This document shows, in pieces, positions 1 to 63,920 of a DNA stretch of 63,920 bases (the stretch's first letter is position 1; each line of letters begins with the position of its first letter). The DNA lies in assembly GCA_020445785.1 (NCBI GenBank), contig JAGRFZ010000010.1:1-63920 (forward strand), in the 5' to 3' direction. The notes beneath the pieces were generated by a model. That model was not told the DNA's origin and ran no database searches. It was given only the letters and a program-made list of their open reading frames with translations. The position numbers and the translations under genes were made by a program. Source of the stretch: Rhodocyclaceae bacterium. Its GTDB lineage: Bacteria; Pseudomonadota; Gammaproteobacteria; Burkholderiales; Rhodocyclaceae.

Positions 1-2
1 CT

Positions 3-1640
3 GTTGGTGTTGCAGCGACCCTGGGTATGATGTCTGGCGTTGCCAGCGCACAAGTGCAGCTTGATGCTGGCGGCGTGGGTGCAATCAACCTCATCCCCTA
101 TTACAGTGTCCAGGGCGGCAACGCCACCCTGATCAGCATCGTCAACACCGACCAGGTCAACGGCAAGGCCGTCAAGGTCCGCTTCCGCGGCGCCGAGTGG
201 TCCGACGACGTGTTCGACTTCCAGATCTTCATGTCGCCGGCCGATGTCTGGACCGGTGCCGTCACCCTGACGGGCGGCGCAGTCGCCATGACCACCACCG
301 ACAGCAGCTGCACGCTGCCGGCCAGCGTCAACCAGAACTTCGTGACGATCCGCCTGGATCCGGCCTCCGCCAACACCGGCGCGCTGGAAGGCTATGTCGA
401 GATCATCACGATGGCCGACATTCCGGAAGGTCCGTTCGACGAGACCGGTCTGGGTGCCGACGTCAATGGCGACGGTGACGCCACCGACACCGCCGTGATC
501 AACCCGCTGTACACCGACACCAAGCACCCGGCCGACGCTGCGCCGCCGTGCAAGACCAGCGGTGCCCTGCTGGCTGCTCTGGACGAGGACAACGTCGTCA
601 CTTCCGCCGCCGCCGGTCCGACGCCGTGGCAGCAGTTCTGGATGACCGCGCCGACCAACTCGCTGACCACTTCGGTCACCGTGATCAACGTGCCGTCGTC
701 GAAGGCCTTCACCACCAATGCCACCGCCGTTTCGGTGACCGCTGGTCAAAAGCAGTACTTCCGCCAGGCCAACGAAGGCATCGGCTACAGCATTCTGCAG
801 TCGTCGGATCGCATCTTCGCTGCGGCCGGTTCGGCTGTCGGCACCCGTGGAACCGCACTGCCGATGTTCCAGTTCGACCTGCCGGATCTGTCCACGCCGA
901 TGGACCCGTTCTATGCGGACGCCACCTTGGCACGTGATGGCCTGACCGGCCTGCTGTCGAAGTCCTCGGCCATCACCGAGTACGAGACCTCCGACTCGAT
1001 CCTCGGCGCGACCGACGTCGTGCTGAGCCAGCCGACCCGTCGTTACCACTACGACTACATCGCCACCGAGTCGGGCGACACCCCGGACCGCAACATCAAC
1101 AGCGGCACCTGGGATGTCTACGGTGAGGACGGCACGGTGTATGACGCGCTGGACGGCGCCACCAACCGCGTGCCGGTCGGTGCCCCGGGCTTCTGGGATC
1201 GTGAAGAGAACACCCTCGTCACCTCCGACGACATCGTGATCTCCCCGACCCCGCCGGGCGTGACCCTTGAGTTCTCGCTGAAGGGCGAAGTCTCGGTCGT
1301 GTCGATCAACAACGGTGGCATCCCGTCGGGTGCGCTGGGTGCGCAGCTGACCGCGGACGACTACACCGCGACCGGTACCGCTGGCGTGTTCGCCAACGGC
1401 TGGGCGATGCTGAGCACGGTTGCCGAGGCTTGCACCGCAACCAACCAGGGTGCGTCGAACTGCGACGGTCTGGGTTACACCGACCCGTATGCCGTGGCTG
1501 ACGGTGGTGCCCGTGTCGCCGGTGGCGGCGGTGGTTCCCTGCCGGTGATCGGTTACACGGCGCAGAACGTGTTCAACGCGGCTGTCGGTTCCGCCGGTAC
1601 CAACTACGGCCTGACCTATCCGCTGCGCTTCCGTCCGTAA
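3..1640 (+). CDS. Secreted surface protein, 5' end outside window
   Basis: The reading frame is open from the left edge, so the true start is upstream. The first visible residues (VGVAATLGMMSGVASAQ) look like the end of a Sec signal peptide with an ASA cleavage site, so the mature protein begins at about position 51. The mature part of about 530 residues is rich in Gly, Ala, Thr and Asp. It has few Cys (in SSCTLP, PPCKTS and EACTATNQGASNC), which could form disulfides, and a calcium-loop-like stretch DVNGDGDATD. It resembles a group of poorly characterised cell-surface proteins found in beta- and gammaproteobacteria; that assignment is from memory of the family look. No enzyme motif is visible. 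It is a single transcription unit closed by the terminator at 1681-1710. Confidence 0.7.
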   Translation, partial: VGVAATLGMMSGVASAQVQLDAGGVGAINLIPYYSVQGGNATLISIVNTDQVNGKAVKVRFRGAEWSDDVFDFQIFMSPADVWTGAVTLTGGAVAMTTTDSSCTLPASVNQNFVTIRLDPASANTGALEGYVEIITMADIPEGPFDETGLGADVNGDGDATDTAVINPLYTDTKHPADAAPPCKTSGALLAALDEDNVVTSAAAGPTPWQQFWMTAPTNSLTTSVTVINVPSSKAFTTNATAVSVTAGQKQYFRQANEGIGYSILQSSDRIFAAAGSAVGTRGTALPMFQFDLPDLSTPMDPFYADATLARDGLTGLLSKSSAITEYETSDSILGATDVVLSQPTRRYHYDYIATESGDTPDRNINSGTWDVYGEDGTVYDALDGATNRVPVGAPGFWDREENTLVTSDDIVISPTPPGVTLEFSLKGEVSVVSINNGGIPSGALGAQLTADDYTATGTAGVFANGWAMLSTVAEACTATNQGASNCDGLGYTDPYAVADGGARVAGGGGGSLPVIGYTAQNVFNAAVGSAGTNYGLTYPLRFRP

Positions 1641-1680
1641 CAGAAGCGAAGGCCTTCATCTGAAGGCTTGAAGGTCGATA

Positions 1681-1710
1681 CAGAGGCGGGCTTGCCCGCC
1701 TCTGTTTTTT
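1681..1710 (+). terminator. Rho-independent terminator after surface protein gene
   Basis: A perfect 10-bp stem (CAGAGGCGGG / CCCGCCTCTG) around a 4-nt loop is followed by six T residues. It sits 40 nt after the stop codon of the surface protein gene and separates it from the parvulin gene. Confidence 0.9.
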
Positions 1711-1749
1711 CGTTCTTACCTCCAGAATTTCCGTTTCCCACAGGATTTC

Positions 1750-2640
1750 ATGCGACAGCCATTCATCCTTGCCGCATTGGTCGGCGCGCTGCTGGCCGCT
1801 CCCGCCATCGCGGAAGATGATCCCGTCATCCGTCACCCGGAAGCCTCGGTGGATGCCAGCGAGATCCGGGCCGAGGTCGCGAACTGGGACCTGGACAAGC
1901 TCAGGAGCCTGCCCGACTCGCCGGCCATCGAGCTGTTCGTCAATGACCTCGTCCTGCGCAGCGTGCTCGCAACGCGTGCACGCCGAGACGGCCTCGACAA
2001 GGATCCGGTGATACACCGGCGGGTCCAGAATGCGATCGACAAGGTGCTCTATGACGCCTACATGGAGCGCGCAGAAGACGCCAAGATCGACCGCGCTGGC
2101 GCACTCGCCCTGGCGCGTGACGAATACCGGGCGAATTCCGAAAGATATACCGTACCGGAGCAGATTCGCGTCCGGCACATCTTGATCCGGCCCAATGCGG
2201 ATCGTTCGCGCGAGGATGCACGTAAAATTGCGGAGGGCTTGCTGGCGCGTGCCAGGGCTGGCGAGTCGTTCGAGGAACTGGCGAAGGCCCATTCGGAAGA
2301 TCCGACCAATGCGGAGCAGGGCGGCGACCTCGGCTTCTTTCCTCGAAAGAAGATGGTACGACCGTTCGACCGGGCGGCCTTTCGGCTGAAGACACCAGGT
2401 GAGCTCTCCGACGTGGTCGAAACCGGTTTCGGCTATCACATCATCCAATTGGTCGAGCACAAGGACGCGTTCGTGCGCCCCTTCGAAGAAATCCAGGATC
2501 CCCTCGCCGAGTCGATCTATCGACGCATGCGTGGTCAGGTGCGTGCCGAGATCGCAGTCCCGATCGTCGACCGCCAGTACATGACGGTCGATCTCGATCG
2601 TTTCAAGAATATCCTGCGCGAGGAGGCGGCCCGCCGATGA
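1750..2640 (+). CDS. Periplasmic parvulin-type peptidyl-prolyl cis-trans isomerase
   Basis: The product is 296 aa. An N-terminal signal peptide (MRQPFILAALVGALLAAPAIA) places it in the periplasm. Residues of about 50-130 form a helical SurA/PrsA-like N-terminal region. Residues of about 140-240 are a parvulin (PpiC/rotamase) domain: VRHILI at its start, the QGGDLGFF block in the middle, and GFGYHIIQL near its end. The protein should isomerise Xaa-Pro bonds and help fold exported proteins. The start ATG follows an AGGA-like site. It lies 61 nt upstream of the O-antigen ABC transporter genes on the same strand and could be co-transcribed with them. It is shorter than SurA and has only one parvulin domain, so it is called by domain and not by gene name. 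Confidence 0.9.
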   Translation: MRQPFILAALVGALLAAPAIAEDDPVIRHPEASVDASEIRAEVANWDLDKLRSLPDSPAIELFVNDLVLRSVLATRARRDGLDKDPVIHRRVQNAIDKVLYDAYMERAEDAKIDRAGALALARDEYRANSERYTVPEQIRVRHILIRPNADRSREDARKIAEGLLARARAGESFEELAKAHSEDPTNAEQGGDLGFFPRKKMVRPFDRAAFRLKTPGELSDVVETGFGYHIIQLVEHKDAFVRPFEEIQDPLAESIYRRMRGQVRAEIAVPIVDRQYMTVDLDRFKNILREEAARR

Positions 2641-2701
2641 GGGCGGCCAGGTCTGGCTGCGCGGCCGCCGCCGGCCCCGAGGCCGCGATCGCGAACCTGC
2701 G

Positions 2702-3490
2702 ATGAGGCCCGCCGGGCTCTGGGCGCACCGACGGCTGTTCGCGTCGATCGTCCGCAGGGAACTCAGCAACCGCTACGTCGGCAGCCTCGGCGGTGGTCTC
2801 TGGGCGCTGGTCCAGCCCCTGCTGCTGCTGGCGATCTACAGTTTTGTCTTCCGCGTCATTTTCGGGGTTCGTTTCCCGGAATTGGCGCAACACAGCTTCG
2901 TCGTCTTCGTCGCGTCGGTTCTGTGGCCATGGATGGCCTTTTCCGAGGGCCTGCAGCGCGGTACTCAGGCCATTGCCGGCAATGCGAGCCTGATCAAGAA
3001 GGTCGCCTTTCCCCATGAGCTGCTGGTCTATGCGGCCGTAGGCGCGACCTTCGTGCTCCACCTGTTCGGTTACGTGGTCGTGCTGTCGGGGCTCGCGCTG
3101 ACCGGCGAAGTTCTCCACTTGGCGGCGTTGCCCCTGGTCATCGCCGCCTGGTGCACCCTGTTCGCACTGTCCTGCGGTCTGGCCTTCGTCACCGCGCCAT
3201 TGCAGGTCTTCCTGAAGGATGTCGAACATATCCTGACGCCGACGCTGATGGTGCTGTTCTACGGTACGCCAATCCTTTATCCACTGAGCCGGGTACCGGA
3301 GTCGGTGTCCTGGGTGATGCAGCTCAATCCTCTGGCCCACATCCTCGATCCGATGCGACAAGGCTTGCTGCAGGGCAGCTTCGATGCTTCCGGGCGCCTG
3401 TTGGCTGCGCTCGTCGGCGCACTCGTCCTGGCTTGGGTCTGCAAGCGCATGTTCAATCGCCTGTCCCCCCATTTTGAAGACTTTGCCTGA
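2702..3490 (+). CDS. wzm: O-antigen/polysaccharide ABC transporter permease
   Basis: The product is 262 aa and belongs to the ABC-2 permease family (Wzm/KpsM/TagG type). The N-terminal RRELSNRYVGSLGGGLWALVQP is the typical cytoplasmic amphipathic segment before TM1. About six hydrophobic segments follow. With Wzt it would export an undecaprenyl-linked glycan completed on the cytoplasmic side. Its stop codon overlaps the proposed start of the ATPase gene, the usual coupling for this pair. Start chosen: the ATG at 2702. Confidence 0.92.
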   Translation: MRPAGLWAHRRLFASIVRRELSNRYVGSLGGGLWALVQPLLLLAIYSFVFRVIFGVRFPELAQHSFVVFVASVLWPWMAFSEGLQRGTQAIAGNASLIKKVAFPHELLVYAAVGATFVLHLFGYVVVLSGLALTGEVLHLAALPLVIAAWCTLFALSCGLAFVTAPLQVFLKDVEHILTPTLMVLFYGTPILYPLSRVPESVSWVMQLNPLAHILDPMRQGLLQGSFDASGRLLAALVGALVLAWVCKRMFNRLSPHFEDFA

Positions 3491-4739
3491 ATCGTCGCCG
3501 ACCGCCTCCGCGGGGCCACTGATCCGGATCGAGCACCTGTCGAAGATCTATCCGATCGCGTCCACACCCCGCGAACGCCTGCAGACCTTGTTGGCGCTGT
3601 TGGCGGGACGTAGACCGCCGCGCCATTTCGACGCCCTGCAGGATATCAACCTGGAGGTACGGCGCGGCGAATCACTCGGCCTGATCGGGGTCAACGGCGC
3701 GGGCAAGTCGACTTTGTTGAAAGCCATCGCCGGCGTCGTCAAACCCACCAGCGGGACGATTCACGTGCACGGTCGGATCAGTGCGCTGTTGGAACTCGGC
3801 GCGGGATTCCACCCGCAATACACCGGTCGCCAGAACGTCCATCTGGCGACGGCGCTGCTCGGCCTCTCCGAGCGTGAGACGCTCGAGCGGATGGACTCGA
3901 TCCTGGCCTTTGCCGATATCGGCGAGCACATCGATCAGCCCATCAAGCATTATTCGTCTGGCATGGTGGTCCGCCTCGGGTTTGCAGTCGCTACCGTGGT
4001 TCGGCCGGACCTGCTGATCACCGACGAAGTGCTGGCGGTCGGGGATGAATCGTTTCAGCGCAAGTGCGTGGCCTGGATGCGGCGCTTTCTCGACGATGGC
4101 GGCACCCTATTGCTGTGTGCCCACAGCATGTTCCAGATCCAGAAACTGTGCCACAAGGCCGCGTGGATCCATGCGGGTCGGCTGCGCGCCTACGGTGACG
4201 CGATGCAGGTCACGAAGGATTACCTGGGTTGGCATGACGAGCGTGCCGCGGACAAGCGTGTTGCCGCGGAATCGACCGTTGGCCCGGCAGCGTCCTACGC
4301 AACCACCCGGCTGGCGCTCAATGGCCTCGAGCGCGTTGAGCCGGTCGAAGTGCCGATGGGTGGCGAACTGGAAGTGTCCGGTCGCATCTACTCGCCCGAC
4401 GGCAGAGCGCCCGTAGTGGCCCTTGGCTGCGTGCGCATCGGCGGTGCCGCGATCTACGGCCTATCGTCGGATATGGAGTGCTACGGCCTGGCGCCCTGCG
4501 GCGGCAACGAGTTCGCATTTCGGATCGTCTTTGGCCCACTCGAACTGCTGCCCGGGCACTACGAGATCCGCGCCCACGCGATGGACCCAGAAGCCGTGCG
4601 ACACTTCGACGATGTCATCCGCAAACTCGAGGTGACCGGCGCAACCCGCGAACTCGGGTCTTGCCGCATGCCCCATCGCTGGCTTCCTGCGCTGCCGGAC
4701 ACCATCGCGCAGCCGTCAACGCAGCCAGCGCCGGAGTAG
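3483..4739 (+). CDS. wzt: O-antigen ABC transporter ATPase with C-terminal glycan-binding domain
   Basis: The product is about 418 aa. Residues 1-245 form the nucleotide-binding domain: Walker A GVNGAGKST, signature YSSGM, Walker B LLITDEVLAVGD, and the switch His in CAHSM. Residues of about 265-400 form a beta-rich Wzt C-terminal domain, which in known systems recognises the finished, end-modified O-antigen. That fits the methyltransferase encoded next door. Start choice: the frame is open further upstream, but only TTG codons (3474, 3483) lie just before the conserved LIRIEHLSKIYPI. TTG 3483 overlaps the permease stop by 8 nt with a weak GAAG upstream, so the start is uncertain. The 3' end converges with and overlaps the last 24 nt of the methyltransferase gene on the other strand. 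Confidence 0.88.
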   Translation: MPESSPTASAGPLIRIEHLSKIYPIASTPRERLQTLLALLAGRRPPRHFDALQDINLEVRRGESLGLIGVNGAGKSTLLKAIAGVVKPTSGTIHVHGRISALLELGAGFHPQYTGRQNVHLATALLGLSERETLERMDSILAFADIGEHIDQPIKHYSSGMVVRLGFAVATVVRPDLLITDEVLAVGDESFQRKCVAWMRRFLDDGGTLLLCAHSMFQIQKLCHKAAWIHAGRLRAYGDAMQVTKDYLGWHDERAADKRVAAESTVGPAASYATTRLALNGLERVEPVEVPMGGELEVSGRIYSPDGRAPVVALGCVRIGGAAIYGLSSDMECYGLAPCGGNEFAFRIVFGPLELLPGHYEIRAHAMDPEAVRHFDDVIRKLEVTGATRELGSCRMPHRWLPALPDTIAQPSTQPAPE

Positions 4740-5636
4740 GCGGGCTAGCGGCGAACCGGCCGTGCTCGTCGGTGGGGTAGTTTCCTCGGCGCGCGCGCGC
4801 GCGAGCTGTTCCCGCAATTCCCGATTGCGATCGTGGAGCCGGCGGTTCTCCGCGTAGGTACGGCTCCATTCGCGATAGACCGAGCGGTCGGCGTCGGCAA
4901 CCAGGCTCAGTCCCGATCCGACCGCCGACAGTGCCGCCTCGTTTCGCCCACAGAACAGCAGGTAGTAGAGCGGTTCCGGCTCGTCCTTCGCGCCGTCGAT
5001 CGCCATCATTCTGCTGCTGCCCGATTCGCAATCGAGCGGCCAGACCAGCGAATGGAAGCACGGGCGCTGGGCGAACCATCGCTGCGCGGGAAAATGGGGT
5101 GTGAGCAGACTTCGCAATTCGGGCCCGTCGAGTTCGCGGACGTGGAACTCGTTCTCGTGCCCCAGTACGGTGGAGTATTCATCGCGATTCGGCGACGACA
5201 TCACGAGCAGGCCGCCGGGGGCGAGCACGCGTGCGATCTCGTCGACGAAGGCCTGCTGGGTGTGGATGTGTTCGATCGTCTCGAACGAAACGACGACATC
5301 GCGGGAGTTGGCAGGAAGCGGGATGTGGTCGCAACTCGCCTGCAGGTAGCGAAGGTTTCCGGCAGCACCGTAGCGCCTGTCGGCATGGGCCACGGCTTCG
5401 CCGGACAGGTCGATTCCGATGACCTCTGCCGCTTCCCGCGCGAGCATCGCGCTGCCGTAGCCCTCGCCGCACGCGACGTCGAGCACCCGTCGTCCGGCGA
5501 CATGCTCGGCCGCGAGCAGGTAGCGGTGCCAGTGTTCGTAGACGATCTCGCCCTGGCAGCCGGGGATGAAGCGTTCACCGGTGAAGGCCAATTCGGTGGT
5601 TTCGCCCGGATCTTGGAGTTGGGTCTCGTCAGTCAT
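4716..5636 (-). CDS. SAM methyltransferase with C-terminal coiled coil, possible O-antigen chain terminator
   Basis: The product is 306 aa. It is a class I SAM-dependent methyltransferase: motif I VLDVACGEGYG (51-61), acidic motif II EVIGIDLS (71-78), and a post-motif region VVSFETIEHI (115-124). Residues of about 250-284 are strongly charged and heptad-like (EWSRTYAENRRLHDRNRELR), predicting a coiled coil. The last residues (SPLARLLRRWLR) form a basic amphipathic tail that could touch the membrane. A methyltransferase plus coiled coil next to Wzt recalls WbdD-type chain terminators, which cap the glycan and measure its length; here this is an inference. It is the last gene of the - strand cluster, with an ATGA overlap with the preceding methyltransferase gene. 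Confidence 0.82.
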   Translation of the reverse strand: MTDETQLQDPGETTELAFTGERFIPGCQGEIVYEHWHRYLLAAEHVAGRRVLDVACGEGYGSAMLAREAAEVIGIDLSGEAVAHADRRYGAAGNLRYLQASCDHIPLPANSRDVVVSFETIEHIHTQQAFVDEIARVLAPGGLLVMSSPNRDEYSTVLGHENEFHVRELDGPELRSLLTPHFPAQRWFAQRPCFHSLVWPLDCESGSSRMMAIDGAKDEPEPLYYLLFCGRNEAALSAVGSGLSLVADADRSVYREWSRTYAENRRLHDRNRELREQLARARAEETTPPTSTAGSPLARLLRRWLR

Positions 5637-6682
5637 GGTTCCTGGGCCGTGGCCGGCCGTTTGCGGCCGATCATGATGAACAGGCCGCCGTCCTGGCCGC
5701 CGGCCAGCAGCATTTCGAGCTGGGTCGCGAGGCGGTCGACCACGGTGCCCGGCGACTGCGGTTCGAACAATGGATCATTGGGCGAGAAGGGGCGTCCGTC
5801 GAGCCGCGGGATGCCGTTGACGAAATCGACTTCGTGGTGGTCGAACCACTGCAACACCTCATCCATCGAGTGGCGGGTTTCGTGGGGGTGGCGATACTGA
5901 TCCATGTACCAGGCGCGCACCCTGGCGGCATTGACTTCGGGATTGCGCAGGCGGCGATCGAGCAGATGGTGCGGGCGGCCTGCGAGGTCGAACAGGCGTC
6001 GCTTCCACAGGGTCGGAAGGCGTCCGTAACGGTTGTACAGGCCCACCAGAATGTGACCGCCGGGCTTGAGCTTGGCGAGGATCGAGCGGAATGCCAACGC
6101 GCAATCGGCGGTGTGGTGCAGGACGCCATTGGAGATGACGACATCGAACACGGCGTCGCGGAACGGTGGATTGAACAGGTTGAGTTGGACGAAGCCGGCA
6201 TTGCGGATCACGTTGCGATCAGCGAAACCCTTGGCGAGGCGCAGCGAGTTGCGGCACAGGTCGCCGCCGATCACCCGGCGCCGCCAGGACATGCCGAGAA
6301 AATTGCTGAGTTGCCCGGTGCCGCAACCGGCCTCCCACACCAGAGAACCTGCGGGGAGTTGTTCGTCGAGGGCTCGTGCATAGTGACCGCGACGGGCCTT
6401 CTCGTGGAGGCTCTGGCGGCTGTCGACGTCGTCGTAGTTCGGAAACGGCGTTTCCTCGTAGAAGCTCTTGACGGTGTCGGAGACCTGGTTCACCGAGAAG
6501 CCGGTGGTCGTGGGCGCGTCCGTCTCCATATACAGGTTGGGGATGCCGTCGGGCGCCGGAAAGCGCATGCCGTTGTCCACGTCCACCAGGTCACATCCAT
6601 CGAGGCGAAGCGCCGCACCGCTCGCAGGATTGACCAGGATGTCGAGTTGCGATGTCAACAGGCTGCCGAGCATATCGCTCAT
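5633..6682 (-). CDS. Class I SAM-dependent methyltransferase
   Basis: The product is 349 aa. An N-terminal segment of about 60 residues (DILVNPASGAALRL to DGIPNLYM) resembles the Trm112/YcaR-like leader seen in some glycan-cluster methyltransferases, but without cysteines. The Rossmann domain carries motif I VWEAGCGTGQLSNFL, a GGDLCRNSL motif II and VVISNGVLHH, the post-motif typical of methyltransf_11/25 enzymes. The substrate is unknown; a sugar of the O-antigen is likely from context. It overlaps both neighbours by 4 nt (ATGA), so translation is coupled to the SGNH hydrolase gene upstream and the other methyltransferase downstream. Confidence 0.85.
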   Translation of the reverse strand: MSDMLGSLLTSQLDILVNPASGAALRLDGCDLVDVDNGMRFPAPDGIPNLYMETDAPTTTGFSVNQVSDTVKSFYEETPFPNYDDVDSRQSLHEKARRGHYARALDEQLPAGSLVWEAGCGTGQLSNFLGMSWRRRVIGGDLCRNSLRLAKGFADRNVIRNAGFVQLNLFNPPFRDAVFDVVISNGVLHHTADCALAFRSILAKLKPGGHILVGLYNRYGRLPTLWKRRLFDLAGRPHHLLDRRLRNPEVNAARVRAWYMDQYRHPHETRHSMDEVLQWFDHHEVDFVNGIPRLDGRPFSPNDPLFEPQSPGTVVDRLATQLEMLLAGGQDGGLFIMIGRKRPATAQEP

Positions 6683-7920
6683 TCCACCCTTCTCCCCGCA
6701 GTGCTGCCGTCGGCGTCGAACAGAAGTTGGGCGGCGAGCCGATACCCATCCCCATTCAGGTGTTCGTCGTAATGCCAGTAGAGCCGAGTGCCCTCGGCCT
6801 CATGGCGGCGGAAAGGTTCGGTCATGTCCACCAGGGCGATGCCGAGTTCGTGTGCCGCGGCGGCCAGCGTGCGCGCACCTTGCTGGTATTCGTCGCCCAT
6901 CAGTGAAGGTACGCCGGGCGGACAGTAGCGTTGCTTGTAGGGTAGGTAGGCGTCACTGACCTGTGCCGGCTGCGGGATGTAGGCGAGCGTCAGCGAAATG
7001 TGGCGCTCGGCGAGAAAGTCGCGCACGAATTCGAGCCACGGTCGGATCTCCACCGGCTGGCGCAGGTAGTGCTCGTAGTTCTGGACCTCGGAGACATTGA
7101 ACGGGTTGAAGCGCCCTTGGCGCATCGCTTCGGCGATCCCGGGGTCGACGAACTTCTCGTACTTGTGGCCTTGGCCGCTCCACGGATTGCTCGGGTCGGG
7201 AACCGCGGCGAAGAACGTGAACGGGGGCTGATACCAGCTGCGTGGCACCGGCCGGTCTGCAGCGATTGCCGCGAACACCTCGGCGATGCGCGACCCGAGG
7301 CCCGAGCGCCGCGCAAAGCCGGGGTCGACCGACACCAGGGTGTCATCGAATCGGGGATCTCCGAGCAGATCGTTGGCGTGCATCACGAACAGCACGCGGT
7401 CGGGCTCGAACAAGGCCACCGCATCCTGAAGCAATCGAACGTACTCGCGCAGGCCGGCACCACCGATGCCGAGATTGAGGTATTCCTCGCCGCGGCCCTC
7501 CGTTTGCGAAAGCGCCTGAAGGACGGCCGGAATGGTTTGCTCCGGCGCCGCCAGAAAGCCTTCGACCATGCTGTCGCCGATCACCAGTACCCGGGAGCGC
7601 CTGTCCCGCTCGAAGGACCAGTCGCCATCGCGGAAGCCGTAGAGGTTGAGGCGGTGCTCCGAGCGCGCATCGTCCGGTGCCGATTCGACGACGATCTGGG
7701 CGTGCGCCAGCGAGCGATTCAGCAGAGGGCCGGAAACCAGTTGTGGTGAGTAGTTCGCGCGGTTGAAGCCGGGCGCCTCGACCAGCGGAAAAACTATGCG
7801 TGCGGCGATCTCCAGCAATGCCAGGGTCAGCACGGCCAACCCGGCCCAGGCCACTAGCCTGACCGCCGGAGACGCGTTCGATGCCGCGCTCCCCATGGTT
7901 TCAGTCGTCCTCGAAATCAT
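6679..7920 (-). CDS. Membrane-anchored SGNH/GDSL hydrolase family protein
   Basis: The product is 413 aa. A single N-terminal hydrophobic segment (LVAWAGLAVLTLALLEIAA) anchors a periplasmic domain. All four SGNH blocks are visible: GDS in VLVIGDSMVEG, Gly in NLGIGGAGL, Asn in HANDL, and the Asp-His pair in YDEHLNGDGY. Such proteins in polysaccharide clusters often act as O-acetylesterases or acyltransferases in the periplasm; the substrate here is not known. The ATG at 7920 gives a 20-nt overlap with the carbamoyltransferase gene. A second ATG (7896) lies just after that stop with GAGGA 11 nt upstream and may be the real start. This protein commonly accompanies carbamoyltransferase/SxtJ modules. 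Confidence 0.85.
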   Translation of the reverse strand: MISRTTETMGSAASNASPAVRLVAWAGLAVLTLALLEIAARIVFPLVEAPGFNRANYSPQLVSGPLLNRSLAHAQIVVESAPDDARSEHRLNLYGFRDGDWSFERDRRSRVLVIGDSMVEGFLAAPEQTIPAVLQALSQTEGRGEEYLNLGIGGAGLREYVRLLQDAVALFEPDRVLFVMHANDLLGDPRFDDTLVSVDPGFARRSGLGSRIAEVFAAIAADRPVPRSWYQPPFTFFAAVPDPSNPWSGQGHKYEKFVDPGIAEAMRQGRFNPFNVSEVQNYEHYLRQPVEIRPWLEFVRDFLAERHISLTLAYIPQPAQVSDAYLPYKQRYCPPGVPSLMGDEYQQGARTLAAAAHELGIALVDMTEPFRRHEAEGTRLYWHYDEHLNGDGYRLAAQLLFDADGSTAGRRVE

Positions 7921-9730
7921 CGCTGGTTCGGCGCAGCAGTCCAGCCGGTTGGGACGACTTCTCGAGGTAGCAATTGCCCACGACGAGGCGGTCCAGATCG
8001 GTGCCCATGAAGCACGCGAACGCGTCCTCGGGCGTCAATACCGGTGGCTCTCCCCGGACATTGAAGCTGGTGTTGATCAACAGTGGGCAGCCGGTGCGCG
8101 CCTTGAAGCTGCGGAGCAAGCGGTGAAAGCGCGGATTGGTCTCGCGGCTGACGGTCTGCACCCTCGCCGAGTAATCGACATGGGTGACCGCAGGCACGGT
8201 CGAACGCACTTCGCCGAGGCGATCCAGCCCCGTCGCCTCTGGCCCGCCGGGCGTCCGTTTCTGTTGCTTCTCCGCCACCGGTGCCACCAGCAGCATGTAG
8301 GGGCTGGCGGTCTTCAGATCGAACCAATGCTCGCAGTCTTCCTCGAGGATCGCCGGCGCAAAAGGGCGGAAGGATTCGCGGAACTTGACCTTGCGGTTCA
8401 GTTGCGACTGCATCGCGGGCGAGCGCGGGTCGGCGATGATCGAGCGGTTGCCGAGCGCCCGTGGCCCGAATTCGGCGCGACCCTGGAACCAGCCGATGGC
8501 CAGCCCGGCGGAGATGTCGTCCGCACAGCGGTCGAACAGGGTGTCGTCGTCGAGGACTTCGAAGCTTGCCCCTGCCGCCCACAGGCGCGCCTCGTTCTCG
8601 GCCTGCCCGTATTCCGGGCCGAGATAGCTGCCCTGCATCCCGTCGCGTTCCGCAACCGGGCGTGGTGCGCCCAATTGCAGGTAGTGAAGCGCCAGTGCGG
8701 CGCCGACCGCGCCGCCGGCGTCGCCGGCGGCCGGCTGAATCCAGATCTCGTCGAAGTGGCCGTCGCGCAGGATGCGGCCATTCGCCACGCAGTTCAGCGC
8801 GACGCCGCCGGCCAGACACAGCTTTCGCTGGCCGGTGCCGCGCGCGATCTCGCGCGTCATGCGCAGCAGCACATCCTCGGTGACCCGTTGCACCGAGGCC
8901 GCCATGTCCATCTGCAATGCAGTCAGCGGTTGCTCCGGGCTTCTGCGAGCGGCACCGAACAGGCCGTCGAAGGCCTCGTTGGTCATCGTCAAGCCGGTGC
9001 AGTAATCGAAATACTCGAGGTTCAGACGGAAGGATCCGTCATCCTTGATGTCGATCAGCCGCTCGCGGATCAGGTCTGCGTAGCGCGGTTCGCCGTAGGG
9101 CGCTAGGCCCATCAGCTTGTACTCGCCGCTGTTGACCTTGAATCCGGCGTGGTAGGTGAAGGCCGAATAGAGCAGTCCGAGGGAATGGGGAAAATGCATC
9201 TCCCGCAGGATCTCGAGCCGATTGCCGTGGCCGACGGCGAGGGACGTGGTGGTCCACTCCCCGACTCCGTCGAGCGTCAGTACCGCGGCCTCGCTGAACG
9301 GAGAGGGGTAGAACGCGCTGGCCGCGTGGCTCAGATGATGCTCGCTGAAGCGCATTCGCCCATTCCAGTCGCAATGGGGATCGATCTGCCGTAGTTCGTC
9401 ATCGAGCATGCGGCGCAGAAACAGCTTCTCGCGCAACCACACCGGCATCGCCATGGCGAACGAACGGAAGCCGCGCGGCGCAAAGGCGAGATAGGTCTCG
9501 AGGAGCCGCTCGAACTTGAGGAACGGCTTTTCGTAATAGACCACATGGTCGATCTCGGCGGCACGTGTGCCACTGCTCTCGAGGCACCATTCGATGGCCC
9601 GTCGCGGGAACGAGGGATCGTGCTTGCGGCGGCTGAAACGCTCTTCCTGGGCCGCCGCCAGCAATACGCCGTCCTTCAAGAGGGCGGCGGCACTGTCGTG
9701 GTAGAACGCGGATATGCCCAGGATCAGCAT
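7901..9730 (-). CDS. Carbamoyltransferase (NodU/CmcH/TobZ family)
   Basis: The product is 609 aa, the normal length for the family. The N-terminal half has the Kae1-like fold start (ILGISAFYHDSAAAL) and the metal-binding HHLSHAASAFY motif. The C-terminal carbamoyltransferase domain has GWFQGRAEFGPRALGNRS and KVKFRESFRPFAPA. The family makes carbamoyl-adenylate from carbamoyl phosphate and ATP and transfers the carbamoyl group to a hydroxyl, here most likely on a sugar of the surface glycan. It lies 6 nt downstream of the DUF5989 gene and overlaps the SGNH hydrolase gene, so it belongs to one transcription unit. Very confident on family; the acceptor is inferred. Confidence 0.95.
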   Translation of the reverse strand: MLILGISAFYHDSAAALLKDGVLLAAAQEERFSRRKHDPSFPRRAIEWCLESSGTRAAEIDHVVYYEKPFLKFERLLETYLAFAPRGFRSFAMAMPVWLREKLFLRRMLDDELRQIDPHCDWNGRMRFSEHHLSHAASAFYPSPFSEAAVLTLDGVGEWTTTSLAVGHGNRLEILREMHFPHSLGLLYSAFTYHAGFKVNSGEYKLMGLAPYGEPRYADLIRERLIDIKDDGSFRLNLEYFDYCTGLTMTNEAFDGLFGAARRSPEQPLTALQMDMAASVQRVTEDVLLRMTREIARGTGQRKLCLAGGVALNCVANGRILRDGHFDEIWIQPAAGDAGGAVGAALALHYLQLGAPRPVAERDGMQGSYLGPEYGQAENEARLWAAGASFEVLDDDTLFDRCADDISAGLAIGWFQGRAEFGPRALGNRSIIADPRSPAMQSQLNRKVKFRESFRPFAPAILEEDCEHWFDLKTASPYMLLVAPVAEKQQKRTPGGPEATGLDRLGEVRSTVPAVTHVDYSARVQTVSRETNPRFHRLLRSFKARTGCPLLINTSFNVRGEPPVLTPEDAFACFMGTDLDRLVVGNCYLEKSSQPAGLLRRTSDDFEDD

Positions 9731-9736
9731 GGCTGC

Positions 9737-9886
9737 TCAGAACAGCGTGTAGATGAACGGCGCAATCACGGACCCCTTCGAGAGGACCAGCAATGCACCC
9801 AGCAGCACCATGATCAGCAGCAGCGGCAGCAGCACGTACTTGCGTCGTGCCCGAATATAGCTCAGCAATTCGCGAAGGAAGGACAT
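9737..9886 (-). CDS. DUF5989 small membrane protein
   Basis: This is a 49-aa gene, easily missed. It encodes a basic N-terminus (MSFLRELLSYIRARRKY) followed by one transmembrane helix (VLLPLLLIMVLLGALLVL) and a short tail ending FIYTLF. Length and pattern match the DUF5989 family, which is regularly found between SxtJ-like membrane proteins and carbamoyltransferases. Spacing is 6 nt to the carbamoyltransferase gene and 5 nt from the SxtJ-like gene. Function is unknown; a small subunit or recruiter for the carbamoyltransferase at the inner membrane is a reasonable guess. Confidence 0.88.
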   Translation of the reverse strand: MSFLRELLSYIRARRKYVLLPLLLIMVLLGALLVLSKGSVIAPFIYTLF

Positions 9887-9891
9887 GGCGT

Positions 9892-10320
9892 TCAGAACTG
9901 GTGGGTGAAGCGGGATTCGTCGTCTCCCTCGCTCGCGGGACGCGAGATCCAGTAGCTGTCGTCCTCATCCTCGAATCGTCGTCGCAGCGGATCGCTGCGG
10001 CGTAGGCGCAACAACAGGCCATAGGGAACGAACACGCCGTAGAAGACGACGCCCAGGGCGATCGGACCCACGAGACGGGAAAGCAGACCGCCGAAGGCGA
10101 TCCACCAGGCTGTCGGCCGTGTCAGCAGGACCGGCGCCAGCAGCGCGACGGCGAGCAGCAGGCCGGCCGCTGCCAGCGCCCAGAGACGCGGGCTTGCAGC
10201 CGACAACAACGGAAACAGGCCGATCAGAGCGAAGACAATGGCGAGGACGATGCCGAAAGCGCGCGGGGATGCGCCGGATCCGTCGGAATGCGGGTCGTGT
10301 TCGGCGGTTGCTGTCGTCAT
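9892..10320 (-). CDS. SxtJ-like inner membrane protein
   Basis: The product is 142 aa. After a hydrophilic start of about 20 residues it has three to four hydrophobic segments (FGIVLAIVFALIGLFPLL, LWALAAAGLLLAVALLAPV, and a third around LVGPIALGVVFYGVFVP). The C-terminal motif DPLRRRF...SYWISR is characteristic of SxtJ family proteins found with carbamoyltransferases. Function is unknown. It starts the SxtJ / DUF5989 / carbamoyltransferase / SGNH module; 110 nt separate it from the acyltransferase-3 gene upstream, and I see no terminator there. Confidence 0.85.
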   Translation of the reverse strand: MTTATAEHDPHSDGSGASPRAFGIVLAIVFALIGLFPLLSAASPRLWALAAAGLLLAVALLAPVLLTRPTAWWIAFGGLLSRLVGPIALGVVFYGVFVPYGLLLRLRRSDPLRRRFEDEDDSYWISRPASEGDDESRFTHQF

Positions 10321-10430
10321 CGGTCGGGCTCAATGGGTGGGGGTCTTGGCGCCGCCATTCGGGCAGGCAGCGATCGGCCACGGGTTGCGGCGTCGGCACG
10401 GGGTGCCGGCGTTCGGGCGCCCGGATTCTA

Positions 10431-11579
10431 TCATGAGCGGCCGATTCGGCCGTGGGTGGGGCGGTGGGCCCTGGCCGGATCGCTCGCCGGCAGAAATGGT
10501 CGCTCGAGCAACCGGTAGGACACGCTCGCCGCAGCCAGTGACGCGAGCAGGCCGGCAGCGGCACTCAGCGGCAAAGGCAGGTGATGGCCGCGCGCGAGCC
10601 CCCGGATCGCTTCGATCAAGGGGAAGTGCCACAGGTACAGGCTGTAGCTCACGGTGCCGAGCCACACCATCGGTGGCATGGACAGCAGCCGCGCCAGCAT
10701 TCCCCGGGGGAGGCGCTGGATCGACGACAGGATCAACGCCAGCACCGCACCCAGCAGGGTAAAGTGGAACAGCAGCCAGGGCATCTCGGCGGTGACCAGG
10801 AAATCGCCCTTGGGCGCCACCTGCCAGCACATCGCCGCCAACGCCGACAGCCCGAGACCTTGGCGCAGGCGATCGCGGCCGGTGCCCGCGGCGGCGACGT
10901 ACCAGGCGGCTGCGACGCCGAACGCGAATTCGTCGATGCGGGCGGGAAGCTGCAATACGAGCCGGTAGTAGGCGACGCCGTCGGCGCCCCAGCGGTCGAG
11001 CGCGAGCCAGCACGACAGCCGGAAAGCGATGCAGAACAGCGCCAGCACGGGCAGGATCCACGGCGTCGCCCGCCGCGACCGTGGAAATGCCGCCGCCAGC
11101 AGCGGCAGCACCATGTAGAAGTTCCACTCGACCGGTAACGACCAATAGACCGGATTGAGGCGTGAGCCGTTGTCGTACAGGTTGAACACCAGCAGCGCGT
11201 GGGAGACCAGCTCCGCCGTTCCGAGGTGCGGGCGTCCGCCGAGGTACCAACCGGCCGTGGTCAATAGCACCAGCTGTCCGAGGTAGGCCGGCAGTACCCG
11301 CCGCGCGCGGTGCGCCCAGAAGCGGCGAAGGGAGGGGCGTGGCGCGTCGGTGAGCGAGGCCGCCACGAAGGGGCGGCCGAGCAGGTAGCCGGACAGGACG
11401 AAAAACAGGTCGACGCCAAAATAGCCACAGGCGACGACCGGCGTGAAGTCGATGGCGCCGGCGGCCAGGCGTGGCTGGCCATGGAATTGCCAGAGGTGAT
11501 AGAGCGCGACCCAGAGCGCGGCGACACCGCGCAGGCCGGTGAGGGCGGGAACGTGGCCGCGTGGCAGCACCATCGGCAT
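10431..11579 (-). CDS. Acyltransferase-3 family membrane O-acyltransferase
   Basis: The product is 382 aa with about ten hydrophobic segments. The N-terminal signature LTGLRGVAALWVALYHL contains the conserved RG...V...H of OafA/YrhL/NodX enzymes, followed by GYFGVDLFFVLSGYLLG and FWAHRARRVLPAYL. The middle VYWSLPVEWNFY motif is also typical. Such enzymes pass acetyl or another acyl group through the membrane to sugars of O-antigens or similar glycans. It lies 37 nt downstream of the LpxL-like acyltransferase gene. The second ATG (11573) is an equally possible start. Confidence 0.92.
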   Translation of the reverse strand: MPMVLPRGHVPALTGLRGVAALWVALYHLWQFHGQPRLAAGAIDFTPVVACGYFGVDLFFVLSGYLLGRPFVAASLTDAPRPSLRRFWAHRARRVLPAYLGQLVLLTTAGWYLGGRPHLGTAELVSHALLVFNLYDNGSRLNPVYWSLPVEWNFYMVLPLLAAAFPRSRRATPWILPVLALFCIAFRLSCWLALDRWGADGVAYYRLVLQLPARIDEFAFGVAAAWYVAAAGTGRDRLRQGLGLSALAAMCWQVAPKGDFLVTAEMPWLLFHFTLLGAVLALILSSIQRLPRGMLARLLSMPPMVWLGTVSYSLYLWHFPLIEAIRGLARGHHLPLPLSAAAGLLASLAAASVSYRLLERPFLPASDPARAHRPTHGRIGRS

Positions 11580-11616
11580 CAGGTGTGGCGGCGACTGCCG
11601 GTGGCGGCAGCGCCGG

Positions 11617-12501
11617 TCATGCCGCTTCGGCCGACGGGGCCAGGAACTCCGGGGCGCACGACCAGAGCTGCCAGGCCGGCGATCCGTCGGTCAGCGCCCG
11701 GTCGAGCATTGCCGCCAGAAAAGCCGCCTGTTCGCCGATCGCCGCCGATGGCACCGTGCGGATTCGCAGCCGGCGGATTCCGCTGTTCCAATCGAAGTCG
11801 AGGGTGAAGCCGGCTACCGGAATGCCGGCTTCGGCGGCAATTCGCAGCATGCCTGACGGCAGCAGCATGTCGCGATCGAGAAAGCGCACCGGCAGGCTGC
11901 CACCGGCCTGGCCGGGCGGAACGTCGATCAGGCCGAGCACGCAGCGGCCTGTCGCCAGTGTCGTGCGGATCACGGGAACGCTGCCGCCGGTGAAGATCAC
12001 GGGCGCCCCACCAGCCCGGGCGACTTCCCGGAAGCGCTGTCGCGCCGCGAAGTAGGGAATTCGTCGCCCGGCGAAGCTCGCCGCCGAAAAGCGGATCGAG
12101 ACCATCGACACCGGCTGGCCGCGGCGGCGCAGGTCGCGCATGGCCCACAGGCCGTTGCCATAGTGGAAGGTCACGGCGAGAAAAGCGCCCGTGGGCCAAT
12201 CGCCGTCGCGCTCGAGGTACCGTTCCAGCCAGCCGTCGCCTCGCGTCGCCGACAGCCAGGCATCGGCGCGGTCCACCAGAATCGTCAGGCGATGGCGCTG
12301 ACGCCACCGCGCATCCGGCGGCCGGCCGCAAAAGGCCTGGTGGCCGCGGACTGCCCGCGCAACCTCCTCGCGCAGCAGCCAATTCCAGGCGGAGATGCGG
12401 CGCAGCACGCGGAAGTAGACTCGCCACGGCAGCACCGCCGCGAGGGCGGGGAGCAACAGCCACTCGACGAATTCGCGCAGCGCCGGGATCGGATTCTTCA
12501 A
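11617..12501 (-). CDS. LpxL/HtrB-like lysophospholipid acyltransferase family protein
   Basis: The product is about 294 aa. It resembles the lauroyl acyltransferase superfamily: an N-terminal helix with hydrophobic segment (VEWLLLPALAAVLPWRVYF), then FHYGNGLWAM at the place of the family HX4(D/E) motif, and FTGGSVPV and LGLIDVPPGQAGG blocks downstream. The acidic residue of HX4(D/E) is a Leu here (H-Y-G-N-G-L), so catalysis may be altered or the alignment may shift. Start choice: TTG 12501 overlaps the stop of the HAD gene as TTGA; the frame is open upstream to a GTG at 12636, but the residues before LKNPIPALREF are Pro/Arg-rich and lie inside the HAD gene. It probably acylates a glycolipid or sugar of the surface polymer. 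Confidence 0.75.
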   Translation of the reverse strand: MKNPIPALREFVEWLLLPALAAVLPWRVYFRVLRRISAWNWLLREEVARAVRGHQAFCGRPPDARWRQRHRLTILVDRADAWLSATRGDGWLERYLERDGDWPTGAFLAVTFHYGNGLWAMRDLRRRGQPVSMVSIRFSAASFAGRRIPYFAARQRFREVARAGGAPVIFTGGSVPVIRTTLATGRCVLGLIDVPPGQAGGSLPVRFLDRDMLLPSGMLRIAAEAGIPVAGFTLDFDWNSGIRRLRIRTVPSAAIGEQAAFLAAMLDRALTDGSPAWQLWSCAPEFLAPSAEAA

Positions 12502-14558
12502 GATCCGGCGCGCTGGCGGCGTTGGCGCCGCCAGCGAAGGTAACGCTTGTAGAGGCGGCCGCCGATCAATGCCAGCGTCAACAGGCCCCGATGGACCAGG
12601 CCGAGGTCGTGCCGTTTCCACAGACCCGCTTCCCACTGCGTCTGCTTGATGTACTGGATCACCTCGAAGCGGGCGCGCCGGTCGACGACGCCGCGGAACA
12701 TCGTACCGATCGACGGTACCGCACTCTTGTCGACGAAATGGCCGACGCCGAAGATTTCGTTGTGGGAGAGCGCCGCGTAGGCTTCGGTCAATTCCTGCGG
12801 CGAGCGGCTGATCAGCGCGTCCCAGATCTCACAGGCGTGGCCGCGCAGTTCGCTCGCCAGGATCGCGTGGCTGTCGACATAGCGGCCCCAGTGCCCGGCC
12901 GCCAGCAACACACCCTGCTGGAAATGCCGGACGAAGGCGTCGTGAACCCGGTTCTCGTCGGCATCCACGTTGCGGATCGCCTCGATGCCGCCATCGTCTC
13001 GGCGACGGTAGCCTTCGGTGCTGCCGTTGGGCGAATTGCACAGCATTTCGATCGGGCTGACCGCGTCGAGGAAGTGGCCGAACTCCTGCGCCTGGTTGAG
13101 ATCGGGGCCGTAGGCGTGCTTGCGCACATTGCCCGGTTGGGGGTTGAGAAACTTCGCCAGTGCGAGGTAGAAACCGTGGGTGCGCGTGTTCGGTCGCACC
13201 AGGGCCAGGTTGTCCTGGATCGTGCCGCGCCATCCGATATCGACGATCCCTGCACGTGCCAGTCCGTCCCCGAACCCATGTAGATCGAGATAGGCGAGGA
13301 GCAGCGCCCGGTCTGCGTCGATCTGGGCCTGCAGCACTTGCCGAAAGTCGTGGTCTGCGAACAGTGCCTGCACGCGCCCATCTTTCCATGGGTAGACCAC
13401 CGGTTCGGCGTAGGGGATGGCATGACGGGCACACAGGGCTTCGAGGGGTGCTTCGGGCAGCCGCAGGGTCTTGCCGAGGGCGGCCATCGACTGAGTGCTG
13501 TAGAGGTTCCACAGGCGCATCAGCTCGCCGGTGCCGATTTCCTGCAGCGAGGCGCAGAAGGTCGCGAGCCGGCTGACTTCGAGCACTTCGGTCGGCGGTA
13601 GCGCGCAGGCGGCGAGCCTGGCCTCGGGAAATGTCCGGCGGTAGACCTCGAGGAAGAATTCGCCCTCCCGGGTCAGGAAGAAGAGGCGTTCGAGCCCTTC
13701 TGCGATGGCCCGTTCGGCGATGAAGGTCGCGTAACCGACGAACAGCGGCGCGCAGCGGGCGCCCAGCAGCAAGGCGCTGCGCGCAGGTTCGCCCGCCTGG
13801 GCGGCAGCGGCTTCGGCATCGTGTCGGACTTCCTCGTCGATGTGGTTGAGCAGGGTGCCGCGATCCGGGTAGAGGCGTTCGCGCCCACGGCGCTGCCGGT
13901 GGGCCTCCTCCGGTTCGTAATGCACCGCCTCGATCCCGAGGCTGCGCGGTACTTCGTGGTCGGAGTGTCGGTTGTCCCCGACATGGACGTGGTCCGACGG
14001 TGCGACGTCGTGACGCTCATGAACGTACTGAAAGAGCCGGCCCGAACGCTTGTTGAGGCCGATGTCGCAGGAGCTGATGCCTTCGGGTGCGAGGTCCGCA
14101 ATACCATGGTGCTGCAGCAGTTCCTGGATCAGCCCGGCCGGCATGTAGAAGTCGGAGAGGAACAGGCTGCGCTCGGCGGGATACTCGGCGAGCGCTCGGC
14201 GGCAATCCGGGTCGGCGTAGGTGTTGGCCTTTTCGATCGCGAGTTCCGCATCGAGCAATTCGTTGGCGAGTGTACGGCGCCGGCCCTGATCGAGTGCGGT
14301 GGCGCGTTCGAGCAGGGTCTCCAGCACCTGGTGCAGGGTGTATTCGTCGTCGCCGCCGCGCACCGCTGCGGCGCGGGCGAGCTCACCCTCGATCAGGCAG
14401 CGTTCACGCAGCAGCTTCCACGGGTCGCCCCAGCCAGGCGAGAGGCTCTGGCCATGCCGCAGCGCCAGGTGACGGGCGGCGATCAGCTTGATCAGGTCGG
14501 GGTGGCACCTGCGTCGCAGCAAGGTGTCCCACACGTCGAGGGTTCGCAGCCGGTACAC
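12498..14558 (-). CDS. Large HAD-superfamily protein of polysaccharide clusters
   Basis: The product is 686 aa. The first 230 residues are a HAD-type phosphatase domain: motif I TLDVWDTLLRR, motif II-like LFLSDFYMP, and motif IV HVGDNRHSDHEVPRSLGI. The remaining part of about 450 residues has features seen in long HAD-like proteins near glycosyltransferases: LFFLTREGEF, VDIGWRGTIQDNL and a conserved ESSTPI-like stretch (AVSPIEMLCNSPNGST). It ends in a basic amphipathic tail (LYKRYLRWRRQRRQRAGS). Substrate unknown. The start is GTG 14558, 3 nt after the glycosyltransferase stop, preceded by GGGTGA; it overlaps the acyltransferase gene at its end. Family is confident, role is not. Confidence 0.8.
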   Translation of the reverse strand: MYRLRTLDVWDTLLRRRCHPDLIKLIAARHLALRHGQSLSPGWGDPWKLLRERCLIEGELARAAAVRGGDDEYTLHQVLETLLERATALDQGRRRTLANELLDAELAIEKANTYADPDCRRALAEYPAERSLFLSDFYMPAGLIQELLQHHGIADLAPEGISSCDIGLNKRSGRLFQYVHERHDVAPSDHVHVGDNRHSDHEVPRSLGIEAVHYEPEEAHRQRRGRERLYPDRGTLLNHIDEEVRHDAEAAAAQAGEPARSALLLGARCAPLFVGYATFIAERAIAEGLERLFFLTREGEFFLEVYRRTFPEARLAACALPPTEVLEVSRLATFCASLQEIGTGELMRLWNLYSTQSMAALGKTLRLPEAPLEALCARHAIPYAEPVVYPWKDGRVQALFADHDFRQVLQAQIDADRALLLAYLDLHGFGDGLARAGIVDIGWRGTIQDNLALVRPNTRTHGFYLALAKFLNPQPGNVRKHAYGPDLNQAQEFGHFLDAVSPIEMLCNSPNGSTEGYRRRDDGGIEAIRNVDADENRVHDAFVRHFQQGVLLAAGHWGRYVDSHAILASELRGHACEIWDALISRSPQELTEAYAALSHNEIFGVGHFVDKSAVPSIGTMFRGVVDRRARFEVIQYIKQTQWEAGLWKRHDLGLVHRGLLTLALIGGRLYKRYLRWRRQRRQRAGS

Positions 14559-14561
14559 GTG

Positions 14562-15776
14562 TCACCCGTAGTTGAGCATGCGCCGCACTTTGCGCGCACC
14601 CCAGCCGAGGACGCGTCTGAGCGCCGGCGGCAGGCTGTTCACGTACGCGTTCGGTGGTGAAATCAGGCGCTGGCGGATGCTGGCCGGCAGCTTGCCGACG
14701 TAGTGGCGGGAGGTCTGCGGCGCGGCCGAATACATGCGCGAGACACTGCCCAGTTGTGGCGTGTGCCCGGCCAGAACTGCCTCGGCCGATTCGCAGAATT
14801 GCTCCGTTTCCTGCGCCAGTGGGCGCTCGCGCATGAAGGCCGCCCCGGCCTGCCCCATGGCATCGCACTGCGCCGGTGAATCGAGCAGGCGCAGGATGCT
14901 CTCGGCGATGCACTCCGGCGTCTGGTGGCTCAGCGTCATCGCCGCCTCGGGAAAATCGTAGAGGGTGTTCTCGCGCCACAGTTCGACCACTGGGAGGCCG
15001 GCGGCCATCATTTCGAACGGAACCCTCGAGGGGTTCGACGAACTCAGGCAGAGACCGACGGCGCAGCGGTTGTACAGGGCGTTGCACTCGTCGAGCGACA
15101 GCAGGCCCAGATGCTCGTGGTCGAACCAGATATTGCCCTTGTCCTTCGGCGAGGAGCCATACAGAACGATCCGGGTATCGGGCATGCGGTGCTTGACGAT
15201 GCCGAGCGCCTCGATACCGATACGACTGCAGCGGCGCGGCTTGTCGGGCTGGTAGATGAAGCACACCGCCTTTTTCCGCGCGTTGGAGGGCAGCGGGCGG
15301 TAGATGTCGAGGTTGGCGCCGAAGTCGAAATAATAGGCGGGCACTTCGAAGCGGCTACCGAGTTCGTGGGTCAGCCAGCGGCCGATGGTGATCGGTGTCA
15401 GGCCGTAGAGATAGGAGTTCTCGGCCATCAGATAGGCGTCGCCCATCGGATTGAAGCAAGCCTCCCAGTCCTGCACGAAGTACAGCCGGGCGCATTCGAA
15501 CGGCAGGCTGCGCACGATCGCGGCCGAATACCAGATCGTCGCGACGGCCGCATCTGCCGGTGCGACCGCGTCCCAGCCGTAGCGGACGCGCTCGAAGCGA
15601 TAACCGAACAGTTCTTCGATCTGGCGTGCGCCGCGGCCGGGATCGCTGTGACTGCCTTCGAGGTACAGGTGGCACTGGTGCCCACGGGCTTCCAGCGCCC
15701 GGGCATGCTCGAGCATGGTGCGATGGCCGCCGGAGCCTTCGATCAGCCGGGGAATGAACCAGGCGAAACTAGCCAT
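14562..15776 (-). CDS. GT4-like glycosyltransferase (WsaF-type)
   Basis: The product is 404 aa with a GT-B fold layout. The N-terminal half starts with WFIPRLIEGSGGHRTM (glycine-rich loop after the first strand) and includes YFVQDWEACFNPMGDAY, as in WsaF-like rhamnosyltransferases. The C-terminal half has the donor-binding region (VLYGSSPKDKGN, then SSNPSRVPFEMMAAGLPVV, the E-x7-E-like element). The end (LRRVLGWGARKVRRML) is a basic amphipathic tail that could bind the membrane. The nucleotide sugar donor cannot be told from sequence. It lies directly upstream of the HAD gene. A 135-nt spacer separates it from the preceding glycosyltransferase gene; nothing recognisable lies in that spacer. 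Confidence 0.85.
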   Translation of the reverse strand: MASFAWFIPRLIEGSGGHRTMLEHARALEARGHQCHLYLEGSHSDPGRGARQIEELFGYRFERVRYGWDAVAPADAAVATIWYSAAIVRSLPFECARLYFVQDWEACFNPMGDAYLMAENSYLYGLTPITIGRWLTHELGSRFEVPAYYFDFGANLDIYRPLPSNARKKAVCFIYQPDKPRRCSRIGIEALGIVKHRMPDTRIVLYGSSPKDKGNIWFDHEHLGLLSLDECNALYNRCAVGLCLSSSNPSRVPFEMMAAGLPVVELWRENTLYDFPEAAMTLSHQTPECIAESILRLLDSPAQCDAMGQAGAAFMRERPLAQETEQFCESAEAVLAGHTPQLGSVSRMYSAAPQTSRHYVGKLPASIRQRLISPPNAYVNSLPPALRRVLGWGARKVRRMLNYG

Positions 15777-15911
15777 GTGGATTGCGGAGTCGGGATTGAT
15801 GAATGTCGCGAGCCCTGCCCGAGCAGGTGCGCGGTGAATCTGCCGCGTTACAGGCGGGCAGCATTATCGCATGCCGGTGGCGCCGTCGCAGACGGTTGGC
15901 GGCCGCGCCCC

Positions 15912-17279
15912 TCATCGGCCGCGGAGCCGTTGTCGAATCTTGAGCAGCAGGCGGACTACGGGATTGTTGCGTATTCTCGCGATGTCGGCTTCCAGCGACT
16001 GGATGCGCAGATCGCGCCGGTGGATCTCGTCCCCCATCTTCTGCATGTTGGCGAAGCGTTCCTCGAGCATCTTGCCCTGGGCAGCGATGGACGCGTCGCG
16101 CTCGTCGATCAGCCGGGTCTGGTCGAGAATCGTCTGTTCGCGACGCGCGACGTCGCCTTCGAGCGCCTGGACCGCCTGCCAGCGCGCCTCGATCAGTTCC
16201 TTCTGGGCGATGATCGCGGCGTTGCGTTCGTCGATCATGAAACGCATGCGCTCCATCGCCTGCCAGCGCTGTTCGAGCATCTCCCGCTGGGAAGCCATCT
16301 GCATCGCCAGCTTCGAGATTTCGCCGGCGCTGGCGAACACCCGGCGATGCTGGCCGGTACACGCCGCCAACTGCTCGGCCCACCACGGGCCTTCAGACCC
16401 CGCGGCATCCCGCTCCAGCTCGGCTTCGTCGGCGCCGTGCTGGGCGCGCAGCACCTGGGCCAGCGTCACCGCAGGTGGTCCGCTGGGGTTTCTCAGCAGC
16501 GCGCAGATGACCTCGCCGATCGGCCGCTGGTCGCGCTGCGCCTGCATGATGCGATCGATTCGTCCGATCGACAGCGTCTGAATGAAGGCGTTTTCATGAA
16601 TGTGGCGCCAATGATCGTCCTCCGACAAGGTGTTGGTCGGATGCACCCGGTAGTCCAGCAAGGGTTCGTCCCTCAGCCAGAGCAGGGGTGCGCGCGCGGC
16701 GGCGTCGAGCGCCCAGGCCCAGTCGTGGGTGTAGCGCAGTGGGCGAAATCGGCCGAGCTCCGCGGCCAGCGAACGTCGGACGACGAAGTTGGAGGTGGTC
16801 ACGGCCAGGTTGCCGCTGAGGAACCAGTCCGTGGCCGGCTTCGACGAGCACCAGGTGCATGCATCGGCGTATTCGCGGGCGCGCTCGTGCTCGGGGCAGG
16901 GCTCGCCCGTGTCGTCGACGAAGCGCAAGGTGGAGAATGCGAAGCCGGCACCATCGGCGCGCATCGCATCGACGATTCGCTGCAGGCGCTCGGGGGCAAA
17001 TACGTCGTCGGAATTGAGGATCGCGACGAATTCGCCGCGCGCCTTGGCATACGCCTCGTTGAGGGTCGCGTGGGCTCCGGCGTTTTCTTCGTGCCGGCTG
17101 GCCCGCACGCGCGGATCGTCGATCGACTCGATGATCGTCCACGACTCGTCGGAGGAGGCGTCGTCGATGACGATCAGTTCGAGGGCGTCTAGGCTCTGGG
17201 CGAGCACGCTGTCGATCGCAGCGCGCAGATAGCGGGCGTGGTTGTAGGACGGAAGCAGGACACTGACGACCGGCGACAT
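15912..17279 (-). CDS. GT2 glycosyltransferase with long C-terminal coiled coil
   Basis: The product is 455 aa. Residues 1-230 are a GT-A family 2 transferase: VSVLLPSYNHARYL at the start, VIDDASSDES, and the metal-binding DXD-like LNSDDVF (88-94). Residues 320-437 are a long heptad-type coiled coil in which motifs repeat: IDERNAAI at 349 and IDERDASI at 391 (42 residues, six heptads), and [EK]x[LI]ExR[WF] at 333, 361 and 403. A basic amphipathic tail follows (VVRLLLKIRQRLRGR). The ATG 17279 was preferred to the upstream frame extension because it begins directly before the GT2 strand. The gene upstream ends 13 nt earlier. The coil could be a scaffold or a length ruler. Confidence 0.87.
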   Translation of the reverse strand: MSPVVSVLLPSYNHARYLRAAIDSVLAQSLDALELIVIDDASSDESWTIIESIDDPRVRASRHEENAGAHATLNEAYAKARGEFVAILNSDDVFAPERLQRIVDAMRADGAGFAFSTLRFVDDTGEPCPEHERAREYADACTWCSSKPATDWFLSGNLAVTTSNFVVRRSLAAELGRFRPLRYTHDWAWALDAAARAPLLWLRDEPLLDYRVHPTNTLSEDDHWRHIHENAFIQTLSIGRIDRIMQAQRDQRPIGEVICALLRNPSGPPAVTLAQVLRAQHGADEAELERDAAGSEGPWWAEQLAACTGQHRRVFASAGEISKLAMQMASQREMLEQRWQAMERMRFMIDERNAAIIAQKELIEARWQAVQALEGDVARREQTILDQTRLIDERDASIAAQGKMLEERFANMQKMGDEIHRRDLRIQSLEADIARIRNNPVVRLLLKIRQRLRGR

Positions 17280-17292
17280 GGTGCGATGATCC

Positions 17293-20073
17293 TTACAGGT
17301 TGAGCCCGGCGGGTGGCGCCGGCAGCCGTTCGAGCTGGCGAATGCAGTCGGTGATGGTGTCGCCATCCTGGCGGTCGACGTGGCAGGTCAGGATGCCGGC
17401 CTCGCTCGCCGCGTCGGCAAATCGATCGGCCATGGTGGCCGTGCTGGCCAGCAACACTTCACAGGCCAGCAGCCAGCTGGCATCCTCTGGCGCTTTCGGA
17501 ACGAAGAACAGGCGCCGGGTCGTGGTGAGGCGCTCGCGCTCGCGTGCGAGCGCCTGCCAGACGGCGCCGAAACCGTCACTTCGGGTGACGACGACGGCGA
17601 TCTCGTTGCGCGCCGTGACGAAGCGGCGCGTCGCGGCAAGCAGCCGTTGTGCCGCTTCCGGGTCGTCGGGGTCGCCGGGATGAAGCACGACTCGCATGGC
17701 GTCGGGAATGCCGAGCCAGTAGTGGATTCGCGCGCGGATCTGGGTTCGATCGCCGCGCAGTTCGGCGATGCGCGGATGGCGCGTGACAGGCCTTGCCGCA
17801 GCAGATGGCGCCACGCTTCGCGCCTCGCACAACGCTCGGCTGCCGCGTTCGTGATGCACTGCGGCCTCGAGCCGGATGCGGGCACGCGCACCGAGGTCGT
17901 GGCGCAGTCGCAGATCTGTCAGGGCGTCGGCCATCAGGGGCAACGGGTCGCAGGCGGCCGGCTCGTCGCCGGCAGCCAGCAGGGCATTGACCGCAGCGAC
18001 GCTGTCACGGCGGTCGATTGGTGTGATGCGCGCGAGCGTTGTCCGCATTGCCCGCAGACGCGGTTTGTCGATCTTCGCCAGCGCAGCCAACAGGCTGGAT
18101 ACGTCCGCATCCACCAGGAAGCCGGTGCGGCCATCGGCGACGCGTTCCGAAAATGCGCCGCCGCGGGTTGCGATCACCGGAATCGCGAGTGCCTGCATCT
18201 CGCTCAAGGTGTAGCTGAAGGACTCCGGTACCGGCGACAGCAGCAGCGCAGCGTCGGGCGCAAACGTGCGCAGATGATCTCCGAGCGCGTCGGCGTCGTA
18301 GTCCGGCACTACCTGGACCCCCTCGAGGCCGGCAAAGCAACGGCCGAAATCGCCGGCGCCGAGCAGCAGCAGCTGCGCATTCGCCATCAGACCCGGCAGC
18401 GCCTCGGCGAGCAGGTCGAGCCCCTTGTGGGGCGCCAGTCGCCCCGGTACCACCAGGCGCAGCCTGCCGTCGCTGGCTGACGTCGGCAGGGGCGGTCCGA
18501 GCGATGCCAGATCGATGCCGTGGGGTACGATCGACGTGTTGTCGGCCGTAATTTCGGGCATCAGCGCGTGCCAGCGCTCGACCATGCTGCGGCTCGGCGA
18601 CACCAGCGCCAGGGCGCCCATGCGGATGCGGCCGGCGAGCCGCTGTCGCAACTGCAGCCAGTCGAGGGCCGTGGTGTTGTGCCAGAATACGTTTGACGGG
18701 TTCGTGCCCAGGCAGGCCTCGAGATCTGCCTCGGTGCATTGTCGGCAGTCGCGCCGGAAGTGCCCGAATAGCGCCGGGCAGAATGGGAACATGTCATGCA
18801 GTACGAGCGCCGACGGCAGGCCCGTGTCGAGCACGTCCAGGCTGTGGCCGATCAGCGACGACACGATCAGACGGCGGGCACCGCAAAAAGCGATGACCTG
18901 GTCGAGGAAGGCGCGATATTCGGGATGGTCGAAGCTGCAAGCCCGGATCGGTAGTGACAGGTCTCGACTGGCCAACGGCTGGCGCCGTCCCGGTTCGCGC
19001 AGCTCCAAGCGGAACCCGGCCGCATTGCGGTGGCTGACCGACTGCAGCACGAGGTTTCGATGTTCGCTGTCGGCCGCGTGAAAATCGTCGATCCAGCGGC
19101 TGATGCCGCCGCCCCAGCCGTGGGCGACGTGGAGCTGGACCGGCCGCGGGTCCGGCGGGCTGAGCGTTGCGGCAGGCCAGGTGAAGTCCTTCGCCAGCCG
19201 ACCCCGCTCGCGCAGCACGCAGGCCTCCTCGCGGGCACCGAGCGCGCTGCGTGCGCGATCGATGCGCCCGCGGAAGCCGGCCAGCGGGTCGCGGGCCATG
19301 AAGGCCGCGACCCGATCGAGATAGTCGGGGTGGCGCGCCAGCAAGCGTTCATGGGCTTCGCGCTGCAGCGCCGTGCGTTCCTCGCCGAAACTGACCCCGC
19401 CTTCGTGGAAGACGAAGACGTCCGCGGCGAGCAAGTGCTGCCACCCGAGCGCCGATCCTCGTAGGCAGAAGTCGTTCTCTTCGCCGTAGCCGCGGCCGAA
19501 GCGCTCTTCGTCGAACGGACCGGTCTCGCGCAGGGCGTCGCGGCGAATGTACATGCAGAAGCCGACCGCGGTCGGCAGCTCCGCTGCCTCGCCGGACAGG
19601 ACTTGGGCGAACAGCGCGTCGAGCGCCTCGAGGCCGAGTTCGCCCGGAACCCCGCCGTGCCAGCCGTCGAAGGGATAGGAACACACCGTCGCGCTGTTCG
19701 AGAACGGCGTGACGGTGGCCACGCGCGGACGCGAATAGGCGCAGCGTTCGAGGCGCGCGAGCCAGTCACCGGCGACCCGCGTGTCGCTGTTGAGGAGCAC
19801 CACATCGCGAATCGGGTGGAGTGCCATGCCGCGATTGACGGTGGCGACGAAGCCGCGGTTTGTCGGATTGCGCAGGACGGTGACGTCGTCCTCGTCGACA
19901 AGTGCATCGACGTAGGCAGCGACCTCGGCTTCCGGGCTGGCGTCATCGATCACCACCAGATGGCAGCGTGCGTCCCGCCGGCTCGAACGCACCGCCTCGA
20001 TGCAGGCGCGCGTGTGATCGAGGCCCCGGTACACCGGAACGATCACATCGATCGTGCGGGCGGCGACGCTCAA
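17293..20073 (-). CDS. Bifunctional glycosyltransferase: GT2 domain fused to GT4 domain
   Basis: The product is about 926 aa. The N-terminal domain (1-260) is a GT2 enzyme: IDVIVPVYRGLDHTRACIEAV, VIDDASPE, LNSDTRV as the DXD region, and GYGEENDFCLR near its end. The second domain (about 300-700) is GT-B/GT4: HGWGGGISRWIDDFHA, VPHGIDL, LVVPGRLAPHKGLDLL and the donor-site ESFSYTLSEMQALAIPVIA. The last 200 residues resemble a weak further GT-B-like or unknown domain. Two domains suggest addition of two sugars. Start choice: TTG 20073 overlaps the sulfotransferase stop (TTGA) with AGGCGAG upstream; the frame also runs back to a GTG at 20109. Confidence 0.85.
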   Translation of the reverse strand: MSVAARTIDVIVPVYRGLDHTRACIEAVRSSRRDARCHLVVIDDASPEAEVAAYVDALVDEDDVTVLRNPTNRGFVATVNRGMALHPIRDVVLLNSDTRVAGDWLARLERCAYSRPRVATVTPFSNSATVCSYPFDGWHGGVPGELGLEALDALFAQVLSGEAAELPTAVGFCMYIRRDALRETGPFDEERFGRGYGEENDFCLRGSALGWQHLLAADVFVFHEGGVSFGEERTALQREAHERLLARHPDYLDRVAAFMARDPLAGFRGRIDRARSALGAREEACVLRERGRLAKDFTWPAATLSPPDPRPVQLHVAHGWGGGISRWIDDFHAADSEHRNLVLQSVSHRNAAGFRLELREPGRRQPLASRDLSLPIRACSFDHPEYRAFLDQVIAFCGARRLIVSSLIGHSLDVLDTGLPSALVLHDMFPFCPALFGHFRRDCRQCTEADLEACLGTNPSNVFWHNTTALDWLQLRQRLAGRIRMGALALVSPSRSMVERWHALMPEITADNTSIVPHGIDLASLGPPLPTSASDGRLRLVVPGRLAPHKGLDLLAEALPGLMANAQLLLLGAGDFGRCFAGLEGVQVVPDYDADALGDHLRTFAPDAALLLSPVPESFSYTLSEMQALAIPVIATRGGAFSERVADGRTGFLVDADVSSLLAALAKIDKPRLRAMRTTLARITPIDRRDSVAAVNALLAAGDEPAACDPLPLMADALTDLRLRHDLGARARIRLEAAVHHERGSRALCEARSVAPSAAARPVTRHPRIAELRGDRTQIRARIHYWLGIPDAMRVVLHPGDPDDPEAAQRLLAATRRFVTARNEIAVVVTRSDGFGAVWQALARERERLTTTRRLFFVPKAPEDASWLLACEVLLASTATMADRFADAASEAGILTCHVDRQDGDTITDCIRQLERLPAPPAGLNL

Positions 20074-20978
20074 CTGGCTGCGCTCGCCTGTGCGCCGATG
20101 GACGTGCACCGGCGGCGCACGGCGACCTGCAGTCGGCTGCGCATGCCGTCGAGCTCGGCTTCGAGGTCTCCGAGATCGAGCGGGTCCAGCAGGCAGCGCT
20201 GCGCGTCCACCGCCGGCAACACGTTGCTGGCGGCATGCAGCGCCTTGCGTACCGACTCTCGGGCGTCCGTTTCGATGTCACTGGCATTGAGCTTCTGCCA
20301 TGCGTCACAGAGCCACGGGTGGGCGCCGCTGAATTCGCCCTTGCGGAAAGCGGATTGTTGGGGGGTGATGCCGAGGGCCCCGAGAAAGTCATTGACGATC
20401 GAGCCGCCGTCGAAAGCCTCGCGGTCGAACAGTCGCGCGTGGACCCGGTCGGCGCCGAACACCTCGATCCAGGGTTGCAGGCGCCAGGCCAGATCGGCCG
20501 ATTGCAGGTGATAGCGCAGAAAGCGTTCCAGCGTCATGGCCTCGCCGTGGGTGAGTTCGTGCCGGTAGCGCGAGAGCAGAAAGTCCAGTGGTTCGCGGAG
20601 GTAGGCGAGCACGGTGACATCCGCGTCGCCAAAGAACTCGCGGACCGCCTCGATCGCCCCGGGGTAGTAGTTGAGCCGGCAATACTCCTCGGAGGTCAAC
20701 AGCAGGGTGCTGTCGGCCGCTGCCTCGGCGCATTGGCGGTCGTAGTAGTCGGTGATCTCGTCGAGCGTGAATTCGCGGTCGGCCCACGGAAATTTTTCGG
20801 GGCAGCACGCCCAGGCGAGTTCCGGATGCCCGGTCCAGCGGCTGAGGCCTTCCGGCACCACCAGGCCTTGTTTGCGGTAGAGGGTCGCGAATTCCGCCAG
20901 GTTGGCCTGAATCGCGGAAGAACCCGTCTTATGAAATCCGATGTGCAGGACGATTCGTCCGCCGTGGCTGCGCAGCAC
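20070..20978 (-). CDS. Sulfotransferase-like protein
   Basis: The product is about 302 aa. The 5'-phosphosulfate loop is visible as LHIGFHKTGSSAIQANL near the start (K-T-G-S-S) and the 3'-phosphate segment as VLAYLREPLDFLLSRYRHEL in the middle. These are the two PAPS-binding elements of the sulfotransferase family. It probably sulfates a sugar or another surface component. GTG 20978 was chosen because AGGAG lies 6 nt upstream; TTG 20984 would sit directly on that site. It is the first gene of the long - strand cluster and overlaps the bifunctional glycosyltransferase gene. PAPS use is inferred from motifs only. Confidence 0.8.
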   Translation of the reverse strand: MLRSHGGRIVLHIGFHKTGSSAIQANLAEFATLYRKQGLVVPEGLSRWTGHPELAWACCPEKFPWADREFTLDEITDYYDRQCAEAAADSTLLLTSEEYCRLNYYPGAIEAVREFFGDADVTVLAYLREPLDFLLSRYRHELTHGEAMTLERFLRYHLQSADLAWRLQPWIEVFGADRVHARLFDREAFDGGSIVNDFLGALGITPQQSAFRKGEFSGAHPWLCDAWQKLNASDIETDARESVRKALHAASNVLPAVDAQRCLLDPLDLGDLEAELDGMRSRLQVAVRRRCTSIGAQASAAS

Positions 20979-21356
20979 CGGCAACTCCTGATCGTGTTCG
21001 AGGGAATGGACGCCGCGCGCACCCGGTCCGATCCGCGCTGTGGGGCCCCGGTGATTATCCTAGAAACCGCGCTCGGATGTGCGGCTCCGCTCGGGCGGAC
21101 GAGGCCCGCTACGGCGAACACCGGTGCCGGCCCTGCCGCCGGCACGCCGAGCGTAATCCCTTCGCGCGGCCTTCGTTTGTCTCAGGCCGGCGACGAATGC
21201 CCACCTCGGCCGTGTGCTGCCAAGCAGCAATGCATGGCTCGGCCTGCGCGCCATTGAGGACCGGCCACACGATGATCGGATGCTTTCGAGTTCCCCCGAG
21301 GGACGAAGCGCTACAATTCAGGGCTATTGCAACCCAATTACGCTGCGGAGCCTGTG
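20979..21356. other. Divergent intergenic region, sulfotransferase / FecR genes
   Basis: These 378 bp separate the polysaccharide cluster (leftward) from the FecR gene (rightward) and must hold promoters for both. I see no convincing gene. An 8-bp inverted repeat (GTGCCGGC / GCCGGCAC, 6-nt loop) lies at 21124-21145. A TACAAT hexamer at 21312-21317, 45 nt before the FecR start, could be a -10 element, but no good -35 is placed 16-18 nt upstream. No JUMPstart/ops element was seen before the polysaccharide genes. Confidence 0.5.
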
Positions 21357-21812
21357 ATGACGCTGCTCAATCGAATTGCATGCCTTCTGTGGATCTGTGC
21401 CGCAGGCTTGATGGCCACGAACGCATCGGCACAGGATGACCCCATCGGTTACGTCAAGACCCATGCCGGTGCGGCCTTCGTCGTGTCCGCCGGGCAGTCG
21501 CTCGAGGCGGTTCCCGGCCTTGCGCTGCGCCAGGGAGACGTGCTGCGCACGGGCGACGACGGGCGCCTCGGGCTGACCCTGCTCGACAATACGGTGATGT
21601 CGATCGGACCCAATGCGGAGATGGTTATCGACGAATACCTTTTCGAGCCCGGCAAGGAGCAACTCGGTCTCGGCGTCAGTCTGTTGCGCGGCACCATGCA
21701 GTTCATCTCCGGCGTGATTGCCAAGCTGCGACCGGAGGCCGTCAAGGTCAAGACCTCGACGGGCACGATCGGCGTGCGCGGTACGCGCTTTCTCGTCAAT
21801 GCGGGGAACTGA
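21357..21812 (+). CDS. Secreted FecR-domain protein
   Basis: The product is 151 aa. A signal peptide (LLWICAAGLMATNASA) is followed by DDPIGYVKTHAGAAFVV and a FecR domain with the typical LRQGDVLRTGDDGRLGLTL, LDNTVMSIGPN and TSTGTIGVRGTRF blocks. Start: ATG 21357 has GCGGAG 7 nt upstream; a TTG at 21327 is in frame but has no site. FecR-domain proteins of this secreted kind are not the membrane anti-sigma FecR of iron uptake. They are often encoded with OmpA-like and CHASE2-cyclase genes, as here, and probably form part of an envelope sensing or anchoring unit. Confidence 0.88.
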   Translation: MTLLNRIACLLWICAAGLMATNASAQDDPIGYVKTHAGAAFVVSAGQSLEAVPGLALRQGDVLRTGDDGRLGLTLLDNTVMSIGPNAEMVIDEYLFEPGKEQLGLGVSLLRGTMQFISGVIAKLRPEAVKVKTSTGTIGVRGTRFLVNAGN

Positions 21813-21815
21813 CCG

Positions 21816-22415
21816 ATGAGATCCGCTAGTTTTCTGCGCATCGCGCGGCTGGTGTTGCCGGCGGTCGTGCTGTCCGCATGTGCACCGAAATCCTGGGTCG
21901 TCCTGATGCCGAACGAGGACGGCAGCACCGGAAGGATCATCGTTACCGGCGAGACGGGTCAGGCCGAAGTCGCGGAGGCCGGGGTTGCCGCCTCGCTCGA
22001 CAGCCCGACGCCGGAGACCTTCAAGGTCACGCCGTATCGGATCGAACAGACCTTCGGCGGTGCCCTCGAGGCAGAGCCCATGGCGCCGGCCGTATTTACG
22101 CTCTACTTCGAGGTCGGCGGTGCCCGGCTGACTGCCGAATCGGAAGCGCTGCTGCCGGCGGTTCTGGCCGAGGCGGCGTCGCGCGATGCCGCAGACATTT
22201 CCATCGTCGGTCATACCGATACAACCGGGGACCCGGCGGACAACCAGGCTCTGGGCCTGTTGCGGGCCTCGTTCGTACGTGATGCGCTGCTCGCCGCCGG
22301 CCTGCGGCTCGATCGGATTTCGACCGAGAGCCACGGTGAAGGCAACCTGCTGGTGGCGACCCCGGACGATACGCCGGAGGCCTACAACCGGCGGGTCGAG
22401 GTCGTCGTGCGCTGA
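21816..22415 (+). CDS. OmpA-family lipoprotein
   Basis: The product is 199 aa. It has a type II signal peptide with lipobox LSAC (residues 19-22), so it is a lipoprotein. The C-terminal half is an OmpA-like peptidoglycan-binding domain: FTLYFEVGGARLT, SIVGHTDTTGDPADNQALGLLRA, and the final NRRVEVVVR, the usual family ending. It should tether the outer membrane to peptidoglycan. It starts 3 nt after the FecR gene stop, so the two are co-translated. The cyclase gene faces it on the other strand, 24 nt away. Confidence 0.92.
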   Translation: MRSASFLRIARLVLPAVVLSACAPKSWVVLMPNEDGSTGRIIVTGETGQAEVAEAGVAASLDSPTPETFKVTPYRIEQTFGGALEAEPMAPAVFTLYFEVGGARLTAESEALLPAVLAEAASRDAADISIVGHTDTTGDPADNQALGLLRASFVRDALLAAGLRLDRISTESHGEGNLLVATPDDTPEAYNRRVEVVVR

Positions 22416-22439
22416 TGGCCGCGGTGCGCCCGCGGGGCT

Positions 22440-24551
22440 TCAGCCCGCGAGGTCGATGAGATCGCCGGTTGCGCCCGAGCGCAGGCGAGCGAGGTGAAAC
22501 GCGCACAGTGGATCGTCGGTGCGCGCCCGACAGAGATCCTCGAATCGGGCCAGTGCCTTCGTATTGCCGTGACGCAGCAGTTCGAAAGCCTGCTCGTAGT
22601 CCGGATCCGGCTCGGCCACCGGTTCGAACGCCGTCAGGGGTTGTTGCCGGCCGCGTAGCAGCAGGCGCCCGATCGGCCGCGCCGGTGCGCCCTGGCAGCC
22701 GGCGAGGGTTGTCGCCGAGACACACACGCGGGTGCCCAAAACCTTGTTGGCGGCCTCGAGGCGGGCCGCTGAGTTGACCGGGTCGCCCAGCGCCCGGTAC
22801 TCGAGCATGGTGCTGCCGCCGAAGTTTCCGACCGTTACTTCGCCGCTGTTGACGCCGATCCGGGTTCGGCAAAAGCGGTGCGCGGCGGTGCTGTGGCCGT
22901 TGGCGAAATCGTGGGCGAAGCGGTCGAGGTCGATCGCGCAGGCCAGTGCACGGGCAGCGTGATCCGGCTGATAGACCGGTGCCGCGAACATCGCAATCAT
23001 TCCGTCACCGGCGATACCGACCAGGGTGCCTTCGTGGCGGAAGACGATCGCGATCATGCCGTCGAGGTAGCTGTTGATGAGGCCGACAGCGTCGCGGGGC
23101 GGCGTCTTCTCGATGAACCCGGTAAAGCCCTCGAGATCCGTGAACACGAAACTGCACTCCTGGCGCCGCCCGCCGAGTTCGAGCGCATCCGGTTGCTCGA
23201 CCAGATGCCGCACGAGGTTTGGCGACACATAGCGGGAAAAGGCCTGGCGAATCCAGCGCTGGCGGCGGTCGCTGCGGTAGAGCCTGGACAGTGAGGCGAG
23301 CGACAGGCAGGTGGCCCATGCCAACAGCGGAGATACCGGATCGGCGATCAGGCCGGCACTGGCGAACAGCCAGCGGCCGAAGCCGAGTGCGGCGATCGGC
23401 AATGCGAGCAAAAGCAGCGCCAGCGGCCACGCCGGCCAGCGATGCGCGAACCGGATCAACAGGAGGGAGCCCGCCAGCATGGCGATGACTTCGCACCCGA
23501 TCAACCAGCCTGGACGCCTCAGCCAGTCGCGATCGAGCATTTGCTCGATCAGTTGCCGATGAACCTCGACGCCCGGTACCTGTTCGCCCAACGGTGTCGC
23601 CCGGGTGTCGTGCAGCAGTGACGCCGAACTGCCGACCAGGACCATCCGCTGCTGCAACGCCGGCAAGGTCGTGCTTTGGTCGAGCAGTTGCCAGGCCGGA
23701 AGGTAGGCGCTGGCCTGTCGCGGCTGATAGTGGAGCCAAGCCAGTCCATTCGTCTCGGTCGGGATGCGCAGCGTGCCGATGCCGATTGCCGCGAGGCCCC
23801 GTCCGGAGGCATCCGTCTCCAGGCGAAAGGCATCCACGCCGAGATGCAGCCGGAGCATCTCCAGCGCCAGGGAAGGTGCCCGCCGGCCTTCGGCAAACAC
23901 CAGCAGCGGCACTTGGCGGACGATCGAGTCGGGGCCGTCGATCACGCTGAAATGCCCGAGCCCGCGGGCAGCCTGCTCGAGCACAGGCAGCGAGCCGAGG
24001 CGGCCACCGAAGCGGAAAAGATCCTCGTCGGGGGCGGTGCCTGCGGCTACCGTGAAGCCCGCCTTGTCTGGTGGCGGCAGGCGCGGCAAGGTCTGCAGCG
24101 GGTAGCCGAGAACAGCCTTCGCTTCGGCAACGGCCTCGGCAAACTGCCGGTCGTGGTCGGGCAGCGCGCGAACCAGTTCCGCCAGACGGTCCGACGCGGG
24201 CCAAAGTTCCAGCATTGCCTCCGGGCTGGTCCGGTCGGGTTCCGAGAACGCCATGTCGAAGCCGATCACGCCGGCGTCGGCGCGAGCCAGCCGGCGCAGC
24301 AGTTCGGCGAGCCGGCTGCGAGGCCAGGGCCATTGGCCGAGACGTTGCAGGCTCTGCTCGTCGATGTCCACGACCACCACTTGGCTGGTGTCCGCTGGGC
24401 GCGGATGCCAGCGCTGCAATTGGTCGAAATAAGCGTGACGAGCCGCGGTCAGCGGGGTCGAGTCCAGCAGATAGACGAAAGCGCAGAGCAACAGACCCAG
24501 GTAGGGCAGCAGCGCCGACAACCGCGCCCCGGCCATTCCGTCGCGATTCAT
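22440..24551 (-). CDS. CHASE2-domain class III nucleotide cyclase
   Basis: The product is 703 aa. A TM helix at 12-30 is followed by a periplasmic CHASE2 sensor (about 35-345), three TM helices (350-422) and a cytoplasmic class III cyclase domain (465-650). The two metal-binding Asp residues are present (FTDLEGFT, D472; GDG, D516), as are the transition-state residues N593 and R597. The position normally held by the adenine-selecting Lys is Gly (G512, in GTLVGIAGD), and the second specificity position is Glu (E584, in LEYRALGD). Substrate (ATP or GTP) is therefore uncertain. It faces the FecR/OmpA pair, a recurring grouping, which suggests the CHASE2 domain reads their state. Confidence 0.9.
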   Translation of the reverse strand: MNRDGMAGARLSALLPYLGLLLCAFVYLLDSTPLTAARHAYFDQLQRWHPRPADTSQVVVVDIDEQSLQRLGQWPWPRSRLAELLRRLARADAGVIGFDMAFSEPDRTSPEAMLELWPASDRLAELVRALPDHDRQFAEAVAEAKAVLGYPLQTLPRLPPPDKAGFTVAAGTAPDEDLFRFGGRLGSLPVLEQAARGLGHFSVIDGPDSIVRQVPLLVFAEGRRAPSLALEMLRLHLGVDAFRLETDASGRGLAAIGIGTLRIPTETNGLAWLHYQPRQASAYLPAWQLLDQSTTLPALQQRMVLVGSSASLLHDTRATPLGEQVPGVEVHRQLIEQMLDRDWLRRPGWLIGCEVIAMLAGSLLLIRFAHRWPAWPLALLLLALPIAALGFGRWLFASAGLIADPVSPLLAWATCLSLASLSRLYRSDRRQRWIRQAFSRYVSPNLVRHLVEQPDALELGGRRQECSFVFTDLEGFTGFIEKTPPRDAVGLINSYLDGMIAIVFRHEGTLVGIAGDGMIAMFAAPVYQPDHAARALACAIDLDRFAHDFANGHSTAAHRFCRTRIGVNSGEVTVGNFGGSTMLEYRALGDPVNSAARLEAANKVLGTRVCVSATTLAGCQGAPARPIGRLLLRGRQQPLTAFEPVAEPDPDYEQAFELLRHGNTKALARFEDLCRARTDDPLCAFHLARLRSGATGDLIDLAG

Positions 24552-24554
24552 CGC

Positions 24555-25040
24555 TCAGTCCGGAGCGGCCACCCAGTGACCTGACTTGCCGCCCTTCTTT
24601 TCGAGCAGGCGGACGTCGCCGATCGTCATGCCCCGGTCCATGGCCTTGCACATGTCGTAAATCGTCAGCAGGCCGACCTGCACTGCGGTCAGGGCTTCCA
24701 TCTCGACGCCGGTGCGGCCGACCGTCTCCGCGGTGACCACGCAGTGGACCCGATTCGCCTCGGAATCGATTTCGAATTCGGCCGCCACACGCGTCAATGG
24801 CAGGGGATGGCACAGGGGGATCAGCTCCGACGTTCGCTTGGCACCCTGGATTGCCGCAATTCTGGCGATGCCGAGAACATCGCCCTTGCTGGCGCTTCCC
24901 GTCACCACCACGGCCAGCGTCTCGGGACGCATTGCAATCCAGCCACCGGCCCGCGCGACCCGGCGGCTCTCGGCCTTGCCGCCGACGTCCACCATGTGGG
25001 CCTTGCCGTCGCGATCGAAATGGGTCAGCGCGTCGCTCAT
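24555..25040 (-). CDS. moaC: Cyclic pyranopterin monophosphate synthase
   Basis: The product is 161 aa, the usual length. It converts 3',8-cyclo-GTP to cPMP in molybdenum cofactor synthesis. Conserved blocks: [45 protein letters not shown] with the active-site His, and [17 protein letters not shown]. The C-terminal [10 protein letters not shown] is also typical. It lies 3 nt upstream of the cyclase gene on the same strand and diverges from the metalloprotease gene. No other moa gene is in the window. Confidence 0.97.
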
Positions 25041-25125
25041 TGCGCAAATCTCCGCCGTGGGGTGTCTTCGGCGCGTTACACCGCCGAGGGAACGCCTTGG
25101 AAAGGCTCGCTATCATAGCATCGTG

Positions 25126-26553
25126 ATGAGACGACTCATGGCCATGCTGATGGCCCTATCGATGACGCTTCGGGCGTTTGCCGCCGGCCTTCCCGATCTG
25201 GGCGAAGTGGGGGCTGGCGACCTCAGCCCGATGGCGGAGCGGCGCGTCGGCGAGCAAGCGATGCGCCAGATCCGGTGGCACGAACGTGCCTACGTCGAGG
25301 ACCCGGAAGTCGAGGATTACCTCAATCGGCTCGGGCTCGGGCTGGCCGCCCATGCGCCCTCGGTGAGCCAAGACTTCGGCTTCTTCGCGGTTCGCGACGC
25401 CTCGCTCAATGCCTTCGCACTGCCCGGGGGATTCATCGGTGTCCATACCGGCTTGATCGTCGAAGCCCGCGGCGAGTCGGAACTGGCTGCAGTTCTCGGC
25501 CACGAGATCGCGCACGTGACCCAGCGCCACATCGCGCAGATGGTGGGCAACCAGGGACGAACCGGGCTGATCATGCTCGCGTCGCTGATCGTGGCCATTC
25601 TTGCTGCCGGCAGCAATTCTCAGGCGGCCGAGGCCGCGATCGCGACCGGCTCGGCCGCGGGCATCCAGTCGCAACTCGCTTTCAGTCGTGATTTCGAGCG
25701 CGAGGCGGACCGCGTCGGGCTGCAGGTGCTGGACCAGGCCGGTTTCGACGTCCGTGGCATGGCCAGTTTCTTCGAACGCCTGCAGCGCGGCAGCAGACTC
25801 TACGAAAACCATGCTCCCGTCTACATGCGCACCCACCCGCTGACTTCGGAGCGCATCGCGGACATCGAAAATCGCGTTCAATCGCTCGCCGATCGCCGGG
25901 TTCCCGACTCCACCAGCTTCCGCCTGGTGCGTGCCAAGCTGATCGTCGACGGAGGAGATGTCCATACCCTCGACGGGCGGATGAAGCGGCTCGATGGGGA
26001 GGTGGCATGGGTCGTTGACTATGCCCAGATTCGGGCGGCCTTGGCACGTGGTCGGGTCGATGATGCGGTCAGGCGGATGGCCGCGCTCGGCGAACACCCG
26101 GACCACGCGATGTTCCGCGCCCTCGAGGGGGAGGTGCTGACCGCCGCCGGCAAGTGGGAACAGGCGGTCGCCCACTATGAAGTCGCACTGAAGCGCTTTC
26201 CCGACCAGCGGGCGCTGGTCTATGGCGAGGCCGAGGCCTTGCTTGCGGCCGGTCGGGCGGCCGAGGCCAGCAGCCGGCTCCGGAGCCGGCTCGCCGTCAG
26301 CGAGGACGATGCCCGCCTGTGGTCCCTGCTGGCACGGTCCAGGGCCGCCGAAGGCAGCAGTTCGGGTCGGCATCGCGCCCAGGCAGAGGTGTATCGTCTG
26401 CAGGGTGCCTTGCGTGCTGCGGTCGAGCAGCTCGAGTTGGCGCGCAAAGCGGGCGACGCCGACTTCTACGAGGCGTCGGCGATCGATTCGCGCATGCGCA
26501 GTCTGCGCGCGGAACTGGCAGCCGAGCGCGAACAGGCGCGCAGGGGCGGCTGA
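25126..26553 (+). CDS. Periplasmic M48 metalloprotease with TPR-like C-terminus (BepA-like)
   Basis: The product is 475 aa. A signal peptide (MRRLMAMLMALSMTLRAFA) sends it to the periplasm. The zinc site is HEIAH (126-130) with the third ligand in FEREADRVG (about 193). Residues from about 300 to the end are helical repeats resembling TPRs (for example WEQAVAHYEVALKRFPDQ and RAAVEQLELARKAGD). This layout matches BepA/YfgC, which guards outer membrane protein assembly by degrading stalled LptD and similar clients. Start: GTG 25123 and ATG 25126 are adjacent, and neither has a clear ribosome site. It diverges from moaC and is followed by tusA. Confidence 0.9.
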   Translation: MRRLMAMLMALSMTLRAFAAGLPDLGEVGAGDLSPMAERRVGEQAMRQIRWHERAYVEDPEVEDYLNRLGLGLAAHAPSVSQDFGFFAVRDASLNAFALPGGFIGVHTGLIVEARGESELAAVLGHEIAHVTQRHIAQMVGNQGRTGLIMLASLIVAILAAGSNSQAAEAAIATGSAAGIQSQLAFSRDFEREADRVGLQVLDQAGFDVRGMASFFERLQRGSRLYENHAPVYMRTHPLTSERIADIENRVQSLADRRVPDSTSFRLVRAKLIVDGGDVHTLDGRMKRLDGEVAWVVDYAQIRAALARGRVDDAVRRMAALGEHPDHAMFRALEGEVLTAAGKWEQAVAHYEVALKRFPDQRALVYGEAEALLAAGRAAEASSRLRSRLAVSEDDARLWSLLARSRAAEGSSSGRHRAQAEVYRLQGALRAAVEQLELARKAGDADFYEASAIDSRMRSLRAELAAEREQARRGG

Positions 26554-26638
26554 ATCGGTGGCGTGCAGCCGGCGCGCTACAATTCCGAGCTGTTGATTGC
26601 CGGCGGCATTGCGCCGCGGACGAGCGAGAGGAAATCCG

Positions 26639-26884
26639 ATGGCAGGTCACAAGGACATGGAAGTCGATGCTCGCGGGCTGAATTGCCCGCTGCCGATCCT
26701 GCGCGCCAAGAAGGCGCTGGCGACGATGGAAGCCGGCCAGGTGCTGCGGGTGCTGGCGACCGATCCGGGTTCCGTCAAGGATTTCGCCGCCTTTGCCAAG
26801 CAGACCGGCAACGAGTTGGTGAGCCACGGAGACGTCGCTGGCGAAGAAGGAAGCTTCGAATTCTTTATCCGGCGCAAGCTCTGA
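26639..26884 (+). CDS. tusA: TusA-family sulfurtransferase
   Basis: The product is 81 aa. The TusA signature DARGLNCPLPILRAKKAL carries the sulfur-accepting Cys in a CPxP motif. TusA hands persulfide sulfur to tRNA thiolation and other routes, including molybdenum cofactor enzymes. ATG 26639 was chosen because AGAGGAAA lies just upstream; the frame is open further back without a site. It follows the metalloprotease gene by 85 nt on the same strand, an order also seen near BepA in other proteobacteria. Confidence 0.93.
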   Translation: MAGHKDMEVDARGLNCPLPILRAKKALATMEAGQVLRVLATDPGSVKDFAAFAKQTGNELVSHGDVAGEEGSFEFFIRRKL

Positions 26885-26929
26885 GGCCGACTGTGGCGGC
26901 CGGGAACGGCCCCACGGCGGGAAAGGACG

Positions 26930-26959
26930 GTACCGCGGCAGCATGCGCCGCCGCGGTAC
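26930..26959. repeat. 10-bp inverted repeat between tusA and flagellin genes
   Basis: GTACCGCGGC and its exact complement GCCGCGGTAC are separated by 10 nt. It lies 45 nt after tusA and 57 nt after the flagellin stop, which converge here. No T-run follows on either side, so it may be a Rho-assisted or weak bidirectional transcript end and not a classical terminator. Confidence 0.55.
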
Positions 26960-27016
26960 TTGGCGGTCGACGGGAATCGATCCGAAGTCTGAGGCGAACG
27001 GATTCGCCCGGCGCGA

Positions 27017-27850
27017 TCAGCCCTGCAGCAATTGAAGCACGTTCTGCGGAATGGCGTTGGCCTGGGCGAGCATGGCGGTACCGGCCTGCTGCAGGATCTG
27101 GGCTCGTGTGAGCGCCGCGGTTTCCGCCGCGAAGTCCGCGTCCAGGATGCGGCTGGCAGCGGCCGTCTGGTTCTCGCGTGACACCTGCAGCACCGAGATC
27201 ACCCCTTCGAAGCGAACCTGAGCCGCGCCGTAGGTGGCGCGATCGGTATTGACCTTGTCGATGGCCGAGTCGATCGTCAGGATCGCCGCGGACGCACCGC
27301 TGGCGGTCGTCACCGTGGTGGTTGCCGATGCCGTTGCGGCCGAGACGGCGCCGCCGGAGACGGCTGTGGTGGTGACGGTCACCGTCTCGCCCGCGTTGGC
27401 GCCGATCTGGAAGGTCTGGGTGCCTGCGTCCGAGTCGAGGATCTTCAGGCCATTAAACGTGGTCTGTTGCCCGATGCGGTCGATTTCGTTCTGGAGCTGG
27501 TCGAACTCCGATTCCAGCGCCAGGCGGTCGCTCGAGGAGTTGGTCGCGTTGGCCGACTGGATCGCCAGGTCGCGCATCCGCAGCAAATGATCCTTGATCT
27601 GCCCCAGTGCGCCTTCCGCGGTCTGGGCCAGGGAGATGCCGTCGTTGGCATTGCGGATCGCGACGGTCATGCCGCGCGCCTGGGCGTTCATGCGGGTGGC
27701 GATCGCCAGGCCGGCAGCGTCGTCCTTGGCGCTGTTCACCCGAAGACCCGAGGACAGGCGCTGCAGGGCCGTCGACAAGGAATTCTGTGACGCGTTCAAG
27801 TTGCGCTGGGCATTCAGCGAGGGGATGTTGGTGTTGATGATCGAAGCCAT
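27017..27850 (-). CDS. fliC: Flagellin
   Basis: The product is 277 aa, a short flagellin. The N-terminal D0/D1 region ([18 protein letters not shown], then [20 protein letters not shown]) and the C-terminal D1/D0 region ([21 protein letters not shown] to [10 protein letters not shown]) are both complete. The middle is a small Ala/Thr/Val-rich segment (residues about 165-205) with almost no D2/D3 domain. The start was set at ATG 27850, which has AAGGAG 8 nt upstream; the frame continues upstream without coding character. A sigma-54 promoter lies 82 nt upstream. The gene stands alone, with no fliD, flaG or fliS beside it. Confidence 0.97.
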
Positions 27851-27932
27851 GATGTCACTCCTTTTCGGATTCCCGTCCTGTGCAGCATCGGCCGCCAACC
27901 CCCTCACGAGGCACGGCTGCCGATCACGGCAT

Positions 27933-27948
27933 TGCAACTAGGATGCCA
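27933..27948 (-). promoter_or_regulatory. Sigma-54 promoter of flagellin gene
   Basis: On the - strand the sequence is TGGCATCCTAGTTGCA. GG and GC are exactly 10 nt apart, and it fits TGGCAC-N5-TTGCA with one or two mismatches. It is 82 nt upstream of the flagellin ATG. No sigma-28 element was found in this region. Confidence 0.85.
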
Positions 27949-28187
27949 GCCGCAGTAGGCGGAGAATCCATCGAAAAAGAGGGGGTTCTGGCAGTTTTTG
28001 CCGGCAAGGGAAGGCGCTCACGCGGCAACCGAGCGGATCAATTTGCCGGCTCGTCGCAATCGTTCGGTGCACGCGACGCCCGGGCCATTCGAATGGCGGC
28101 CGGGATACCTCCGCGCGCACCGGGGGTCGACCTTCACGCCGTCTTCCGGGGGCGTAACCCCGAAGTGTCCGGGCCGCCACGCGAAGG
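27949..28187. other. Intergenic region upstream of flagellin promoter
   Basis: With the promoter and leader this makes a 337-bp gap between the flagellin start and the end of the reductase-kinase gene. The 239 bp here hold a small inverted repeat (GGCA-GTTTT-TGCC, about 27990-28003) and could carry the activator site for the sigma-54 promoter. No gene is supported. Confidence 0.45.
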
Positions 28188-30572
28188 TCAGTACCCGGCG
28201 CCACACCATTGCGCGAGCGCCGCCCAGTTGGCGACGACCCGGGGCAGGTAGGGCAGTGGCCGGAAGCGATCGACGAGGGCATAGAATGGCAGGCGCATCA
28301 GCATCAGCTGCTCGAGCGCGAGCGCGAAGCCATGTCGCCATTGGTGTGCGTCGATGTCCCTGCCCGCCGCGATCTCCAGCCCGCGCCGGTGGCGTTCCAG
28401 CAGCGTGTTCGCCCAATCGGCGGCCTCGCCGCAGGGCAGAACGAAGCACAGCAACTCGGCGAGATCCCTCTGCGGAGGACCGATGTCCGCCAGCTCCCAA
28501 TCGAAGGCACAGGCCAGCGGGCCGTCGCGCGTCTTACGGAAGGCCAGGTTGCGGGGATTGAAATCGTTGTGGATCAGGGTGTGGTCGAGTTCTTGCCACT
28601 GGACCCACCACCGGGCGATGGCGGCGGCCGGGCGGCGTTGCCGTGACGCCTGGCCGATCCCTCCCCAGGGCGAGAACCGGCTCGACGAGAATTCGGCCAG
28701 ATGCGCCCACAATGGCTCGGCGGCAGTGGGCGTGCGTGCAGTGTCGCTGCGGGCCAGCCAATCGTGTTCCGACAAAGCCTCGGCCTTGCCGAGCCAGGGA
28801 GCATGGATCGATGCCAAGGCGTCGACGGCGGCATGCAGATGCGCGAGCCGCCATTCGCCGACGCGATTGGCCGAATCCATCAATTCGACGTTCTCGAGAT
28901 ACTCCGTCAGCAGCGTGCGCGGCGGCGCCGAGGACCCGTGCCAGTCGAAATGGGCCGGCTTGTGGCGATCGATGCGCGGGTTCGCCAAGCGGTGAATGCC
29001 GATCTCGCGGTCGCCGCCACCCTGGTGGGGAAGGTGGGCGCTGTAGCGCTCGAGTACCCCGCCGAGCCCGGGTGTTGCGGTTTCGGCAAGGCGGACCGCC
29101 ACGCGCGTGAGGCTGACGTCGTCGGCGCGCCGCTTGACGACCACGGGGATCTGCTGCTTGTCGCTGCGGCGAATCAGCGTACACCGCCACAGGCCGGTCG
29201 CGCCACCGTCCACCTGAGCGCTCAAGTCGGTGATCAAGGCGTCGCCGCCAGGCAAGCGACGGAGCGCTCCGGGTGCGAGGCGATAGGCCCGATTCACTGC
29301 CATGGCACAAGCCGTCCGCAGTGCGGTTGCGCTCGCTTCGGCCTCACCCCGAACCGGTGAGGTGCGGGTCGGGCGGGGCAGAAAATGCTCCGCCTGGAAG
29401 AACGCCAGGTAGCGTGCAAGCAGGGCGCCGTCCAGCGCGGGAATCTGCAGACCCAGCGCGTCGAGGCGCGCGACCGAGGCATCCGATCGGATCCGGGCGG
29501 ATGCCTTGCCGAGGTAGAACTCGGGCAGACTCTGGCCGCCTATTGCCGTCGGGCGGGCGAGCAGGAAAGGCTTGAGCACGTGAAGCGACGGCGCGGACCG
29601 TGCCGCTTCGGTCGCGACGAACTCCTGCCAGTCGCGGAACCGAATCAGGTGCTGCGGGTAGCCTGCCAGCGCGAGCCAGAGAACCAGTTCGCGCCAGTGG
29701 CGCGGGCAGGGGTGGCGCAAGTGCATCACTTCGAGCCCGTCGCCCTGCTCGGTGATCAGCAGTCGCACGGCGCGAGCCACCGTATCGACGGGCACGCAGT
29801 CGACGGCCCAATCGACATCTGCGCTCACCCCGGTCGCAGCGCTGGCCTGCAGCAGGCGCGACAACAGGTCGGTCGGATTGCTCGTGCCATCGACGCTGTC
29901 GCCGGAAATCAGCGCGGGCCGCAGGATGCTCGCGGACAAGCCGCGGGCAGCCGCTTCGCGCACGAGCGACTCCGCCACGCATTTGGCCTGGGCGTAGCCC
30001 AGGGGAATCTCGTCCAGGCGCGGCAGCAAATCGTCCCGCTCGTCCACATCTTCCGCGCCGGGCAGGTAACAGACGGCGAGCGTACTGACGAAGAGCAGTC
30101 GCTTTGCGCGTCCGGCACAGGCCAGCGAAACCGCATTTCGGCTGCCTTCGACGTGGCTGGCTGCGAGTCGCTTCCAGGACTTGAGCCAACTCACTTCGGC
30201 GGCGCAGTGAATCACCCCGTCGCAGGTCGTGGCGATGGCGTGGTACTCGCCCCGTGCCAGACCGAATCGCGGCTCGGCCAGCGATCCAGCCAGCGCCTGC
30301 CAGCGCGGCCTGAATGCCGCGAGCGGCCGCCCGGTCTGTGCCAGAGCGTCCTCGATCCGGGTTTCTGCATGGTGTCGGTCAGTGGCTCGCACCAGGCACA
30401 CCACGTCCCATTCGGTGCTGGCCAGCAACTCGGCCAGGACGAAGCGGCCGACGAAGCCGGTGCCGCCGGTGACGAAGACGCGGCGGATGAAGGATGGTGG
30501 CGGCGATGCCGGGCGAATCGAAGGATCGAGCCGGGCCTCGATCGGAAGCGGGTGTCGGGCTGCCGTGTCCAT
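28188..30572 (-). CDS. Thioester-reductase-type SDR fused to APH-type kinase
   Basis: The product is 794 aa. The N-terminal half is an extended SDR of the thioester reductase / fatty acyl reductase kind: GGTGFVG (36-42), FVSTLAV (161-167), and the catalytic pair Y193/K197 in YAQAK. A linker of about 50 residues follows. The C-terminal half is an aminoglycoside phosphotransferase/choline-kinase fold: an upstream nucleotide-binding part (VVVKRR), the catalytic HNDFNPRN (H668, D670, N675) and metal-binding DWE (D691). Both active sites look intact. It is the last gene of the four-gene operon, 7 nt after the UbiA-like gene. It probably reduces an acyl or keto group and phosphorylates the product or a partner; the substrate is unknown. 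Confidence 0.8.
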   Translation of the reverse strand: MDTAARHPLPIEARLDPSIRPASPPPSFIRRVFVTGGTGFVGRFVLAELLASTEWDVVCLVRATDRHHAETRIEDALAQTGRPLAAFRPRWQALAGSLAEPRFGLARGEYHAIATTCDGVIHCAAEVSWLKSWKRLAASHVEGSRNAVSLACAGRAKRLLFVSTLAVCYLPGAEDVDERDDLLPRLDEIPLGYAQAKCVAESLVREAAARGLSASILRPALISGDSVDGTSNPTDLLSRLLQASAATGVSADVDWAVDCVPVDTVARAVRLLITEQGDGLEVMHLRHPCPRHWRELVLWLALAGYPQHLIRFRDWQEFVATEAARSAPSLHVLKPFLLARPTAIGGQSLPEFYLGKASARIRSDASVARLDALGLQIPALDGALLARYLAFFQAEHFLPRPTRTSPVRGEAEASATALRTACAMAVNRAYRLAPGALRRLPGGDALITDLSAQVDGGATGLWRCTLIRRSDKQQIPVVVKRRADDVSLTRVAVRLAETATPGLGGVLERYSAHLPHQGGGDREIGIHRLANPRIDRHKPAHFDWHGSSAPPRTLLTEYLENVELMDSANRVGEWRLAHLHAAVDALASIHAPWLGKAEALSEHDWLARSDTARTPTAAEPLWAHLAEFSSSRFSPWGGIGQASRQRRPAAAIARWWVQWQELDHTLIHNDFNPRNLAFRKTRDGPLACAFDWELADIGPPQRDLAELLCFVLPCGEAADWANTLLERHRRGLEIAAGRDIDAHQWRHGFALALEQLMLMRLPFYALVDRFRPLPYLPRVVANWAALAQWCGAGY

Positions 30573-30579
30573 CAGCGAT

Positions 30580-31191
30580 TCACAGCCCGAGGGTCGCCGG
30601 CAATGTCGCCGCCAGCAACAGGGCAGCCAGCATCATGACGGCCTGCGATGCAGGGTGGGACCGCAGTTCGCGATCGGTCGCAAATTCGTACAGACAGAGG
30701 ATCAGCAGCACCGCCACCGCATTCGGCCCCCAGTCGTCGATGTCCTGCCCAGGCGAAACCAGTCCGACGAAGGCGGGGTATTTCAGCAGCACCGCCTGCG
30801 TTCGCCAGAAGCGCGGAATGAGCGGTCGAAGCCGATCGGCGAGCCAGGTCATCGCACCCAATAGCAACAGGTAGCCGAGCAGTGCGGTGGCGTCTCCTTG
30901 CAGCCAGGCGAGGGCCGCGATGGGGGCGGTAAGGGCAAGCGCCAGCCGTCGCAGGTCGAACGCCGAGGATTGGTCGACCATGATGCGTTCGGGATGCACC
31001 GCGGCGTCATGGCCGCGGTCGGCATAGTCGTCGAGCACCCGGAACTGCACGATCAGCGACAACAGCAAGAATGCCTGCAGGGTCCGGTCCGAACCGGCTT
31101 CGGCCGCGAACACCAGCAATGCCCAGAGGATGAACACGCGGGGCAGCAGGATGCGCCGGCGAAAGTATGCGGAAAGGCATTCAGTCGACAA
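30580..31191 (-). CDS. Short UbiA-like membrane protein
   Basis: The product is about 203 aa with five to six hydrophobic segments. After TM2 it has LDDYADRGHD, matching the first Asp-rich NDxxDxxxD motif of UbiA prenyltransferases, which binds the diphosphate of the prenyl donor through Mg2+. A possible counterpart of the second Asp motif is YEFATDRE near residue 160, but it is weak. UbiA enzymes are usually 270-310 aa, so this is short. Start: TTG 31191 with GAGG 6 nt upstream, overlapping the stop of the preceding gene by 11 nt; no ATG or GTG is in frame near it. A prenyl or related transferase acting on a membrane lipid is a hypothesis. Confidence 0.6.
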   Translation of the reverse strand: MSTECLSAYFRRRILLPRVFILWALLVFAAEAGSDRTLQAFLLLSLIVQFRVLDDYADRGHDAAVHPERIMVDQSSAFDLRRLALALTAPIAALAWLQGDATALLGYLLLLGAMTWLADRLRPLIPRFWRTQAVLLKYPAFVGLVSPGQDIDDWGPNAVAVLLILCLYEFATDRELRSHPASQAVMMLAALLLAATLPATLGL

Positions 31192-33835
31192 GGCGTACCT
31201 CGCCGCGGTCCCCGTCGACCGAAAGGTGCTGGCCGCTGCGAATCTGCGTGGTCGCGTCGCGCACCCCCACCACGGCTGGAATGCCGAATTCGCGGGCAAT
31301 GATGGCGCCGTGCGACAGCATGCCGCCGCGCTCGACGACGAGCCCTTTTGCAAGGAAGAAGACGCTCGCCCAGCCCGGATCCGTCTGGCGCGTGACGACG
31401 ATCGATGGTTCGGCCATGCTGCCACCTTCGGTTGCATCCCCCAAGACGGCTGCTGGACCATCGACTCGGCCGCCGCAGGCGCCGATGCCGGTGAGGGCAC
31501 GGGACGGCGCCGCGCCGGGCGGCGCTTTCGTCGGACCCGCCTGGGCGCCGAGGTACTCCCCGACGGGCACCGTAAAGCGGTCGGGTGGGTGCATCGCGGC
31601 GAAGGCGCGGTGGGCGGGTTCGCGCAGTGCCACCAGCCCCGCGAGCCCGTCGGGCTGCAGGGCAAGGCCCGCGAGATGGCTTTCCAGCTCGTCGAGACGC
31701 AGGAACAGGACATGCTCGGCGACGTCGATGCGCCCCTCGCGGTGCAGGCGGCGGCCGCATGCCATCAGCACATGCCGCAGCGTCACATACAGGCGCGCCT
31801 GCTTCATCCGCGCCCGTTCCCGCAGGCGAATCGATGCCTGCGTGGCCGAAAGCAGCCGGTCGAATATGCGGCGCGCGACCCACACCGGCAGCCGCAGCCC
31901 GCGGCCGCTATCGAGCCGTGCCCGAATCTGCGCAGTCGCCTCTTCGCGTTCGATCGCCTGTCGAGCCAGCCGCTGATCGGGAGAGGCGCCCCGCAGTTGC
32001 ACGTAGGACCTCAGCAATGCCAGCGTCGGCAGCGGATCTTCTTCGGGGCTGGGCTGGCTGAGCATCAGTTCGCCAGAACTGCGGAAACCCCAGCGGGTCA
32101 GGTAGCTGCGAAAATCTTCGTCGAAGCGCTTGAAGCGGTGCGTCTGGCGCAGCGTGGGCAGCACCGCCTCCGGCGGGCCGTCGAACAGCGCGGTGAGTTC
32201 CGGATCGTCGAGAATCTGACGCGACAGTGCCCACAGCTTTTGAACCGGCACTTGGCTGGCCAGGTCCGGCAAGCCGACCAACAGGTTGTTGTGGGGCCGC
32301 AGGCGGGCATCCGGCGGCAGTGCGGACTGGAGGAAGTGCCCGAGGCTGCCATAGCAGACCATCGCTGCCGTATCGGCGAGCGCCGCGTCGTTCCATTGGC
32401 GCATCCGGATTTCGGTGAATCCTCGCAGAGCCGTAAGCAACTGCGACCGATCGAGTCGGTCGATGGTTTCGGGTCGGTACCGATCGCAGTATTCGTCGAT
32501 ACGCCGTTCGAAGCGCGCAATGCGGCGCGTCACGCCCAGATACTGTCTGGCGACGCACGTTGCGACGCGCACCCATTCCAGCGCCCGCCCGAGATATCCG
32601 GGATCGGGAATCGAATTCACCGGCTGCGGAAAGTCGCTGGCGCCGATGAATTCGTTGAAATAGCGCGCCAACTCACGCCCTCCCGGCGCCAACCGGATCA
32701 GGGCGTGAATATTGCTCAGGTTGTAGTAGAGACGGCCGGCGTGCACCCCGACGACGCCGCCGAGCGCCGGCTCCATCGCCTCGACGCGACGGCGTGAAAT
32801 CCCGAAACCCAGCCCGAGATTTCGAAAATAGGCACTGTAGGCCGGGCCGACGATGGAATGGAGCATCGGCGTGATCGGCTCGGGATAGTTTTCCGCGATG
32901 TTGGCGTTGCTGAAACGCTGGCTCACCGCCGCCCGATCCGGCTGTTGCACGGTCGTGATCGGGCGCGCCTGCAGCATCCAGATCTTGCCGCATCGATCGA
33001 TCGCCCACTCGATGTCGAGCGCTCGACCGAACTGCGCCTCCAACTGCAGCGCTTGGTCGAGCAGCGTGCGCAGCGAAGCCTCGGAGATTTTGCCGCCGTC
33101 CTCGCCCGCTTCGCTCGACCGCAGGCTGCGCGTGTCTCGATCGAAGGTGGCGCGTGCCGGATCGAGTGCCCCTGAAACCAGGCCCTCGCCGAGTCCCTGA
33201 CAATATTCGATCAGGCACTGGGAGGGATTCACCGGAGATTGCGTGAACAGCACGCCCGAACGGACGGCATCGATCTGGCGCTGAATGATGACAGCGGCCG
33301 ACGCAAGTTCGATTCCCGTCCGTCGTTGGTAGGCCAGACTGCGCGCAGACCAAAGGGACCCCCACACTTGACGAACAGCCGCCTCGACCGCATCGATACC
33401 GACGACGCCGAGGACGGAGTCGAGCTGACCGGCAAACGAGTGCTCGCTGCCGTCTTCGCCGACGGCGGAACTGCGAACGGCAAATTTCCCGCCGTCGGCC
33501 GTGATCGACGCGAGTTCTTGCCGCAGCGCGGGGTCGAGTGGCTGTGCCTGGAGCGCCCCGATGAGCGCGGCGCGTGCCGCATTGCAATCTCCCTCGTCCG
33601 GGCCGCCGTGCCCGATTCGTAGGCGGTCGAGTAGTGGCTCGAGGCTCGCTCGGCGGATTGCGTCGTGCATGGCCGCCGGGCTCACCACCCAGCCCACGGG
33701 CACGGGCAGGTCGATTGCCAGGATGCGTGCCAGGCCGGCCGCCTTGCCGCCATGTCGCTCGGCGTCGTGTGCGTCGGCCAGCGGGGTCAGCCACTGGGCG
33801 TCCTCCGTCGGGAATTCGTGGCCCCGGCTGTTCAT
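31181..33835 (-). CDS. PEP-synthase / rifampicin-phosphotransferase-like enzyme
   Basis: The product is 884 aa. Residues 1-320 form an ATP-grasp PEP/pyruvate-binding domain (KAAGLARILAIDLPVPVGWV, FAVRSSAVGEDG, and the closing WAIDRCGKIWMLQARPIT). A large middle region of about 480 residues is of unknown fold. The C-terminal PEP-utiliser swivelling domain carries the phospho-histidine motif MLSHGAIIAREFGIPAVVG (His about 842). The pyruvate-binding barrel of true PEP synthase is missing, so this is closer in layout to rifampicin phosphotransferase, which moves the beta-phosphate of ATP to a hydroxyl. The start ATG overlaps the stop of the CarS-like gene (ATGA). It probably phosphorylates a small or lipid substrate of this operon. 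Confidence 0.85.
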   Translation of the reverse strand: MNSRGHEFPTEDAQWLTPLADAHDAERHGGKAAGLARILAIDLPVPVGWVVSPAAMHDAIRRASLEPLLDRLRIGHGGPDEGDCNAARAALIGALQAQPLDPALRQELASITADGGKFAVRSSAVGEDGSEHSFAGQLDSVLGVVGIDAVEAAVRQVWGSLWSARSLAYQRRTGIELASAAVIIQRQIDAVRSGVLFTQSPVNPSQCLIEYCQGLGEGLVSGALDPARATFDRDTRSLRSSEAGEDGGKISEASLRTLLDQALQLEAQFGRALDIEWAIDRCGKIWMLQARPITTVQQPDRAAVSQRFSNANIAENYPEPITPMLHSIVGPAYSAYFRNLGLGFGISRRRVEAMEPALGGVVGVHAGRLYYNLSNIHALIRLAPGGRELARYFNEFIGASDFPQPVNSIPDPGYLGRALEWVRVATCVARQYLGVTRRIARFERRIDEYCDRYRPETIDRLDRSQLLTALRGFTEIRMRQWNDAALADTAAMVCYGSLGHFLQSALPPDARLRPHNNLLVGLPDLASQVPVQKLWALSRQILDDPELTALFDGPPEAVLPTLRQTHRFKRFDEDFRSYLTRWGFRSSGELMLSQPSPEEDPLPTLALLRSYVQLRGASPDQRLARQAIEREEATAQIRARLDSGRGLRLPVWVARRIFDRLLSATQASIRLRERARMKQARLYVTLRHVLMACGRRLHREGRIDVAEHVLFLRLDELESHLAGLALQPDGLAGLVALREPAHRAFAAMHPPDRFTVPVGEYLGAQAGPTKAPPGAAPSRALTGIGACGGRVDGPAAVLGDATEGGSMAEPSIVVTRQTDPGWASVFFLAKGLVVERGGMLSHGAIIAREFGIPAVVGVRDATTQIRSGQHLSVDGDRGEVRLVD

Positions 33836-34431
33836 GTGGGGCGCATCTTGAGCCGCAGGCGATACAGCCAGAAGCTGAACAACAGGTGGAACAGCGTGCC
33901 CAGCGAGAGGGCCCAGACCCAGGTCATGACGGCCAGGGGAAGCATCCAGTCGATGGCCAGCAAGGCGCCGATCGTGGAATCGAGGCGATCCAGCGCGAAG
34001 CACGCCCAGCGAAGCCGGCGGCCACCGGCTGTTGCCCCCGGTGCAATCCCGAGGCGGCGTTTGAGAAAGGAATTGGGAAGTTCCGCGAGCATGAAGGCGA
34101 GTCCGGCAACGGCACCCACCGTCGCCATCTGGGCCGGCGGCAACGGCCAGAGCCCGCTCGCGAGCCAAGCTGGCGTCGCATCCCTGACGAGCGCGGCGAG
34201 GGCGAATGCGAGGGCAGTGGCCAGTGGCATTGCCATCAGCCCGCGCCAGGTCTTGTTGTCACCGAAGATGCGATGGCCGCCGACTCGTGCGCCTCGGTCG
34301 ATCGGTAACGCAAAGGGTTTCGACAGTCGCGAACCGAGCCATACCACATGGGCGACGCCTGCCAGAGAAAGGCAGGCCACGAGCCAGATGGCGCAAGGCA
34401 GGGCGGTCGGTGCGATCGCGCCCTCAGGCAT
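33832..34431 (-). CDS. CDP-archaeol synthase (CarS) family CTP transferase
   Basis: The product is 199 aa with about five hydrophobic segments. Two motifs match the CarS/DUF46 family well: PIDRGARVGGHRIFGDNKTW near residue 45, and LPNSFLKRRLGIAPG followed by LDRLDSTIGALL (about 118-155). In archaea CarS transfers CMP from CTP to a phosphorylated prenyl-ether lipid; in bacteria related proteins exist, but their substrates are mostly unknown. It is the first gene of a coupled operon with a phosphotransferase-like enzyme, a UbiA-like protein and a reductase-kinase fusion, which together suggest activation of an unusual lipid. The start ATG follows closely spaced GGAGG sites. Confidence 0.82.
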   Translation of the reverse strand: MPEGAIAPTALPCAIWLVACLSLAGVAHVVWLGSRLSKPFALPIDRGARVGGHRIFGDNKTWRGLMAMPLATALAFALAALVRDATPAWLASGLWPLPPAQMATVGAVAGLAFMLAELPNSFLKRRLGIAPGATAGGRRLRWACFALDRLDSTIGALLAIDWMLPLAVMTWVWALSLGTLFHLLFSFWLYRLRLKMRPT

Positions 34432-34736
34432 CGACCTCCGGTACCTCCGCGCCTGGCAAGATCGGCCACACAGATGGGCGACTGCAGTCGTTGCGTAGGT
34501 GGGCGTGCCTTGGCGGGTTCATGGCAGAGATGCGGTTGTCGTATGCCAGATAGCATACCCAGAGCAACTGCGCCGAGGCAAGGTGGTCGCGGGGCGGTCG
34601 GCGACGAGGCTGACGATCCGTCATGGCGGTCGGTCGGCGGTGGACCGCGTGCTGCGCATCACCCGCGCGTTCAATCCGACGAAGGGCCCCCTCGGCCCTT
34701 GGCCGATCATGGGCGAATTCGGAGAGTCAGGGACGG
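34432..34736. other. Intergenic region between flgN and CarS-like gene
   Basis: These 305 bp lie downstream of flgN and upstream of the CarS-like gene, both on the - strand, so they should hold the operon promoter and the flgN transcript end. One - strand frame of 66 codons (ATG 34624, overlapping the CarS start by 8 nt) is open but has no ribosome site or recognisable domain, so I do not call it. A 7-bp inverted repeat (GACGCTT / AAGCGTC) lies across the flgN stop at 34740-34756, without a T-run. Confidence 0.4.
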
Positions 34737-35216
34737 TCAGACGCTTCCGAAGCGTCTTCCGGAGAGATGTGGCTTGGATTGTCCGTCTGGGCCGTAGGTG
34801 GCGCCGGGTTGGGCCGCTGCCGCCATCAGAACCGTCAAGGCCTGCTGGTTGTTCTGCATGCGCTCGCCGATCAGGCGGCCATTGATCTGGTTTTGTTCGC
34901 TGGCCTGCCGCGCGAGCCGCACGACCTGATCCCAGTCGGTGAGCGCAGTGGCGTGCTCGGACAAGGCCTGCCGGATGGCCGCTGCGTCCAGTGGTTGGCG
35001 AGAACCGGCAAACAGCCGGGCGCGCTCGTCGGACAGATACTGGAGGCGCCGATACATCCGCGTCTTTTGCTCGGCCATCTCCAACAAGGCATCGGTTTCT
35101 CCGTCCAGCAGCAGGGACTGTTCGCGCTCCAGCAGCGAGACGAAATCGCTCAGCATCGACGCTTCCTCATGGAGGAGCGTCGCCAGCATCTGCCGGTCCG
35201 GCGCGCGCGTCGTCAA
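34737..35216 (-). CDS. flgN: Flagellar chaperone FlgN
   Basis: The product is about 159 aa and all helical. The pattern LLHEEASMLSDFVSLLEREQSLLL, then ALLEMAEQKTRMYRRLQYL and a C-terminal ending in short basic residues fits FlgN, the export chaperone for the hook-filament junction proteins FlgK and FlgL. Start: TTG 35216 lies 1 nt after the flgM stop with AAGG 6 nt upstream; ATG 35189 is an alternative. It is co-transcribed with flgM from the sigma-28 site. Confidence 0.85.
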   Translation of the reverse strand: MTTRAPDRQMLATLLHEEASMLSDFVSLLEREQSLLLDGETDALLEMAEQKTRMYRRLQYLSDERARLFAGSRQPLDAAAIRQALSEHATALTDWDQVVRLARQASEQNQINGRLIGERMQNNQQALTVLMAAAAQPGATYGPDGQSKPHLSGRRFGSV

Positions 35217-35217
35217 C

Positions 35218-35532
35218 TCAGACCTTGTTCGGCTGGGCGGCAAGCATTTGGCGGACGCTGTCGACCAGTCCGTCGGCGACCTTGTTGGCGTCTACCTTGA
35301 AGCGGCCTTCTGAGATCGCCTGCTTGATCTCATCCACCCGCACCTGATTGACGACCGGCGTCGATTGAATGGCCTGCTCGGCCTTTTGCATGCCGGACGA
35401 CAGGGACGAAAGTTCGACCCGATCACCCGCCGGCGCGGCCGACGGCGGGGCGCCGGTGGTCGGCACCGCCTTCGTTCGGTTGTCGCCGGTCTCCAGGTTT
35501 CCGACCGGCTTGATGGAATTGTCGATTTTCAC
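35218..35532 (-). CDS. flgM: Anti-sigma-28 factor FlgM
   Basis: The product is 104 aa. It starts MKIDNSIKPVG and ends with the FlgM sigma-binding helix region: VRVDEIKQAISEGRFKVDANKVADGLV. It binds and inhibits FliA (sigma-28) until it is exported through the finished hook-basal body. Start codon GTG 35532 with GAGG upstream. A near-consensus sigma-28 promoter lies 32 nt upstream, giving the usual feedback loop. Confidence 0.95.
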   Translation of the reverse strand: MKIDNSIKPVGNLETGDNRTKAVPTTGAPPSAAPAGDRVELSSLSSGMQKAEQAIQSTPVVNQVRVDEIKQAISEGRFKVDANKVADGLVDSVRQMLAAQPNKV

Positions 35533-35563
35533 AGCGAGCTACCTCAGTAGGAATCTGACTGAC

Positions 35564-35591
35564 GTTACGGCCAGACCTGGGAGCAACTTTA
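35564..35591 (-). promoter_or_regulatory. Sigma-28 (FliA) promoter of flgM-flgN
   Basis: On the - strand TAAAGTTG and GCCGTAAC are separated by 12 nt. This is close to TAAAGTTT-N11-GCCGATAA, with one base missing in the -10 element. It lies 32 nt upstream of the flgM start. Confidence 0.72.
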
Positions 35592-35687
35592 GACCCATTT
35601 GGCCCTGCAATAGGGGCGTGCACCGACGAAATCGTTAAAAAATTTGACCCTTGTTTCAATTTTCTTGACGAGCGGGGTGGTCTGGCC

Positions 35688-36383
35688 TTAGGGGCCGACT
35701 ACGACGGTGCCGTCCAGACGTGCCCTTCCCGACAGCACCTTTCCGCTTGGCAGACGCACTCGTACGACCTGCCCCTCGCCGGCATCGTTCAAAGCGCGTC
35801 CCTGGTTTGCCACCTGGAAGCCCCTGCCTTCGGTGACCACCCGAACCGTTTCTCCGCGCCCAATCACCGGAGGCACGCGCAGCATCTCGCGCGTGAGCGG
35901 GCGTCCTGCGGCGACCGCGATGCGCGCCGGGTGGCCCACAGCCTGGGTCGCGTCGACGAGGGCGCCGGCACCGTCTTCGGTGAGGTCGCCATGCCGACGG
36001 GTGAGGTCTTCCGGGGCAACCAGCTGGCCGGGTCTGAGGTCTCGGGCGAGCACCAGATAATCACCGAATACCTGGACCCTGGCGCTGACGTAGATCGTCC
36101 AGCGCACTGGCGCCTGGCAGCGCACGCCGACCGAGGTGCGGCCCCATGCGCGGCGCCCACGGGGCATGAATGCGTCCAGTCGCTCGCAGGCCGGCAGGTG
36201 GTTGTCGGCATCGATGGGGGCGACCTCGACCCGGACGTCCGCGCTGGACCCCGCAGCCCGTTCGAACAGGAGTCGCTCGACCGCGTCGCGCACCGGAGCC
36301 ACCGGCTGGCGTGCCGAGACAGAGGACGACAGCAGCACGGCGAAGGAGGTCAGGGACAACAGGGCGGCTCCGATGCGGCTCAT
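35688..36383 (-). CDS. flgA: Flagellar P-ring assembly chaperone FlgA
   Basis: The product is 231 aa. A signal peptide (IGAALLSLTSFAVLLSSSVSA) leads to a periplasmic protein with a C-terminal SAF domain: LVLARDLRPGQLVAPEDLT, then GHPARIAVAAGRPLTREML and VRVVTEGRGFQV. FlgA helps FlgI form the P-ring. ATG 36383 was taken as the start since it immediately precedes the signal peptide. It diverges from flgB across a 263-bp region, the normal arrangement. Confidence 0.93.
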   Translation of the reverse strand: MSRIGAALLSLTSFAVLLSSSVSARQPVAPVRDAVERLLFERAAGSSADVRVEVAPIDADNHLPACERLDAFMPRGRRAWGRTSVGVRCQAPVRWTIYVSARVQVFGDYLVLARDLRPGQLVAPEDLTRRHGDLTEDGAGALVDATQAVGHPARIAVAAGRPLTREMLRVPPVIGRGETVRVVTEGRGFQVANQGRALNDAGEGQVVRVRLPSGKVLSGRARLDGTVVVGP

Positions 36384-36562
36384 GGCGTCATTGAACCACG
36401 GCGGGCGATTGGACGTGGGCGCCGTGGCCCGATCGCGGCGCCGGCAATTGCTGCCGATCGCTGCCGGCCGAGCTTGCCGGCTGCCGCCTGCAGTGGTGCG
36501 AATTGGCCGGTATTTGGTCGGTTTCTCCGACGATACAAGGGACTTTGCCACGCTACGCTGGC

Positions 36563-36578
36563 TGGCATGGAAGGTGCG
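36563..36578 (+). promoter_or_regulatory. Sigma-54 promoter of flgB operon
   Basis: TGGCATGGAAGGTGCG has GG and GC 10 nt apart. The -24 box is near perfect and the -12 box has one mismatch (GTGC for TTGC). It lies 69 nt before the flgB ATG, in the flgA-flgB divergent region. Confidence 0.7.
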
Positions 36579-36646
36579 AAGGTGAGCGTGCCGGGAGTGG
36601 CCGACTCGATTCGAAGCGCACCGGCAGGACAGACCAGGAGCCAGCG

Positions 36647-37051
36647 ATGAAAGCCAGACTCGAACAGGAACTCGCATTCCACCAAACCGCGCTCAACCTG
36701 CGTGCCCACCGGCAGCAGCTTCTCGCCTCCAACATCGCGAACGCGGATACGCCCAATTTCAAGGCGAAGGACATCGATTTCCGTTCGGCGCTGGCCGGGG
36801 CCCTCGGCAATCGGCTGGGCCCGCTGGCGTTGAGCCGCACTGCCGCCGGTCACTTGCCGGCCGCCGCCGACCCGGCATTGGACCGCTTCGCACGCTTCCG
36901 CACCGAAATTCAACCAAACGTCGACGGCAATACGGTCGACATGGATGTCGAGCGCGCCGCCTTTGCGGAGAACGCCTTGCACTATGAAGCCAGCGTGACC
37001 TTCATCAACGGTCTGCTGACCGGAATGCAGCGGGCGATCGTCGGCCAGTAA
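36647..37051 (+). CDS. flgB: Flagellar proximal rod protein FlgB
   Basis: The product is 134 aa. It shows the rod-protein N-terminus LRAHRQQLLASNIANADTPN and the C-terminal helix FAENALHYEASVTFINGLL. It forms the proximal rod with FlgC, FlgF and FliE. Start ATG 36647 has AGGAG 6 nt upstream; the frame runs back further without coding character. First gene of the flgBCDEFGHIJ run. Confidence 0.95.
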   Translation: MKARLEQELAFHQTALNLRAHRQQLLASNIANADTPNFKAKDIDFRSALAGALGNRLGPLALSRTAAGHLPAAADPALDRFARFRTEIQPNVDGNTVDMDVERAAFAENALHYEASVTFINGLLTGMQRAIVGQ

Positions 37052-37066
37052 GCGGAGGGTACAGCC

Positions 37067-37480
37067 GTGAGCAGCATGATGGACGTGTTCAAAGTGGCGG
37101 GCTCCGCATTGCATGCGCAGTCGGCGAGGCTCAACACGACGGCCTCGAACCTGGCCAATGCCGACAGCGTCGTCGGCGCCGACGGGCAGCCGTACCGCGC
37201 CAAGCAGGTGGTGTTCGCGGCGCGGCCGGTGGCGGGAACGTCCTCGGTGGGTGTCGAAGTCAGTCGTGTGGTCGAAAGCGCGGCACCGGCCCGGATGGTG
37301 TATGACCCGAGCAGCCCGGCCGCCGACGAAAAGGGCTATGTCGCGATGCCCAACGTCAACGTGGTCGAGGAGATGGTGAACATGATCTCGGCTTCGCGGG
37401 CCTATCAGAACAATGCCGAAGTGATGAGCACGGCGCGCACACTGCTACAGCGCACCCTGCAGATCGGACAGCAACAGTAG
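37067..37480 (+). CDS. flgC: Flagellar proximal rod protein FlgC
   Basis: The product is 137 aa. N-terminal FKVAGSALHAQSARLNTTASN with NLANADS and the C-terminal MPNVNVVEEMVNMISASRAY are the classical rod/hook family ends. Start codon GTG 37067 with CGGAGGG 8 nt upstream. It is 15 nt after flgB. Confidence 0.96.
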   Translation: MSSMMDVFKVAGSALHAQSARLNTTASNLANADSVVGADGQPYRAKQVVFAARPVAGTSSVGVEVSRVVESAAPARMVYDPSSPAADEKGYVAMPNVNVVEEMVNMISASRAYQNNAEVMSTARTLLQRTLQIGQQQ

Positions 37481-37498
37481 CAACCGACGGAGTAATCC

Positions 37499-38170
37499 AT
37501 GGCCATCCCCGCCGTTTCCACGAACGCCACCTCCGACGTGCTTGCCTCGCTCGCGCGCAGCGCCGAAGTGGCCAGCGCCCAGGACGAAGCCCAAAGCAAA
37601 TTCCTGACCCTGCTGACGACGCAGCTCAAGAATCAGGATCCGCTCAATCCCCTCGACAACGCGCAGGTCACCTCGCAGCTCGCCCAGATCAGTACGGTGG
37701 ACGGCATCGAGCGACTCAATCTGACGATGGGCAAGCTGCTCGACGGCCTCAATGGCAACGAGACAATGCAGGCGGCGGCGCTGGTCGGACGCTCGGTGCT
37801 GGTGCCCGGCAATCACCTCACGCTGGGTGAAGAGGGTGCGCGCGGTGGCCTGACCTTGGATGAGCCGGCCGATTCGGTGGTGGTCAGCATTCGCGACGCC
37901 AACGGAATCGAAGTCTCCGTGCTCGACCTCGGGCCGCTCGATGCGGGGACGCATGGATTCGCTTGGGACGGCAACAGCCAGAACGGAACGCCCGCGGTCC
38001 CCGGCAACTACCTGGTATCGGTCGCAGCCAGCGCCGGCGGTGAGCCCTCGGCGGCAACCGCACTCGAGCGCGGCACGGTGACCAGCGTGGTCCGTGGCAA
38101 CGACGGCGTCAGTGCGGAAGTGGGCTCGCTAGGCATGTTCGGCATGGCCGAAATTCGTCAGATTCTCTAA
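37499..38170 (+). CDS. flgD: Flagellar hook cap / assembly scaffold FlgD
   Basis: The product is 223 aa. The N-terminal export and capping region contains FLTLLTTQLKNQDPLNPLDN, the hallmark of FlgD, followed by VTSQLAQISTVDGIERLN. The rest is a FLG-D fibronectin/Tudor-like domain (LDAGTHGFAWDGNSQNG). It caps the growing hook so that FlgE can polymerise. GGAG precedes the ATG. Confidence 0.97.
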   Translation: MAIPAVSTNATSDVLASLARSAEVASAQDEAQSKFLTLLTTQLKNQDPLNPLDNAQVTSQLAQISTVDGIERLNLTMGKLLDGLNGNETMQAAALVGRSVLVPGNHLTLGEEGARGGLTLDEPADSVVVSIRDANGIEVSVLDLGPLDAGTHGFAWDGNSQNGTPAVPGNYLVSVAASAGGEPSAATALERGTVTSVVRGNDGVSAEVGSLGMFGMAEIRQIL

Positions 38171-38185
38171 GCAGGAGCAAAGAAA

Positions 38186-39439
38186 ATGGGATTCCAGACC
38201 GGTTTGAGCGGCCTCAATGCAGCCTCGAAGTCGCTGGACGTGATCAGCAACAACGTCGCAAACTCCGGCAACGTCGGCTTCAAGTTCGCGAATACTCAAT
38301 TCGCCGACGTCTTTGCTGCGGCGCTGAACGGCGCCACCGCCGGCGTTCAGGTTGGCATCGGCACCACGGTCGGTGGTGTCAATCAGATCTTCAGCCAAGG
38401 CAACATCTCGCCGACCAACAATCCGCTGGACGTCGCGATCAATGGCGCCGGCTTCTTCCGCGTCGAGCAGAACGACGGCTCGGTCGCCTATACCCGCAAT
38501 GGCCAGTTCGAGGTGGACAAGGACGGTTTCATCGTTGGCGGCCCGGGCTACAAGCTCACCGGCTATGCCGCCAACGCAGCGGGCGTGATCCTACCGGCCC
38601 AGCCGGAGCCATTGCAGGTCGATACTGCCGACCTGCAGCCGAACATCACGACCGAGGTGCGGCTCGGCATGAATCTCGATTCCCGCGCCCAGATCTTCGA
38701 CACGGCCGCAGGCGATCCGGCTTTCGACGAGCTGGATCCGACGACCTATAGCTCCTCGACTTCGGTTTCGGTGTTCGACACGCTGGGCAATGCGCACGTG
38801 CTGACCCTGTATTTCCGCAAGATTCCGGCTGCCGCAGCCGGGGTCGGGGATTGGGAGATGTACACCCAGATCGACGGTGCCGCTGCGTCGGCGGCGCCGA
38901 TCAGTGTCCAGTTCGACAGCAGCGGCACCCTCACCTCCGCTTCGCCGACGACGATCACGATCGATTTCGACAACGTCGCCTTCGGCGGCGCGCTCGACTT
39001 CGACATCGAGCTGTTCATGGACGCGACCACCCAGTACGGCAGCGCCTTCGGTGTGAACAGCCAGGCGCAGGACGGCTATGCATCGGGCCGCCTGTCCGGC
39101 GTGACGATCGACCGGGACGGCATCATCCTGGGCCGCTATTCCAATGGCCAATCGCGCAATCTGGGACAGATCGTGCTCGCCAACTTCCAGGCGCCGAACG
39201 GTCTGCTGTCGCTGGGCGGCAACCTGTGGTCCGAGGGGCCGAGCTCTGGGCAGCCACTGATCGGGGCGCCGGGCTCGGGCAGCCTTGGGTTGCTGTCGGC
39301 CGGAGCGGTCGAAGAATCGAACGTGGATCTGACCCAGGAACTGGTGAACATGATTACCCAGCAGCGTGCCTACCAGGCCAATGCACAGTCGATCCGGACC
39401 CAGGACCAGATCCTACAAACCCTGGTGAATCTGCGCTGA
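38186..39439 (+). CDS. flgE: Flagellar hook protein FlgE
   Basis: The product is 417 aa. Ends are typical: MGFQTGLSGLNAASKSLDVI with SNNVANSGNVGFK at the start, and ESNVDLTQELVNMITQQRAY with QANAQSIRTQDQ at the end. A hook-specific middle domain (residues about 150-330) is present, which sets the hook apart from the rod proteins. AGGAG lies 9 nt before the ATG. It polymerises into the universal joint between rod and filament. Confidence 0.97.
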   Translation: MGFQTGLSGLNAASKSLDVISNNVANSGNVGFKFANTQFADVFAAALNGATAGVQVGIGTTVGGVNQIFSQGNISPTNNPLDVAINGAGFFRVEQNDGSVAYTRNGQFEVDKDGFIVGGPGYKLTGYAANAAGVILPAQPEPLQVDTADLQPNITTEVRLGMNLDSRAQIFDTAAGDPAFDELDPTTYSSSTSVSVFDTLGNAHVLTLYFRKIPAAAAGVGDWEMYTQIDGAAASAAPISVQFDSSGTLTSASPTTITIDFDNVAFGGALDFDIELFMDATTQYGSAFGVNSQAQDGYASGRLSGVTIDRDGIILGRYSNGQSRNLGQIVLANFQAPNGLLSLGGNLWSEGPSSGQPLIGAPGSGSLGLLSAGAVEESNVDLTQELVNMITQQRAYQANAQSIRTQDQILQTLVNLR

Positions 39440-39467
39440 TCCTTGAGCAAGTGAGCGGAGGAAAGCC

Positions 39468-40211
39468 ATGGACCGCCTGATCTACACCGCGATGACCGGT
39501 GCCAAGCATACGCTTGGGCAACAGGCCGCGGTTTCCCATAACCTGGCCAATGCCACGACCACCGGTTTCCGGGCCGAGATCCACCGCCTGCGGGCGGTCG
39601 AGGTCGAGAGCGAGGCGCGTCTTCCGACCCGCGCGTTCGTGGTCGATGCCTCCGCCTACAGCGACTTCTCGCAGGGTCCCCTGCAGGAGACCGGCCGTAG
39701 TCTCGATGCAGCGATTCGCGGCCCCGGCTGGTTCGCGGTGCAGATGCCCGATGGCAGCGAGGCCTACACACGCAACGGCAATTTCCAGCTCTCGCCCAAC
39801 GGCGTGCTGGAAACCGCCGCTGGTCTGCCGGTACAGGGTGATGGCGGGCCGATCACGATCCCGCCGGACAATCAAGTGCTGATCGGAGCCGACGGCTCGA
39901 TTTCTACCCTGCCGACGACAGGTGCCCAGAACATCGTCAATGTGGTGGCGCAACTCAAGCTGGTCAATCCACCGGAAGGACAACTCGTGCGCGGCGACGA
40001 TGGACTGTTCCGTCTGCGCGACGGCGGCGCCGCCGCGGCCGATGAGGCCGTGCGGGTGATCGGTGGCCACCTGGAGGGCAGCAACGTCAATGTCGTCGAC
40101 CAGATGGTCAACATGATCTCGCTGGCGCGCCAGTTCGAGATGCAGACGCGCCTGCTCACCACAGCCGAGCAGGACGATCGCACTGCGACCCGTCTGCTGG
40201 CGAGCAGCTGA
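39468..40211 (+). CDS. flgF: Flagellar proximal rod protein FlgF
   Basis: The product is 247 aa. MDRLIYTAMTGAKHTLGQQA and SHNLANATTTGFRAEI at the N-terminus and GSNVNVVDQMVNMISLARQF at the C-terminus identify FlgF. GCGGAGGA precedes the ATG. It is followed by a 134-nt gap before flgG, larger than the other gaps in this run. Confidence 0.95.
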   Translation: MDRLIYTAMTGAKHTLGQQAAVSHNLANATTTGFRAEIHRLRAVEVESEARLPTRAFVVDASAYSDFSQGPLQETGRSLDAAIRGPGWFAVQMPDGSEAYTRNGNFQLSPNGVLETAAGLPVQGDGGPITIPPDNQVLIGADGSISTLPTTGAQNIVNVVAQLKLVNPPEGQLVRGDDGLFRLRDGGAAAADEAVRVIGGHLEGSNVNVVDQMVNMISLARQFEMQTRLLTTAEQDDRTATRLLASS

Positions 40212-40345
40212 GCGCGCTGAGCAACCCGGCAAAGCCTGCCCTGTTTCGCCGATTGGCGACGCTTGGCCGGCCTTAACATGAACCTGTGGTGGCACGCGCG
40301 CCGATTGCGGCGCCGTGCGGCACCGACGACCTGCAGGAGTTCGAC

Positions 40346-41128
40346 ATGATCCGCTCACTCTGGATTGCCCGCACCGGTCTGGATTCGCAGCAGATGCATC
40401 TGGACATCATTTCCAACAACCTCGCCAATGTGTCCACGGCGGGATTCAAGCGCTCGCGGCCGGTGTTCGAGGATCTGATCTACCAGAACCTGCGTCAGGC
40501 CGGCGCGCAGAGCACCCAGCAGACCCAGATCGCGACCGGCCTGCAGATCGGTACCGGGGTTCGGCCGGTGGCGACCGAGCGCATTCACACCCAAGGCAAC
40601 CTCAACCAGACCGGCAACGACTTCGATGTCGCGATCAGCGGCAAGGGATTCTTCCAGATCTCGCTGCCGGACGGCACCACGGCCTATACCCGCGATGGTT
40701 CCTTCCAGCGCGACAACACCGGCCAATTGGTGACCGCCGCCGGTTATCCGCTGGCGGACGCGATCATCATTCCGGAAGACGCGCAGACCGTGACCATCGG
40801 TCGCGACGGAACCGTCAGCATCACCTTGCCGGGAGACGCCACGGCGACCCAGGTCGGCACCATTCAGCTGGCCACCTTCATCAACCCGACCGGCCTGCAA
40901 GCGCTCGGCGAAAACCTCTTCCTGGAAACGGCCTCGAGTGGCACCGCCACCCCGAACACCCCGGGTCTGAACGGTGCCGGCATCCTCAACCAGTCCTTCA
41001 TCGAGACCGCGAACGTCAATGTTGCCGAGGAACTGGTCAATCTGATCCAGACCCAGCGTGCCTACGAGCTCAACTCCCGGGCGATCCAGACTTCGGATCA
41101 GATGCTTGGGCGCCTGACCCAGTTGTAA
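40346..41128 (+). CDS. flgG: Flagellar distal rod protein FlgG
   Basis: The product is 260 aa, the standard length. N-terminal [20 protein letters not shown] and [17 protein letters not shown]-terminal [20 protein letters not shown] with [15 protein letters not shown]. It forms the distal rod. ATG 40346 has CAGGAG upstream; the frame extends 60 nt upstream but those codons are not conserved-looking. Confidence 0.97.
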
Positions 41129-41133
41129 CTGCC

Positions 41134-41799
41134 ATGGGCCGACTGCTCCTCGTGTTGATCTCGCTGCTGGCCGGCTGTTCGACGCTCGAACCCACCGCCA
41201 GCACTGCCGTTCACCAGCCGATGTCCGTGCGGCCCGTGCCGCGCGCCGAGAACGCGCCGGCCAACGGCGCCATCTTCCATGTCGCCCAGGTGCGACCGCT
41301 GTTCGAGGATCGGCGGGCGCGGCTGCTGGGCGACACGCTGACCATCAATCTGGTCGAAAGCAATACCGCGCAGAAGGCTTCGAACGCCAGCGCCAGCCGT
41401 GAGTCGAGTGTCTCCGGCGGGATCACGTCGGCCGCCAAAGTGCCGTTCGCCGGTCTCGCAGGTCTCGGTGTCGAGGCCGGCACCACCAGTGATTTCACCG
41501 GCCAGGGGGCGGCGGCCGCCAACAACCGATTCAACGGCACGATCACCGTCACGGTCGTCGAGGTCTATCCGAACGGCAACCTGCTGGTCTCCGGTGAGAA
41601 GCAGATCGCGATCAATCAGGGCAACGAATTCATCCGCTTTTCCGGCGTCGTCAATCCCAGCTACATCACCGGCGCCAACACCGTGCAGTCCACCCAGGTG
41701 GCCGATGCGCGCATCGAGTTCAAAGCCAGTGGCTACATCTCCGAGGGTCAGGCCATGGGCTGGCTGCAGCGCTTCTTCGTGGCGCTGATGCCGTTCTAG
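41134..41799 (+). CDS. flgH: Flagellar L-ring lipoprotein FlgH
   Basis: The product is 221 aa. The type II signal peptide ends in the lipobox LLAGC (residues 11-15), so it is anchored in the outer membrane. Conserved L-ring blocks are present: [59 protein letters not shown] and the C-terminal [16 protein letters not shown]. It forms the outer-membrane bushing of the rod. It starts 5 nt after flgG. Confidence 0.96.
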
Positions 41800-41808
41800 G
41801 AGTTGTCG

Positions 41809-42951
41809 ATGGATGTCAGAAGGGAGCTTCTCCACGAGTGCGCAACGCGCCTGCGCGTGCTGCTCACGGCCGTGCTCGTCGGTTTGGTGGCGTTTCCCGG
41901 CGCAGTGCGAGCCGAACGCATCAAGGACCTTGCGTCGGTCGCCGGCGTTCGTGACAACCAGCTGATCGGCTATGGACTCGTGGTCGGCCTGGACGGCAGT
42001 GGCGACCAGACGACGCAGACGCCGTTTACGGTGCAGAGCGTGATCAACATGCTGGGCAACCTCGGTGTGCAGCTGCCGCCAGGGACCAACCTTCAGCTGA
42101 AGAACGTGGCCGCGGTGATGGTGACTGCGGATCTGCCGGCCTTCGCGCGGCCCGGGCAGCCGATCGACATCACCGTTTCATCGCTCGGCAATGCCAAGAG
42201 CCTGCGCGGCGGCACCCTGCTGCTGACTCCCCTGAAAGGGGCGGACGGACAGATCTACGCGCTGGCCCAGGGCAATGTCGTGGTGGGTGGGGCCGGTGCC
42301 GCGGCCGGTGGCGCCTCGGCCGTGATCAATCATCTTTCGGCGGGGCGCATCCCCGCGGGCGCGACCGTCGAGCGTGCCGTGGCGACTGCGCTGGGGCAGG
42401 GGGAATTCGTTCATCTGGAGCTCAACGAGACCGATTTCGGCACCGCCCGCAAGGTCGTCGATGCGGTCAACGCCGCCACCACGCCGGGTACCGCTGCTGC
42501 GCTCGATGCCCGCACGATCCGAGTTCGCGCGCCGCTCGACTCGACCGCGCGGGTGGCCTTTATCGGCATGCTGGAAGGCTTGCCGGTGACACCCGAACAA
42601 CAGAGCGCCAAGGTCGTGGTCAATTCCCGCACCGGCTCGGTGGTGATGAACCAGGCGGTCACACTGCAGCGCTGTGCGGTCGCTCACGGAAACCTGTCGG
42701 TGACGGTGGGCACCGACACCGAAGTCAGCCAGCCGCCGCCCCTGTCGGGCGGCCGTACGGTGGTCACCCAGACCGCCGGCGTGGCGATCGAGCAAAGCCC
42801 GGGCAGTCTCATCAACGTACCCGACGGCGCCAATCTTGCCGAAGTCGTGAAGGCGCTCAATGCGGTCGGGGCGAATCCGCTCGATCTGGTCAGCATCCTG
42901 CAGGCGATGAAGGCGGTCGGCGCCCTGCGGGCCGAATTGGAGGTGATCTGA
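41809..42951 (+). CDS. flgI: Flagellar P-ring protein FlgI
   Basis: The product is 380 aa. A long signal peptide (about residues 1-36, [18 protein letters not shown]) is followed by [20 protein letters not shown] and [19 protein letters not shown], the FlgI signature. The C-terminus carries [23 protein letters not shown] 41809 has AGGAG exactly 6 nt upstream and is preferred to TTG 41803. It forms the P-ring in the peptidoglycan layer and depends on FlgA. Confidence 0.96.
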
Positions 42952-42954
42952 ACG

Positions 42955-43902
42955 ATGGATGCCACTGACGCCGTCAATGCCATCGATCCGCGCAGCTTCA
43001 ACGAGTTGAAGCGGCTGGGGCGCGAGGGCAATTCCTCGGAGGCGATCCGCGCGGCGGCTCGTCAGTTCGAAGCCTTGTTCCTGCAGATGGTGCTCAAGGC
43101 GATGCGCGACGCGACGCCCAAGGACGGTATTTTCGAGAGCGATCAGTCCCGCCTCTACCAATCCCTACTCGATCAACAATTGGCGATGCAATTGGCCAAC
43201 GGCGGCGGTACCGGCTTCGGCGACGTGATTGCGCGCCAACTGGGCGCGGAGCCGGTGGCGCGGAGCCGGCCCGCGCAAGCCCCAACCAACCTGGCGGGCT
43301 TCGAGCAAGTGGCGGCGATGGCCGCTCGGCAGGCGGCAAAAGATGCCGCGGCGACCGGCACAGACGGTGCCGAATTGCCGGTCGACGAGGTCTTTGCGGT
43401 GACCGGGGCGTCGAGCGCGAGCGTGCCCGATGGTGCGCGTGCCTTCGTGGACCGGGTCTGGCCCCACGCCATGGCGGCGAGTCGTGCCACTGGAGTCCCC
43501 GCCCATTTCATGGTGGCGCAAGCGGCGCTGGAGACCGGCTGGGGGCGCCACGAACTGAAGCTGGCGGACGGTTCGCCGTCGTACAACCCCTTCAACATCA
43601 AGGCCGGGCGGGACTGGCGTGGCGCCACAGTCGCGATGGACGCGCTGGAATACAGTGATGGCAAGGCGTATCGGGAGCCCTCGCGTTTTCGTGCCTACGC
43701 CGGCTATGCCGAGGCCTTCGAAGACTACGCCCGCCTGCTGAGCGGCAATCCGCGCTACGCCGGCGTGCTCGGTCAACACGATGCGGCGGAATTTGCGCGA
43801 GGTCTGCAGCAGGCGGGCTACGCGACCGATCCGATGTACGCGGACAAGCTGACACGGATCATCACTGGCAATACCCTGCGTACGGCGTTGCGTGGGGACT
43901 GA
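42955..43902 (+). CDS. flgJ: Bifunctional rod cap / peptidoglycan hydrolase FlgJ
   Basis: The product is 315 aa with two domains. Residues 1-100 are the rod-binding part (AAARQFEALFLQMVLKAMRD, then DQSRLYQSLLDQQLAMQLA). Residues of about 155-315 are a glucosaminidase domain with catalytic Glu in AQAALETGWGRHEL and the later YNPFNIKAGRDW. It cuts a hole in the murein for the rod. It begins 3 nt after flgI. The two-domain form is the beta/gammaproteobacterial type. Confidence 0.96.
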   Translation: MDATDAVNAIDPRSFNELKRLGREGNSSEAIRAAARQFEALFLQMVLKAMRDATPKDGIFESDQSRLYQSLLDQQLAMQLANGGGTGFGDVIARQLGAEPVARSRPAQAPTNLAGFEQVAAMAARQAAKDAAATGTDGAELPVDEVFAVTGASSASVPDGARAFVDRVWPHAMAASRATGVPAHFMVAQAALETGWGRHELKLADGSPSYNPFNIKAGRDWRGATVAMDALEYSDGKAYREPSRFRAYAGYAEAFEDYARLLSGNPRYAGVLGQHDAAEFARGLQQAGYATDPMYADKLTRIITGNTLRTALRGD

Positions 43903-43923
43903 TCTCACGCCGCGAAACAGAGT

Positions 43924-43939
43924 TGGCAAAGGTTTTGCA
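43924..43939 (+). promoter_or_regulatory. Sigma-54 promoter of flgK-flgL
   Basis: TGGCAAAGGTTTTGCA has GG and GC 10 nt apart and a perfect TTTGCA -12 box. It lies 38 nt before the flgK ATG, between flgJ and flgK, so the junction-protein genes have their own promoter. Confidence 0.85.
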
Positions 43940-43977
43940 TAGGGGTGACGTAACTACACCTGTCGCAAGAGAACGCC

Positions 43978-45990
43978 ATGGCCAGTCTGCTCAACATCGG
44001 AATCACCGGACTCAACGCCGCCCAGGCCGGGCTGGTGACGACCGGCCACAACATCTCGAATGCCGGCACCGACGGTTACAGCCGCCAGAGCATCGTTCAG
44101 AGCACCCAGGATCCGGTGTTCTCGGGTGGCGGCTTCTTCGGTACCGGCACCCGCGTCGATACCGTCAAGCGCGCCTACAGCCAATACCTCGAGAACCAGG
44201 TGCTGGGTGCGGACACCCGGCGTGCGGAGCTCGAAACCTATGCGGCGCAGATCGGCGAGCTGGACAACCTATTGGCGGATCCGGCGGTAAGCTTGTCCGG
44301 CGCGCTCGACGAATTCTTCAAAGGTGTCCAGGACGTCGCCGCAAACCCTTCGAACGTTCCTGCCCGCCAATCGCTGCTGTCGTCGGCGGAGGCGATGATC
44401 TCGCGATTCCAGGCGATCAACGGTCGCATCGATCAGGTACGGGAAAGCAACGAAGACGTGATCGCCGGTTCGGTCGACCAGATCAACGCCTTGGCCGAGG
44501 AGATCGCCGCCCTCAACGCCCACATCTCCGCGGCCCAGGTCGGTGGCCCCAGCCTTCCGGCCAACGATCTGCTGGATCAGCGTAACGACTTGCTGCGACA
44601 GCTCAACCGCTTCGTACGGGTCAGCGCGGTCGAGGAGTCGAACGGATCCGTGTCGGTGTTCGTCGGTTCCGGCCAGGCCCTCGTGATCGGTGGCGAAGCC
44701 GCAACCTTCACGGCCTTTGCATCGCCGGACGATCCGGCACGGCTGGCGATCGGCATGACGACGCCGTCCGGCGGCCGCATCGTGTTCCCCGAGGGCTTGC
44801 TCGGTGGTGGCCAGCTCGGCGGTGCGCTGGCATTTCGACGGGAGGCGCTCGATCCCGCGCAGAATCAGTTGGGCTTGATCGCGGCAGGCCTCGGCGTCGC
44901 CTTCAATGAGCAGCATCGCCTCGGCATCGATCTCGACGGAGCCTTCGGCGGCGATTTCTTCACGAATCTGGTTCCGACCGTCAAGGGCATCGACGGTGCC
45001 ACCAGTGACGTGACCGTGGGCTTCGATCCGGCCGGCGCCGGCAATCTGACGGCCGACGAATACCTGCTTACCGTGAATTCGGCTGCCGCCGGCGGCTATG
45101 TCCTTACTCGTCGGTCCGACGGGCAGGCCGTCAATGCGGCCGACGTAGGCCTCACGGTGACGCTCGGAGCGGCCGCGTCGTTGACCGACGGCGACGAATT
45201 CCTGTTGCAGCCCACCCGCAACGTCGCGCGGGACCTGACCCTGGCGATTCGCGATACGCGGCTGGTGGCGGCAGCGGATGCGGTGGTCGGCAACACCACC
45301 CTGGCCAACGCCGGCACCGCCGTGATGTCCGAGGTCCGCACCACGAGAATCGGCGGCATGGATGGCGTGCCGGTGGACAACAAGCCGGATTTCAACACGG
45401 TTTCCCTCAGCTTCGATGCGGCCGGCAACGCACTCGTGCCTTCCGGCGCGGGGCTGTCGTTCACGCCCGCCAGCCTGGCCTACGACCCGGCCACCGACTC
45501 GGCGGGCAAGGCCTTCACGCTGACCGTCGACGACGGTAGTGCCACCTTCGACGTCGAGTTCCGAATCGGCGGCGTACCTGCCGACGGCGACACGTTTTCG
45601 CTGTCACCGAACCAGGGCGGCGGCGACATCGGCGTTTCCGACAACCGCAACATGGTTGCGCTGGGCGCACTGCAATTCAACAAGGCGATGCTGGTGCGCC
45701 GCGATGCAGGCGGTGTGCCGGTGCCCGGTACCGCCACGGCGACCTTCCAGTCCGTGTATTCGCAGCTGGTCAGCGACGTCGGCAGCAAGGCACGCGAAGT
45801 TCAGGTCGGTGAGCAGGCGCAGCAGAAGCTGCTGGATCAGGCGAGCGCATCGCGCGAGGCCTTGTCCGGAGTAAACCTCGACGAGGAAGCCGCCAACCTG
45901 GTGCGCTACCAGCAGGCCTACCAGGCGTCGGCCCGGGTGATGCAGATTGCCGGCCGGCTGTTCGACGAAATCCTGTCGATTGCGCAGTGA
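43978..45990 (+). CDS. flgK: Flagellar hook-filament junction protein FlgK (HAP1)
   Basis: The product is 670 aa. N-terminal MASLLNIGITGLNAAQAGLV and TTGHNISNAGTDGYSRQ, and C-terminal SGVNLDEEAANLVRYQQAYQ with ASARVMQIAGRLFDEIL, are diagnostic. The long middle region is the variable HAP1 part. FlgN, encoded at 34737-35216, is its chaperone. It is the first gene after the sigma-54 site and is followed by flgL. Confidence 0.97.
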   Translation: MASLLNIGITGLNAAQAGLVTTGHNISNAGTDGYSRQSIVQSTQDPVFSGGGFFGTGTRVDTVKRAYSQYLENQVLGADTRRAELETYAAQIGELDNLLADPAVSLSGALDEFFKGVQDVAANPSNVPARQSLLSSAEAMISRFQAINGRIDQVRESNEDVIAGSVDQINALAEEIAALNAHISAAQVGGPSLPANDLLDQRNDLLRQLNRFVRVSAVEESNGSVSVFVGSGQALVIGGEAATFTAFASPDDPARLAIGMTTPSGGRIVFPEGLLGGGQLGGALAFRREALDPAQNQLGLIAAGLGVAFNEQHRLGIDLDGAFGGDFFTNLVPTVKGIDGATSDVTVGFDPAGAGNLTADEYLLTVNSAAAGGYVLTRRSDGQAVNAADVGLTVTLGAAASLTDGDEFLLQPTRNVARDLTLAIRDTRLVAAADAVVGNTTLANAGTAVMSEVRTTRIGGMDGVPVDNKPDFNTVSLSFDAAGNALVPSGAGLSFTPASLAYDPATDSAGKAFTLTVDDGSATFDVEFRIGGVPADGDTFSLSPNQGGGDIGVSDNRNMVALGALQFNKAMLVRRDAGGVPVPGTATATFQSVYSQLVSDVGSKAREVQVGEQAQQKLLDQASASREALSGVNLDEEAANLVRYQQAYQASARVMQIAGRLFDEILSIAQ

Positions 45991-46007
45991 TGCAGGAGTA
46001 GCAGATC

Positions 46008-46916
46008 ATGAGAGTGAGCACGGCACTGATCCACGACACCGCCGTCGGCAGCATCCAGGATCAGCAGAGCAAGCTGCTGACGCTGCAGCAACAGGTCGCC
46101 ACCGGGCGACGTGCGGTCAAGCCCTCGGACGATCCCATCGCCACCGCCCGCGCGCTCGAAGTCGCCCAGTCGAAGAGCGTCAATAATCAGTTCCAGCTCA
46201 ATCAGGGCTATGCGCGGGAGGCGCTGGGCCTGGTCGAAAACAAGCTCGAAGGGGTCAAGGACATCCTGAGCTATGTCCGGGATCAGGTCGTGTCGGCCGG
46301 CAACGGTTCGTTCAGTCAATCCGAGCGGGATGCGGTGGCGATCGACTTGCGCGCTCGCTTCGACGCGCTGCTGTCGCTGGCGAACAGTCAGGACGGCAAG
46401 GGTGAGTTCGTGTTCTCGGGCTTCAAGGGCGATACCCAGCCATTTGCCGGTGGGCTCGTGGGCGTGACGTATCAGGGAGATCAGGGCGAGCGAACCCTTC
46501 AGGTGTCCACCTCGCGCGTCCTGCCGGTGTCCAACAGCGGTGACGAAGTCTTCATGAAAGTGCCCGGATCCACCGACAGTCTGTTTGGCGTGATTTCAAG
46601 TTTCATCACGGATCTCGAGGACCCGAATGCATCGATGCCGGCGGCGGTCAGCACCGCGCTTACGGACCTCGATGCCTCGTTCGACAACATCCTGCGGGTG
46701 CAGGCCTCGGTCGGTTCGCGCTTCAACGAGGTCGAGGCGCTGGAAAACGTATCCGGCGATCTCGACCTGCAGTACGCGCAGACCATTTCGCGTCTGCAGG
46801 ATGTCGATTACGCCGAAGCGATCAGCGATCTGACCCTGGAACAGACATTTCTGCAGGCGGCCCAGCAATCGTTCCTGCGGGTGGCCAATCTGTCGCTGTT
46901 CAATTTCCTGAACTGA
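46008..46916 (+). CDS. flgL: Flagellar hook-filament junction protein FlgL (HAP3)
   Basis: The product is 302 aa and flagellin-like. N-terminal MRVSTALIHDTAVGSIQDQQ and LQQQVATGRRAVKPSDDPIA, C-terminal VDYAEAISDLTLEQTFLQAA and FLRVANLSLFNFL. It sits between FlgK and the filament. AGGAG lies upstream of the ATG. The stop TGA shares one base with the next ATG. Confidence 0.96.
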   Translation: MRVSTALIHDTAVGSIQDQQSKLLTLQQQVATGRRAVKPSDDPIATARALEVAQSKSVNNQFQLNQGYAREALGLVENKLEGVKDILSYVRDQVVSAGNGSFSQSERDAVAIDLRARFDALLSLANSQDGKGEFVFSGFKGDTQPFAGGLVGVTYQGDQGERTLQVSTSRVLPVSNSGDEVFMKVPGSTDSLFGVISSFITDLEDPNASMPAAVSTALTDLDASFDNILRVQASVGSRFNEVEALENVSGDLDLQYAQTISRLQDVDYAEAISDLTLEQTFLQAAQQSFLRVANLSLFNFLN

Positions 46917-47299
46917 TGAAGGTCTGGCTCTGCCTCCTCGCGGCACTGCCGCTCACCGCCACCGCCGCCGACGTCGAGGTCGAAGACCCAGTCGAAGCCC
47001 GGCAGCAGGCGGACCATGACGAAACACTGGCGACAGGTGCCTGGTCCCTTGCGCATGAGGATCTCGGCGGTGGCCACCACCGCCTGAGATTGACGTTGGA
47101 GCGGCTACACACCGGAGACGACGGTGGCGCCCGCCTGCTGGTTCGCCGCTGGGCCGAGCGGCGCCTTCGCGCGGGGGGGCTCGCTGCCTACGAACTCATC
47201 CGCTACGAAGAGGGTGTGCGCTCGGGCTGGTTCGTCGGCCGGCGCTACGTCGAGGCCGAGTTGCGCCTCGTCCGCTCGGTCAGCTTCGGCGAATTCTGA
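46916..47299 (+). CDS. Hypothetical secreted protein coupled to flgL
   Basis: The product is 127 aa. A signal peptide (MKVWLCLLAALPLTATAAD) precedes a domain of about 105 residues without cysteines, rich in Arg, Glu and Gly, with alternating hydrophobic residues that suggest beta strands (HHRLRLTLERL, GGARLLVRRW, RRYVEAELRLVRSV). I do not recognise a family. Its ATG overlaps the flgL stop by one base, so it is translationally coupled and probably made with the hook-junction proteins. It converges with fliR 16 nt later. Confidence 0.7.
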   Translation: MKVWLCLLAALPLTATAADVEVEDPVEARQQADHDETLATGAWSLAHEDLGGGHHRLRLTLERLHTGDDGGARLLVRRWAERRLRAGGLAAYELIRYEEGVRSGWFVGRRYVEAELRLVRSVSFGEF

Positions 47300-47315
47300 C
47301 GGACCGGCTTTCGGC

Positions 47316-48098
47316 TTAGTGCAGCGACTGCAACAGGCGGCCGACCGCCTCGAAGCCGCGGTCGAAGAAGTGCCGCATGGCGGGGGCGAAAGCTTCCATC
47401 GACAGCATCAGAACGAGGAATCCCGTGCCGAGCGTGACCGGGAAGCCGATCGCGAACAGATTGAGCTGCGGCGCAGCGCGCGTGAGCACCCCCATGGCGA
47501 TGTTCACCACCAGCAAGGTCGCCATGATCGGCATCGCCAGCAGCAGCCCTGCCGCGAAGAGCGTGCTGCCGAAGTGCACGGCCGACATCCAGCCGCCGCC
47601 ATGGAGGGGTGTGGTGCTGACGGGAAGCCACTCGAAGCTGCGTATCACCACATCCACCAGCAGCAGGTGACCGTTCAAGGCGAGGAACAACAGGCTGGTG
47701 ACGAGCCCCATGAATTCTGCGACCACCGCAGTCCGGCCGCCGGAGTCCGGGTCGAAAAAGGCGGCGAACGACAGCCCCATCTGGAGCCCGACCAGTTCGC
47801 CGGCCACGTCGACCGCGGCAAACACGATGCGCATCACGATTGCGATACCGACCCCGATCAGGAACTGCTGCGCCATGATCGCCAGACCCAGGCCGGACGC
47901 CGGCGCCACCGCCGGCATGGGTGGCAGGGACGGCAGGATCGCAATCGAGATGCCGAGCCCGATCGCCACGCGCACTCGGATCGAAACCCCGCGGTTGCCG
48001 AACAACGGGGCGGAACTGATCATGCCCAGAATCCGCACCAGCGGAAACATCAGCGCCGCAAGCCAGGCGTCGAGCTGCGCGTCGGTGACCGTCAGCAT
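47316..48098 (-). CDS. fliR: Flagellar export gate protein FliR
   Basis: The product is 260 aa with six or more hydrophobic segments. Recognised by LVRILGMISSAPLFGNRGVS, GEIVGLQ-like ELVGLQMGLSFAAFFDPDSG and FPVTLGTGFLVLMLSM. It is part of the FliPQR export gate. Last gene of fliOPQR; flhB, which often follows, is not here because the flgL unit converges at this point. Confidence 0.95.
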   Translation of the reverse strand: MLTVTDAQLDAWLAALMFPLVRILGMISSAPLFGNRGVSIRVRVAIGLGISIAILPSLPPMPAVAPASGLGLAIMAQQFLIGVGIAIVMRIVFAAVDVAGELVGLQMGLSFAAFFDPDSGGRTAVVAEFMGLVTSLLFLALNGHLLLVDVVIRSFEWLPVSTTPLHGGGWMSAVHFGSTLFAAGLLLAMPIMATLLVVNIAMGVLTRAAPQLNLFAIGFPVTLGTGFLVLMLSMEAFAPAMRHFFDRGFEAVGRLLQSLH

Positions 48099-48116
48099 GC
48101 CGCGCCGGCCGGAGCG

Positions 48117-48386
48117 CTAGCCGATCATGCCGGGAATCGAGCCGTAGAGCCGCCGGATGAAGTCGGTGATGTGGGTGATCATCCACGGCCCCATCGCCAC
48201 CAGAGTGACGAAGATCGCGACCAGCTTCGGCACGAAGGTCAGGGTCATCTCGTTGATCTGGGTAGCGGCCTGAAAAATGCTCACCAGCAGCCCGGTTGCC
48301 AGCGCCGCGAGGAACAACGGCGCGGAGACCAGCAGGGTCAGTTCGACCGCCTGGCGGCCGAGATCGATGACGGTGGTCGGGGTCAT
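48117..48386 (-). CDS. fliQ: Flagellar export gate protein FliQ
   Basis: The product is 89 aa with two TM helices (ELTLLVSAPLFLAALATGLL and LVAIFVTLVAMGPWMI). The loop FQAATQINEMTLTFVPK is the family signature. It is a gate subunit packed around FliP-FliR. GAGGAG is placed before the ATG. It begins 16 nt after fliP. Confidence 0.96.
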   Translation of the reverse strand: MTPTTVIDLGRQAVELTLLVSAPLFLAALATGLLVSIFQAATQINEMTLTFVPKLVAIFVTLVAMGPWMITHITDFIRRLYGSIPGMIG

Positions 48387-48402
48387 GGGGACTTCTCCTC
48401 GT

Positions 48403-49146
48403 TCAGCCGAAGCTTCTCACCAGCGAGCCGATCAGCAGGGTCCAGCCGTCCACCAGCACGAACAACATGATCTTGAACGGCAGCGATACGATTACCGGAC
48501 TCATCATCATCATGCCCATCGACATCAGTACCGAGGCGACCACCATGTCGATGATCAGGAACGGCAGGAAGACGATGAAGCCGATCTGGAAGGCGGTCTT
48601 CAATTCGGACGTGACGAAGGCCGGAATGATCACTCTCAGCGGCAGGTCTTCGGCCTTTTCCACAGGTTTGGCGCGCGACAAGGTGGCGAAGAGTTCGAGG
48701 TCGGGCTCCCGAACCTGATCGAGCATGAAGGCCTTCACCGGTGTGCTGGCCCGGCTCAGCGCCTCTTCGAGCCCGATCGTATTCTCCGACAAGGGCAGGA
48801 AGGCGTTGGTATAGACGCGTTCGGCCACAGGCGACATCACGAAGAAGGTCAGGAACAGGCTGAGCCCGAGCAGGACCTGGTTGGGGGGCGATGTCTGGGT
48901 GCCCATGGCCTGGCGCAGCAGCGAGAAGACGATGATGATGCGGGTAAAGCTCGTCATCATCAGCACTGCCGCCGGAATGAACGACAGCAGGGTCAACAGG
49001 ACCAGGGTCTGGATCGTCAGGCTGTAGCTGGTGCCGCCTTCGGCCGTCGGCGCACTGGTGACTGCCGGCAGCGACTGGGCGAACGCATCGGCGGCAGGCA
49101 GGGTGGCCAGTACACCCAGCAGGAGCAGCCAGCGGGCGCGCGTCAC
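48403..49146 (-). CDS. fliP: Flagellar export gate protein FliP
   Basis: The product is 247 aa. A cleavable signal peptide (LLLLGVLATLPAADAFA) is followed by QTLVLLTLLSFIPAAVLMMT, FTRIIIVFSLLRQAMGTQTS, and near the C-terminus MMMMSPVIVSLPFKIMLFV, all diagnostic. It forms the core of the FliPQR gate. Start codon GTG 49146 overlaps the fliO stop as GTGA. Confidence 0.97.
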   Translation of the reverse strand: MTRARWLLLLGVLATLPAADAFAQSLPAVTSAPTAEGGTSYSLTIQTLVLLTLLSFIPAAVLMMTSFTRIIIVFSLLRQAMGTQTSPPNQVLLGLSLFLTFFVMSPVAERVYTNAFLPLSENTIGLEEALSRASTPVKAFMLDQVREPDLELFATLSRAKPVEKAEDLPLRVIIPAFVTSELKTAFQIGFIVFLPFLIIDMVVASVLMSMGMMMMSPVIVSLPFKIMLFVLVDGWTLLIGSLVRSFG

Positions 49147-49568
49147 GGCCGACGCTCCATCAGCCGCTGGAGCCGCTCGGCAAAACCGGGCGCGGCTGCT
49201 TCACCGCCTTCGGTGGCCGGTTCTCGAGGGAAGTCCGCGGCGTCGAAGGTATGGAGGCCCTCGACTTGGCCCTGGGCCACGCCCAGCACCAGCAGCTTGT
49301 CGCCGACTTCGACCAGCACCACCCGTTCGCGCGGCCCGACTGCTGCCGCGCCCACGACCTTGAGGCTCGATGCTGCGGGACCGCGGGGCAGCGACAGGCG
49401 CTTGATCAGCAGCAGTGCGCCGAACAGCAGCGCCAGCACCAGGCCGAGACCGAGAATCATCTGGCCGACCGTCGCGGCCAGCGTCAGGCCGTCCTCGGCT
49501 GCGGCCGTGGCGGGCACGAGTAGCAGAATCGAGGCGAGGGCGGGTCGCAAGCGTGCATCCGAATCCAT
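49143..49568 (-). CDS. fliO: Flagellar assembly protein FliO
   Basis: The product is 141 aa. A signal-like N-terminus is followed by one TM helix (MILGLGLVLALLFGALLLI) and a small cytoplasmic domain with VGPRERVVLVEVGDKLLVLG, the FliO hallmark. It assists FliP ring assembly. In most relatives it follows fliN directly; here 2.4 kb with three other genes intervene, so it needs its own promoter in 49569-49696. Confidence 0.93.
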   Translation of the reverse strand: MDSDARLRPALASILLLVPATAAAEDGLTLAATVGQMILGLGLVLALLFGALLLIKRLSLPRGPAASSLKVVGAAAVGPRERVVLVEVGDKLLVLGVAQGQVEGLHTFDAADFPREPATEGGEAAAPGFAERLQRLMERRP

Positions 49569-49608
49569 TGACGAGTGCCGTCAAGTTACCCTGTGGCGCC
49601 GACATCCC

Positions 49609-49628
49609 TTGCCGCAATTAGGCGGCAA
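49609..49628. repeat. Inverted repeat upstream of fliO
   Basis: TTGCCGC and GCGGCAA, perfect 7-bp arms with a 6-nt spacer, lie 41 nt upstream of the fliO start. It may be an operator for the separated fliOPQR unit. A 16-nt stretch here (49614-49629) differs by one base from the complement of 60970-60985, upstream of fliF. Confidence 0.45.
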
Positions 49629-49696
49629 AGAGGCGTCCATTTCAGGCTTTCGCGGCGCCGTCGATGCCGCAGCCGATCCGCTGTGACGCCGAGTGG

Positions 49697-50569
49697 TCAG
49701 GCGATCCGCCGTTCCGCGGCAGGCGCGTTTCCGCCGTTGTCGGCCTGGATTCTGAGCCGGTCGAGGAGGGCGCAGGTGATGTCCCGCTGCAGATCTTCCG
49801 CACGGACCAGCGGGCAGAACAGCGTGACTCGGAATGCGAGCTTGGCATTGTCGTTGGTGTGCAGGCTGACCACCGGTTCGGGGCCGGGCAGATCCACACC
49901 GAGCTTGCGATCGATGCTTGCGCTGAGCCGTCGCGCCTCTTGTTCGAAGCCGGCGAATCGCGCCTGGCAGTACCGTTCCAGCCAAGTCAGTGCCAGCGCG
50001 GCCTCGAGCCCGGGATCGACGACGATGTCGAACGAATGCAGGACGTAGTGCCGCAGCACCCGTTCGTTGCGGACAGGCTTCGACAGGAAAATGCTGTTCG
50101 GCAATACGATGCGGTGGCCGGTGTAGTTCAGGCCCGCATTGGTGACGTTCAGTTCGAGCAGGCTGGTGCTCAGCAGGTTGAAATCCGTCACTTCGCCGCG
50201 GATGCCGTCGACCCGGATCCAGTCACCGACCGAAAAGCTGTTGGCTCCGGTGCGCAGTGCAAAGCCACTGACGCACATCAGCAACTCCTTCGTCGCCACC
50301 ACCACCGCGACGGTCACCGCGGTCAGCGAGAGCAACAGATTCTGGAGTTGTCCGAGCCAGATCATCAGCACGCCGACCCCCAGAACGATGTTGAATGCGG
50401 TTCGAACGTAGAAGATCTGGCGCCGCTTCTGGGGGGTCAGTACGGTCTCGCCCGGGGTCAGCCGATGCACCGCGATACGCCGGGCGACCGTAACGGCGAC
50501 GATCACCGCCAGCGTCAGGCCGAAGCGCATCAGCAGTTGCGGATCGATCGCAAAGTCTGCGAGATTCAT
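49697..50569 (-). CDS. MscS-family mechanosensitive channel-like protein
   Basis: The product is about 290 aa. Three or four TM segments (LMRFGLTLAVIVAVTVARRI, YVRTAFNIVLGVGVLMIWL, LLLSLTAVTVAVVVATKELL) precede the cytoplasmic MscS beta domain (FSVGDWIRVDGIRGEVTDFN and LPNSIFLSKPVRN). The pore helix region is ATKELLMCVSGFAL. It should release solutes on osmotic downshock or act as a related small channel. ATG 50569 was preferred; GAGGG is 10 nt upstream. It interrupts the flagellar cluster between fliN and fliO and has no known flagellar role. Confidence 0.85.
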   Translation of the reverse strand: MNLADFAIDPQLLMRFGLTLAVIVAVTVARRIAVHRLTPGETVLTPQKRRQIFYVRTAFNIVLGVGVLMIWLGQLQNLLLSLTAVTVAVVVATKELLMCVSGFALRTGANSFSVGDWIRVDGIRGEVTDFNLLSTSLLELNVTNAGLNYTGHRIVLPNSIFLSKPVRNERVLRHYVLHSFDIVVDPGLEAALALTWLERYCQARFAGFEQEARRLSASIDRKLGVDLPGPEPVVSLHTNDNAKLAFRVTLFCPLVRAEDLQRDITCALLDRLRIQADNGGNAPAAERRIA

Positions 50570-50696
50570 GACAGGCAAGCCCTCGATGCTCGACCGGGAG
50601 GATAGCGCCATACGCGCCGCAGGGCGATCCCTGACGGTCACCGTATGGCCGGCAGGATTCCACTAAAGCTCTTCTCTTCCGTGCCGTCAAAGTGGC

Positions 50697-51041
50697 ATGA
50701 GGAAACGCAAGAAGCTGCTGCCGCTGGGGATCAAGAACCAGGTCAGAACGGAGTTGCCGGCGTTGGTCGCGCTGGAAGCCGTCGGTCAGCCCTGGTTCTG
50801 CGAAGACCACCTCACCGACATGATGTCCCTGGCAATGGTTTGCATGGTGATCGCCGAAAAGGAATCGGAAATTCATCGGGACGCATCGAAGCTCTTCCTG
50901 GAACTGGGCAAGCCGACCCTGGATGCTGCCGCCCTGCGGCCTCTGGTGGGCCGCACGAGCCTCTGGCTCCAACGCCAGCCCAACGGCAAGGTGGAACGGG
51001 CCATCGACGAGTTGCTCGGCACCCACTGCAAGCCCGCCTAG
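50697..51041 (+). CDS. Small hypothetical protein inside flagellar cluster
   Basis: The product is 114 aa. It starts with a basic patch (MRKRKKLLPLGIKNQVR), then a helical hydrophobic region (LTDMMSLAMVCMVIAEKE), and ends LQRQPNGKVERAIDELLGTH. There is no signal peptide or recognised domain. It is the only + strand gene between fliO and fliN, flanked by the mscS-like and SDR genes on the other strand. I do not recognise its family. Confidence 0.6.
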   Translation: MRKRKKLLPLGIKNQVRTELPALVALEAVGQPWFCEDHLTDMMSLAMVCMVIAEKESEIHRDASKLFLELGKPTLDAAALRPLVGRTSLWLQRQPNGKVERAIDELLGTHCKPA

Positions 51042-51128
51042 AAGCGTGTCGCTGTCTTTCCTGCACGGCTCGCGACGTTCGCCCATGTACGGCTGCCGGT
51101 AATACCGTGCGCTCACGTTCGCTGTGAC

Positions 51129-51857
51129 CTACAGTTCCCGCATGTCGGCGGTCACCGCATCACCGAAGCTCGGCGACAGCAGGTGCTCCACCAGCCGGCG
51201 ACCACACTCGGTCGGCGATTGCAGGTGACCGTCGCGGTGCAGTGCCTGAAAGCGGTCGATCGCGGGAAAGTCCTCGGCAGTGGACGAGCGGATGCTTGCC
51301 TGCATATCGGTGTCGATGACGCCCGGCGCTACGCTGGCCAACCGTAGGCGGGGAATGCGGTCGAGCTGTATTGCGCGTGCATGGTGGTCGAGCGCGGCCT
51401 TGCTGGCACAGTAAACGCTCCATCCGGCGTAGGCGGACCTCGCCGCGCCGCTCGAGACATGGAGTAGGCGGCGGTCGGTCGACCGCTCGGTGGCGGCGAC
51501 GAAGGCGTCGCTGAGGATCAGTGCCGCGCTGACATTGACGTTGATCGCGCGGTCGATGGCGCGCGCACGCTGGCGTCCGACGGGCGCCATCGGCGCCAGC
51601 GCACCGGCGTTATTCACCAGAATCCGGGATTCTTCGCCGCCCAGGAACGCGGTCCAGTCCTCGCTTTCCGTCAGCGCCGCCAGACGTCGGGTGTCGGCGA
51701 GATCGATCGGGATCTGCCGCAGCCGATCTCCATATCGCGCAGCAAGCGCGTCGTTGCCGCGTCGAGATAGTGCCAGCACCGCGATGTCGGCCTGCAGCAG
51801 TGCTTCGCACACACCAGCGCCAAGTCCGCGGGAATGCCCTGTGAGGATTGCGCGCAT
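51129..51857 (-). CDS. SDR-family oxidoreductase (sepiapterin-reductase-like)
   Basis: The product is 242 aa. The NAD(P)-binding TGHSRGLGAG (6-15), NNAGALAP (81-88), catalytic Ser in HVSSGAA and YCASK (Tyr, Lys) are all present, so it should be active. The motif LVNNAGALAPMAP and overall length fit sepiapterin-reductase or benzil-reductase-like SDRs; the substrate is unknown. Upstream, the 3' end of fliN is not involved. It interrupts the flagellar run next to fliN. Confidence 0.88.
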   Translation of the reverse strand: MRAILTGHSRGLGAGVCEALLQADIAVLALSRRGNDALAARYGDRLRQIPIDLADTRRLAALTESEDWTAFLGGEESRILVNNAGALAPMAPVGRQRARAIDRAINVNVSAALILSDAFVAATERSTDRRLLHVSSGAARSAYAGWSVYCASKAALDHHARAIQLDRIPRLRLASVAPGVIDTDMQASIRSSTAEDFPAIDRFQALHRDGHLQSPTECGRRLVEHLLSPSFGDAVTADMREL

Positions 51858-51966
51858 CGGAAATGCTCCGTTTCGGGTTTGGGTGCGCGCAGTTTGAACC
51901 GGGTGGCGGCGGCTGGCCAGATGGTGCGGGCGACTGGCGGCTCGCCCCCTGGGGTAGGGGCGTTCC

Positions 51967-52461
51967 TCAGTGGCGCAGCTTACGCATGCGTTCGGCCGGC
52001 GTGATGATGTCGGTAAGCCGGATGCCGAACTTGTCGTTCACGACGACGACTTCGCCCTGCGCGATCAGGGTGCCATTGACGAGTACGTCCATCGGTTCTC
52101 CGGCGAGGCCATCCAGCTCGACCACCGATCCGTGGGCGAGCTGCAGCAGATTGCGAATCGATAATTTGGTGCGCCCCAGTTCCACCGTCAATTGCACCGG
52201 GATGTCCATGATCATGTCGAAATCGTTCAGCGCACCGGCACCCTTGGCTGCGTCACCGAAATCCGGAAAGAGCTGGCTCGCCGGTTTTGCCTGGAACGGC
52301 GACTCTTCGTCGGCGTCGCCGCCGTCTTCTCCGCCGGCAGCCTCGCGCAGAGCGGCTTCGACATCGGCATCGTTCATTTCGCCGTCGCTCTCGTCGGCGG
52401 CGGCCTGCTCCTGCATCGCGGCGGCCCAATCGTCGTCGGTGATCTGTTCTTCTTCAGCCAT
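51967..52461 (-). CDS. fliN: Flagellar motor switch protein FliN
   Basis: The product is about 164 aa. The N-terminal 70 residues are acidic and disordered-looking (ITDDDWAAAMQEQAAADESD). The C-terminal SpoA domain has MIMDIPVQLTVELGRTKLSI, LLQLAHGSVVELDGLAGEPM and GEVVVVNDKFGIRLTDI. It forms the C-ring with FliM and FliG. Start ATG 52461 has AGGAG 6 nt upstream; ATG 52464 is adjacent. It overlaps the end of fliM by 8 nt. Confidence 0.95.
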   Translation of the reverse strand: MAEEEQITDDDWAAAMQEQAAADESDGEMNDADVEAALREAAGGEDGGDADEESPFQAKPASQLFPDFGDAAKGAGALNDFDMIMDIPVQLTVELGRTKLSIRNLLQLAHGSVVELDGLAGEPMDVLVNGTLIAQGEVVVVNDKFGIRLTDIITPAERMRKLRH

Positions 52462-53461
52462 CATCTTCTCCTCGCGGCGCGGTTTCGGAATCCGCCTGCA
52501 TCAGGAAGTTTTCGACCTTGAGCGCGTAGCGTCCGTTGAGGACGCCGTAGCGCCCCTGCAGAACGCCGATGTCATCTACTTCGGCCTGGATCAAATCGGG
52601 GACGTTGAGTGGGATGATGTCGCCCGGTTTCATGTTCACGATGTCGCCCAGCGTGACCGTCGCCGATCCGAGCTTGGCGACCAAGCTGATCTCGGCCGAC
52701 TGCAGCTGGCGCCCCATCATCTGCACCCAGCGGTTGTCCTGGGTGATGTGGTCACTCTGCATGGTCGAATAGAGCGTTTCGCGGATCGGCTCGACCATGG
52801 AGTAGGGCAGGCAGACGTGCATCTCGGCCTGCGAGCCGCCGAACTCGAGCGAAAACGCATTCGACACCACGATCTCGCTCGGCGTGGCGATGTTCGCGAA
52901 CTGGGAGTTCATCTCCGAGCGCACGTATTCGAATGTCAATTGGTAGACCGGCGCCCATGCCCGCTGGTACTCCGCGAAGACGACGCCGAGCAAGCCCTGG
53001 ATGATGCGTTGTTCGGTGGGCGTGAAATCGCGGCCCTCCACCCGGGTGTGGAAGCGGCCATCGCCACCGAACATATTGTCGACCACCAGGAACACCAGAT
53101 TCGGATCGAACACGATCAGACCGGTGCCTCGCAACGGTTTGGCGGTGACCAGATTCAGGTTGGTCGGCACCACCAGGTTGCGTACGAACTCACTGTACTT
53201 CTGAACCTTGATCGGCCCGACGGAGACCTCGGCATTGCGATGCATGTAATTGAACAGACCGATCCGCAGGTAGCGCGCGAATCGTTCGTTGATGAGCTCC
53301 ATCGTGGGCATTCGCCCGCGCACGATGCGCTCCTGTGTCGCCAGGTTGTACGGCCGGACGCCGTCGCCACTTTGTTCTTCCTGCTCGGACTCCTCGGACT
53401 CCCCGGTGACGCCGCGCAGCAGCGCGTCGACTTCGTCCTGGGAAAGAAAGTCCGATGACAT
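52454..53461 (-). CDS. fliM: Flagellar motor switch protein FliM
   Basis: The product is 335 aa. The N-terminal CheY-P-binding segment LSQDEVDALL is present, followed by the middle domain (MELINERFARYLRIGLFNYM, LVVDNMFGGDGRF) and the C-terminal SpoA domain (LGDIVNMKPGDIIPLNVP). It links chemotaxis to rotation direction. 15 nt after fliL. Confidence 0.97.
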   Translation of the reverse strand: MSSDFLSQDEVDALLRGVTGESEESEQEEQSGDGVRPYNLATQERIVRGRMPTMELINERFARYLRIGLFNYMHRNAEVSVGPIKVQKYSEFVRNLVVPTNLNLVTAKPLRGTGLIVFDPNLVFLVVDNMFGGDGRFHTRVEGRDFTPTEQRIIQGLLGVVFAEYQRAWAPVYQLTFEYVRSEMNSQFANIATPSEIVVSNAFSLEFGGSQAEMHVCLPYSMVEPIRETLYSTMQSDHITQDNRWVQMMGRQLQSAEISLVAKLGSATVTLGDIVNMKPGDIIPLNVPDLIQAEVDDIGVLQGRYGVLNGRYALKVENFLMQADSETAPRGEDDG

Positions 53462-53476
53462 GGGCTACTCCGGCCC

Positions 53477-54040
53477 CTATTGCACGATGAACGAGTCGAA
53501 CAACACGGCCAGGACCGGGCCCCAGGGCTCCGCGTTGGTCGTGCGTCGAGACTGTTTCGGGGGTTCGAAACCGAGCACATAGTTGGTTTCGATCATGATT
53601 TCCTCGGCCAGGACCTCCCGCCCCTCGATGTCGGCGATCTCGGAGGGCAGCTTGCTCGACAGCAGCAGGTTGATGCGGTGCCGGATCTCGGGCATGAATA
53701 CCTTGAGGTCTTCGGCGATCGCCGGCTCGGTGACCTTGAGCTGGATCACAGCCTGGAGGTAGTGGTCGCCTTCACCCGGCTGGAGATTGACGGTGAATGC
53801 ATCCAGCGGAATGAAGGTCGGCGGCTTGCTGCGGTCAACGGTGATCTTGGGCGGTTCCTCGGCATGCGCCTCCTCGTGCTTGTCGTCACTCTTCTTGCTT
53901 AGCAACAGAAATGCGGTGGCGCCCACGGCGACCAGCAGCAGGAGAACCAGTACGATGAGGACGACGATGAGTTTCTTGCCGCGCTTCGGTGCGGGGGCGT
54001 CGCCTTCCTCGGCTTCAGGTTTGGCGGGCGCTTTGGCCAT
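53477..54040 (-). CDS. fliL: Flagellar basal body-associated protein FliL
   Basis: The product is 187 aa. A basic N-terminus precedes one TM helix (LIVVLIVLVLLLLVAVGATA) and a periplasmic domain with FTVNLQPGEGDHYLQAVIQL and LSSKLPSEIADIEGREVL, typical of FliL. It surrounds stator units and supports torque. It starts 94 nt after fliK. Confidence 0.94.
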   Translation of the reverse strand: MAKAPAKPEAEEGDAPAPKRGKKLIVVLIVLVLLLLVAVGATAFLLLSKKSDDKHEEAHAEEPPKITVDRSKPPTFIPLDAFTVNLQPGEGDHYLQAVIQLKVTEPAIAEDLKVFMPEIRHRINLLLSSKLPSEIADIEGREVLAEEIMIETNYVLGFEPPKQSRRTTNAEPWGPVLAVLFDSFIVQ

Positions 54041-54134
54041 TGCTTGCTCCTTTCATTGCTGCCTCGATTTTCCCCCTTTGCCGCAGGCGTCAAGCCCGAA
54101 ATAGACGGTGCCAACACCCCCTATTCCGGCCGCC

Positions 54135-55475
54135 TCAGGCAAAGGTGTCGATCAGGCCGACAGCGGTTCGTGTCCACGGGCGCACGCTTCCGGCGAGGCC
54201 CTCGGAAGAATCGGAGAGATGCTCTCCGGTGTCATAGTGGGCCGCCTGCCGACCGTCTCCGGCCTGCTGCTCCGAACGGGTACCGACGCTACTCTGACCG
54301 AGTTGTATGCCTGCTTCGGCAAGCATCTCGCGAAGCCGCGGCAAGGCCTGTTCGAGGGCATCGCGTGCGCTCTGACTGTTCGCCACGAACTGGGCCGTGG
54401 CCTGTTCGGCGGAAACCGTCAGTGATACTTCGACGCGCCCGAGCTGCGGCGGCGTCAGGATCAGTTCGGCCTTGCTTTCGCCGCGCCCGGCGAACAGCAC
54501 GACGCGTTGGCCGACCTCGTCGGCAAAGCCGGGATGGCCAGCAGGCGTCGAAACGAAGGCGGTCGGTGGCGGCGTATTGGGACTCGCAACCGTTCGAACT
54601 GCGGCCTGGATCGGGCTGTGCGGAGTGCCAAGCTGTTGTTGCAGTTCGACGCTGCGCTCGCCGCCCCGGCCGGCCAGGTCTCCGAGCTGCGGCATGGGCG
54701 TGTCCGCCGAGCGGATCGCCGCGGCCTCGGGCGCGGGCCGAAGCGACGCCCGAATTGCCCCGACCTCCGGCCGAGCCGCAGATTCGCTGGCGTTGTCGTC
54801 CGCCGCAGTCGGCGGCGTTGCTGGCGACTGCGGCGCGCGGTTCGTCGTGGCATGGATGTTCGGCGACGGTTGCGCGCGGTCGTTCCCGCGCTGCGGATTG
54901 GCGCTGTCCGATTCGGCCTCCGCTCCGGTACCGGTCCCGGCGTCACCGTCGGGCGACGACATGGTGACAGCGGCCTGCTTTTGCGCCAGGGCGTCGGTGC
55001 CATCGGCCGGCGGTCCCGACATGCCGACCCCGGCAATCGGTGCCGGCCCGGTCTTGCCGGCGACGGCATTCGCTGCCGGCAAGGCGATCGGCAGCGGTGC
55101 CGCGACGATCTGTGCGTCGGTGGATGAATCGGGCTGCTCCGCCTCGATCCGGGCTTCCTCGGCCGGCAATCCGTCTTCGGCTTCCGGTCCTTTCGCGGAA
55201 TCGCTGCGCGGGGTGGCCCCGCCGTCATTGGTGCGGTCGCTTCGGGCCGATGCCTGCTCGGAGCCCATCGCCCGACTGTCGCCTGCCTGCGCGTGTTCCT
55301 TGGCTGCGCGACGCTCGCCGACACGGCGCTCGTCCATCTGGGTCTGCAAGGTGCGGGAAAAGCTGTCGGGGCCGGGAGACGACTCGGCCTGGGGGGGCGC
55401 CGGCGGGCCTTTCGGACGGGATTCCGTCAGCCGCTTGGCAGCGCTCGAATCAGTAGCAAGGAAGATCTCGGGCAT
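54135..55475 (-). CDS. fliK: Flagellar hook-length control protein FliK
   Basis: The product is 446 aa. The first 320 residues are low-complexity, rich in Ala, Pro, Asp and Ser, as usual for the ruler part. The C-terminal substrate-switch domain has ELILTPPQLGRVEVSLTVSA and ATAQFVANSQSARDALEQAL with PRLREMLAEAG, the family signature. It sets hook length and tells FlhB to change export specificity. ATG 55475 has AAAGGA 8 nt upstream; the frame extends much further back as a shadow of fliJ. Confidence 0.93.
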   Translation of the reverse strand: MPEIFLATDSSAAKRLTESRPKGPPAPPQAESSPGPDSFSRTLQTQMDERRVGERRAAKEHAQAGDSRAMGSEQASARSDRTNDGGATPRSDSAKGPEAEDGLPAEEARIEAEQPDSSTDAQIVAAPLPIALPAANAVAGKTGPAPIAGVGMSGPPADGTDALAQKQAAVTMSSPDGDAGTGTGAEAESDSANPQRGNDRAQPSPNIHATTNRAPQSPATPPTAADDNASESAARPEVGAIRASLRPAPEAAAIRSADTPMPQLGDLAGRGGERSVELQQQLGTPHSPIQAAVRTVASPNTPPPTAFVSTPAGHPGFADEVGQRVVLFAGRGESKAELILTPPQLGRVEVSLTVSAEQATAQFVANSQSARDALEQALPRLREMLAEAGIQLGQSSVGTRSEQQAGDGRQAAHYDTGEHLSDSSEGLAGSVRPWTRTAVGLIDTFA

Positions 55476-55534
55476 CGCCTGGGTCCTTTTGTTGGCAAGC
55501 TCGAGAACCCCTCTGCAAAGCCTGTGCCAGCCGC

Positions 55535-55981
55535 CTAGCCCTCGCTCCGGTTGCGCCCCAGCTTGGCCGCATGCTCGTCGGTCAGGTGCTGATCGTGCCG
55601 GGCTTCCTTGCGGGCCTGTTGCTTCTCGTGGCGCTGCGAAAGTGCATCGAATGCCTTCATCCGATTGCGCTCCGCGATCCAGGCCTGTTGGCCGGCGACC
55701 GTGCGGTCGCGTGCCTCGGCGACGATCCGCTCCTGCTGTTCGATGGCTTCGTCCAGGCGACCGATGAATGCGCTGAAATTGCGCCACGCATCGGGTCCGA
55801 TGCCTTCGCGGGCGACGCTCATGAAGCGCGCTTGGTACTCGTCCCGATACTGGCGCAGCAGGGCGAGCTTGCGGTCGTCCTCCTGTTCGGCGCCGATCAG
55901 TTCGCCCAGTCGGCGGGCCGCATCGTCGGTACGCTCGTGGGCCAGATCCAGCAGCTTCTGCAGTGGAAAGTTCTCGCTCAT
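55535..55981 (-). CDS. fliJ: Flagellar export chaperone FliJ
   Basis: The product is 148 aa and an antiparallel helical hairpin by composition (PLQKLLDLAHERTDDAARRL, then LDEAIEQQERIVAEARDRTV). It acts as the stalk of the FliI ATPase ring and as a general chaperone. It is located right after fliI, the standard order. Confidence 0.9.
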   Translation of the reverse strand: MSENFPLQKLLDLAHERTDDAARRLGELIGAEQEDDRKLALLRQYRDEYQARFMSVAREGIGPDAWRNFSAFIGRLDEAIEQQERIVAEARDRTVAGQQAWIAERNRMKAFDALSQRHEKQQARKEARHDQHLTDEHAAKLGRNRSEG

Positions 55982-56045
55982 CCACGAACTGCCTTATCGG
56001 AAGGGCGCCACGATTCTTTAGGGCGCGCCGGCATCATTGTCATGC

Positions 56046-57446
56046 TCATTGGGCGAACAGCGCGTCGAGCTTGAGCACCGAGTCGTCGTAGGTCTCTCGT
56101 TCGTCGATGCGTTGCTGGAGGAAGGCCTCTATCTTCGGGTACAGCGCGACCGCCGTATCCAGCACCGGGTCGGCGCCGGCCTGGTAGGCGCCGACTGCGA
56201 TCAGGTCGCGGGAGCGCTGGTAGCGTGAGAAGAATTGCTTGAACTGGCGTACCACATCGAAATGCTGGGCCTTGACCAGGTTGTGCATGGCGCGCGAGAT
56301 CGACTGCTCGATGTCCAGCGCCGGATAGTGGCCCTGATCGGCGAGGGCGCGCGACAGCACGAAGTGGCCGTCGAGGATCGCCCGTGCCGAATCGGCGATC
56401 GGATCCTGCTGGTCGTCACCTTCGGTGAGCACGGTATAGAAAGCGGTGATCGATCCGCCACCGTCCGGCCCGTTGCCTGCCCGCTCGACCAGCGCGGGCA
56501 GGCGTGCGAACACGCTGGGCGGGTAGCCGCGCGTCACCGGCGGCTCGCCGATGGCCAGCGCGATTTCGCGCTGGGCCATCGCGTAGCGGGTCAGGGAATC
56601 CATGATCAGCAGGACCTGGTGGCCCTGGTCGCGGAAGTACTCGGCAATGGTCGTGGCATAGGCGGCACCTTGCAGGCGCATCAGCGGACTGGTGTCGGCA
56701 GGTGCGGCGACCACCACGGACCGCGCGAGGCCGTCGTCACCGAGGTTTTCCTCGATGAACTCCTTGACTTCGCGACCCCGCTCTCCGATCAGGCCGACCA
56801 CCACGACGTCGGCCGCGGTGAATCGGGCCATCATCCCGATCAGAACCGACTTGCCTACGCCCGAGCCGGCGAACAAGCCGACGCGCTGGCCGCGACCGAC
56901 CGTCAGCAAGGCGTTGATGGCGCGGATGCCGACGTCCATCGACTGGCGGATCGGCGCGCGCTGCAAGGGGTTGGTCGGCCGCGACTGCAGCGAGCGGACG
57001 GCCTTGGTCTGGATCGCGCCCTTGCCGTCCAGCGGGCGCCCGGCGCCGTCGATGACCCGGCCCAGCAATTCACGGCCGACCGGCAGATGCTTGGCACGGT
57101 CGGAAGCTCGCCGCCGGGGTTCGATGCGTTCGCGCGCCTGCAACTGCGGCTGCACCGGTTCGACCGGCAGTACCAGCGCGCCCGGGGCCAGCCCGAAGAC
57201 GTCGTCGGTTGGCATCATGTAGAGCTTCTCGCCGTGGAATCCGACCACCTCGGCCTCGACCGCGCCGCTGCCCGGAACCATGATGCGGCAGCCCGAGCCC
57301 AGCGGCAGCTTGAGTCCGGCGGCCTCCATCACCAGACCGTTGATGCGGGTCAGGCGCCCGTAGAGCTGAAACGGCGGGCTGGCGCTCGCCAGTTTTCGCG
57401 AATCCCGCAGGAAGTCACGCCAGACCTCGGTGTGGTGCTGGGTCAC
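56046..57446 (-). CDS. fliI: Flagellum-specific ATPase FliI
   Basis: The product is 466 aa and related to the F1 beta subunit. Walker A is [15 protein letters not shown], Walker [13 protein letters not shown], with [13 protein letters not shown] and [20 protein letters not shown] between and after them. It energises export together with the proton motive force. Start codon GTG 57446 overlaps the fliH stop (GTGA). Confidence 0.98.
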
Positions 57447-58177
57447 GATTCGATTCCGGGTGCGTCGTCGCGGCCGAGGTTGGCCAGAATCCGCTTCCAG
57501 CGGGTCTCAAGGGTGGCATCGAGTTCGCTTCCGCTGGCCTCCAGCCGGCAGCCGCCTCGACCGATGGCCTCGTCTTCGATGATGCGATGCCCCAGATGGG
57601 CGACCTGCTCCCCCAGATACTCGCGAATCAGCGCGGCGTCTTCCGGGTGGAGGTGCACCATGGCGTTGTTCTGGGGGAACTGCTGGAGGGCTTCGCGCAC
57701 GGTGTCGAGTACGCTCTCCGGGAACTCGCGCAGCTCGCGTCGAATCAGATGGCGGGCAATCTCGATCGAGACGTCGAGCAGTTCCTGCGCAATATCGGTA
57801 TCCAGCGCCTGCATCGCCTGATCCATGTTTTCGACCAGGCTGTGCAATTGCATCGCTTCGACCCGTCCGCGCGCGGTGCCTTCCTCGTAGCCCGCGTCGA
57901 ACCCCGACTTGCGCGCCGATTCGTAGATTTGTTCGATCTCTTCGGCAGTCGGCAGCTTGAATTCCGGGGGCCTGGTCTGGTCCGCGTCGGTGGAATCCGT
58001 ATCGAGGCCATCGGTCTCGATCGTGGGGCAGGCGTCCACGCCCGGTTCGTCGGCAACGGTGGCGTCCGCCGTCGGCGGCGCGGTCTCGACCGCCAAGCCA
58101 TCGACCGCGCTGCCGAAGTCGGGGGGTTGCCAGCGGCGGTAGGCGCCGGACGCCTGGTGGCGGGTAATCGCGCTCAC
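57443..58177 (-). CDS. fliH: Flagellar export regulator FliH
   Basis: The product is 244 aa. An N-terminal Trp-containing export-gate contact (YRRWQPPDF), an Asp/Thr-rich spacer, the helical [20 protein letters not shown] with [13 protein letters not shown], and a C-terminal V-ATPase-E-like domain ([20 protein letters not shown]) define FliH. It holds FliI at the export gate and C-ring. GTG start. It begins 33 nt after fliG. Confidence 0.94.
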
Positions 58178-58210
58178 GGCTCGGCTCCGCCGTGGCCGCC
58201 CGTTGCCGGA

Positions 58211-59209
58211 TCAGACGAAGGCATCGTCGCCACCCTTGCCGCCCAGCATGATCTGGCCTTCTTCGGAGAGCCGGCGGACGATCTTGAGGATTTCCTTCTG
58301 TTCCGCCTCGACCTCGGACAGGCGCACCGGTCCGCGCGATTCCAGATCCTCCCGCAACATCTCCGCGGCACGGCTCGACATGTTGTTGAAGATCTTGTCG
58401 CGCAATTCCGGCGGCGCGCCCTTCAGCGCCACCACCAGCGAATCCGACTGCACCTCCCGCAGGATCGTCTGGATGCCGCGGTCGTCGATGTCGAGCAGAT
58501 TCTCGAACACGAACATCTCGTCGAGGATCTTCTGTGCCAGATCGGGATCGTATTCGCGCACGTTGTCCACCACGGCGGTCTCGGCGGCCGATCCGACGAA
58601 GTTGAGGATTTCTGCCGCATGGCGTACGCCGCCCATGGCTGCTTTCTTGACGTTGCTGGAGCCCGCGAGCATGCGGGTCAATGCGTCGTTGAGTTCGCGC
58701 AGCGCGGTCGGCTGCACGCCGTCGAGCGTTGCGATCCGCAGCACCACGTCGTTTCGCAGGCGCTCCGAGAAGTTCTTGAGGATCTCCCCCGCCTGGTCGT
58801 ATTCCAGGTGCACCAGGATGGTGGCGATGATCTGCGGGTGCTCGTTCTTGATCAGGTCGGCCGCGGTTGCCGCGTCCATCCACTTCAGGCTCTCGATGCC
58901 GGCCGTGTCCGAGCCCTGCAGTACCCGGTTGATGAGGTGGGCCGCGCGGTCGTCGCCGAGCGCCTTGGTCAGCATCGCCTTGATGTGCTCGTGATCGGCC
59001 TCCAGGGGCGAGCCCTTCAGCGAGTGGGCGTCGAGTTCGTCGAGAATCTCCTCGACCTTCTCGCGGGGTTGGGACGGAAGGCCGGCCATCGCCGCGCCGA
59101 GCTTCTGCACCTCGCGCGGGCCGAGCGCCTTGAGCACTTCGGCCGCTTCGTCCGGGCCGAGGGTCATCAGCAGCGTCGCCGCCTTCTCGAGGCCTTCATC
59201 GCTGCTCAC
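58211..59209 (-). CDS. fliG: Flagellar motor switch protein FliG
   Basis: The product is 332 aa, the standard length with this start. Key blocks: LMTLGPDEAAEVLKALGPRE, NEHPQIIATILVHLEYDQAG and the C-terminal torque helix with VFENLLDIDDRGIQTILREV and charged residues. GTG 59209 has GGAGG 8 nt upstream and gives MSSDEGLEKAATLLM; a GTG at 59218 is a less likely start. It overlaps the end of fliF by 14 nt. Confidence 0.97.
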   Translation of the reverse strand: MSSDEGLEKAATLLMTLGPDEAAEVLKALGPREVQKLGAAMAGLPSQPREKVEEILDELDAHSLKGSPLEADHEHIKAMLTKALGDDRAAHLINRVLQGSDTAGIESLKWMDAATAADLIKNEHPQIIATILVHLEYDQAGEILKNFSERLRNDVVLRIATLDGVQPTALRELNDALTRMLAGSSNVKKAAMGGVRHAAEILNFVGSAAETAVVDNVREYDPDLAQKILDEMFVFENLLDIDDRGIQTILREVQSDSLVVALKGAPPELRDKIFNNMSSRAAEMLREDLESRGPVRLSEVEAEQKEILKIVRRLSEEGQIMLGGKGGDDAFV

Positions 59210-60878
59210 TGCTGCCACCTCCGATCCATTCCTTCACCAGATTGGCGATCATCTTCGGATTTTCCTGGGCCAGCTTGCGGGCGCGGGCGAGCTTCTCCTC
59301 GAAGCTCTGCTGGGCGGCGGCCTCGGGCGAAAGAGTCACTTCGGCGTCTTCCTCGCCTTCTTCGCCTTCCTCCGCTTCTTCGGATTCCTCGCCTTCGCCT
59401 TCCTCTTCCTCGGCCGCCGGCGGTGGCATCACCTGCTTCATCAGCGGGCGGATCACGCCGAAGGCGACGAAGACCAGGACGCCGAGCAGGATCAGGTAAC
59501 GCAGGGCCTCCTTGGCGATCGCGATGATCTCCGGGTCTTTCCACAGCGGCAGTTCCGGCAGTACCTCCTCCGGCACCTCCGTGAAGATGCTGCTGGCCAC
59601 GTTCAAGGTGTCACCGCGGGCTTCCGAATAGCCGACCGCCTCGCGGATCAGATCGGTGATCTTGCGCACTTCCTCGTCGCTGAGCGGTCCGGTCTCGACC
59701 TGACCCTTGGCGTTGGTGGTGCTGCGGTGGTTCAGCACCACCGCCACCGACAGGCGGCGGATCTCACCGACCGCCCGCCGCACGTGCTGTATGGTCTTGT
59801 CGAGTTCGTAGTTGATGACTGCGTTGCGGCTGCTGCTGCCGATTCTCTCCTCGCCGCCAGCGCCGCCGGCCGGGGGGGCGGTCAAGGGCGCGGTGGCGGG
59901 CACCGGCGGCTGGTTGGTCAGCGCGCCCGGTACGCCTTGGGCTCCCAGGTCACCGCTCAGGCTCTCGGAGGTCTGTTGGCTTCGGATCGCCTGGTCGGCC
60001 GACGGATTGGGTTTGTAGATCTCTGCGGTCTGTTCCGTGCGGGTAAAGTCCACGTCGGCCGTGACCTGTGCGCGGAAATTGCCTGCGCCGACTACGGGGG
60101 CCAGGATGGTGCGAATCCGCTCGATGAAGCTCCGCTCGACTTCCTCCACGTATTCGAGTTGGGTCGGGTCGAGGCCATTGTCGCGCTTGGAATCTGCGGT
60201 CAGTAGCTGACCACTCTGATCGACCACGCTGACGTGGTCGGTGGCCAGCTGGGGCACCGACGAGGCCACCAGATGGACGATGCCCGCGACCTGGATCTCG
60301 TCGAGTCGGCGGCCCGGCAGGAGATTGACCAGCACCGACGCCGTCGGCAGTTGCTGATTGCGTAGGAAGGCGGTTTGTTTTGGGATCGCGAGGTGGACCC
60401 GGGCGCGGGCGATCGAGGCCAGCGACTGTATCGTGCGAGACAGCTCACCTTCCAGCGCGCGCTGGAAGTTGACCTGTTCGTGGAATTGGGAGACCCCCAG
60501 TTTCTGGCCCTCCATCAGCTCGAACCCGACCATGCCGCCACGTGGCAGCCCTTCGGCCGCGAGTCGCAGGCGCACATCGTGCACCATGCCCTGAGGTACC
60601 AGGATGGCACCGCCGCCAGGCGAGAATCGGTAGGGGACGTTCTGTTGCTGCAAGGCGGTGACGATGGCGCCGCCGTCGCGCTCTTCGAGGTTCGAAAACA
60701 GCACCGCGTAATCGGGCTCCTGGCTCCACAGCCAGACACCCACCAGTAGCGCGATCGCGGCGGCAAGCGCAGCGGCAGCAGACAGCTTCTGCCGCTGCGA
60801 CAGATTGCTGAGGTTCTGCATCACCTGACCGAAGCCCGAGGGCGTCGGCGCTTCGATTGCGTTTTCGGCGGTGGCCAT
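59196..60878 (-). CDS. fliF: Flagellar MS-ring protein FliF
   Basis: The product is 560 aa. TM1 (LSAAAALAAAIALLVGVWLW) and TM2 (YLILLGVLVFVAFGVI) flank the periplasmic ring-building domains (YAVLFSNLEERDGGAIVTAL; ARVHLAIPKQTAFLRNQQLP). The cytoplasmic tail has a run of about 22 acidic or Gly residues (EEEEGEGEESEEAEEGEEGE) before the FliG-binding end NPKMIANLVKEWI. It is the first gene of the fliFGHIJKLMN run, without fliE in front. Confidence 0.97.
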   Translation of the reverse strand: MATAENAIEAPTPSGFGQVMQNLSNLSQRQKLSAAAALAAAIALLVGVWLWSQEPDYAVLFSNLEERDGGAIVTALQQQNVPYRFSPGGGAILVPQGMVHDVRLRLAAEGLPRGGMVGFELMEGQKLGVSQFHEQVNFQRALEGELSRTIQSLASIARARVHLAIPKQTAFLRNQQLPTASVLVNLLPGRRLDEIQVAGIVHLVASSVPQLATDHVSVVDQSGQLLTADSKRDNGLDPTQLEYVEEVERSFIERIRTILAPVVGAGNFRAQVTADVDFTRTEQTAEIYKPNPSADQAIRSQQTSESLSGDLGAQGVPGALTNQPPVPATAPLTAPPAGGAGGEERIGSSSRNAVINYELDKTIQHVRRAVGEIRRLSVAVVLNHRSTTNAKGQVETGPLSDEEVRKITDLIREAVGYSEARGDTLNVASSIFTEVPEEVLPELPLWKDPEIIAIAKEALRYLILLGVLVFVAFGVIRPLMKQVMPPPAAEEEEGEGEESEEAEEGEEGEEDAEVTLSPEAAAQQSFEEKLARARKLAQENPKMIANLVKEWIGGGSSEQR

Positions 60879-60960
60879 CTCGACGGTTTCCTGCGGGCAG
60901 CAGCGCGATTACGGATGGACGCATTCTGTGGCGGCGTAGTCCATACCGATCAGCGAATTA

Positions 60961-60987
60961 GCGGCACTTTTTGCCGCCTATTTGCCG
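60961..60987. promoter_or_regulatory. Palindrome and weak sigma-54-like site between fliF and flrB
   Basis: GCGGCA-CTTTT-TGCCGC is a 6-bp inverted repeat at 60961-60977. Overlapping it, CGGCAAATAGGCGGCA on the - strand (60972-60987) has GG and GC 10 nt apart and could be a poor sigma-54 promoter for fliF, about 94 nt upstream of its ATG. The -12 box is far from TTGCA, so this is tentative. Confidence 0.35.
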
Positions 60988-61043
60988 GTAGCCGGGGGCG
61001 TCTGGCCTCGTACAGTGGCGGCAACACCATGGAAAGGTCTGCG

Positions 61044-62207
61044 ATGTCGAACCCAGTGCACGCGCCCGCCGCGGAATTCGGCGACGGCGCCCATGCGATG
61101 CCTCGCATGAGCGCCGCCGAGCTTGCCGAAGCGTTCGCTGCGTTCAGCCGCGCCTCCGAGGAACTGTCGTCGGCCTACGGCGCGCTGCAGGGGCAGGTCA
61201 GCCAACTGACCGAGCGACTTTCGGTGCTGATGGAGGCGCTGCCGGCCGGGGTATTGGTGCTCGACCGCGACGGTGGCATCGCCCAGGCCAACCGCGCCGC
61301 CCAGCGCTTGTTCGGTGAAGACCTGAGCGGTTCGGCGTGGACCGGCCTGTCGCCGCGGCTTGCCCCGACCGAGACCCCGGGTGAATGGCGCTTCGACGAT
61401 GGTGGCGGCAGCCATCGCCTGTCGGTATCGCTGACACCGCTGGATTCCGGGGAAGGGTCGATCGTGCTGCTGCACGACATCAGCGAGACCCATCGCATGC
61501 GCCTGCAGGTGGAGCGCAATGACCGGTTGGCGGCGATGGGTGAAATGGTGGCGGGACTGGCACACCAACTGCGCACGCCGTTGGCGGCGGCCCTGCTCTA
61601 CGTATCCAATCTCGGCCAGCCGGAACTCGGGCCGGCCGAGCGTGCGCGGGTGGTCGACCGCAGTCTGGAGCGGTTGCGACTGCTCGAGCGCCTGATCCGC
61701 GACATGCTGCTGTTCGCACGCGGCGATACGCAGCAGCGCGAATGCTTCGGCGCCTGCGAACTGGCCGCCGAACTGACCCATACCCTCGATCCGGTGGCGC
61801 GTGCCCGCCGGGTCGACTTCACCGACCACTGCGAATGTCCCAAGGCCCTGCTGAGCGGCGACCGCAAGGCATTAGCCGGCGCGCTCACCAACCTGCTCGA
61901 GAACGCGGTACAGGCAACGCCCGCGGAGGGCTCGGTCGAAATGCGGGTGGCCCAGGATGGCGAACAGGTCTGCTTTCGCATCTCGGATACCGGCCGCGGC
62001 ATGGATGAGGAACTCCTCGATCGCATCTTCGAACCTTTCTTCACGACGCGCGCCGAAGGGACCGGCCTCGGCCTGGCGATTGCCCGCAGCGTTGCGCGCG
62101 CCCACGGTGGCGACATCGAGGTCCGCTCCGAGCCCGGGCAGGGAACGATCTTCACAATGAGTCTGCCGGCCCACGACGAGGCTGTGCAGCGGGAACATGC
62201 GTCATGA
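61044..62207 (+). CDS. flrB: Flagellar sensor histidine kinase FlrB/FleS
   Basis: The product is 387 aa and has no TM segment, so it is cytoplasmic. A PAS-like domain lies at about 57-150 (LMEALPAGVLVLDRDGGIAQ), then HisKA with phosphoacceptor His174 (LAHQLRTPL) and a HATPase domain (LTNLLENAVQATP; ISDTGRGMDEELL; FFTTRAEGTGLGLAIA). It phosphorylates FlrC to start sigma-54 class III flagellar genes. ATG 61044 has GGAAAGG 6 nt upstream. It overlaps flrC as ATGA. Confidence 0.9.
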   Translation: MSNPVHAPAAEFGDGAHAMPRMSAAELAEAFAAFSRASEELSSAYGALQGQVSQLTERLSVLMEALPAGVLVLDRDGGIAQANRAAQRLFGEDLSGSAWTGLSPRLAPTETPGEWRFDDGGGSHRLSVSLTPLDSGEGSIVLLHDISETHRMRLQVERNDRLAAMGEMVAGLAHQLRTPLAAALLYVSNLGQPELGPAERARVVDRSLERLRLLERLIRDMLLFARGDTQQRECFGACELAAELTHTLDPVARARRVDFTDHCECPKALLSGDRKALAGALTNLLENAVQATPAEGSVEMRVAQDGEQVCFRISDTGRGMDEELLDRIFEPFFTTRAEGTGLGLAIARSVARAHGGDIEVRSEPGQGTIFTMSLPAHDEAVQREHAS

Positions 62208-63589
62208 CCGACAAGCTCGACATATTGGTGGTGGAAGACGATGCGGCGCTGCGAGACGCGGTCGGACTGACCCTGGAACTGGCCGGCCATCGGCCCGTGG
62301 GTGTCGACGGTGGGCCCGCCGCGTTGGCGATGCTCGAACGGCAGGCGTTCCATCTGGTGCTGACCGACCTGCGGATGGAGCCGATGGATGGCCTGCAATT
62401 GCTGGCCGAGGTGCGGGCCCGACTGCCCCAGTTGCCGGTGCTGCTGATGACAGCCTACGGCGACGTCGAAAAGGCGGTATCGGCGATGCGCGGCGGCGCC
62501 TGCGATTTCCTGATGAAGCCGTTCGAGCCGCAGACCCTGCTCGAGCACATCCGGCGATATGCGGCGGTCCCCGACGAGCGGGCGGATACGATCGCGGTGG
62601 ACCCGGTGACCCGCGGCGTACTGGCCATGGCGGCGCGTGTGGCCGAGACCGATGCGACCGTGCTGCTGACCGGCGAGTCCGGCACCGGCAAGGAAGTGTT
62701 TGCGCGGTACATCCACGGTCACTCGGCGCGGGCGGACAAGCCCTTTGTCGCGATCAACTGCGCGGCGATTCCCGAGAACCTGCTCGAAGCGACACTGTTC
62801 GGGTACGAGAAGGGCGCCTTCACCGGGGCGAGCCAGGCCCAACCCGGCAAGTTCGAACAGGCGGATGGCGGCACCCTGCTGCTGGACGAGATTTCCGAGA
62901 TGCCCCTGGGCCTGCAGGCAAAGCTGCTGCGGGTACTGCAGGAGCACGAGGTCGAGCGGGTCGGTGGCAAGACCCCGATCGCGTTGGATCTGCGGGTGCT
63001 CGCGACCAGCAACCGCGACATGGCGAGCGAAGCCGCCGCGGGCCGCTTCCGCGAGGACTTGTACTACCGGCTCAACGTCTTCCCGCTGGCGATTCCGCCG
63101 CTGCGCGAACGCCCTGGAGACGTGATCGCCTTGGCGCGCCACTTCGCGTCGATCCACGGTGCACGGCTGAAGCGCGGCGCCCGCCTCGCGCCGGAAGCCG
63201 AATCGATGCTGGCGACCTACCCGTGGCCGGGCAATGTGCGCGAACTCGAAAACACCATGCAGCGGGCGCAGATCCTGGCTGTGGGCGAGCTGATCACCGC
63301 CGAGACCCTCGCCATGTGCCTGCCCCAATGGACGCCCGGCGCCGGCGTTGGCCGGCCCGAGGTGGCAAGCTTGCCGGCAGGTTTTGCCGCTGGAGCGGCA
63401 GTTCCTGCCGCTCAGTCGTCGCCGGCCCGCTCGGGCAACATGAAGGATCTCGAGCGCGAACACATCCTCGACACGCTCAAGGCGGTCGGGTGGTCGCGCA
63501 AGAAGGCCGTTGCCCGGCTCGGAATTTCGGAACGGACGCTGCGCTACAAGCTGCAGCAGTATCGTGAGGAGGGCTATCCGGTGGAATAG
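62204..63589 (+). CDS. flrC: Sigma-54-dependent flagellar response regulator FlrC/FleR
   Basis: The product is 461 aa. REC domain: acidic pocket (VVEDD), phosphoacceptor D55, K105. AAA+ domain: Walker A GESGTGKE (157-164), GYEKGAFTGA with the sigma-54-contacting GAFTGA loop (204-209), Walker B GGTLLLDEISEM, and R-finger region FREDLYYRLNVFPL. C-terminal Fis-type HTH: AVARLGISERTLRYKLQ. It should act at the sigma-54 promoters found before flgB, flgK, fliE and the flagellin gene. Confidence 0.95.
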   Translation: MTDKLDILVVEDDAALRDAVGLTLELAGHRPVGVDGGPAALAMLERQAFHLVLTDLRMEPMDGLQLLAEVRARLPQLPVLLMTAYGDVEKAVSAMRGGACDFLMKPFEPQTLLEHIRRYAAVPDERADTIAVDPVTRGVLAMAARVAETDATVLLTGESGTGKEVFARYIHGHSARADKPFVAINCAAIPENLLEATLFGYEKGAFTGASQAQPGKFEQADGGTLLLDEISEMPLGLQAKLLRVLQEHEVERVGGKTPIALDLRVLATSNRDMASEAAAGRFREDLYYRLNVFPLAIPPLRERPGDVIALARHFASIHGARLKRGARLAPEAESMLATYPWPGNVRELENTMQRAQILAVGELITAETLAMCLPQWTPGAGVGRPEVASLPAGFAAGAAVPAAQSSPARSGNMKDLEREHILDTLKAVGWSRKKAVARLGISERTLRYKLQQYREEGYPVE

Positions 63590-63630
63590 CCGAGCTTGCC
63601 GTCGGCGGCCCGGCGCCTAGAGCGGCGGTC

Positions 63631-63646
63631 TGGCATGGGTGTTGCT
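63631..63646 (+). promoter_or_regulatory. Sigma-54 promoter of fliE
   Basis: TGGCATGGGTGTTGCT has GG and GC 10 nt apart and a TTGCT -12 box. It lies 39 nt before the fliE ATG and 41 nt after the flrC stop. Confidence 0.85.
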
Positions 63647-63685
63647 GTGCTAGACTGCGATTACGCCCCGATCCGGAGATCGACG

Positions 63686-63920
63686 ATGGACACCCGCGGA
63701 ATTGAACAGATGCTCACCGAACTGCGCTCGACCGCGCAGGCGGCCGGCGCTGCCAAGCCCGCCACGCAGGGGGCAGACGCCGAGCAGGTCGATTTCAGCG
63801 AAGTGCTGCAGAACGCACTGAAAGACGTCAGCGCCGCGCAGCAGGAAGCGCGCCAGATGTCCAAGGATTTCCAGGCCGGAGATCCCAATGTGAATCTGCA
63901 GGACGTGATGGTCAATCTGC
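63686..63920 (+). CDS. fliE: Flagellar hook-basal body protein FliE, 3' end outside window
   Basis: The first 78 codons are visible; the gene continues past the right edge. The sequence VDFSEVLQNALKDVSAAQQE and MSKDFQAGDPNVNLQDVMV is the FliE pattern. It joins the MS-ring (FliF) to the rod. GGAG is placed before the ATG. In most relatives fliE directly precedes fliF; here it lies 2.8 kb away on the opposite strand under its own sigma-54 promoter. Confidence 0.92.
   Translation, partial: MDTRGIEQMLTELRSTAQAAGAAKPATQGADAEQVDFSEVLQNALKDVSAAQQEARQMSKDFQAGDPNVNLQDVMVNL

Follow-up and report, generated by a model that had tools for sequence, protein, structure and literature searches.

What could a bacterium build with four coupled genes that encode a CarS-like CTP transferase, a rifampin-phosphotransferase-like dikinase (PEPS), a UbiA-like membrane protein and a reductase fused to a kinase? 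The question is raised by an operon in the window analysed here (the whole stretch of 63,920 nucleotides), where a pathway that makes and activates an unusual lipid, possibly isoprenoid or linked by an alkyl ether, had been predicted. Judging from the protein families and their neighbours, we consider it an evenly balanced call whether the operon is a compact form of an operon widespread among bacteria for a CTP-activated, fatty-alcohol-derived polar lipid, which would most likely be an alkyl ether glycerophospholipid produced alongside the usual phospholipids.

Gene order and protein families in the window

The four coupled genes span positions 28188-34431 on the minus strand, as located by translation.

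33832-34431, minus strand: CarS-like membrane CTP transferase (CDP-archaeol synthase family), 199 aa, first gene
31181-33835, minus strand: PEPS, an RPH/PigC-like dikinase, 884 aa
30580-31191, minus strand: short UbiA-like membrane protein, 203 aa, TTG start
28188-30572, minus strand: thioester reductase fused to an APH-type kinase, 794 aa
about 29376-30482, minus strand: thioester reductase domain (N-terminal), from profile positions
about 28215-29246, minus strand: APH-type kinase domain (C-terminal), from profile positions

The CarS and PEPS genes overlap by 4 nt (ATGA), PEPS and UbiA overlap by 11 nt, with UbiA starting at TTG, and 7 nt separate UbiA from the reductase-kinase gene. These are the junctions on which the original prediction had based its claim of coupling, and its four family calls are likewise borne out by profile scores and family comparison. 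The CarS-like protein lies above the family threshold of PF01864 (39.6 bits, cut-off 22) and does not reach the CDP-archaeol synthase equivalog NF003114 (61.1 bits, cut-off 148). Its family profile (A3), with KTWRG, ELPNS..KR and D..DS unchanged across all 6 rows, had the CDP-archaeol synthase 5guf as its sole match up to E 0.1 among solved structures (E 7.5e-7). CarS is fused to a CDP-alcohol transferase in three related loci (L104, L106 and L108), and a separate CdsA-type gene is present in the window genome.

PEPS consists of an ATP-grasp domain, a central substrate domain and a swivelling His domain, for which Pfam reported PPDK_N (170.1 bits) and PEP-utilizers (86.6 bits) and no pyruvate-binding C-domain. 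It reached the cut-off of neither the PEP synthase model TIGR01418 (222.5 bits vs. 739.75) nor the rifampin phosphotransferase model NF041857 (258.1 bits vs. 999), while the nearest solved chains were 5fbs, 5hv2 and 5hv1, which we take to be RPH chains. The catalytic-His motif occurs in 66/66 copies reaching that domain, the RSS motif in just 49 of 58 N-termini. PEPS resembles RPH and PigC/RedH in having ATP-grasp and His domains that flank a central one, and differs from them in staying below all equivalog cut-offs and in a context that points to lipid synthesis. The resemblance could also be read as prodiginine-like chemistry, in which PEPS would be a condensing enzyme akin to PigC and the product a secreted or signalling small molecule instead of a membrane lipid. 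PEPS scored 289 and 283 bits with the RedH and PigC models, a PigE-like aminotransferase shares one run with CarS and two PEPS genes (L031), and related AT3 domains are found in L097, L101 and L112; however, the scores are far short of the PigC and RedH cut-offs (1300 and 1350), the CDP-alcohol transferase, PS decarboxylase and PlsC of related loci are phospholipid enzymes, and no gene of a pyrrole pathway was noticed on reading through the gene lists, which leaves this reading quite improbable in our view.

The UbiA-like protein of the window, which has no Pfam match of its own, was aligned with 54 of its 56 listed relatives (55 rows); PF01040 matched 26 of these 55 members at E up to 1e-3, the window protein not among them. 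The family profile reaches UbiA proteins, with DGGGP synthase as the best of the solved chains, and structure prediction gives a prenyltransferase-type fold, with fold scores that do not tell UbiA apart from soluble prenyl synthases. Across the 55 rows, the first Asp-rich motif of the UbiA superfamily is present (D54 and D62 invariant, D58 in at least 90%), and at the place of the second E169 alone is nearly invariant.

The reductase-kinase protein reached the cut-offs of the thioester reductase model TIGR01746 (231.3 bits vs. 213.35) and, for its kinase domain, of APH (PF01636; 42.3 bits vs. 23.2), and matched NAD_binding_4 (PF07993) with 175 bits. The kinase residues K60, H248, D250, N255 and D271 (H248-x-D250....N255) are invariant in 28/28 rows of alignment A5, i.e., the window and 27 of 28 listed relatives. 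The best solved match of the kinase profile was ACAD11 (E 4.1e-7), the kinase domain of which phosphorylates 4-hydroxyacyl-CoA according to the accessible text of PMC11342911. In all 28 loci having this kinase domain it is fused, 22 times to a thioester reductase and six times to an HMG-CoA-reductase homologue. By motif spacing, every one of the six HMGR domains has a glutamate seven positions ahead of the DKK lysine, lacks a lysine 28-34 positions ahead of the GQD aspartate and has a phenylalanine four positions ahead of the catalytic histidine. The fatty acyl-CoA reductase FcrA is distinguished, in the available portion of PMC11948995, by Glu for Ser684, the absence of the pocket Lys and a bulky residue for Leu862, and the six domains appear to carry this signature, as judged by motif spacing and not by structure. 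The related loci differ from FcrA in fusing the domain to an APH kinase; the main text of the same paper contains neither the word kinase nor the word phosphotransferase. Since two reductase types are found on one kinase, the step they share is probably the conversion of a fatty acyl thioester to a fatty alcohol and then to an alkyl phosphate.

Recurrence and neighbourhood of the gene set

The named loci are the best 80 of 430 confirmed stretches, ranked by similarity to the window CarS, and the counts below hold for these close relatives only. They are not all independent (L040 and L044 belong to a single MAG), and L036, L057, L108 and L047 double as the genomes G004, G095, G387 and G556, respectively. 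PEPS is the commonest CarS neighbour (73/80 loci, median distance 66 nt; absent from the other seven), followed by UbiA in 59/80; among the 50 loci flanked by 3.5 kb or more on each side, the counts are 47 and 44. Distance matrices were concordant (Mantel r 0.82–0.90, 54 loci), and the association of the genes exceeds chance, as indicated by the neighbourhood counts together with a negative control. The set is spread over at least eight bacterial phyla, gut Lachnospiraceae included. At the level of sequence, the families, the conserved active-site residues, the conserved gene linkage and the exchange of reductases joined to one kinase can be regarded as established.

Further genes join the set in many loci: a PlsC-type acyltransferase (35/80), a CDP-alcohol transferase (29/80), an acyl-AMP ligase (25/80), a PS decarboxylase (13/80), and a desaturase or methyltransferase. 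Phosphonate genes adjoin two loci (L079 and L091), and in fuller copies the thioester reductase has an acyl-AMP ligase and an ACP domain as neighbours. The GNAT-like protein that was tested had no Pfam match, and the desaturase had no solved relatives of note in a structure-chain profile search. Profile searches of the window genome gave weak matches at most for the methyltransferase and none for an operon-type desaturase, and the window operon looks like a reduced version of the wider set. A DgkA-type kinase occurs in 12 loci, all Lachnospiraceae or Clostridia going by their record titles, and no thioester reductase, HMGR or AT3 match was obtained in those 12.

The original prediction had made co-occurrence of the four genes in other genomes its test, and the set does recur across phyla. 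Its reading as a pathway that makes and activates a lipid gains strength, on comparative grounds, from the acyl-AMP ligase, PlsC, CDP-alcohol phosphotransferase, PS decarboxylase and phosphonate genes near the relatives. Of the two chains that it offered, the fatty alkyl one seems favoured and the isoprenoid one less so, in view of the FcrA signature, the acyl-AMP ligase/ACP neighbours and the GGGP synthase search described below.

A putative route to a CTP-activated alkyl lipid

In the route that we propose, the thioester reductase domain would reduce a fatty acyl thioester (acyl-ACP or acyl-CoA), loaded in fuller copies by the acyl-AMP ligase and ACP, to a fatty alcohol, and elsewhere the FcrA-type HMGR homologue would take its place. 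The fused kinase would phosphorylate the alcohol. PEPS could then finish the activation of the chain by adding a second phosphate or by pyrophosphoryl transfer, the UbiA-like enzyme could, in the manner of archaeal DGGGP synthase, form an ether bond between the chain and glycerol phosphate or a comparable acceptor, and an acyltransferase could add the second chain (in fuller copies PlsC or perhaps the GNAT-like protein, in the window a housekeeping enzyme). Finally, CarS would make the CDP-lipid, and a CDP-alcohol phosphotransferase would provide the head group, followed in some copies by PS decarboxylase or phosphonate supply. We infer the first two and the last two of these steps from family membership, while the three between them are speculative. 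UbiA enzymes use allylic diphosphates, and we know of no precedent for a saturated alkyl donor. Further points against the route are the shortness of the window UbiA (203 aa) and the lone glutamate at its family's second motif, the fold scores, the likeness of PEPS to PigC/RedH, its incomplete RSS motif count and the seven loci without it, the 12 loci with a DgkA-type kinase, and the desaturase and methyltransferase results for the window genome.

The archaeal likeness of two proteins suggests another product, an isoprenoid ether lipid of archaeal type, for which UbiA would move a polyprenyl group from ordinary polyprenyl diphosphate and CarS would make a CDP-archaeol-like lipid. The UbiA and CarS profiles are nearest archaeal DGGGP synthase and CDP-archaeol synthase, and for the CDP-alcohol transferases of L093 and L029 the archaetidylserine synthase model gives slightly better scores than PssA does, yet far below its own cut-off. 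No GGGP synthase (PF01884) was found over the cut-off in seven cluster-bearing genomes, where G095 gave the one sub-threshold match, and the linked HMGR-like domains show the fatty acyl-CoA reductase signature; there is, we think, only a small chance that this product is the right one.

A glycerol-free route was weighed as well, in which the kinase would yield an alkyl phosphate, CarS a CDP-alkyl and the CDP-alcohol transferase a lipid of alkyl chain, phosphate and head group, with PEPS and UbiA merely decorating it. In L120 (genome G538), a thioester reductase-APH fusion, CarS and a CDP-alcohol transferase (top score with the cardiolipin synthase model) stand in a row, and the model search of this genome matched neither UbiA nor PEPS. 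Of six genomes to which both models were applied, two have UbiA as well as PEPS and four have neither, as if they formed a separate module, but L097, where PEPS adjoins CarS although UbiA has no match in the genome, rules out that the two always go together. Because the L120 genome has a match to neither and that of L097 none to UbiA, their steps would not always be needed. The high frequency of PEPS beside CarS speaks against mere decoration, however, and the PlsC-type genes point to a glycerol backbone, as the two copies tested scored best, below cut-off, with 1-acylglycerol-3-phosphate acyltransferase; on this evidence, we regard the glycerol-free route as unlikely.

Returning to the glycerol-based ether lipid, its most specific form is tentative, and we hold it possible though somewhat doubtful: a further bacterial route to ether/alkyl phospholipids in at least eight phyla, where a thioester reductase or FcrA fused to a fatty-alcohol kinase would supply a new RPH-like dikinase, a reduced UbiA would place the chain on glycerol phosphate and CarS would form the CDP-lipid, i.e., archaeal-style assembly on bacterial fatty chains. 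A full-text literature search of open-licence papers found no description of such a cluster.

Relation to known systems

The archaeal ether-lipid pathway (GGGPS, DGGGPS, CarS, archaetidylserine synthase and decarboxylase) is resembled in that the UbiA-like and CarS-like proteins are nearest its solved enzymes and related copies have a head-group transferase and a decarboxylase; it differs in the GGGPS absent over cut-off from the seven genomes, and in that acyl-thioester reductases and a kinase replace the isoprenoid supply. In the Elb ether-lipid genes of Myxococcus xanthus, ElbD combines FAR-like, ACS, ACP and AGPAT domains (PMC9131029, accessible text). Fuller copies share with Elb an acyl-AMP ligase, an ACP, an NAD_binding_4-type reductase and a PlsC acyltransferase, but these enzyme kinds are separate proteins in the related loci; the window protein has only reductase and kinase, and none of the relatives modelled had all four ElbD domains in one frame. 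The elb operon also encodes HAD and NAD-epimerase partners together with one protein whose function is not known, whereas CarS, PEPS, UbiA, a kinase and a CDP-alcohol transferase go unmentioned in the accessible part of PMC9131029. The ester-to-ether enzymes PlsA and Ger likewise lead to bacterial ether lipids, but they act on an ester already on glycerol and are PlsA-like, not UbiA or CarS, according to the available text of PMC13274423. The four-gene set is not described in the accessible parts of the papers on ElbD sponge clusters (PMC9426513) and on the lipocone survey (PMC12419801).

If the proposed route holds, bacteria of many phyla would make a phospholipid class that present genome-based lipid maps do not predict, and there would be a genetic handle on those ether/alkyl lipids in sediments and guts for which the origin is uncertain. 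UbiA and CarS steps of archaeal type would then run on fatty chains, a point relevant to the lipid divide, and functions would be suggested for bacterial genes that standard models label as PEP synthase, CDP-archaeol synthase or HMG-CoA reductase.

Control by flagella was rejected, as the upstream sigma-28-like site (9/13) was equalled by 122 of 400 random stretches. In the window, Massilia glaciei B448-2 (L042, full operon), Burkholderiales bin.9 (L010/L057) and L118, the operon is located within or next to flagellar genes; flagellar queries had no match at the other related loci compared. PEPS has an intact frame in the cultured Lachnospiraceae strain NK4A144 (L093) and is split over three ORFs in the record of Roseburia inulinivorans (L092).

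Operon layout and conservation of the gene set

The window forms contig C202 in a genome of 4.58 Mb (231 contigs, 89% complete), and the four coupled genes noticed at first were borne out by coordinates, overlaps, gap and a common minus strand:

33832-34431, minus strand: CarS-like CTP transferase of the CDP-archaeol synthase family
31181-33835, minus strand: PEPS-like dikinase, resembling rifampin phosphotransferase; 4-nt overlap with the CarS-like gene
30580-31191, minus strand: UbiA-like membrane protein; TTG start, 11-nt overlap with the PEPS-like gene
28188-30572, minus strand: reductase-kinase; 7-nt gap to the UbiA-like gene

Going by gene names read from translations, the operon is flanked by a flagellin-like gene (27017-27937) and, on the other side, by flgN/flgM/flgA-like genes (34737-36677). 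With names read in the same way, lipid operons lie in or beside flagellar clusters in three further betaproteobacterial genomes (7368-20548 of locus L042 from Massilia glaciei, 23-6067 of locus L010 from Burkholderiales bin.9, and 1-5525 of locus L118). The position varies over the four genomes, between the fliC/flgN side, the flgL/fliR side and a place after a flhA-flhF-fliA run.

Named genomes were scanned with a CarS alignment, and the best 80 of the 430 confirmed stretches were kept for neighbourhood counts. The expectation that the gene set is conserved held up: PEPS was found near CarS in 73 of these 80 loci (same strand in 71, at most 300 nt away in 50) and UbiA in 59. Many of the contigs were short, and among the 50 loci that have 3.5 kb or more to each side the counts were 47 and 44, respectively. 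The other neighbours in the best 80 of 430 were a desaturase (43), a methyltransferase (36), PlsC (35), CDP-alcohol phosphotransferase (29), the APH kinase domain (28), a thioester reductase domain (TR, 26), an acyl-AMP ligase (25), a GNAT-like protein of about 360 aa (20; L093 15076-16146 and relatives, the tested copy being without a Pfam match), PS decarboxylase (13), a DgkA-type kinase (12), an HMG-CoA-reductase-like (HMGR-like) domain (6) and the AT3 aminotransferase domain (3). Seven of the 80 loci lacked PEPS (L056, L069, L096, L098, L099, L101, L112); in the five genomes searched, it was present elsewhere in three and absent from two. CarS-like genes of more distant kinship served as a control: in their 16 loci, which represent 13 distinct places and of which 14 are only 1.9 to 3.4 kb long, PEPS, UbiA, TR, APH, HMGR, desaturase and the operon methyltransferase were all absent; CDP-alcohol transferase and PlsC occurred in one each.

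The CarS, PEPS and UbiA distance matrices were concordant over 54 loci (Mantel r 0.895, 0.823 and 0.849; permuted maximum 0.206), an agreement to which the common history of the species adds. Eight named phyla, mostly clustered, appear in the PEPS tree, where the window falls into one group (support 100/100) with Massilia glaciei, Sideroxydans and a gammaproteobacterium. The window operon looks like a reduced copy, since these three neighbours carry fuller operons including the desaturase and methyltransferase; when the window genome was searched, the operon desaturase had no match and the methyltransferase had weak ones only. CarS of the window type is rare, with matches at 1e-10 in 5 of 399 genomes of the order sample and at 1e-5 in 17 of 369 of the class sample (own genome counted in both; in the class sample only three others fall below 1e-15), and in one of five congeners.

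In the record of Roseburia inulinivorans (L092, 12982-15100) PEPS comes as three separate ORFs, through a break or a draft error; in L093 it is a single frame. PEPS of genome G849 (C1:560372-562963) also looks interrupted, with two in-frame stops reported (break or assembly error).

The reductase-kinase fusion

Wherever an APH kinase domain was found in the named loci, the same open frame also encodes a reductase: TR in 22 of the 28 loci, as in the window, and an HMGR-like domain in 6. That two unrelated reductases carry the same kinase points to a fatty alcohol as the probable shared intermediate of both types. By motif spacing, all six HMGR-like domains match the signature positions published for the fatty acyl-CoA reductase FcrA (PMC11948995): Glu for Ser684, no Lys at the pocket position, and Phe for Leu862. 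Two such genes (L029 6715-9237, L104 1024-3798) would be annotated as HMG-CoA reductase but have the appearance of fatty acyl-CoA reductases with a fused kinase. The best solved match of the kinase profile is ACAD11, whose kinase domain phosphorylates 4-hydroxyacyl-CoA (PMC11342911).

Modules, head groups and known systems

Some results tell against the favoured reading, given below, in its simple form. Locus L120 (7192-10878), from the window's order, has a minimal set of TR-APH, CarS and CDP-alcohol transferase, and its genome (G538) gave neither a UbiA nor a PEPS match. Across six genomes searched with both models, the two genes occurred together, as neighbours, in G849 and G851, and were both missing from G538, G381, G850 and G852. 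UbiA and PEPS, being mostly co-present or co-absent, thus tend to behave as a module, set apart from a second one made up of reductase-kinase, CarS and transferase; the exception is L097, where PEPS adjoins CarS in a genome without a UbiA match. This pattern leaves room for a glycerol-free route by way of CDP-alkyl, for which UbiA and PEPS would be optional. Chemically, a UbiA reaction is hard to square with an alkyl chain that is not allylic.

The reading we favour is a CTP-activated phospholipid made from a fatty alcohol and most likely an alkyl ether. The head-group genes vary from copy to copy, and such variation beside a constant core is the pattern expected of a polar-lipid pathway. CarS is fused to CDP-alcohol phosphotransferase in L104, L106 and L108. 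The usual order in twelve Lachnospiraceae and Clostridia copies is DgkA kinase, CarS, CDP-alcohol transferase, PS decarboxylase, UbiA, PEPS and GNAT-like protein; L100, L102 and L103 have neither transferase nor decarboxylase, and a GNAT-like match is absent from L094 and L110. In copies that lack PlsC, the GNAT-like protein perhaps serves as the acyltransferase. PEP mutase and phosphonopyruvate decarboxylase genes adjoin the cluster in L079 (16551-19556) and L091 (10877-12900), and in no further locus searched, which suggests that these two hosts, a planctomycete and an oligoflexale, may have phosphonate head groups; among these genes only the L091 decarboxylase passed its curated cut-off.

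The nearest described systems are the archaeal ether pathway and the Elb ether-lipid genes (PMC9131029). Of seven genomes searched for GGGP synthase, none gave a match over the cut-off; G095 gave one below it. The PlsA/Ger ester-to-ether conversion (PMC13274423) differs in chemistry from the proposed route. Judging from sequence, we rate the operon as a putative form of bacterial alkyl or ether polar-lipid synthesis, known in general, with an undescribed CarS, PEPS and UbiA core.

The PigE-like aminotransferase AT3 lies near CarS in L031 (14031-16916, minus strand), L097, L101 and L112, accompanied by PEPS in L031 (two copies) and L097; these loci could possibly encode a fatty-amine version of the pathway.
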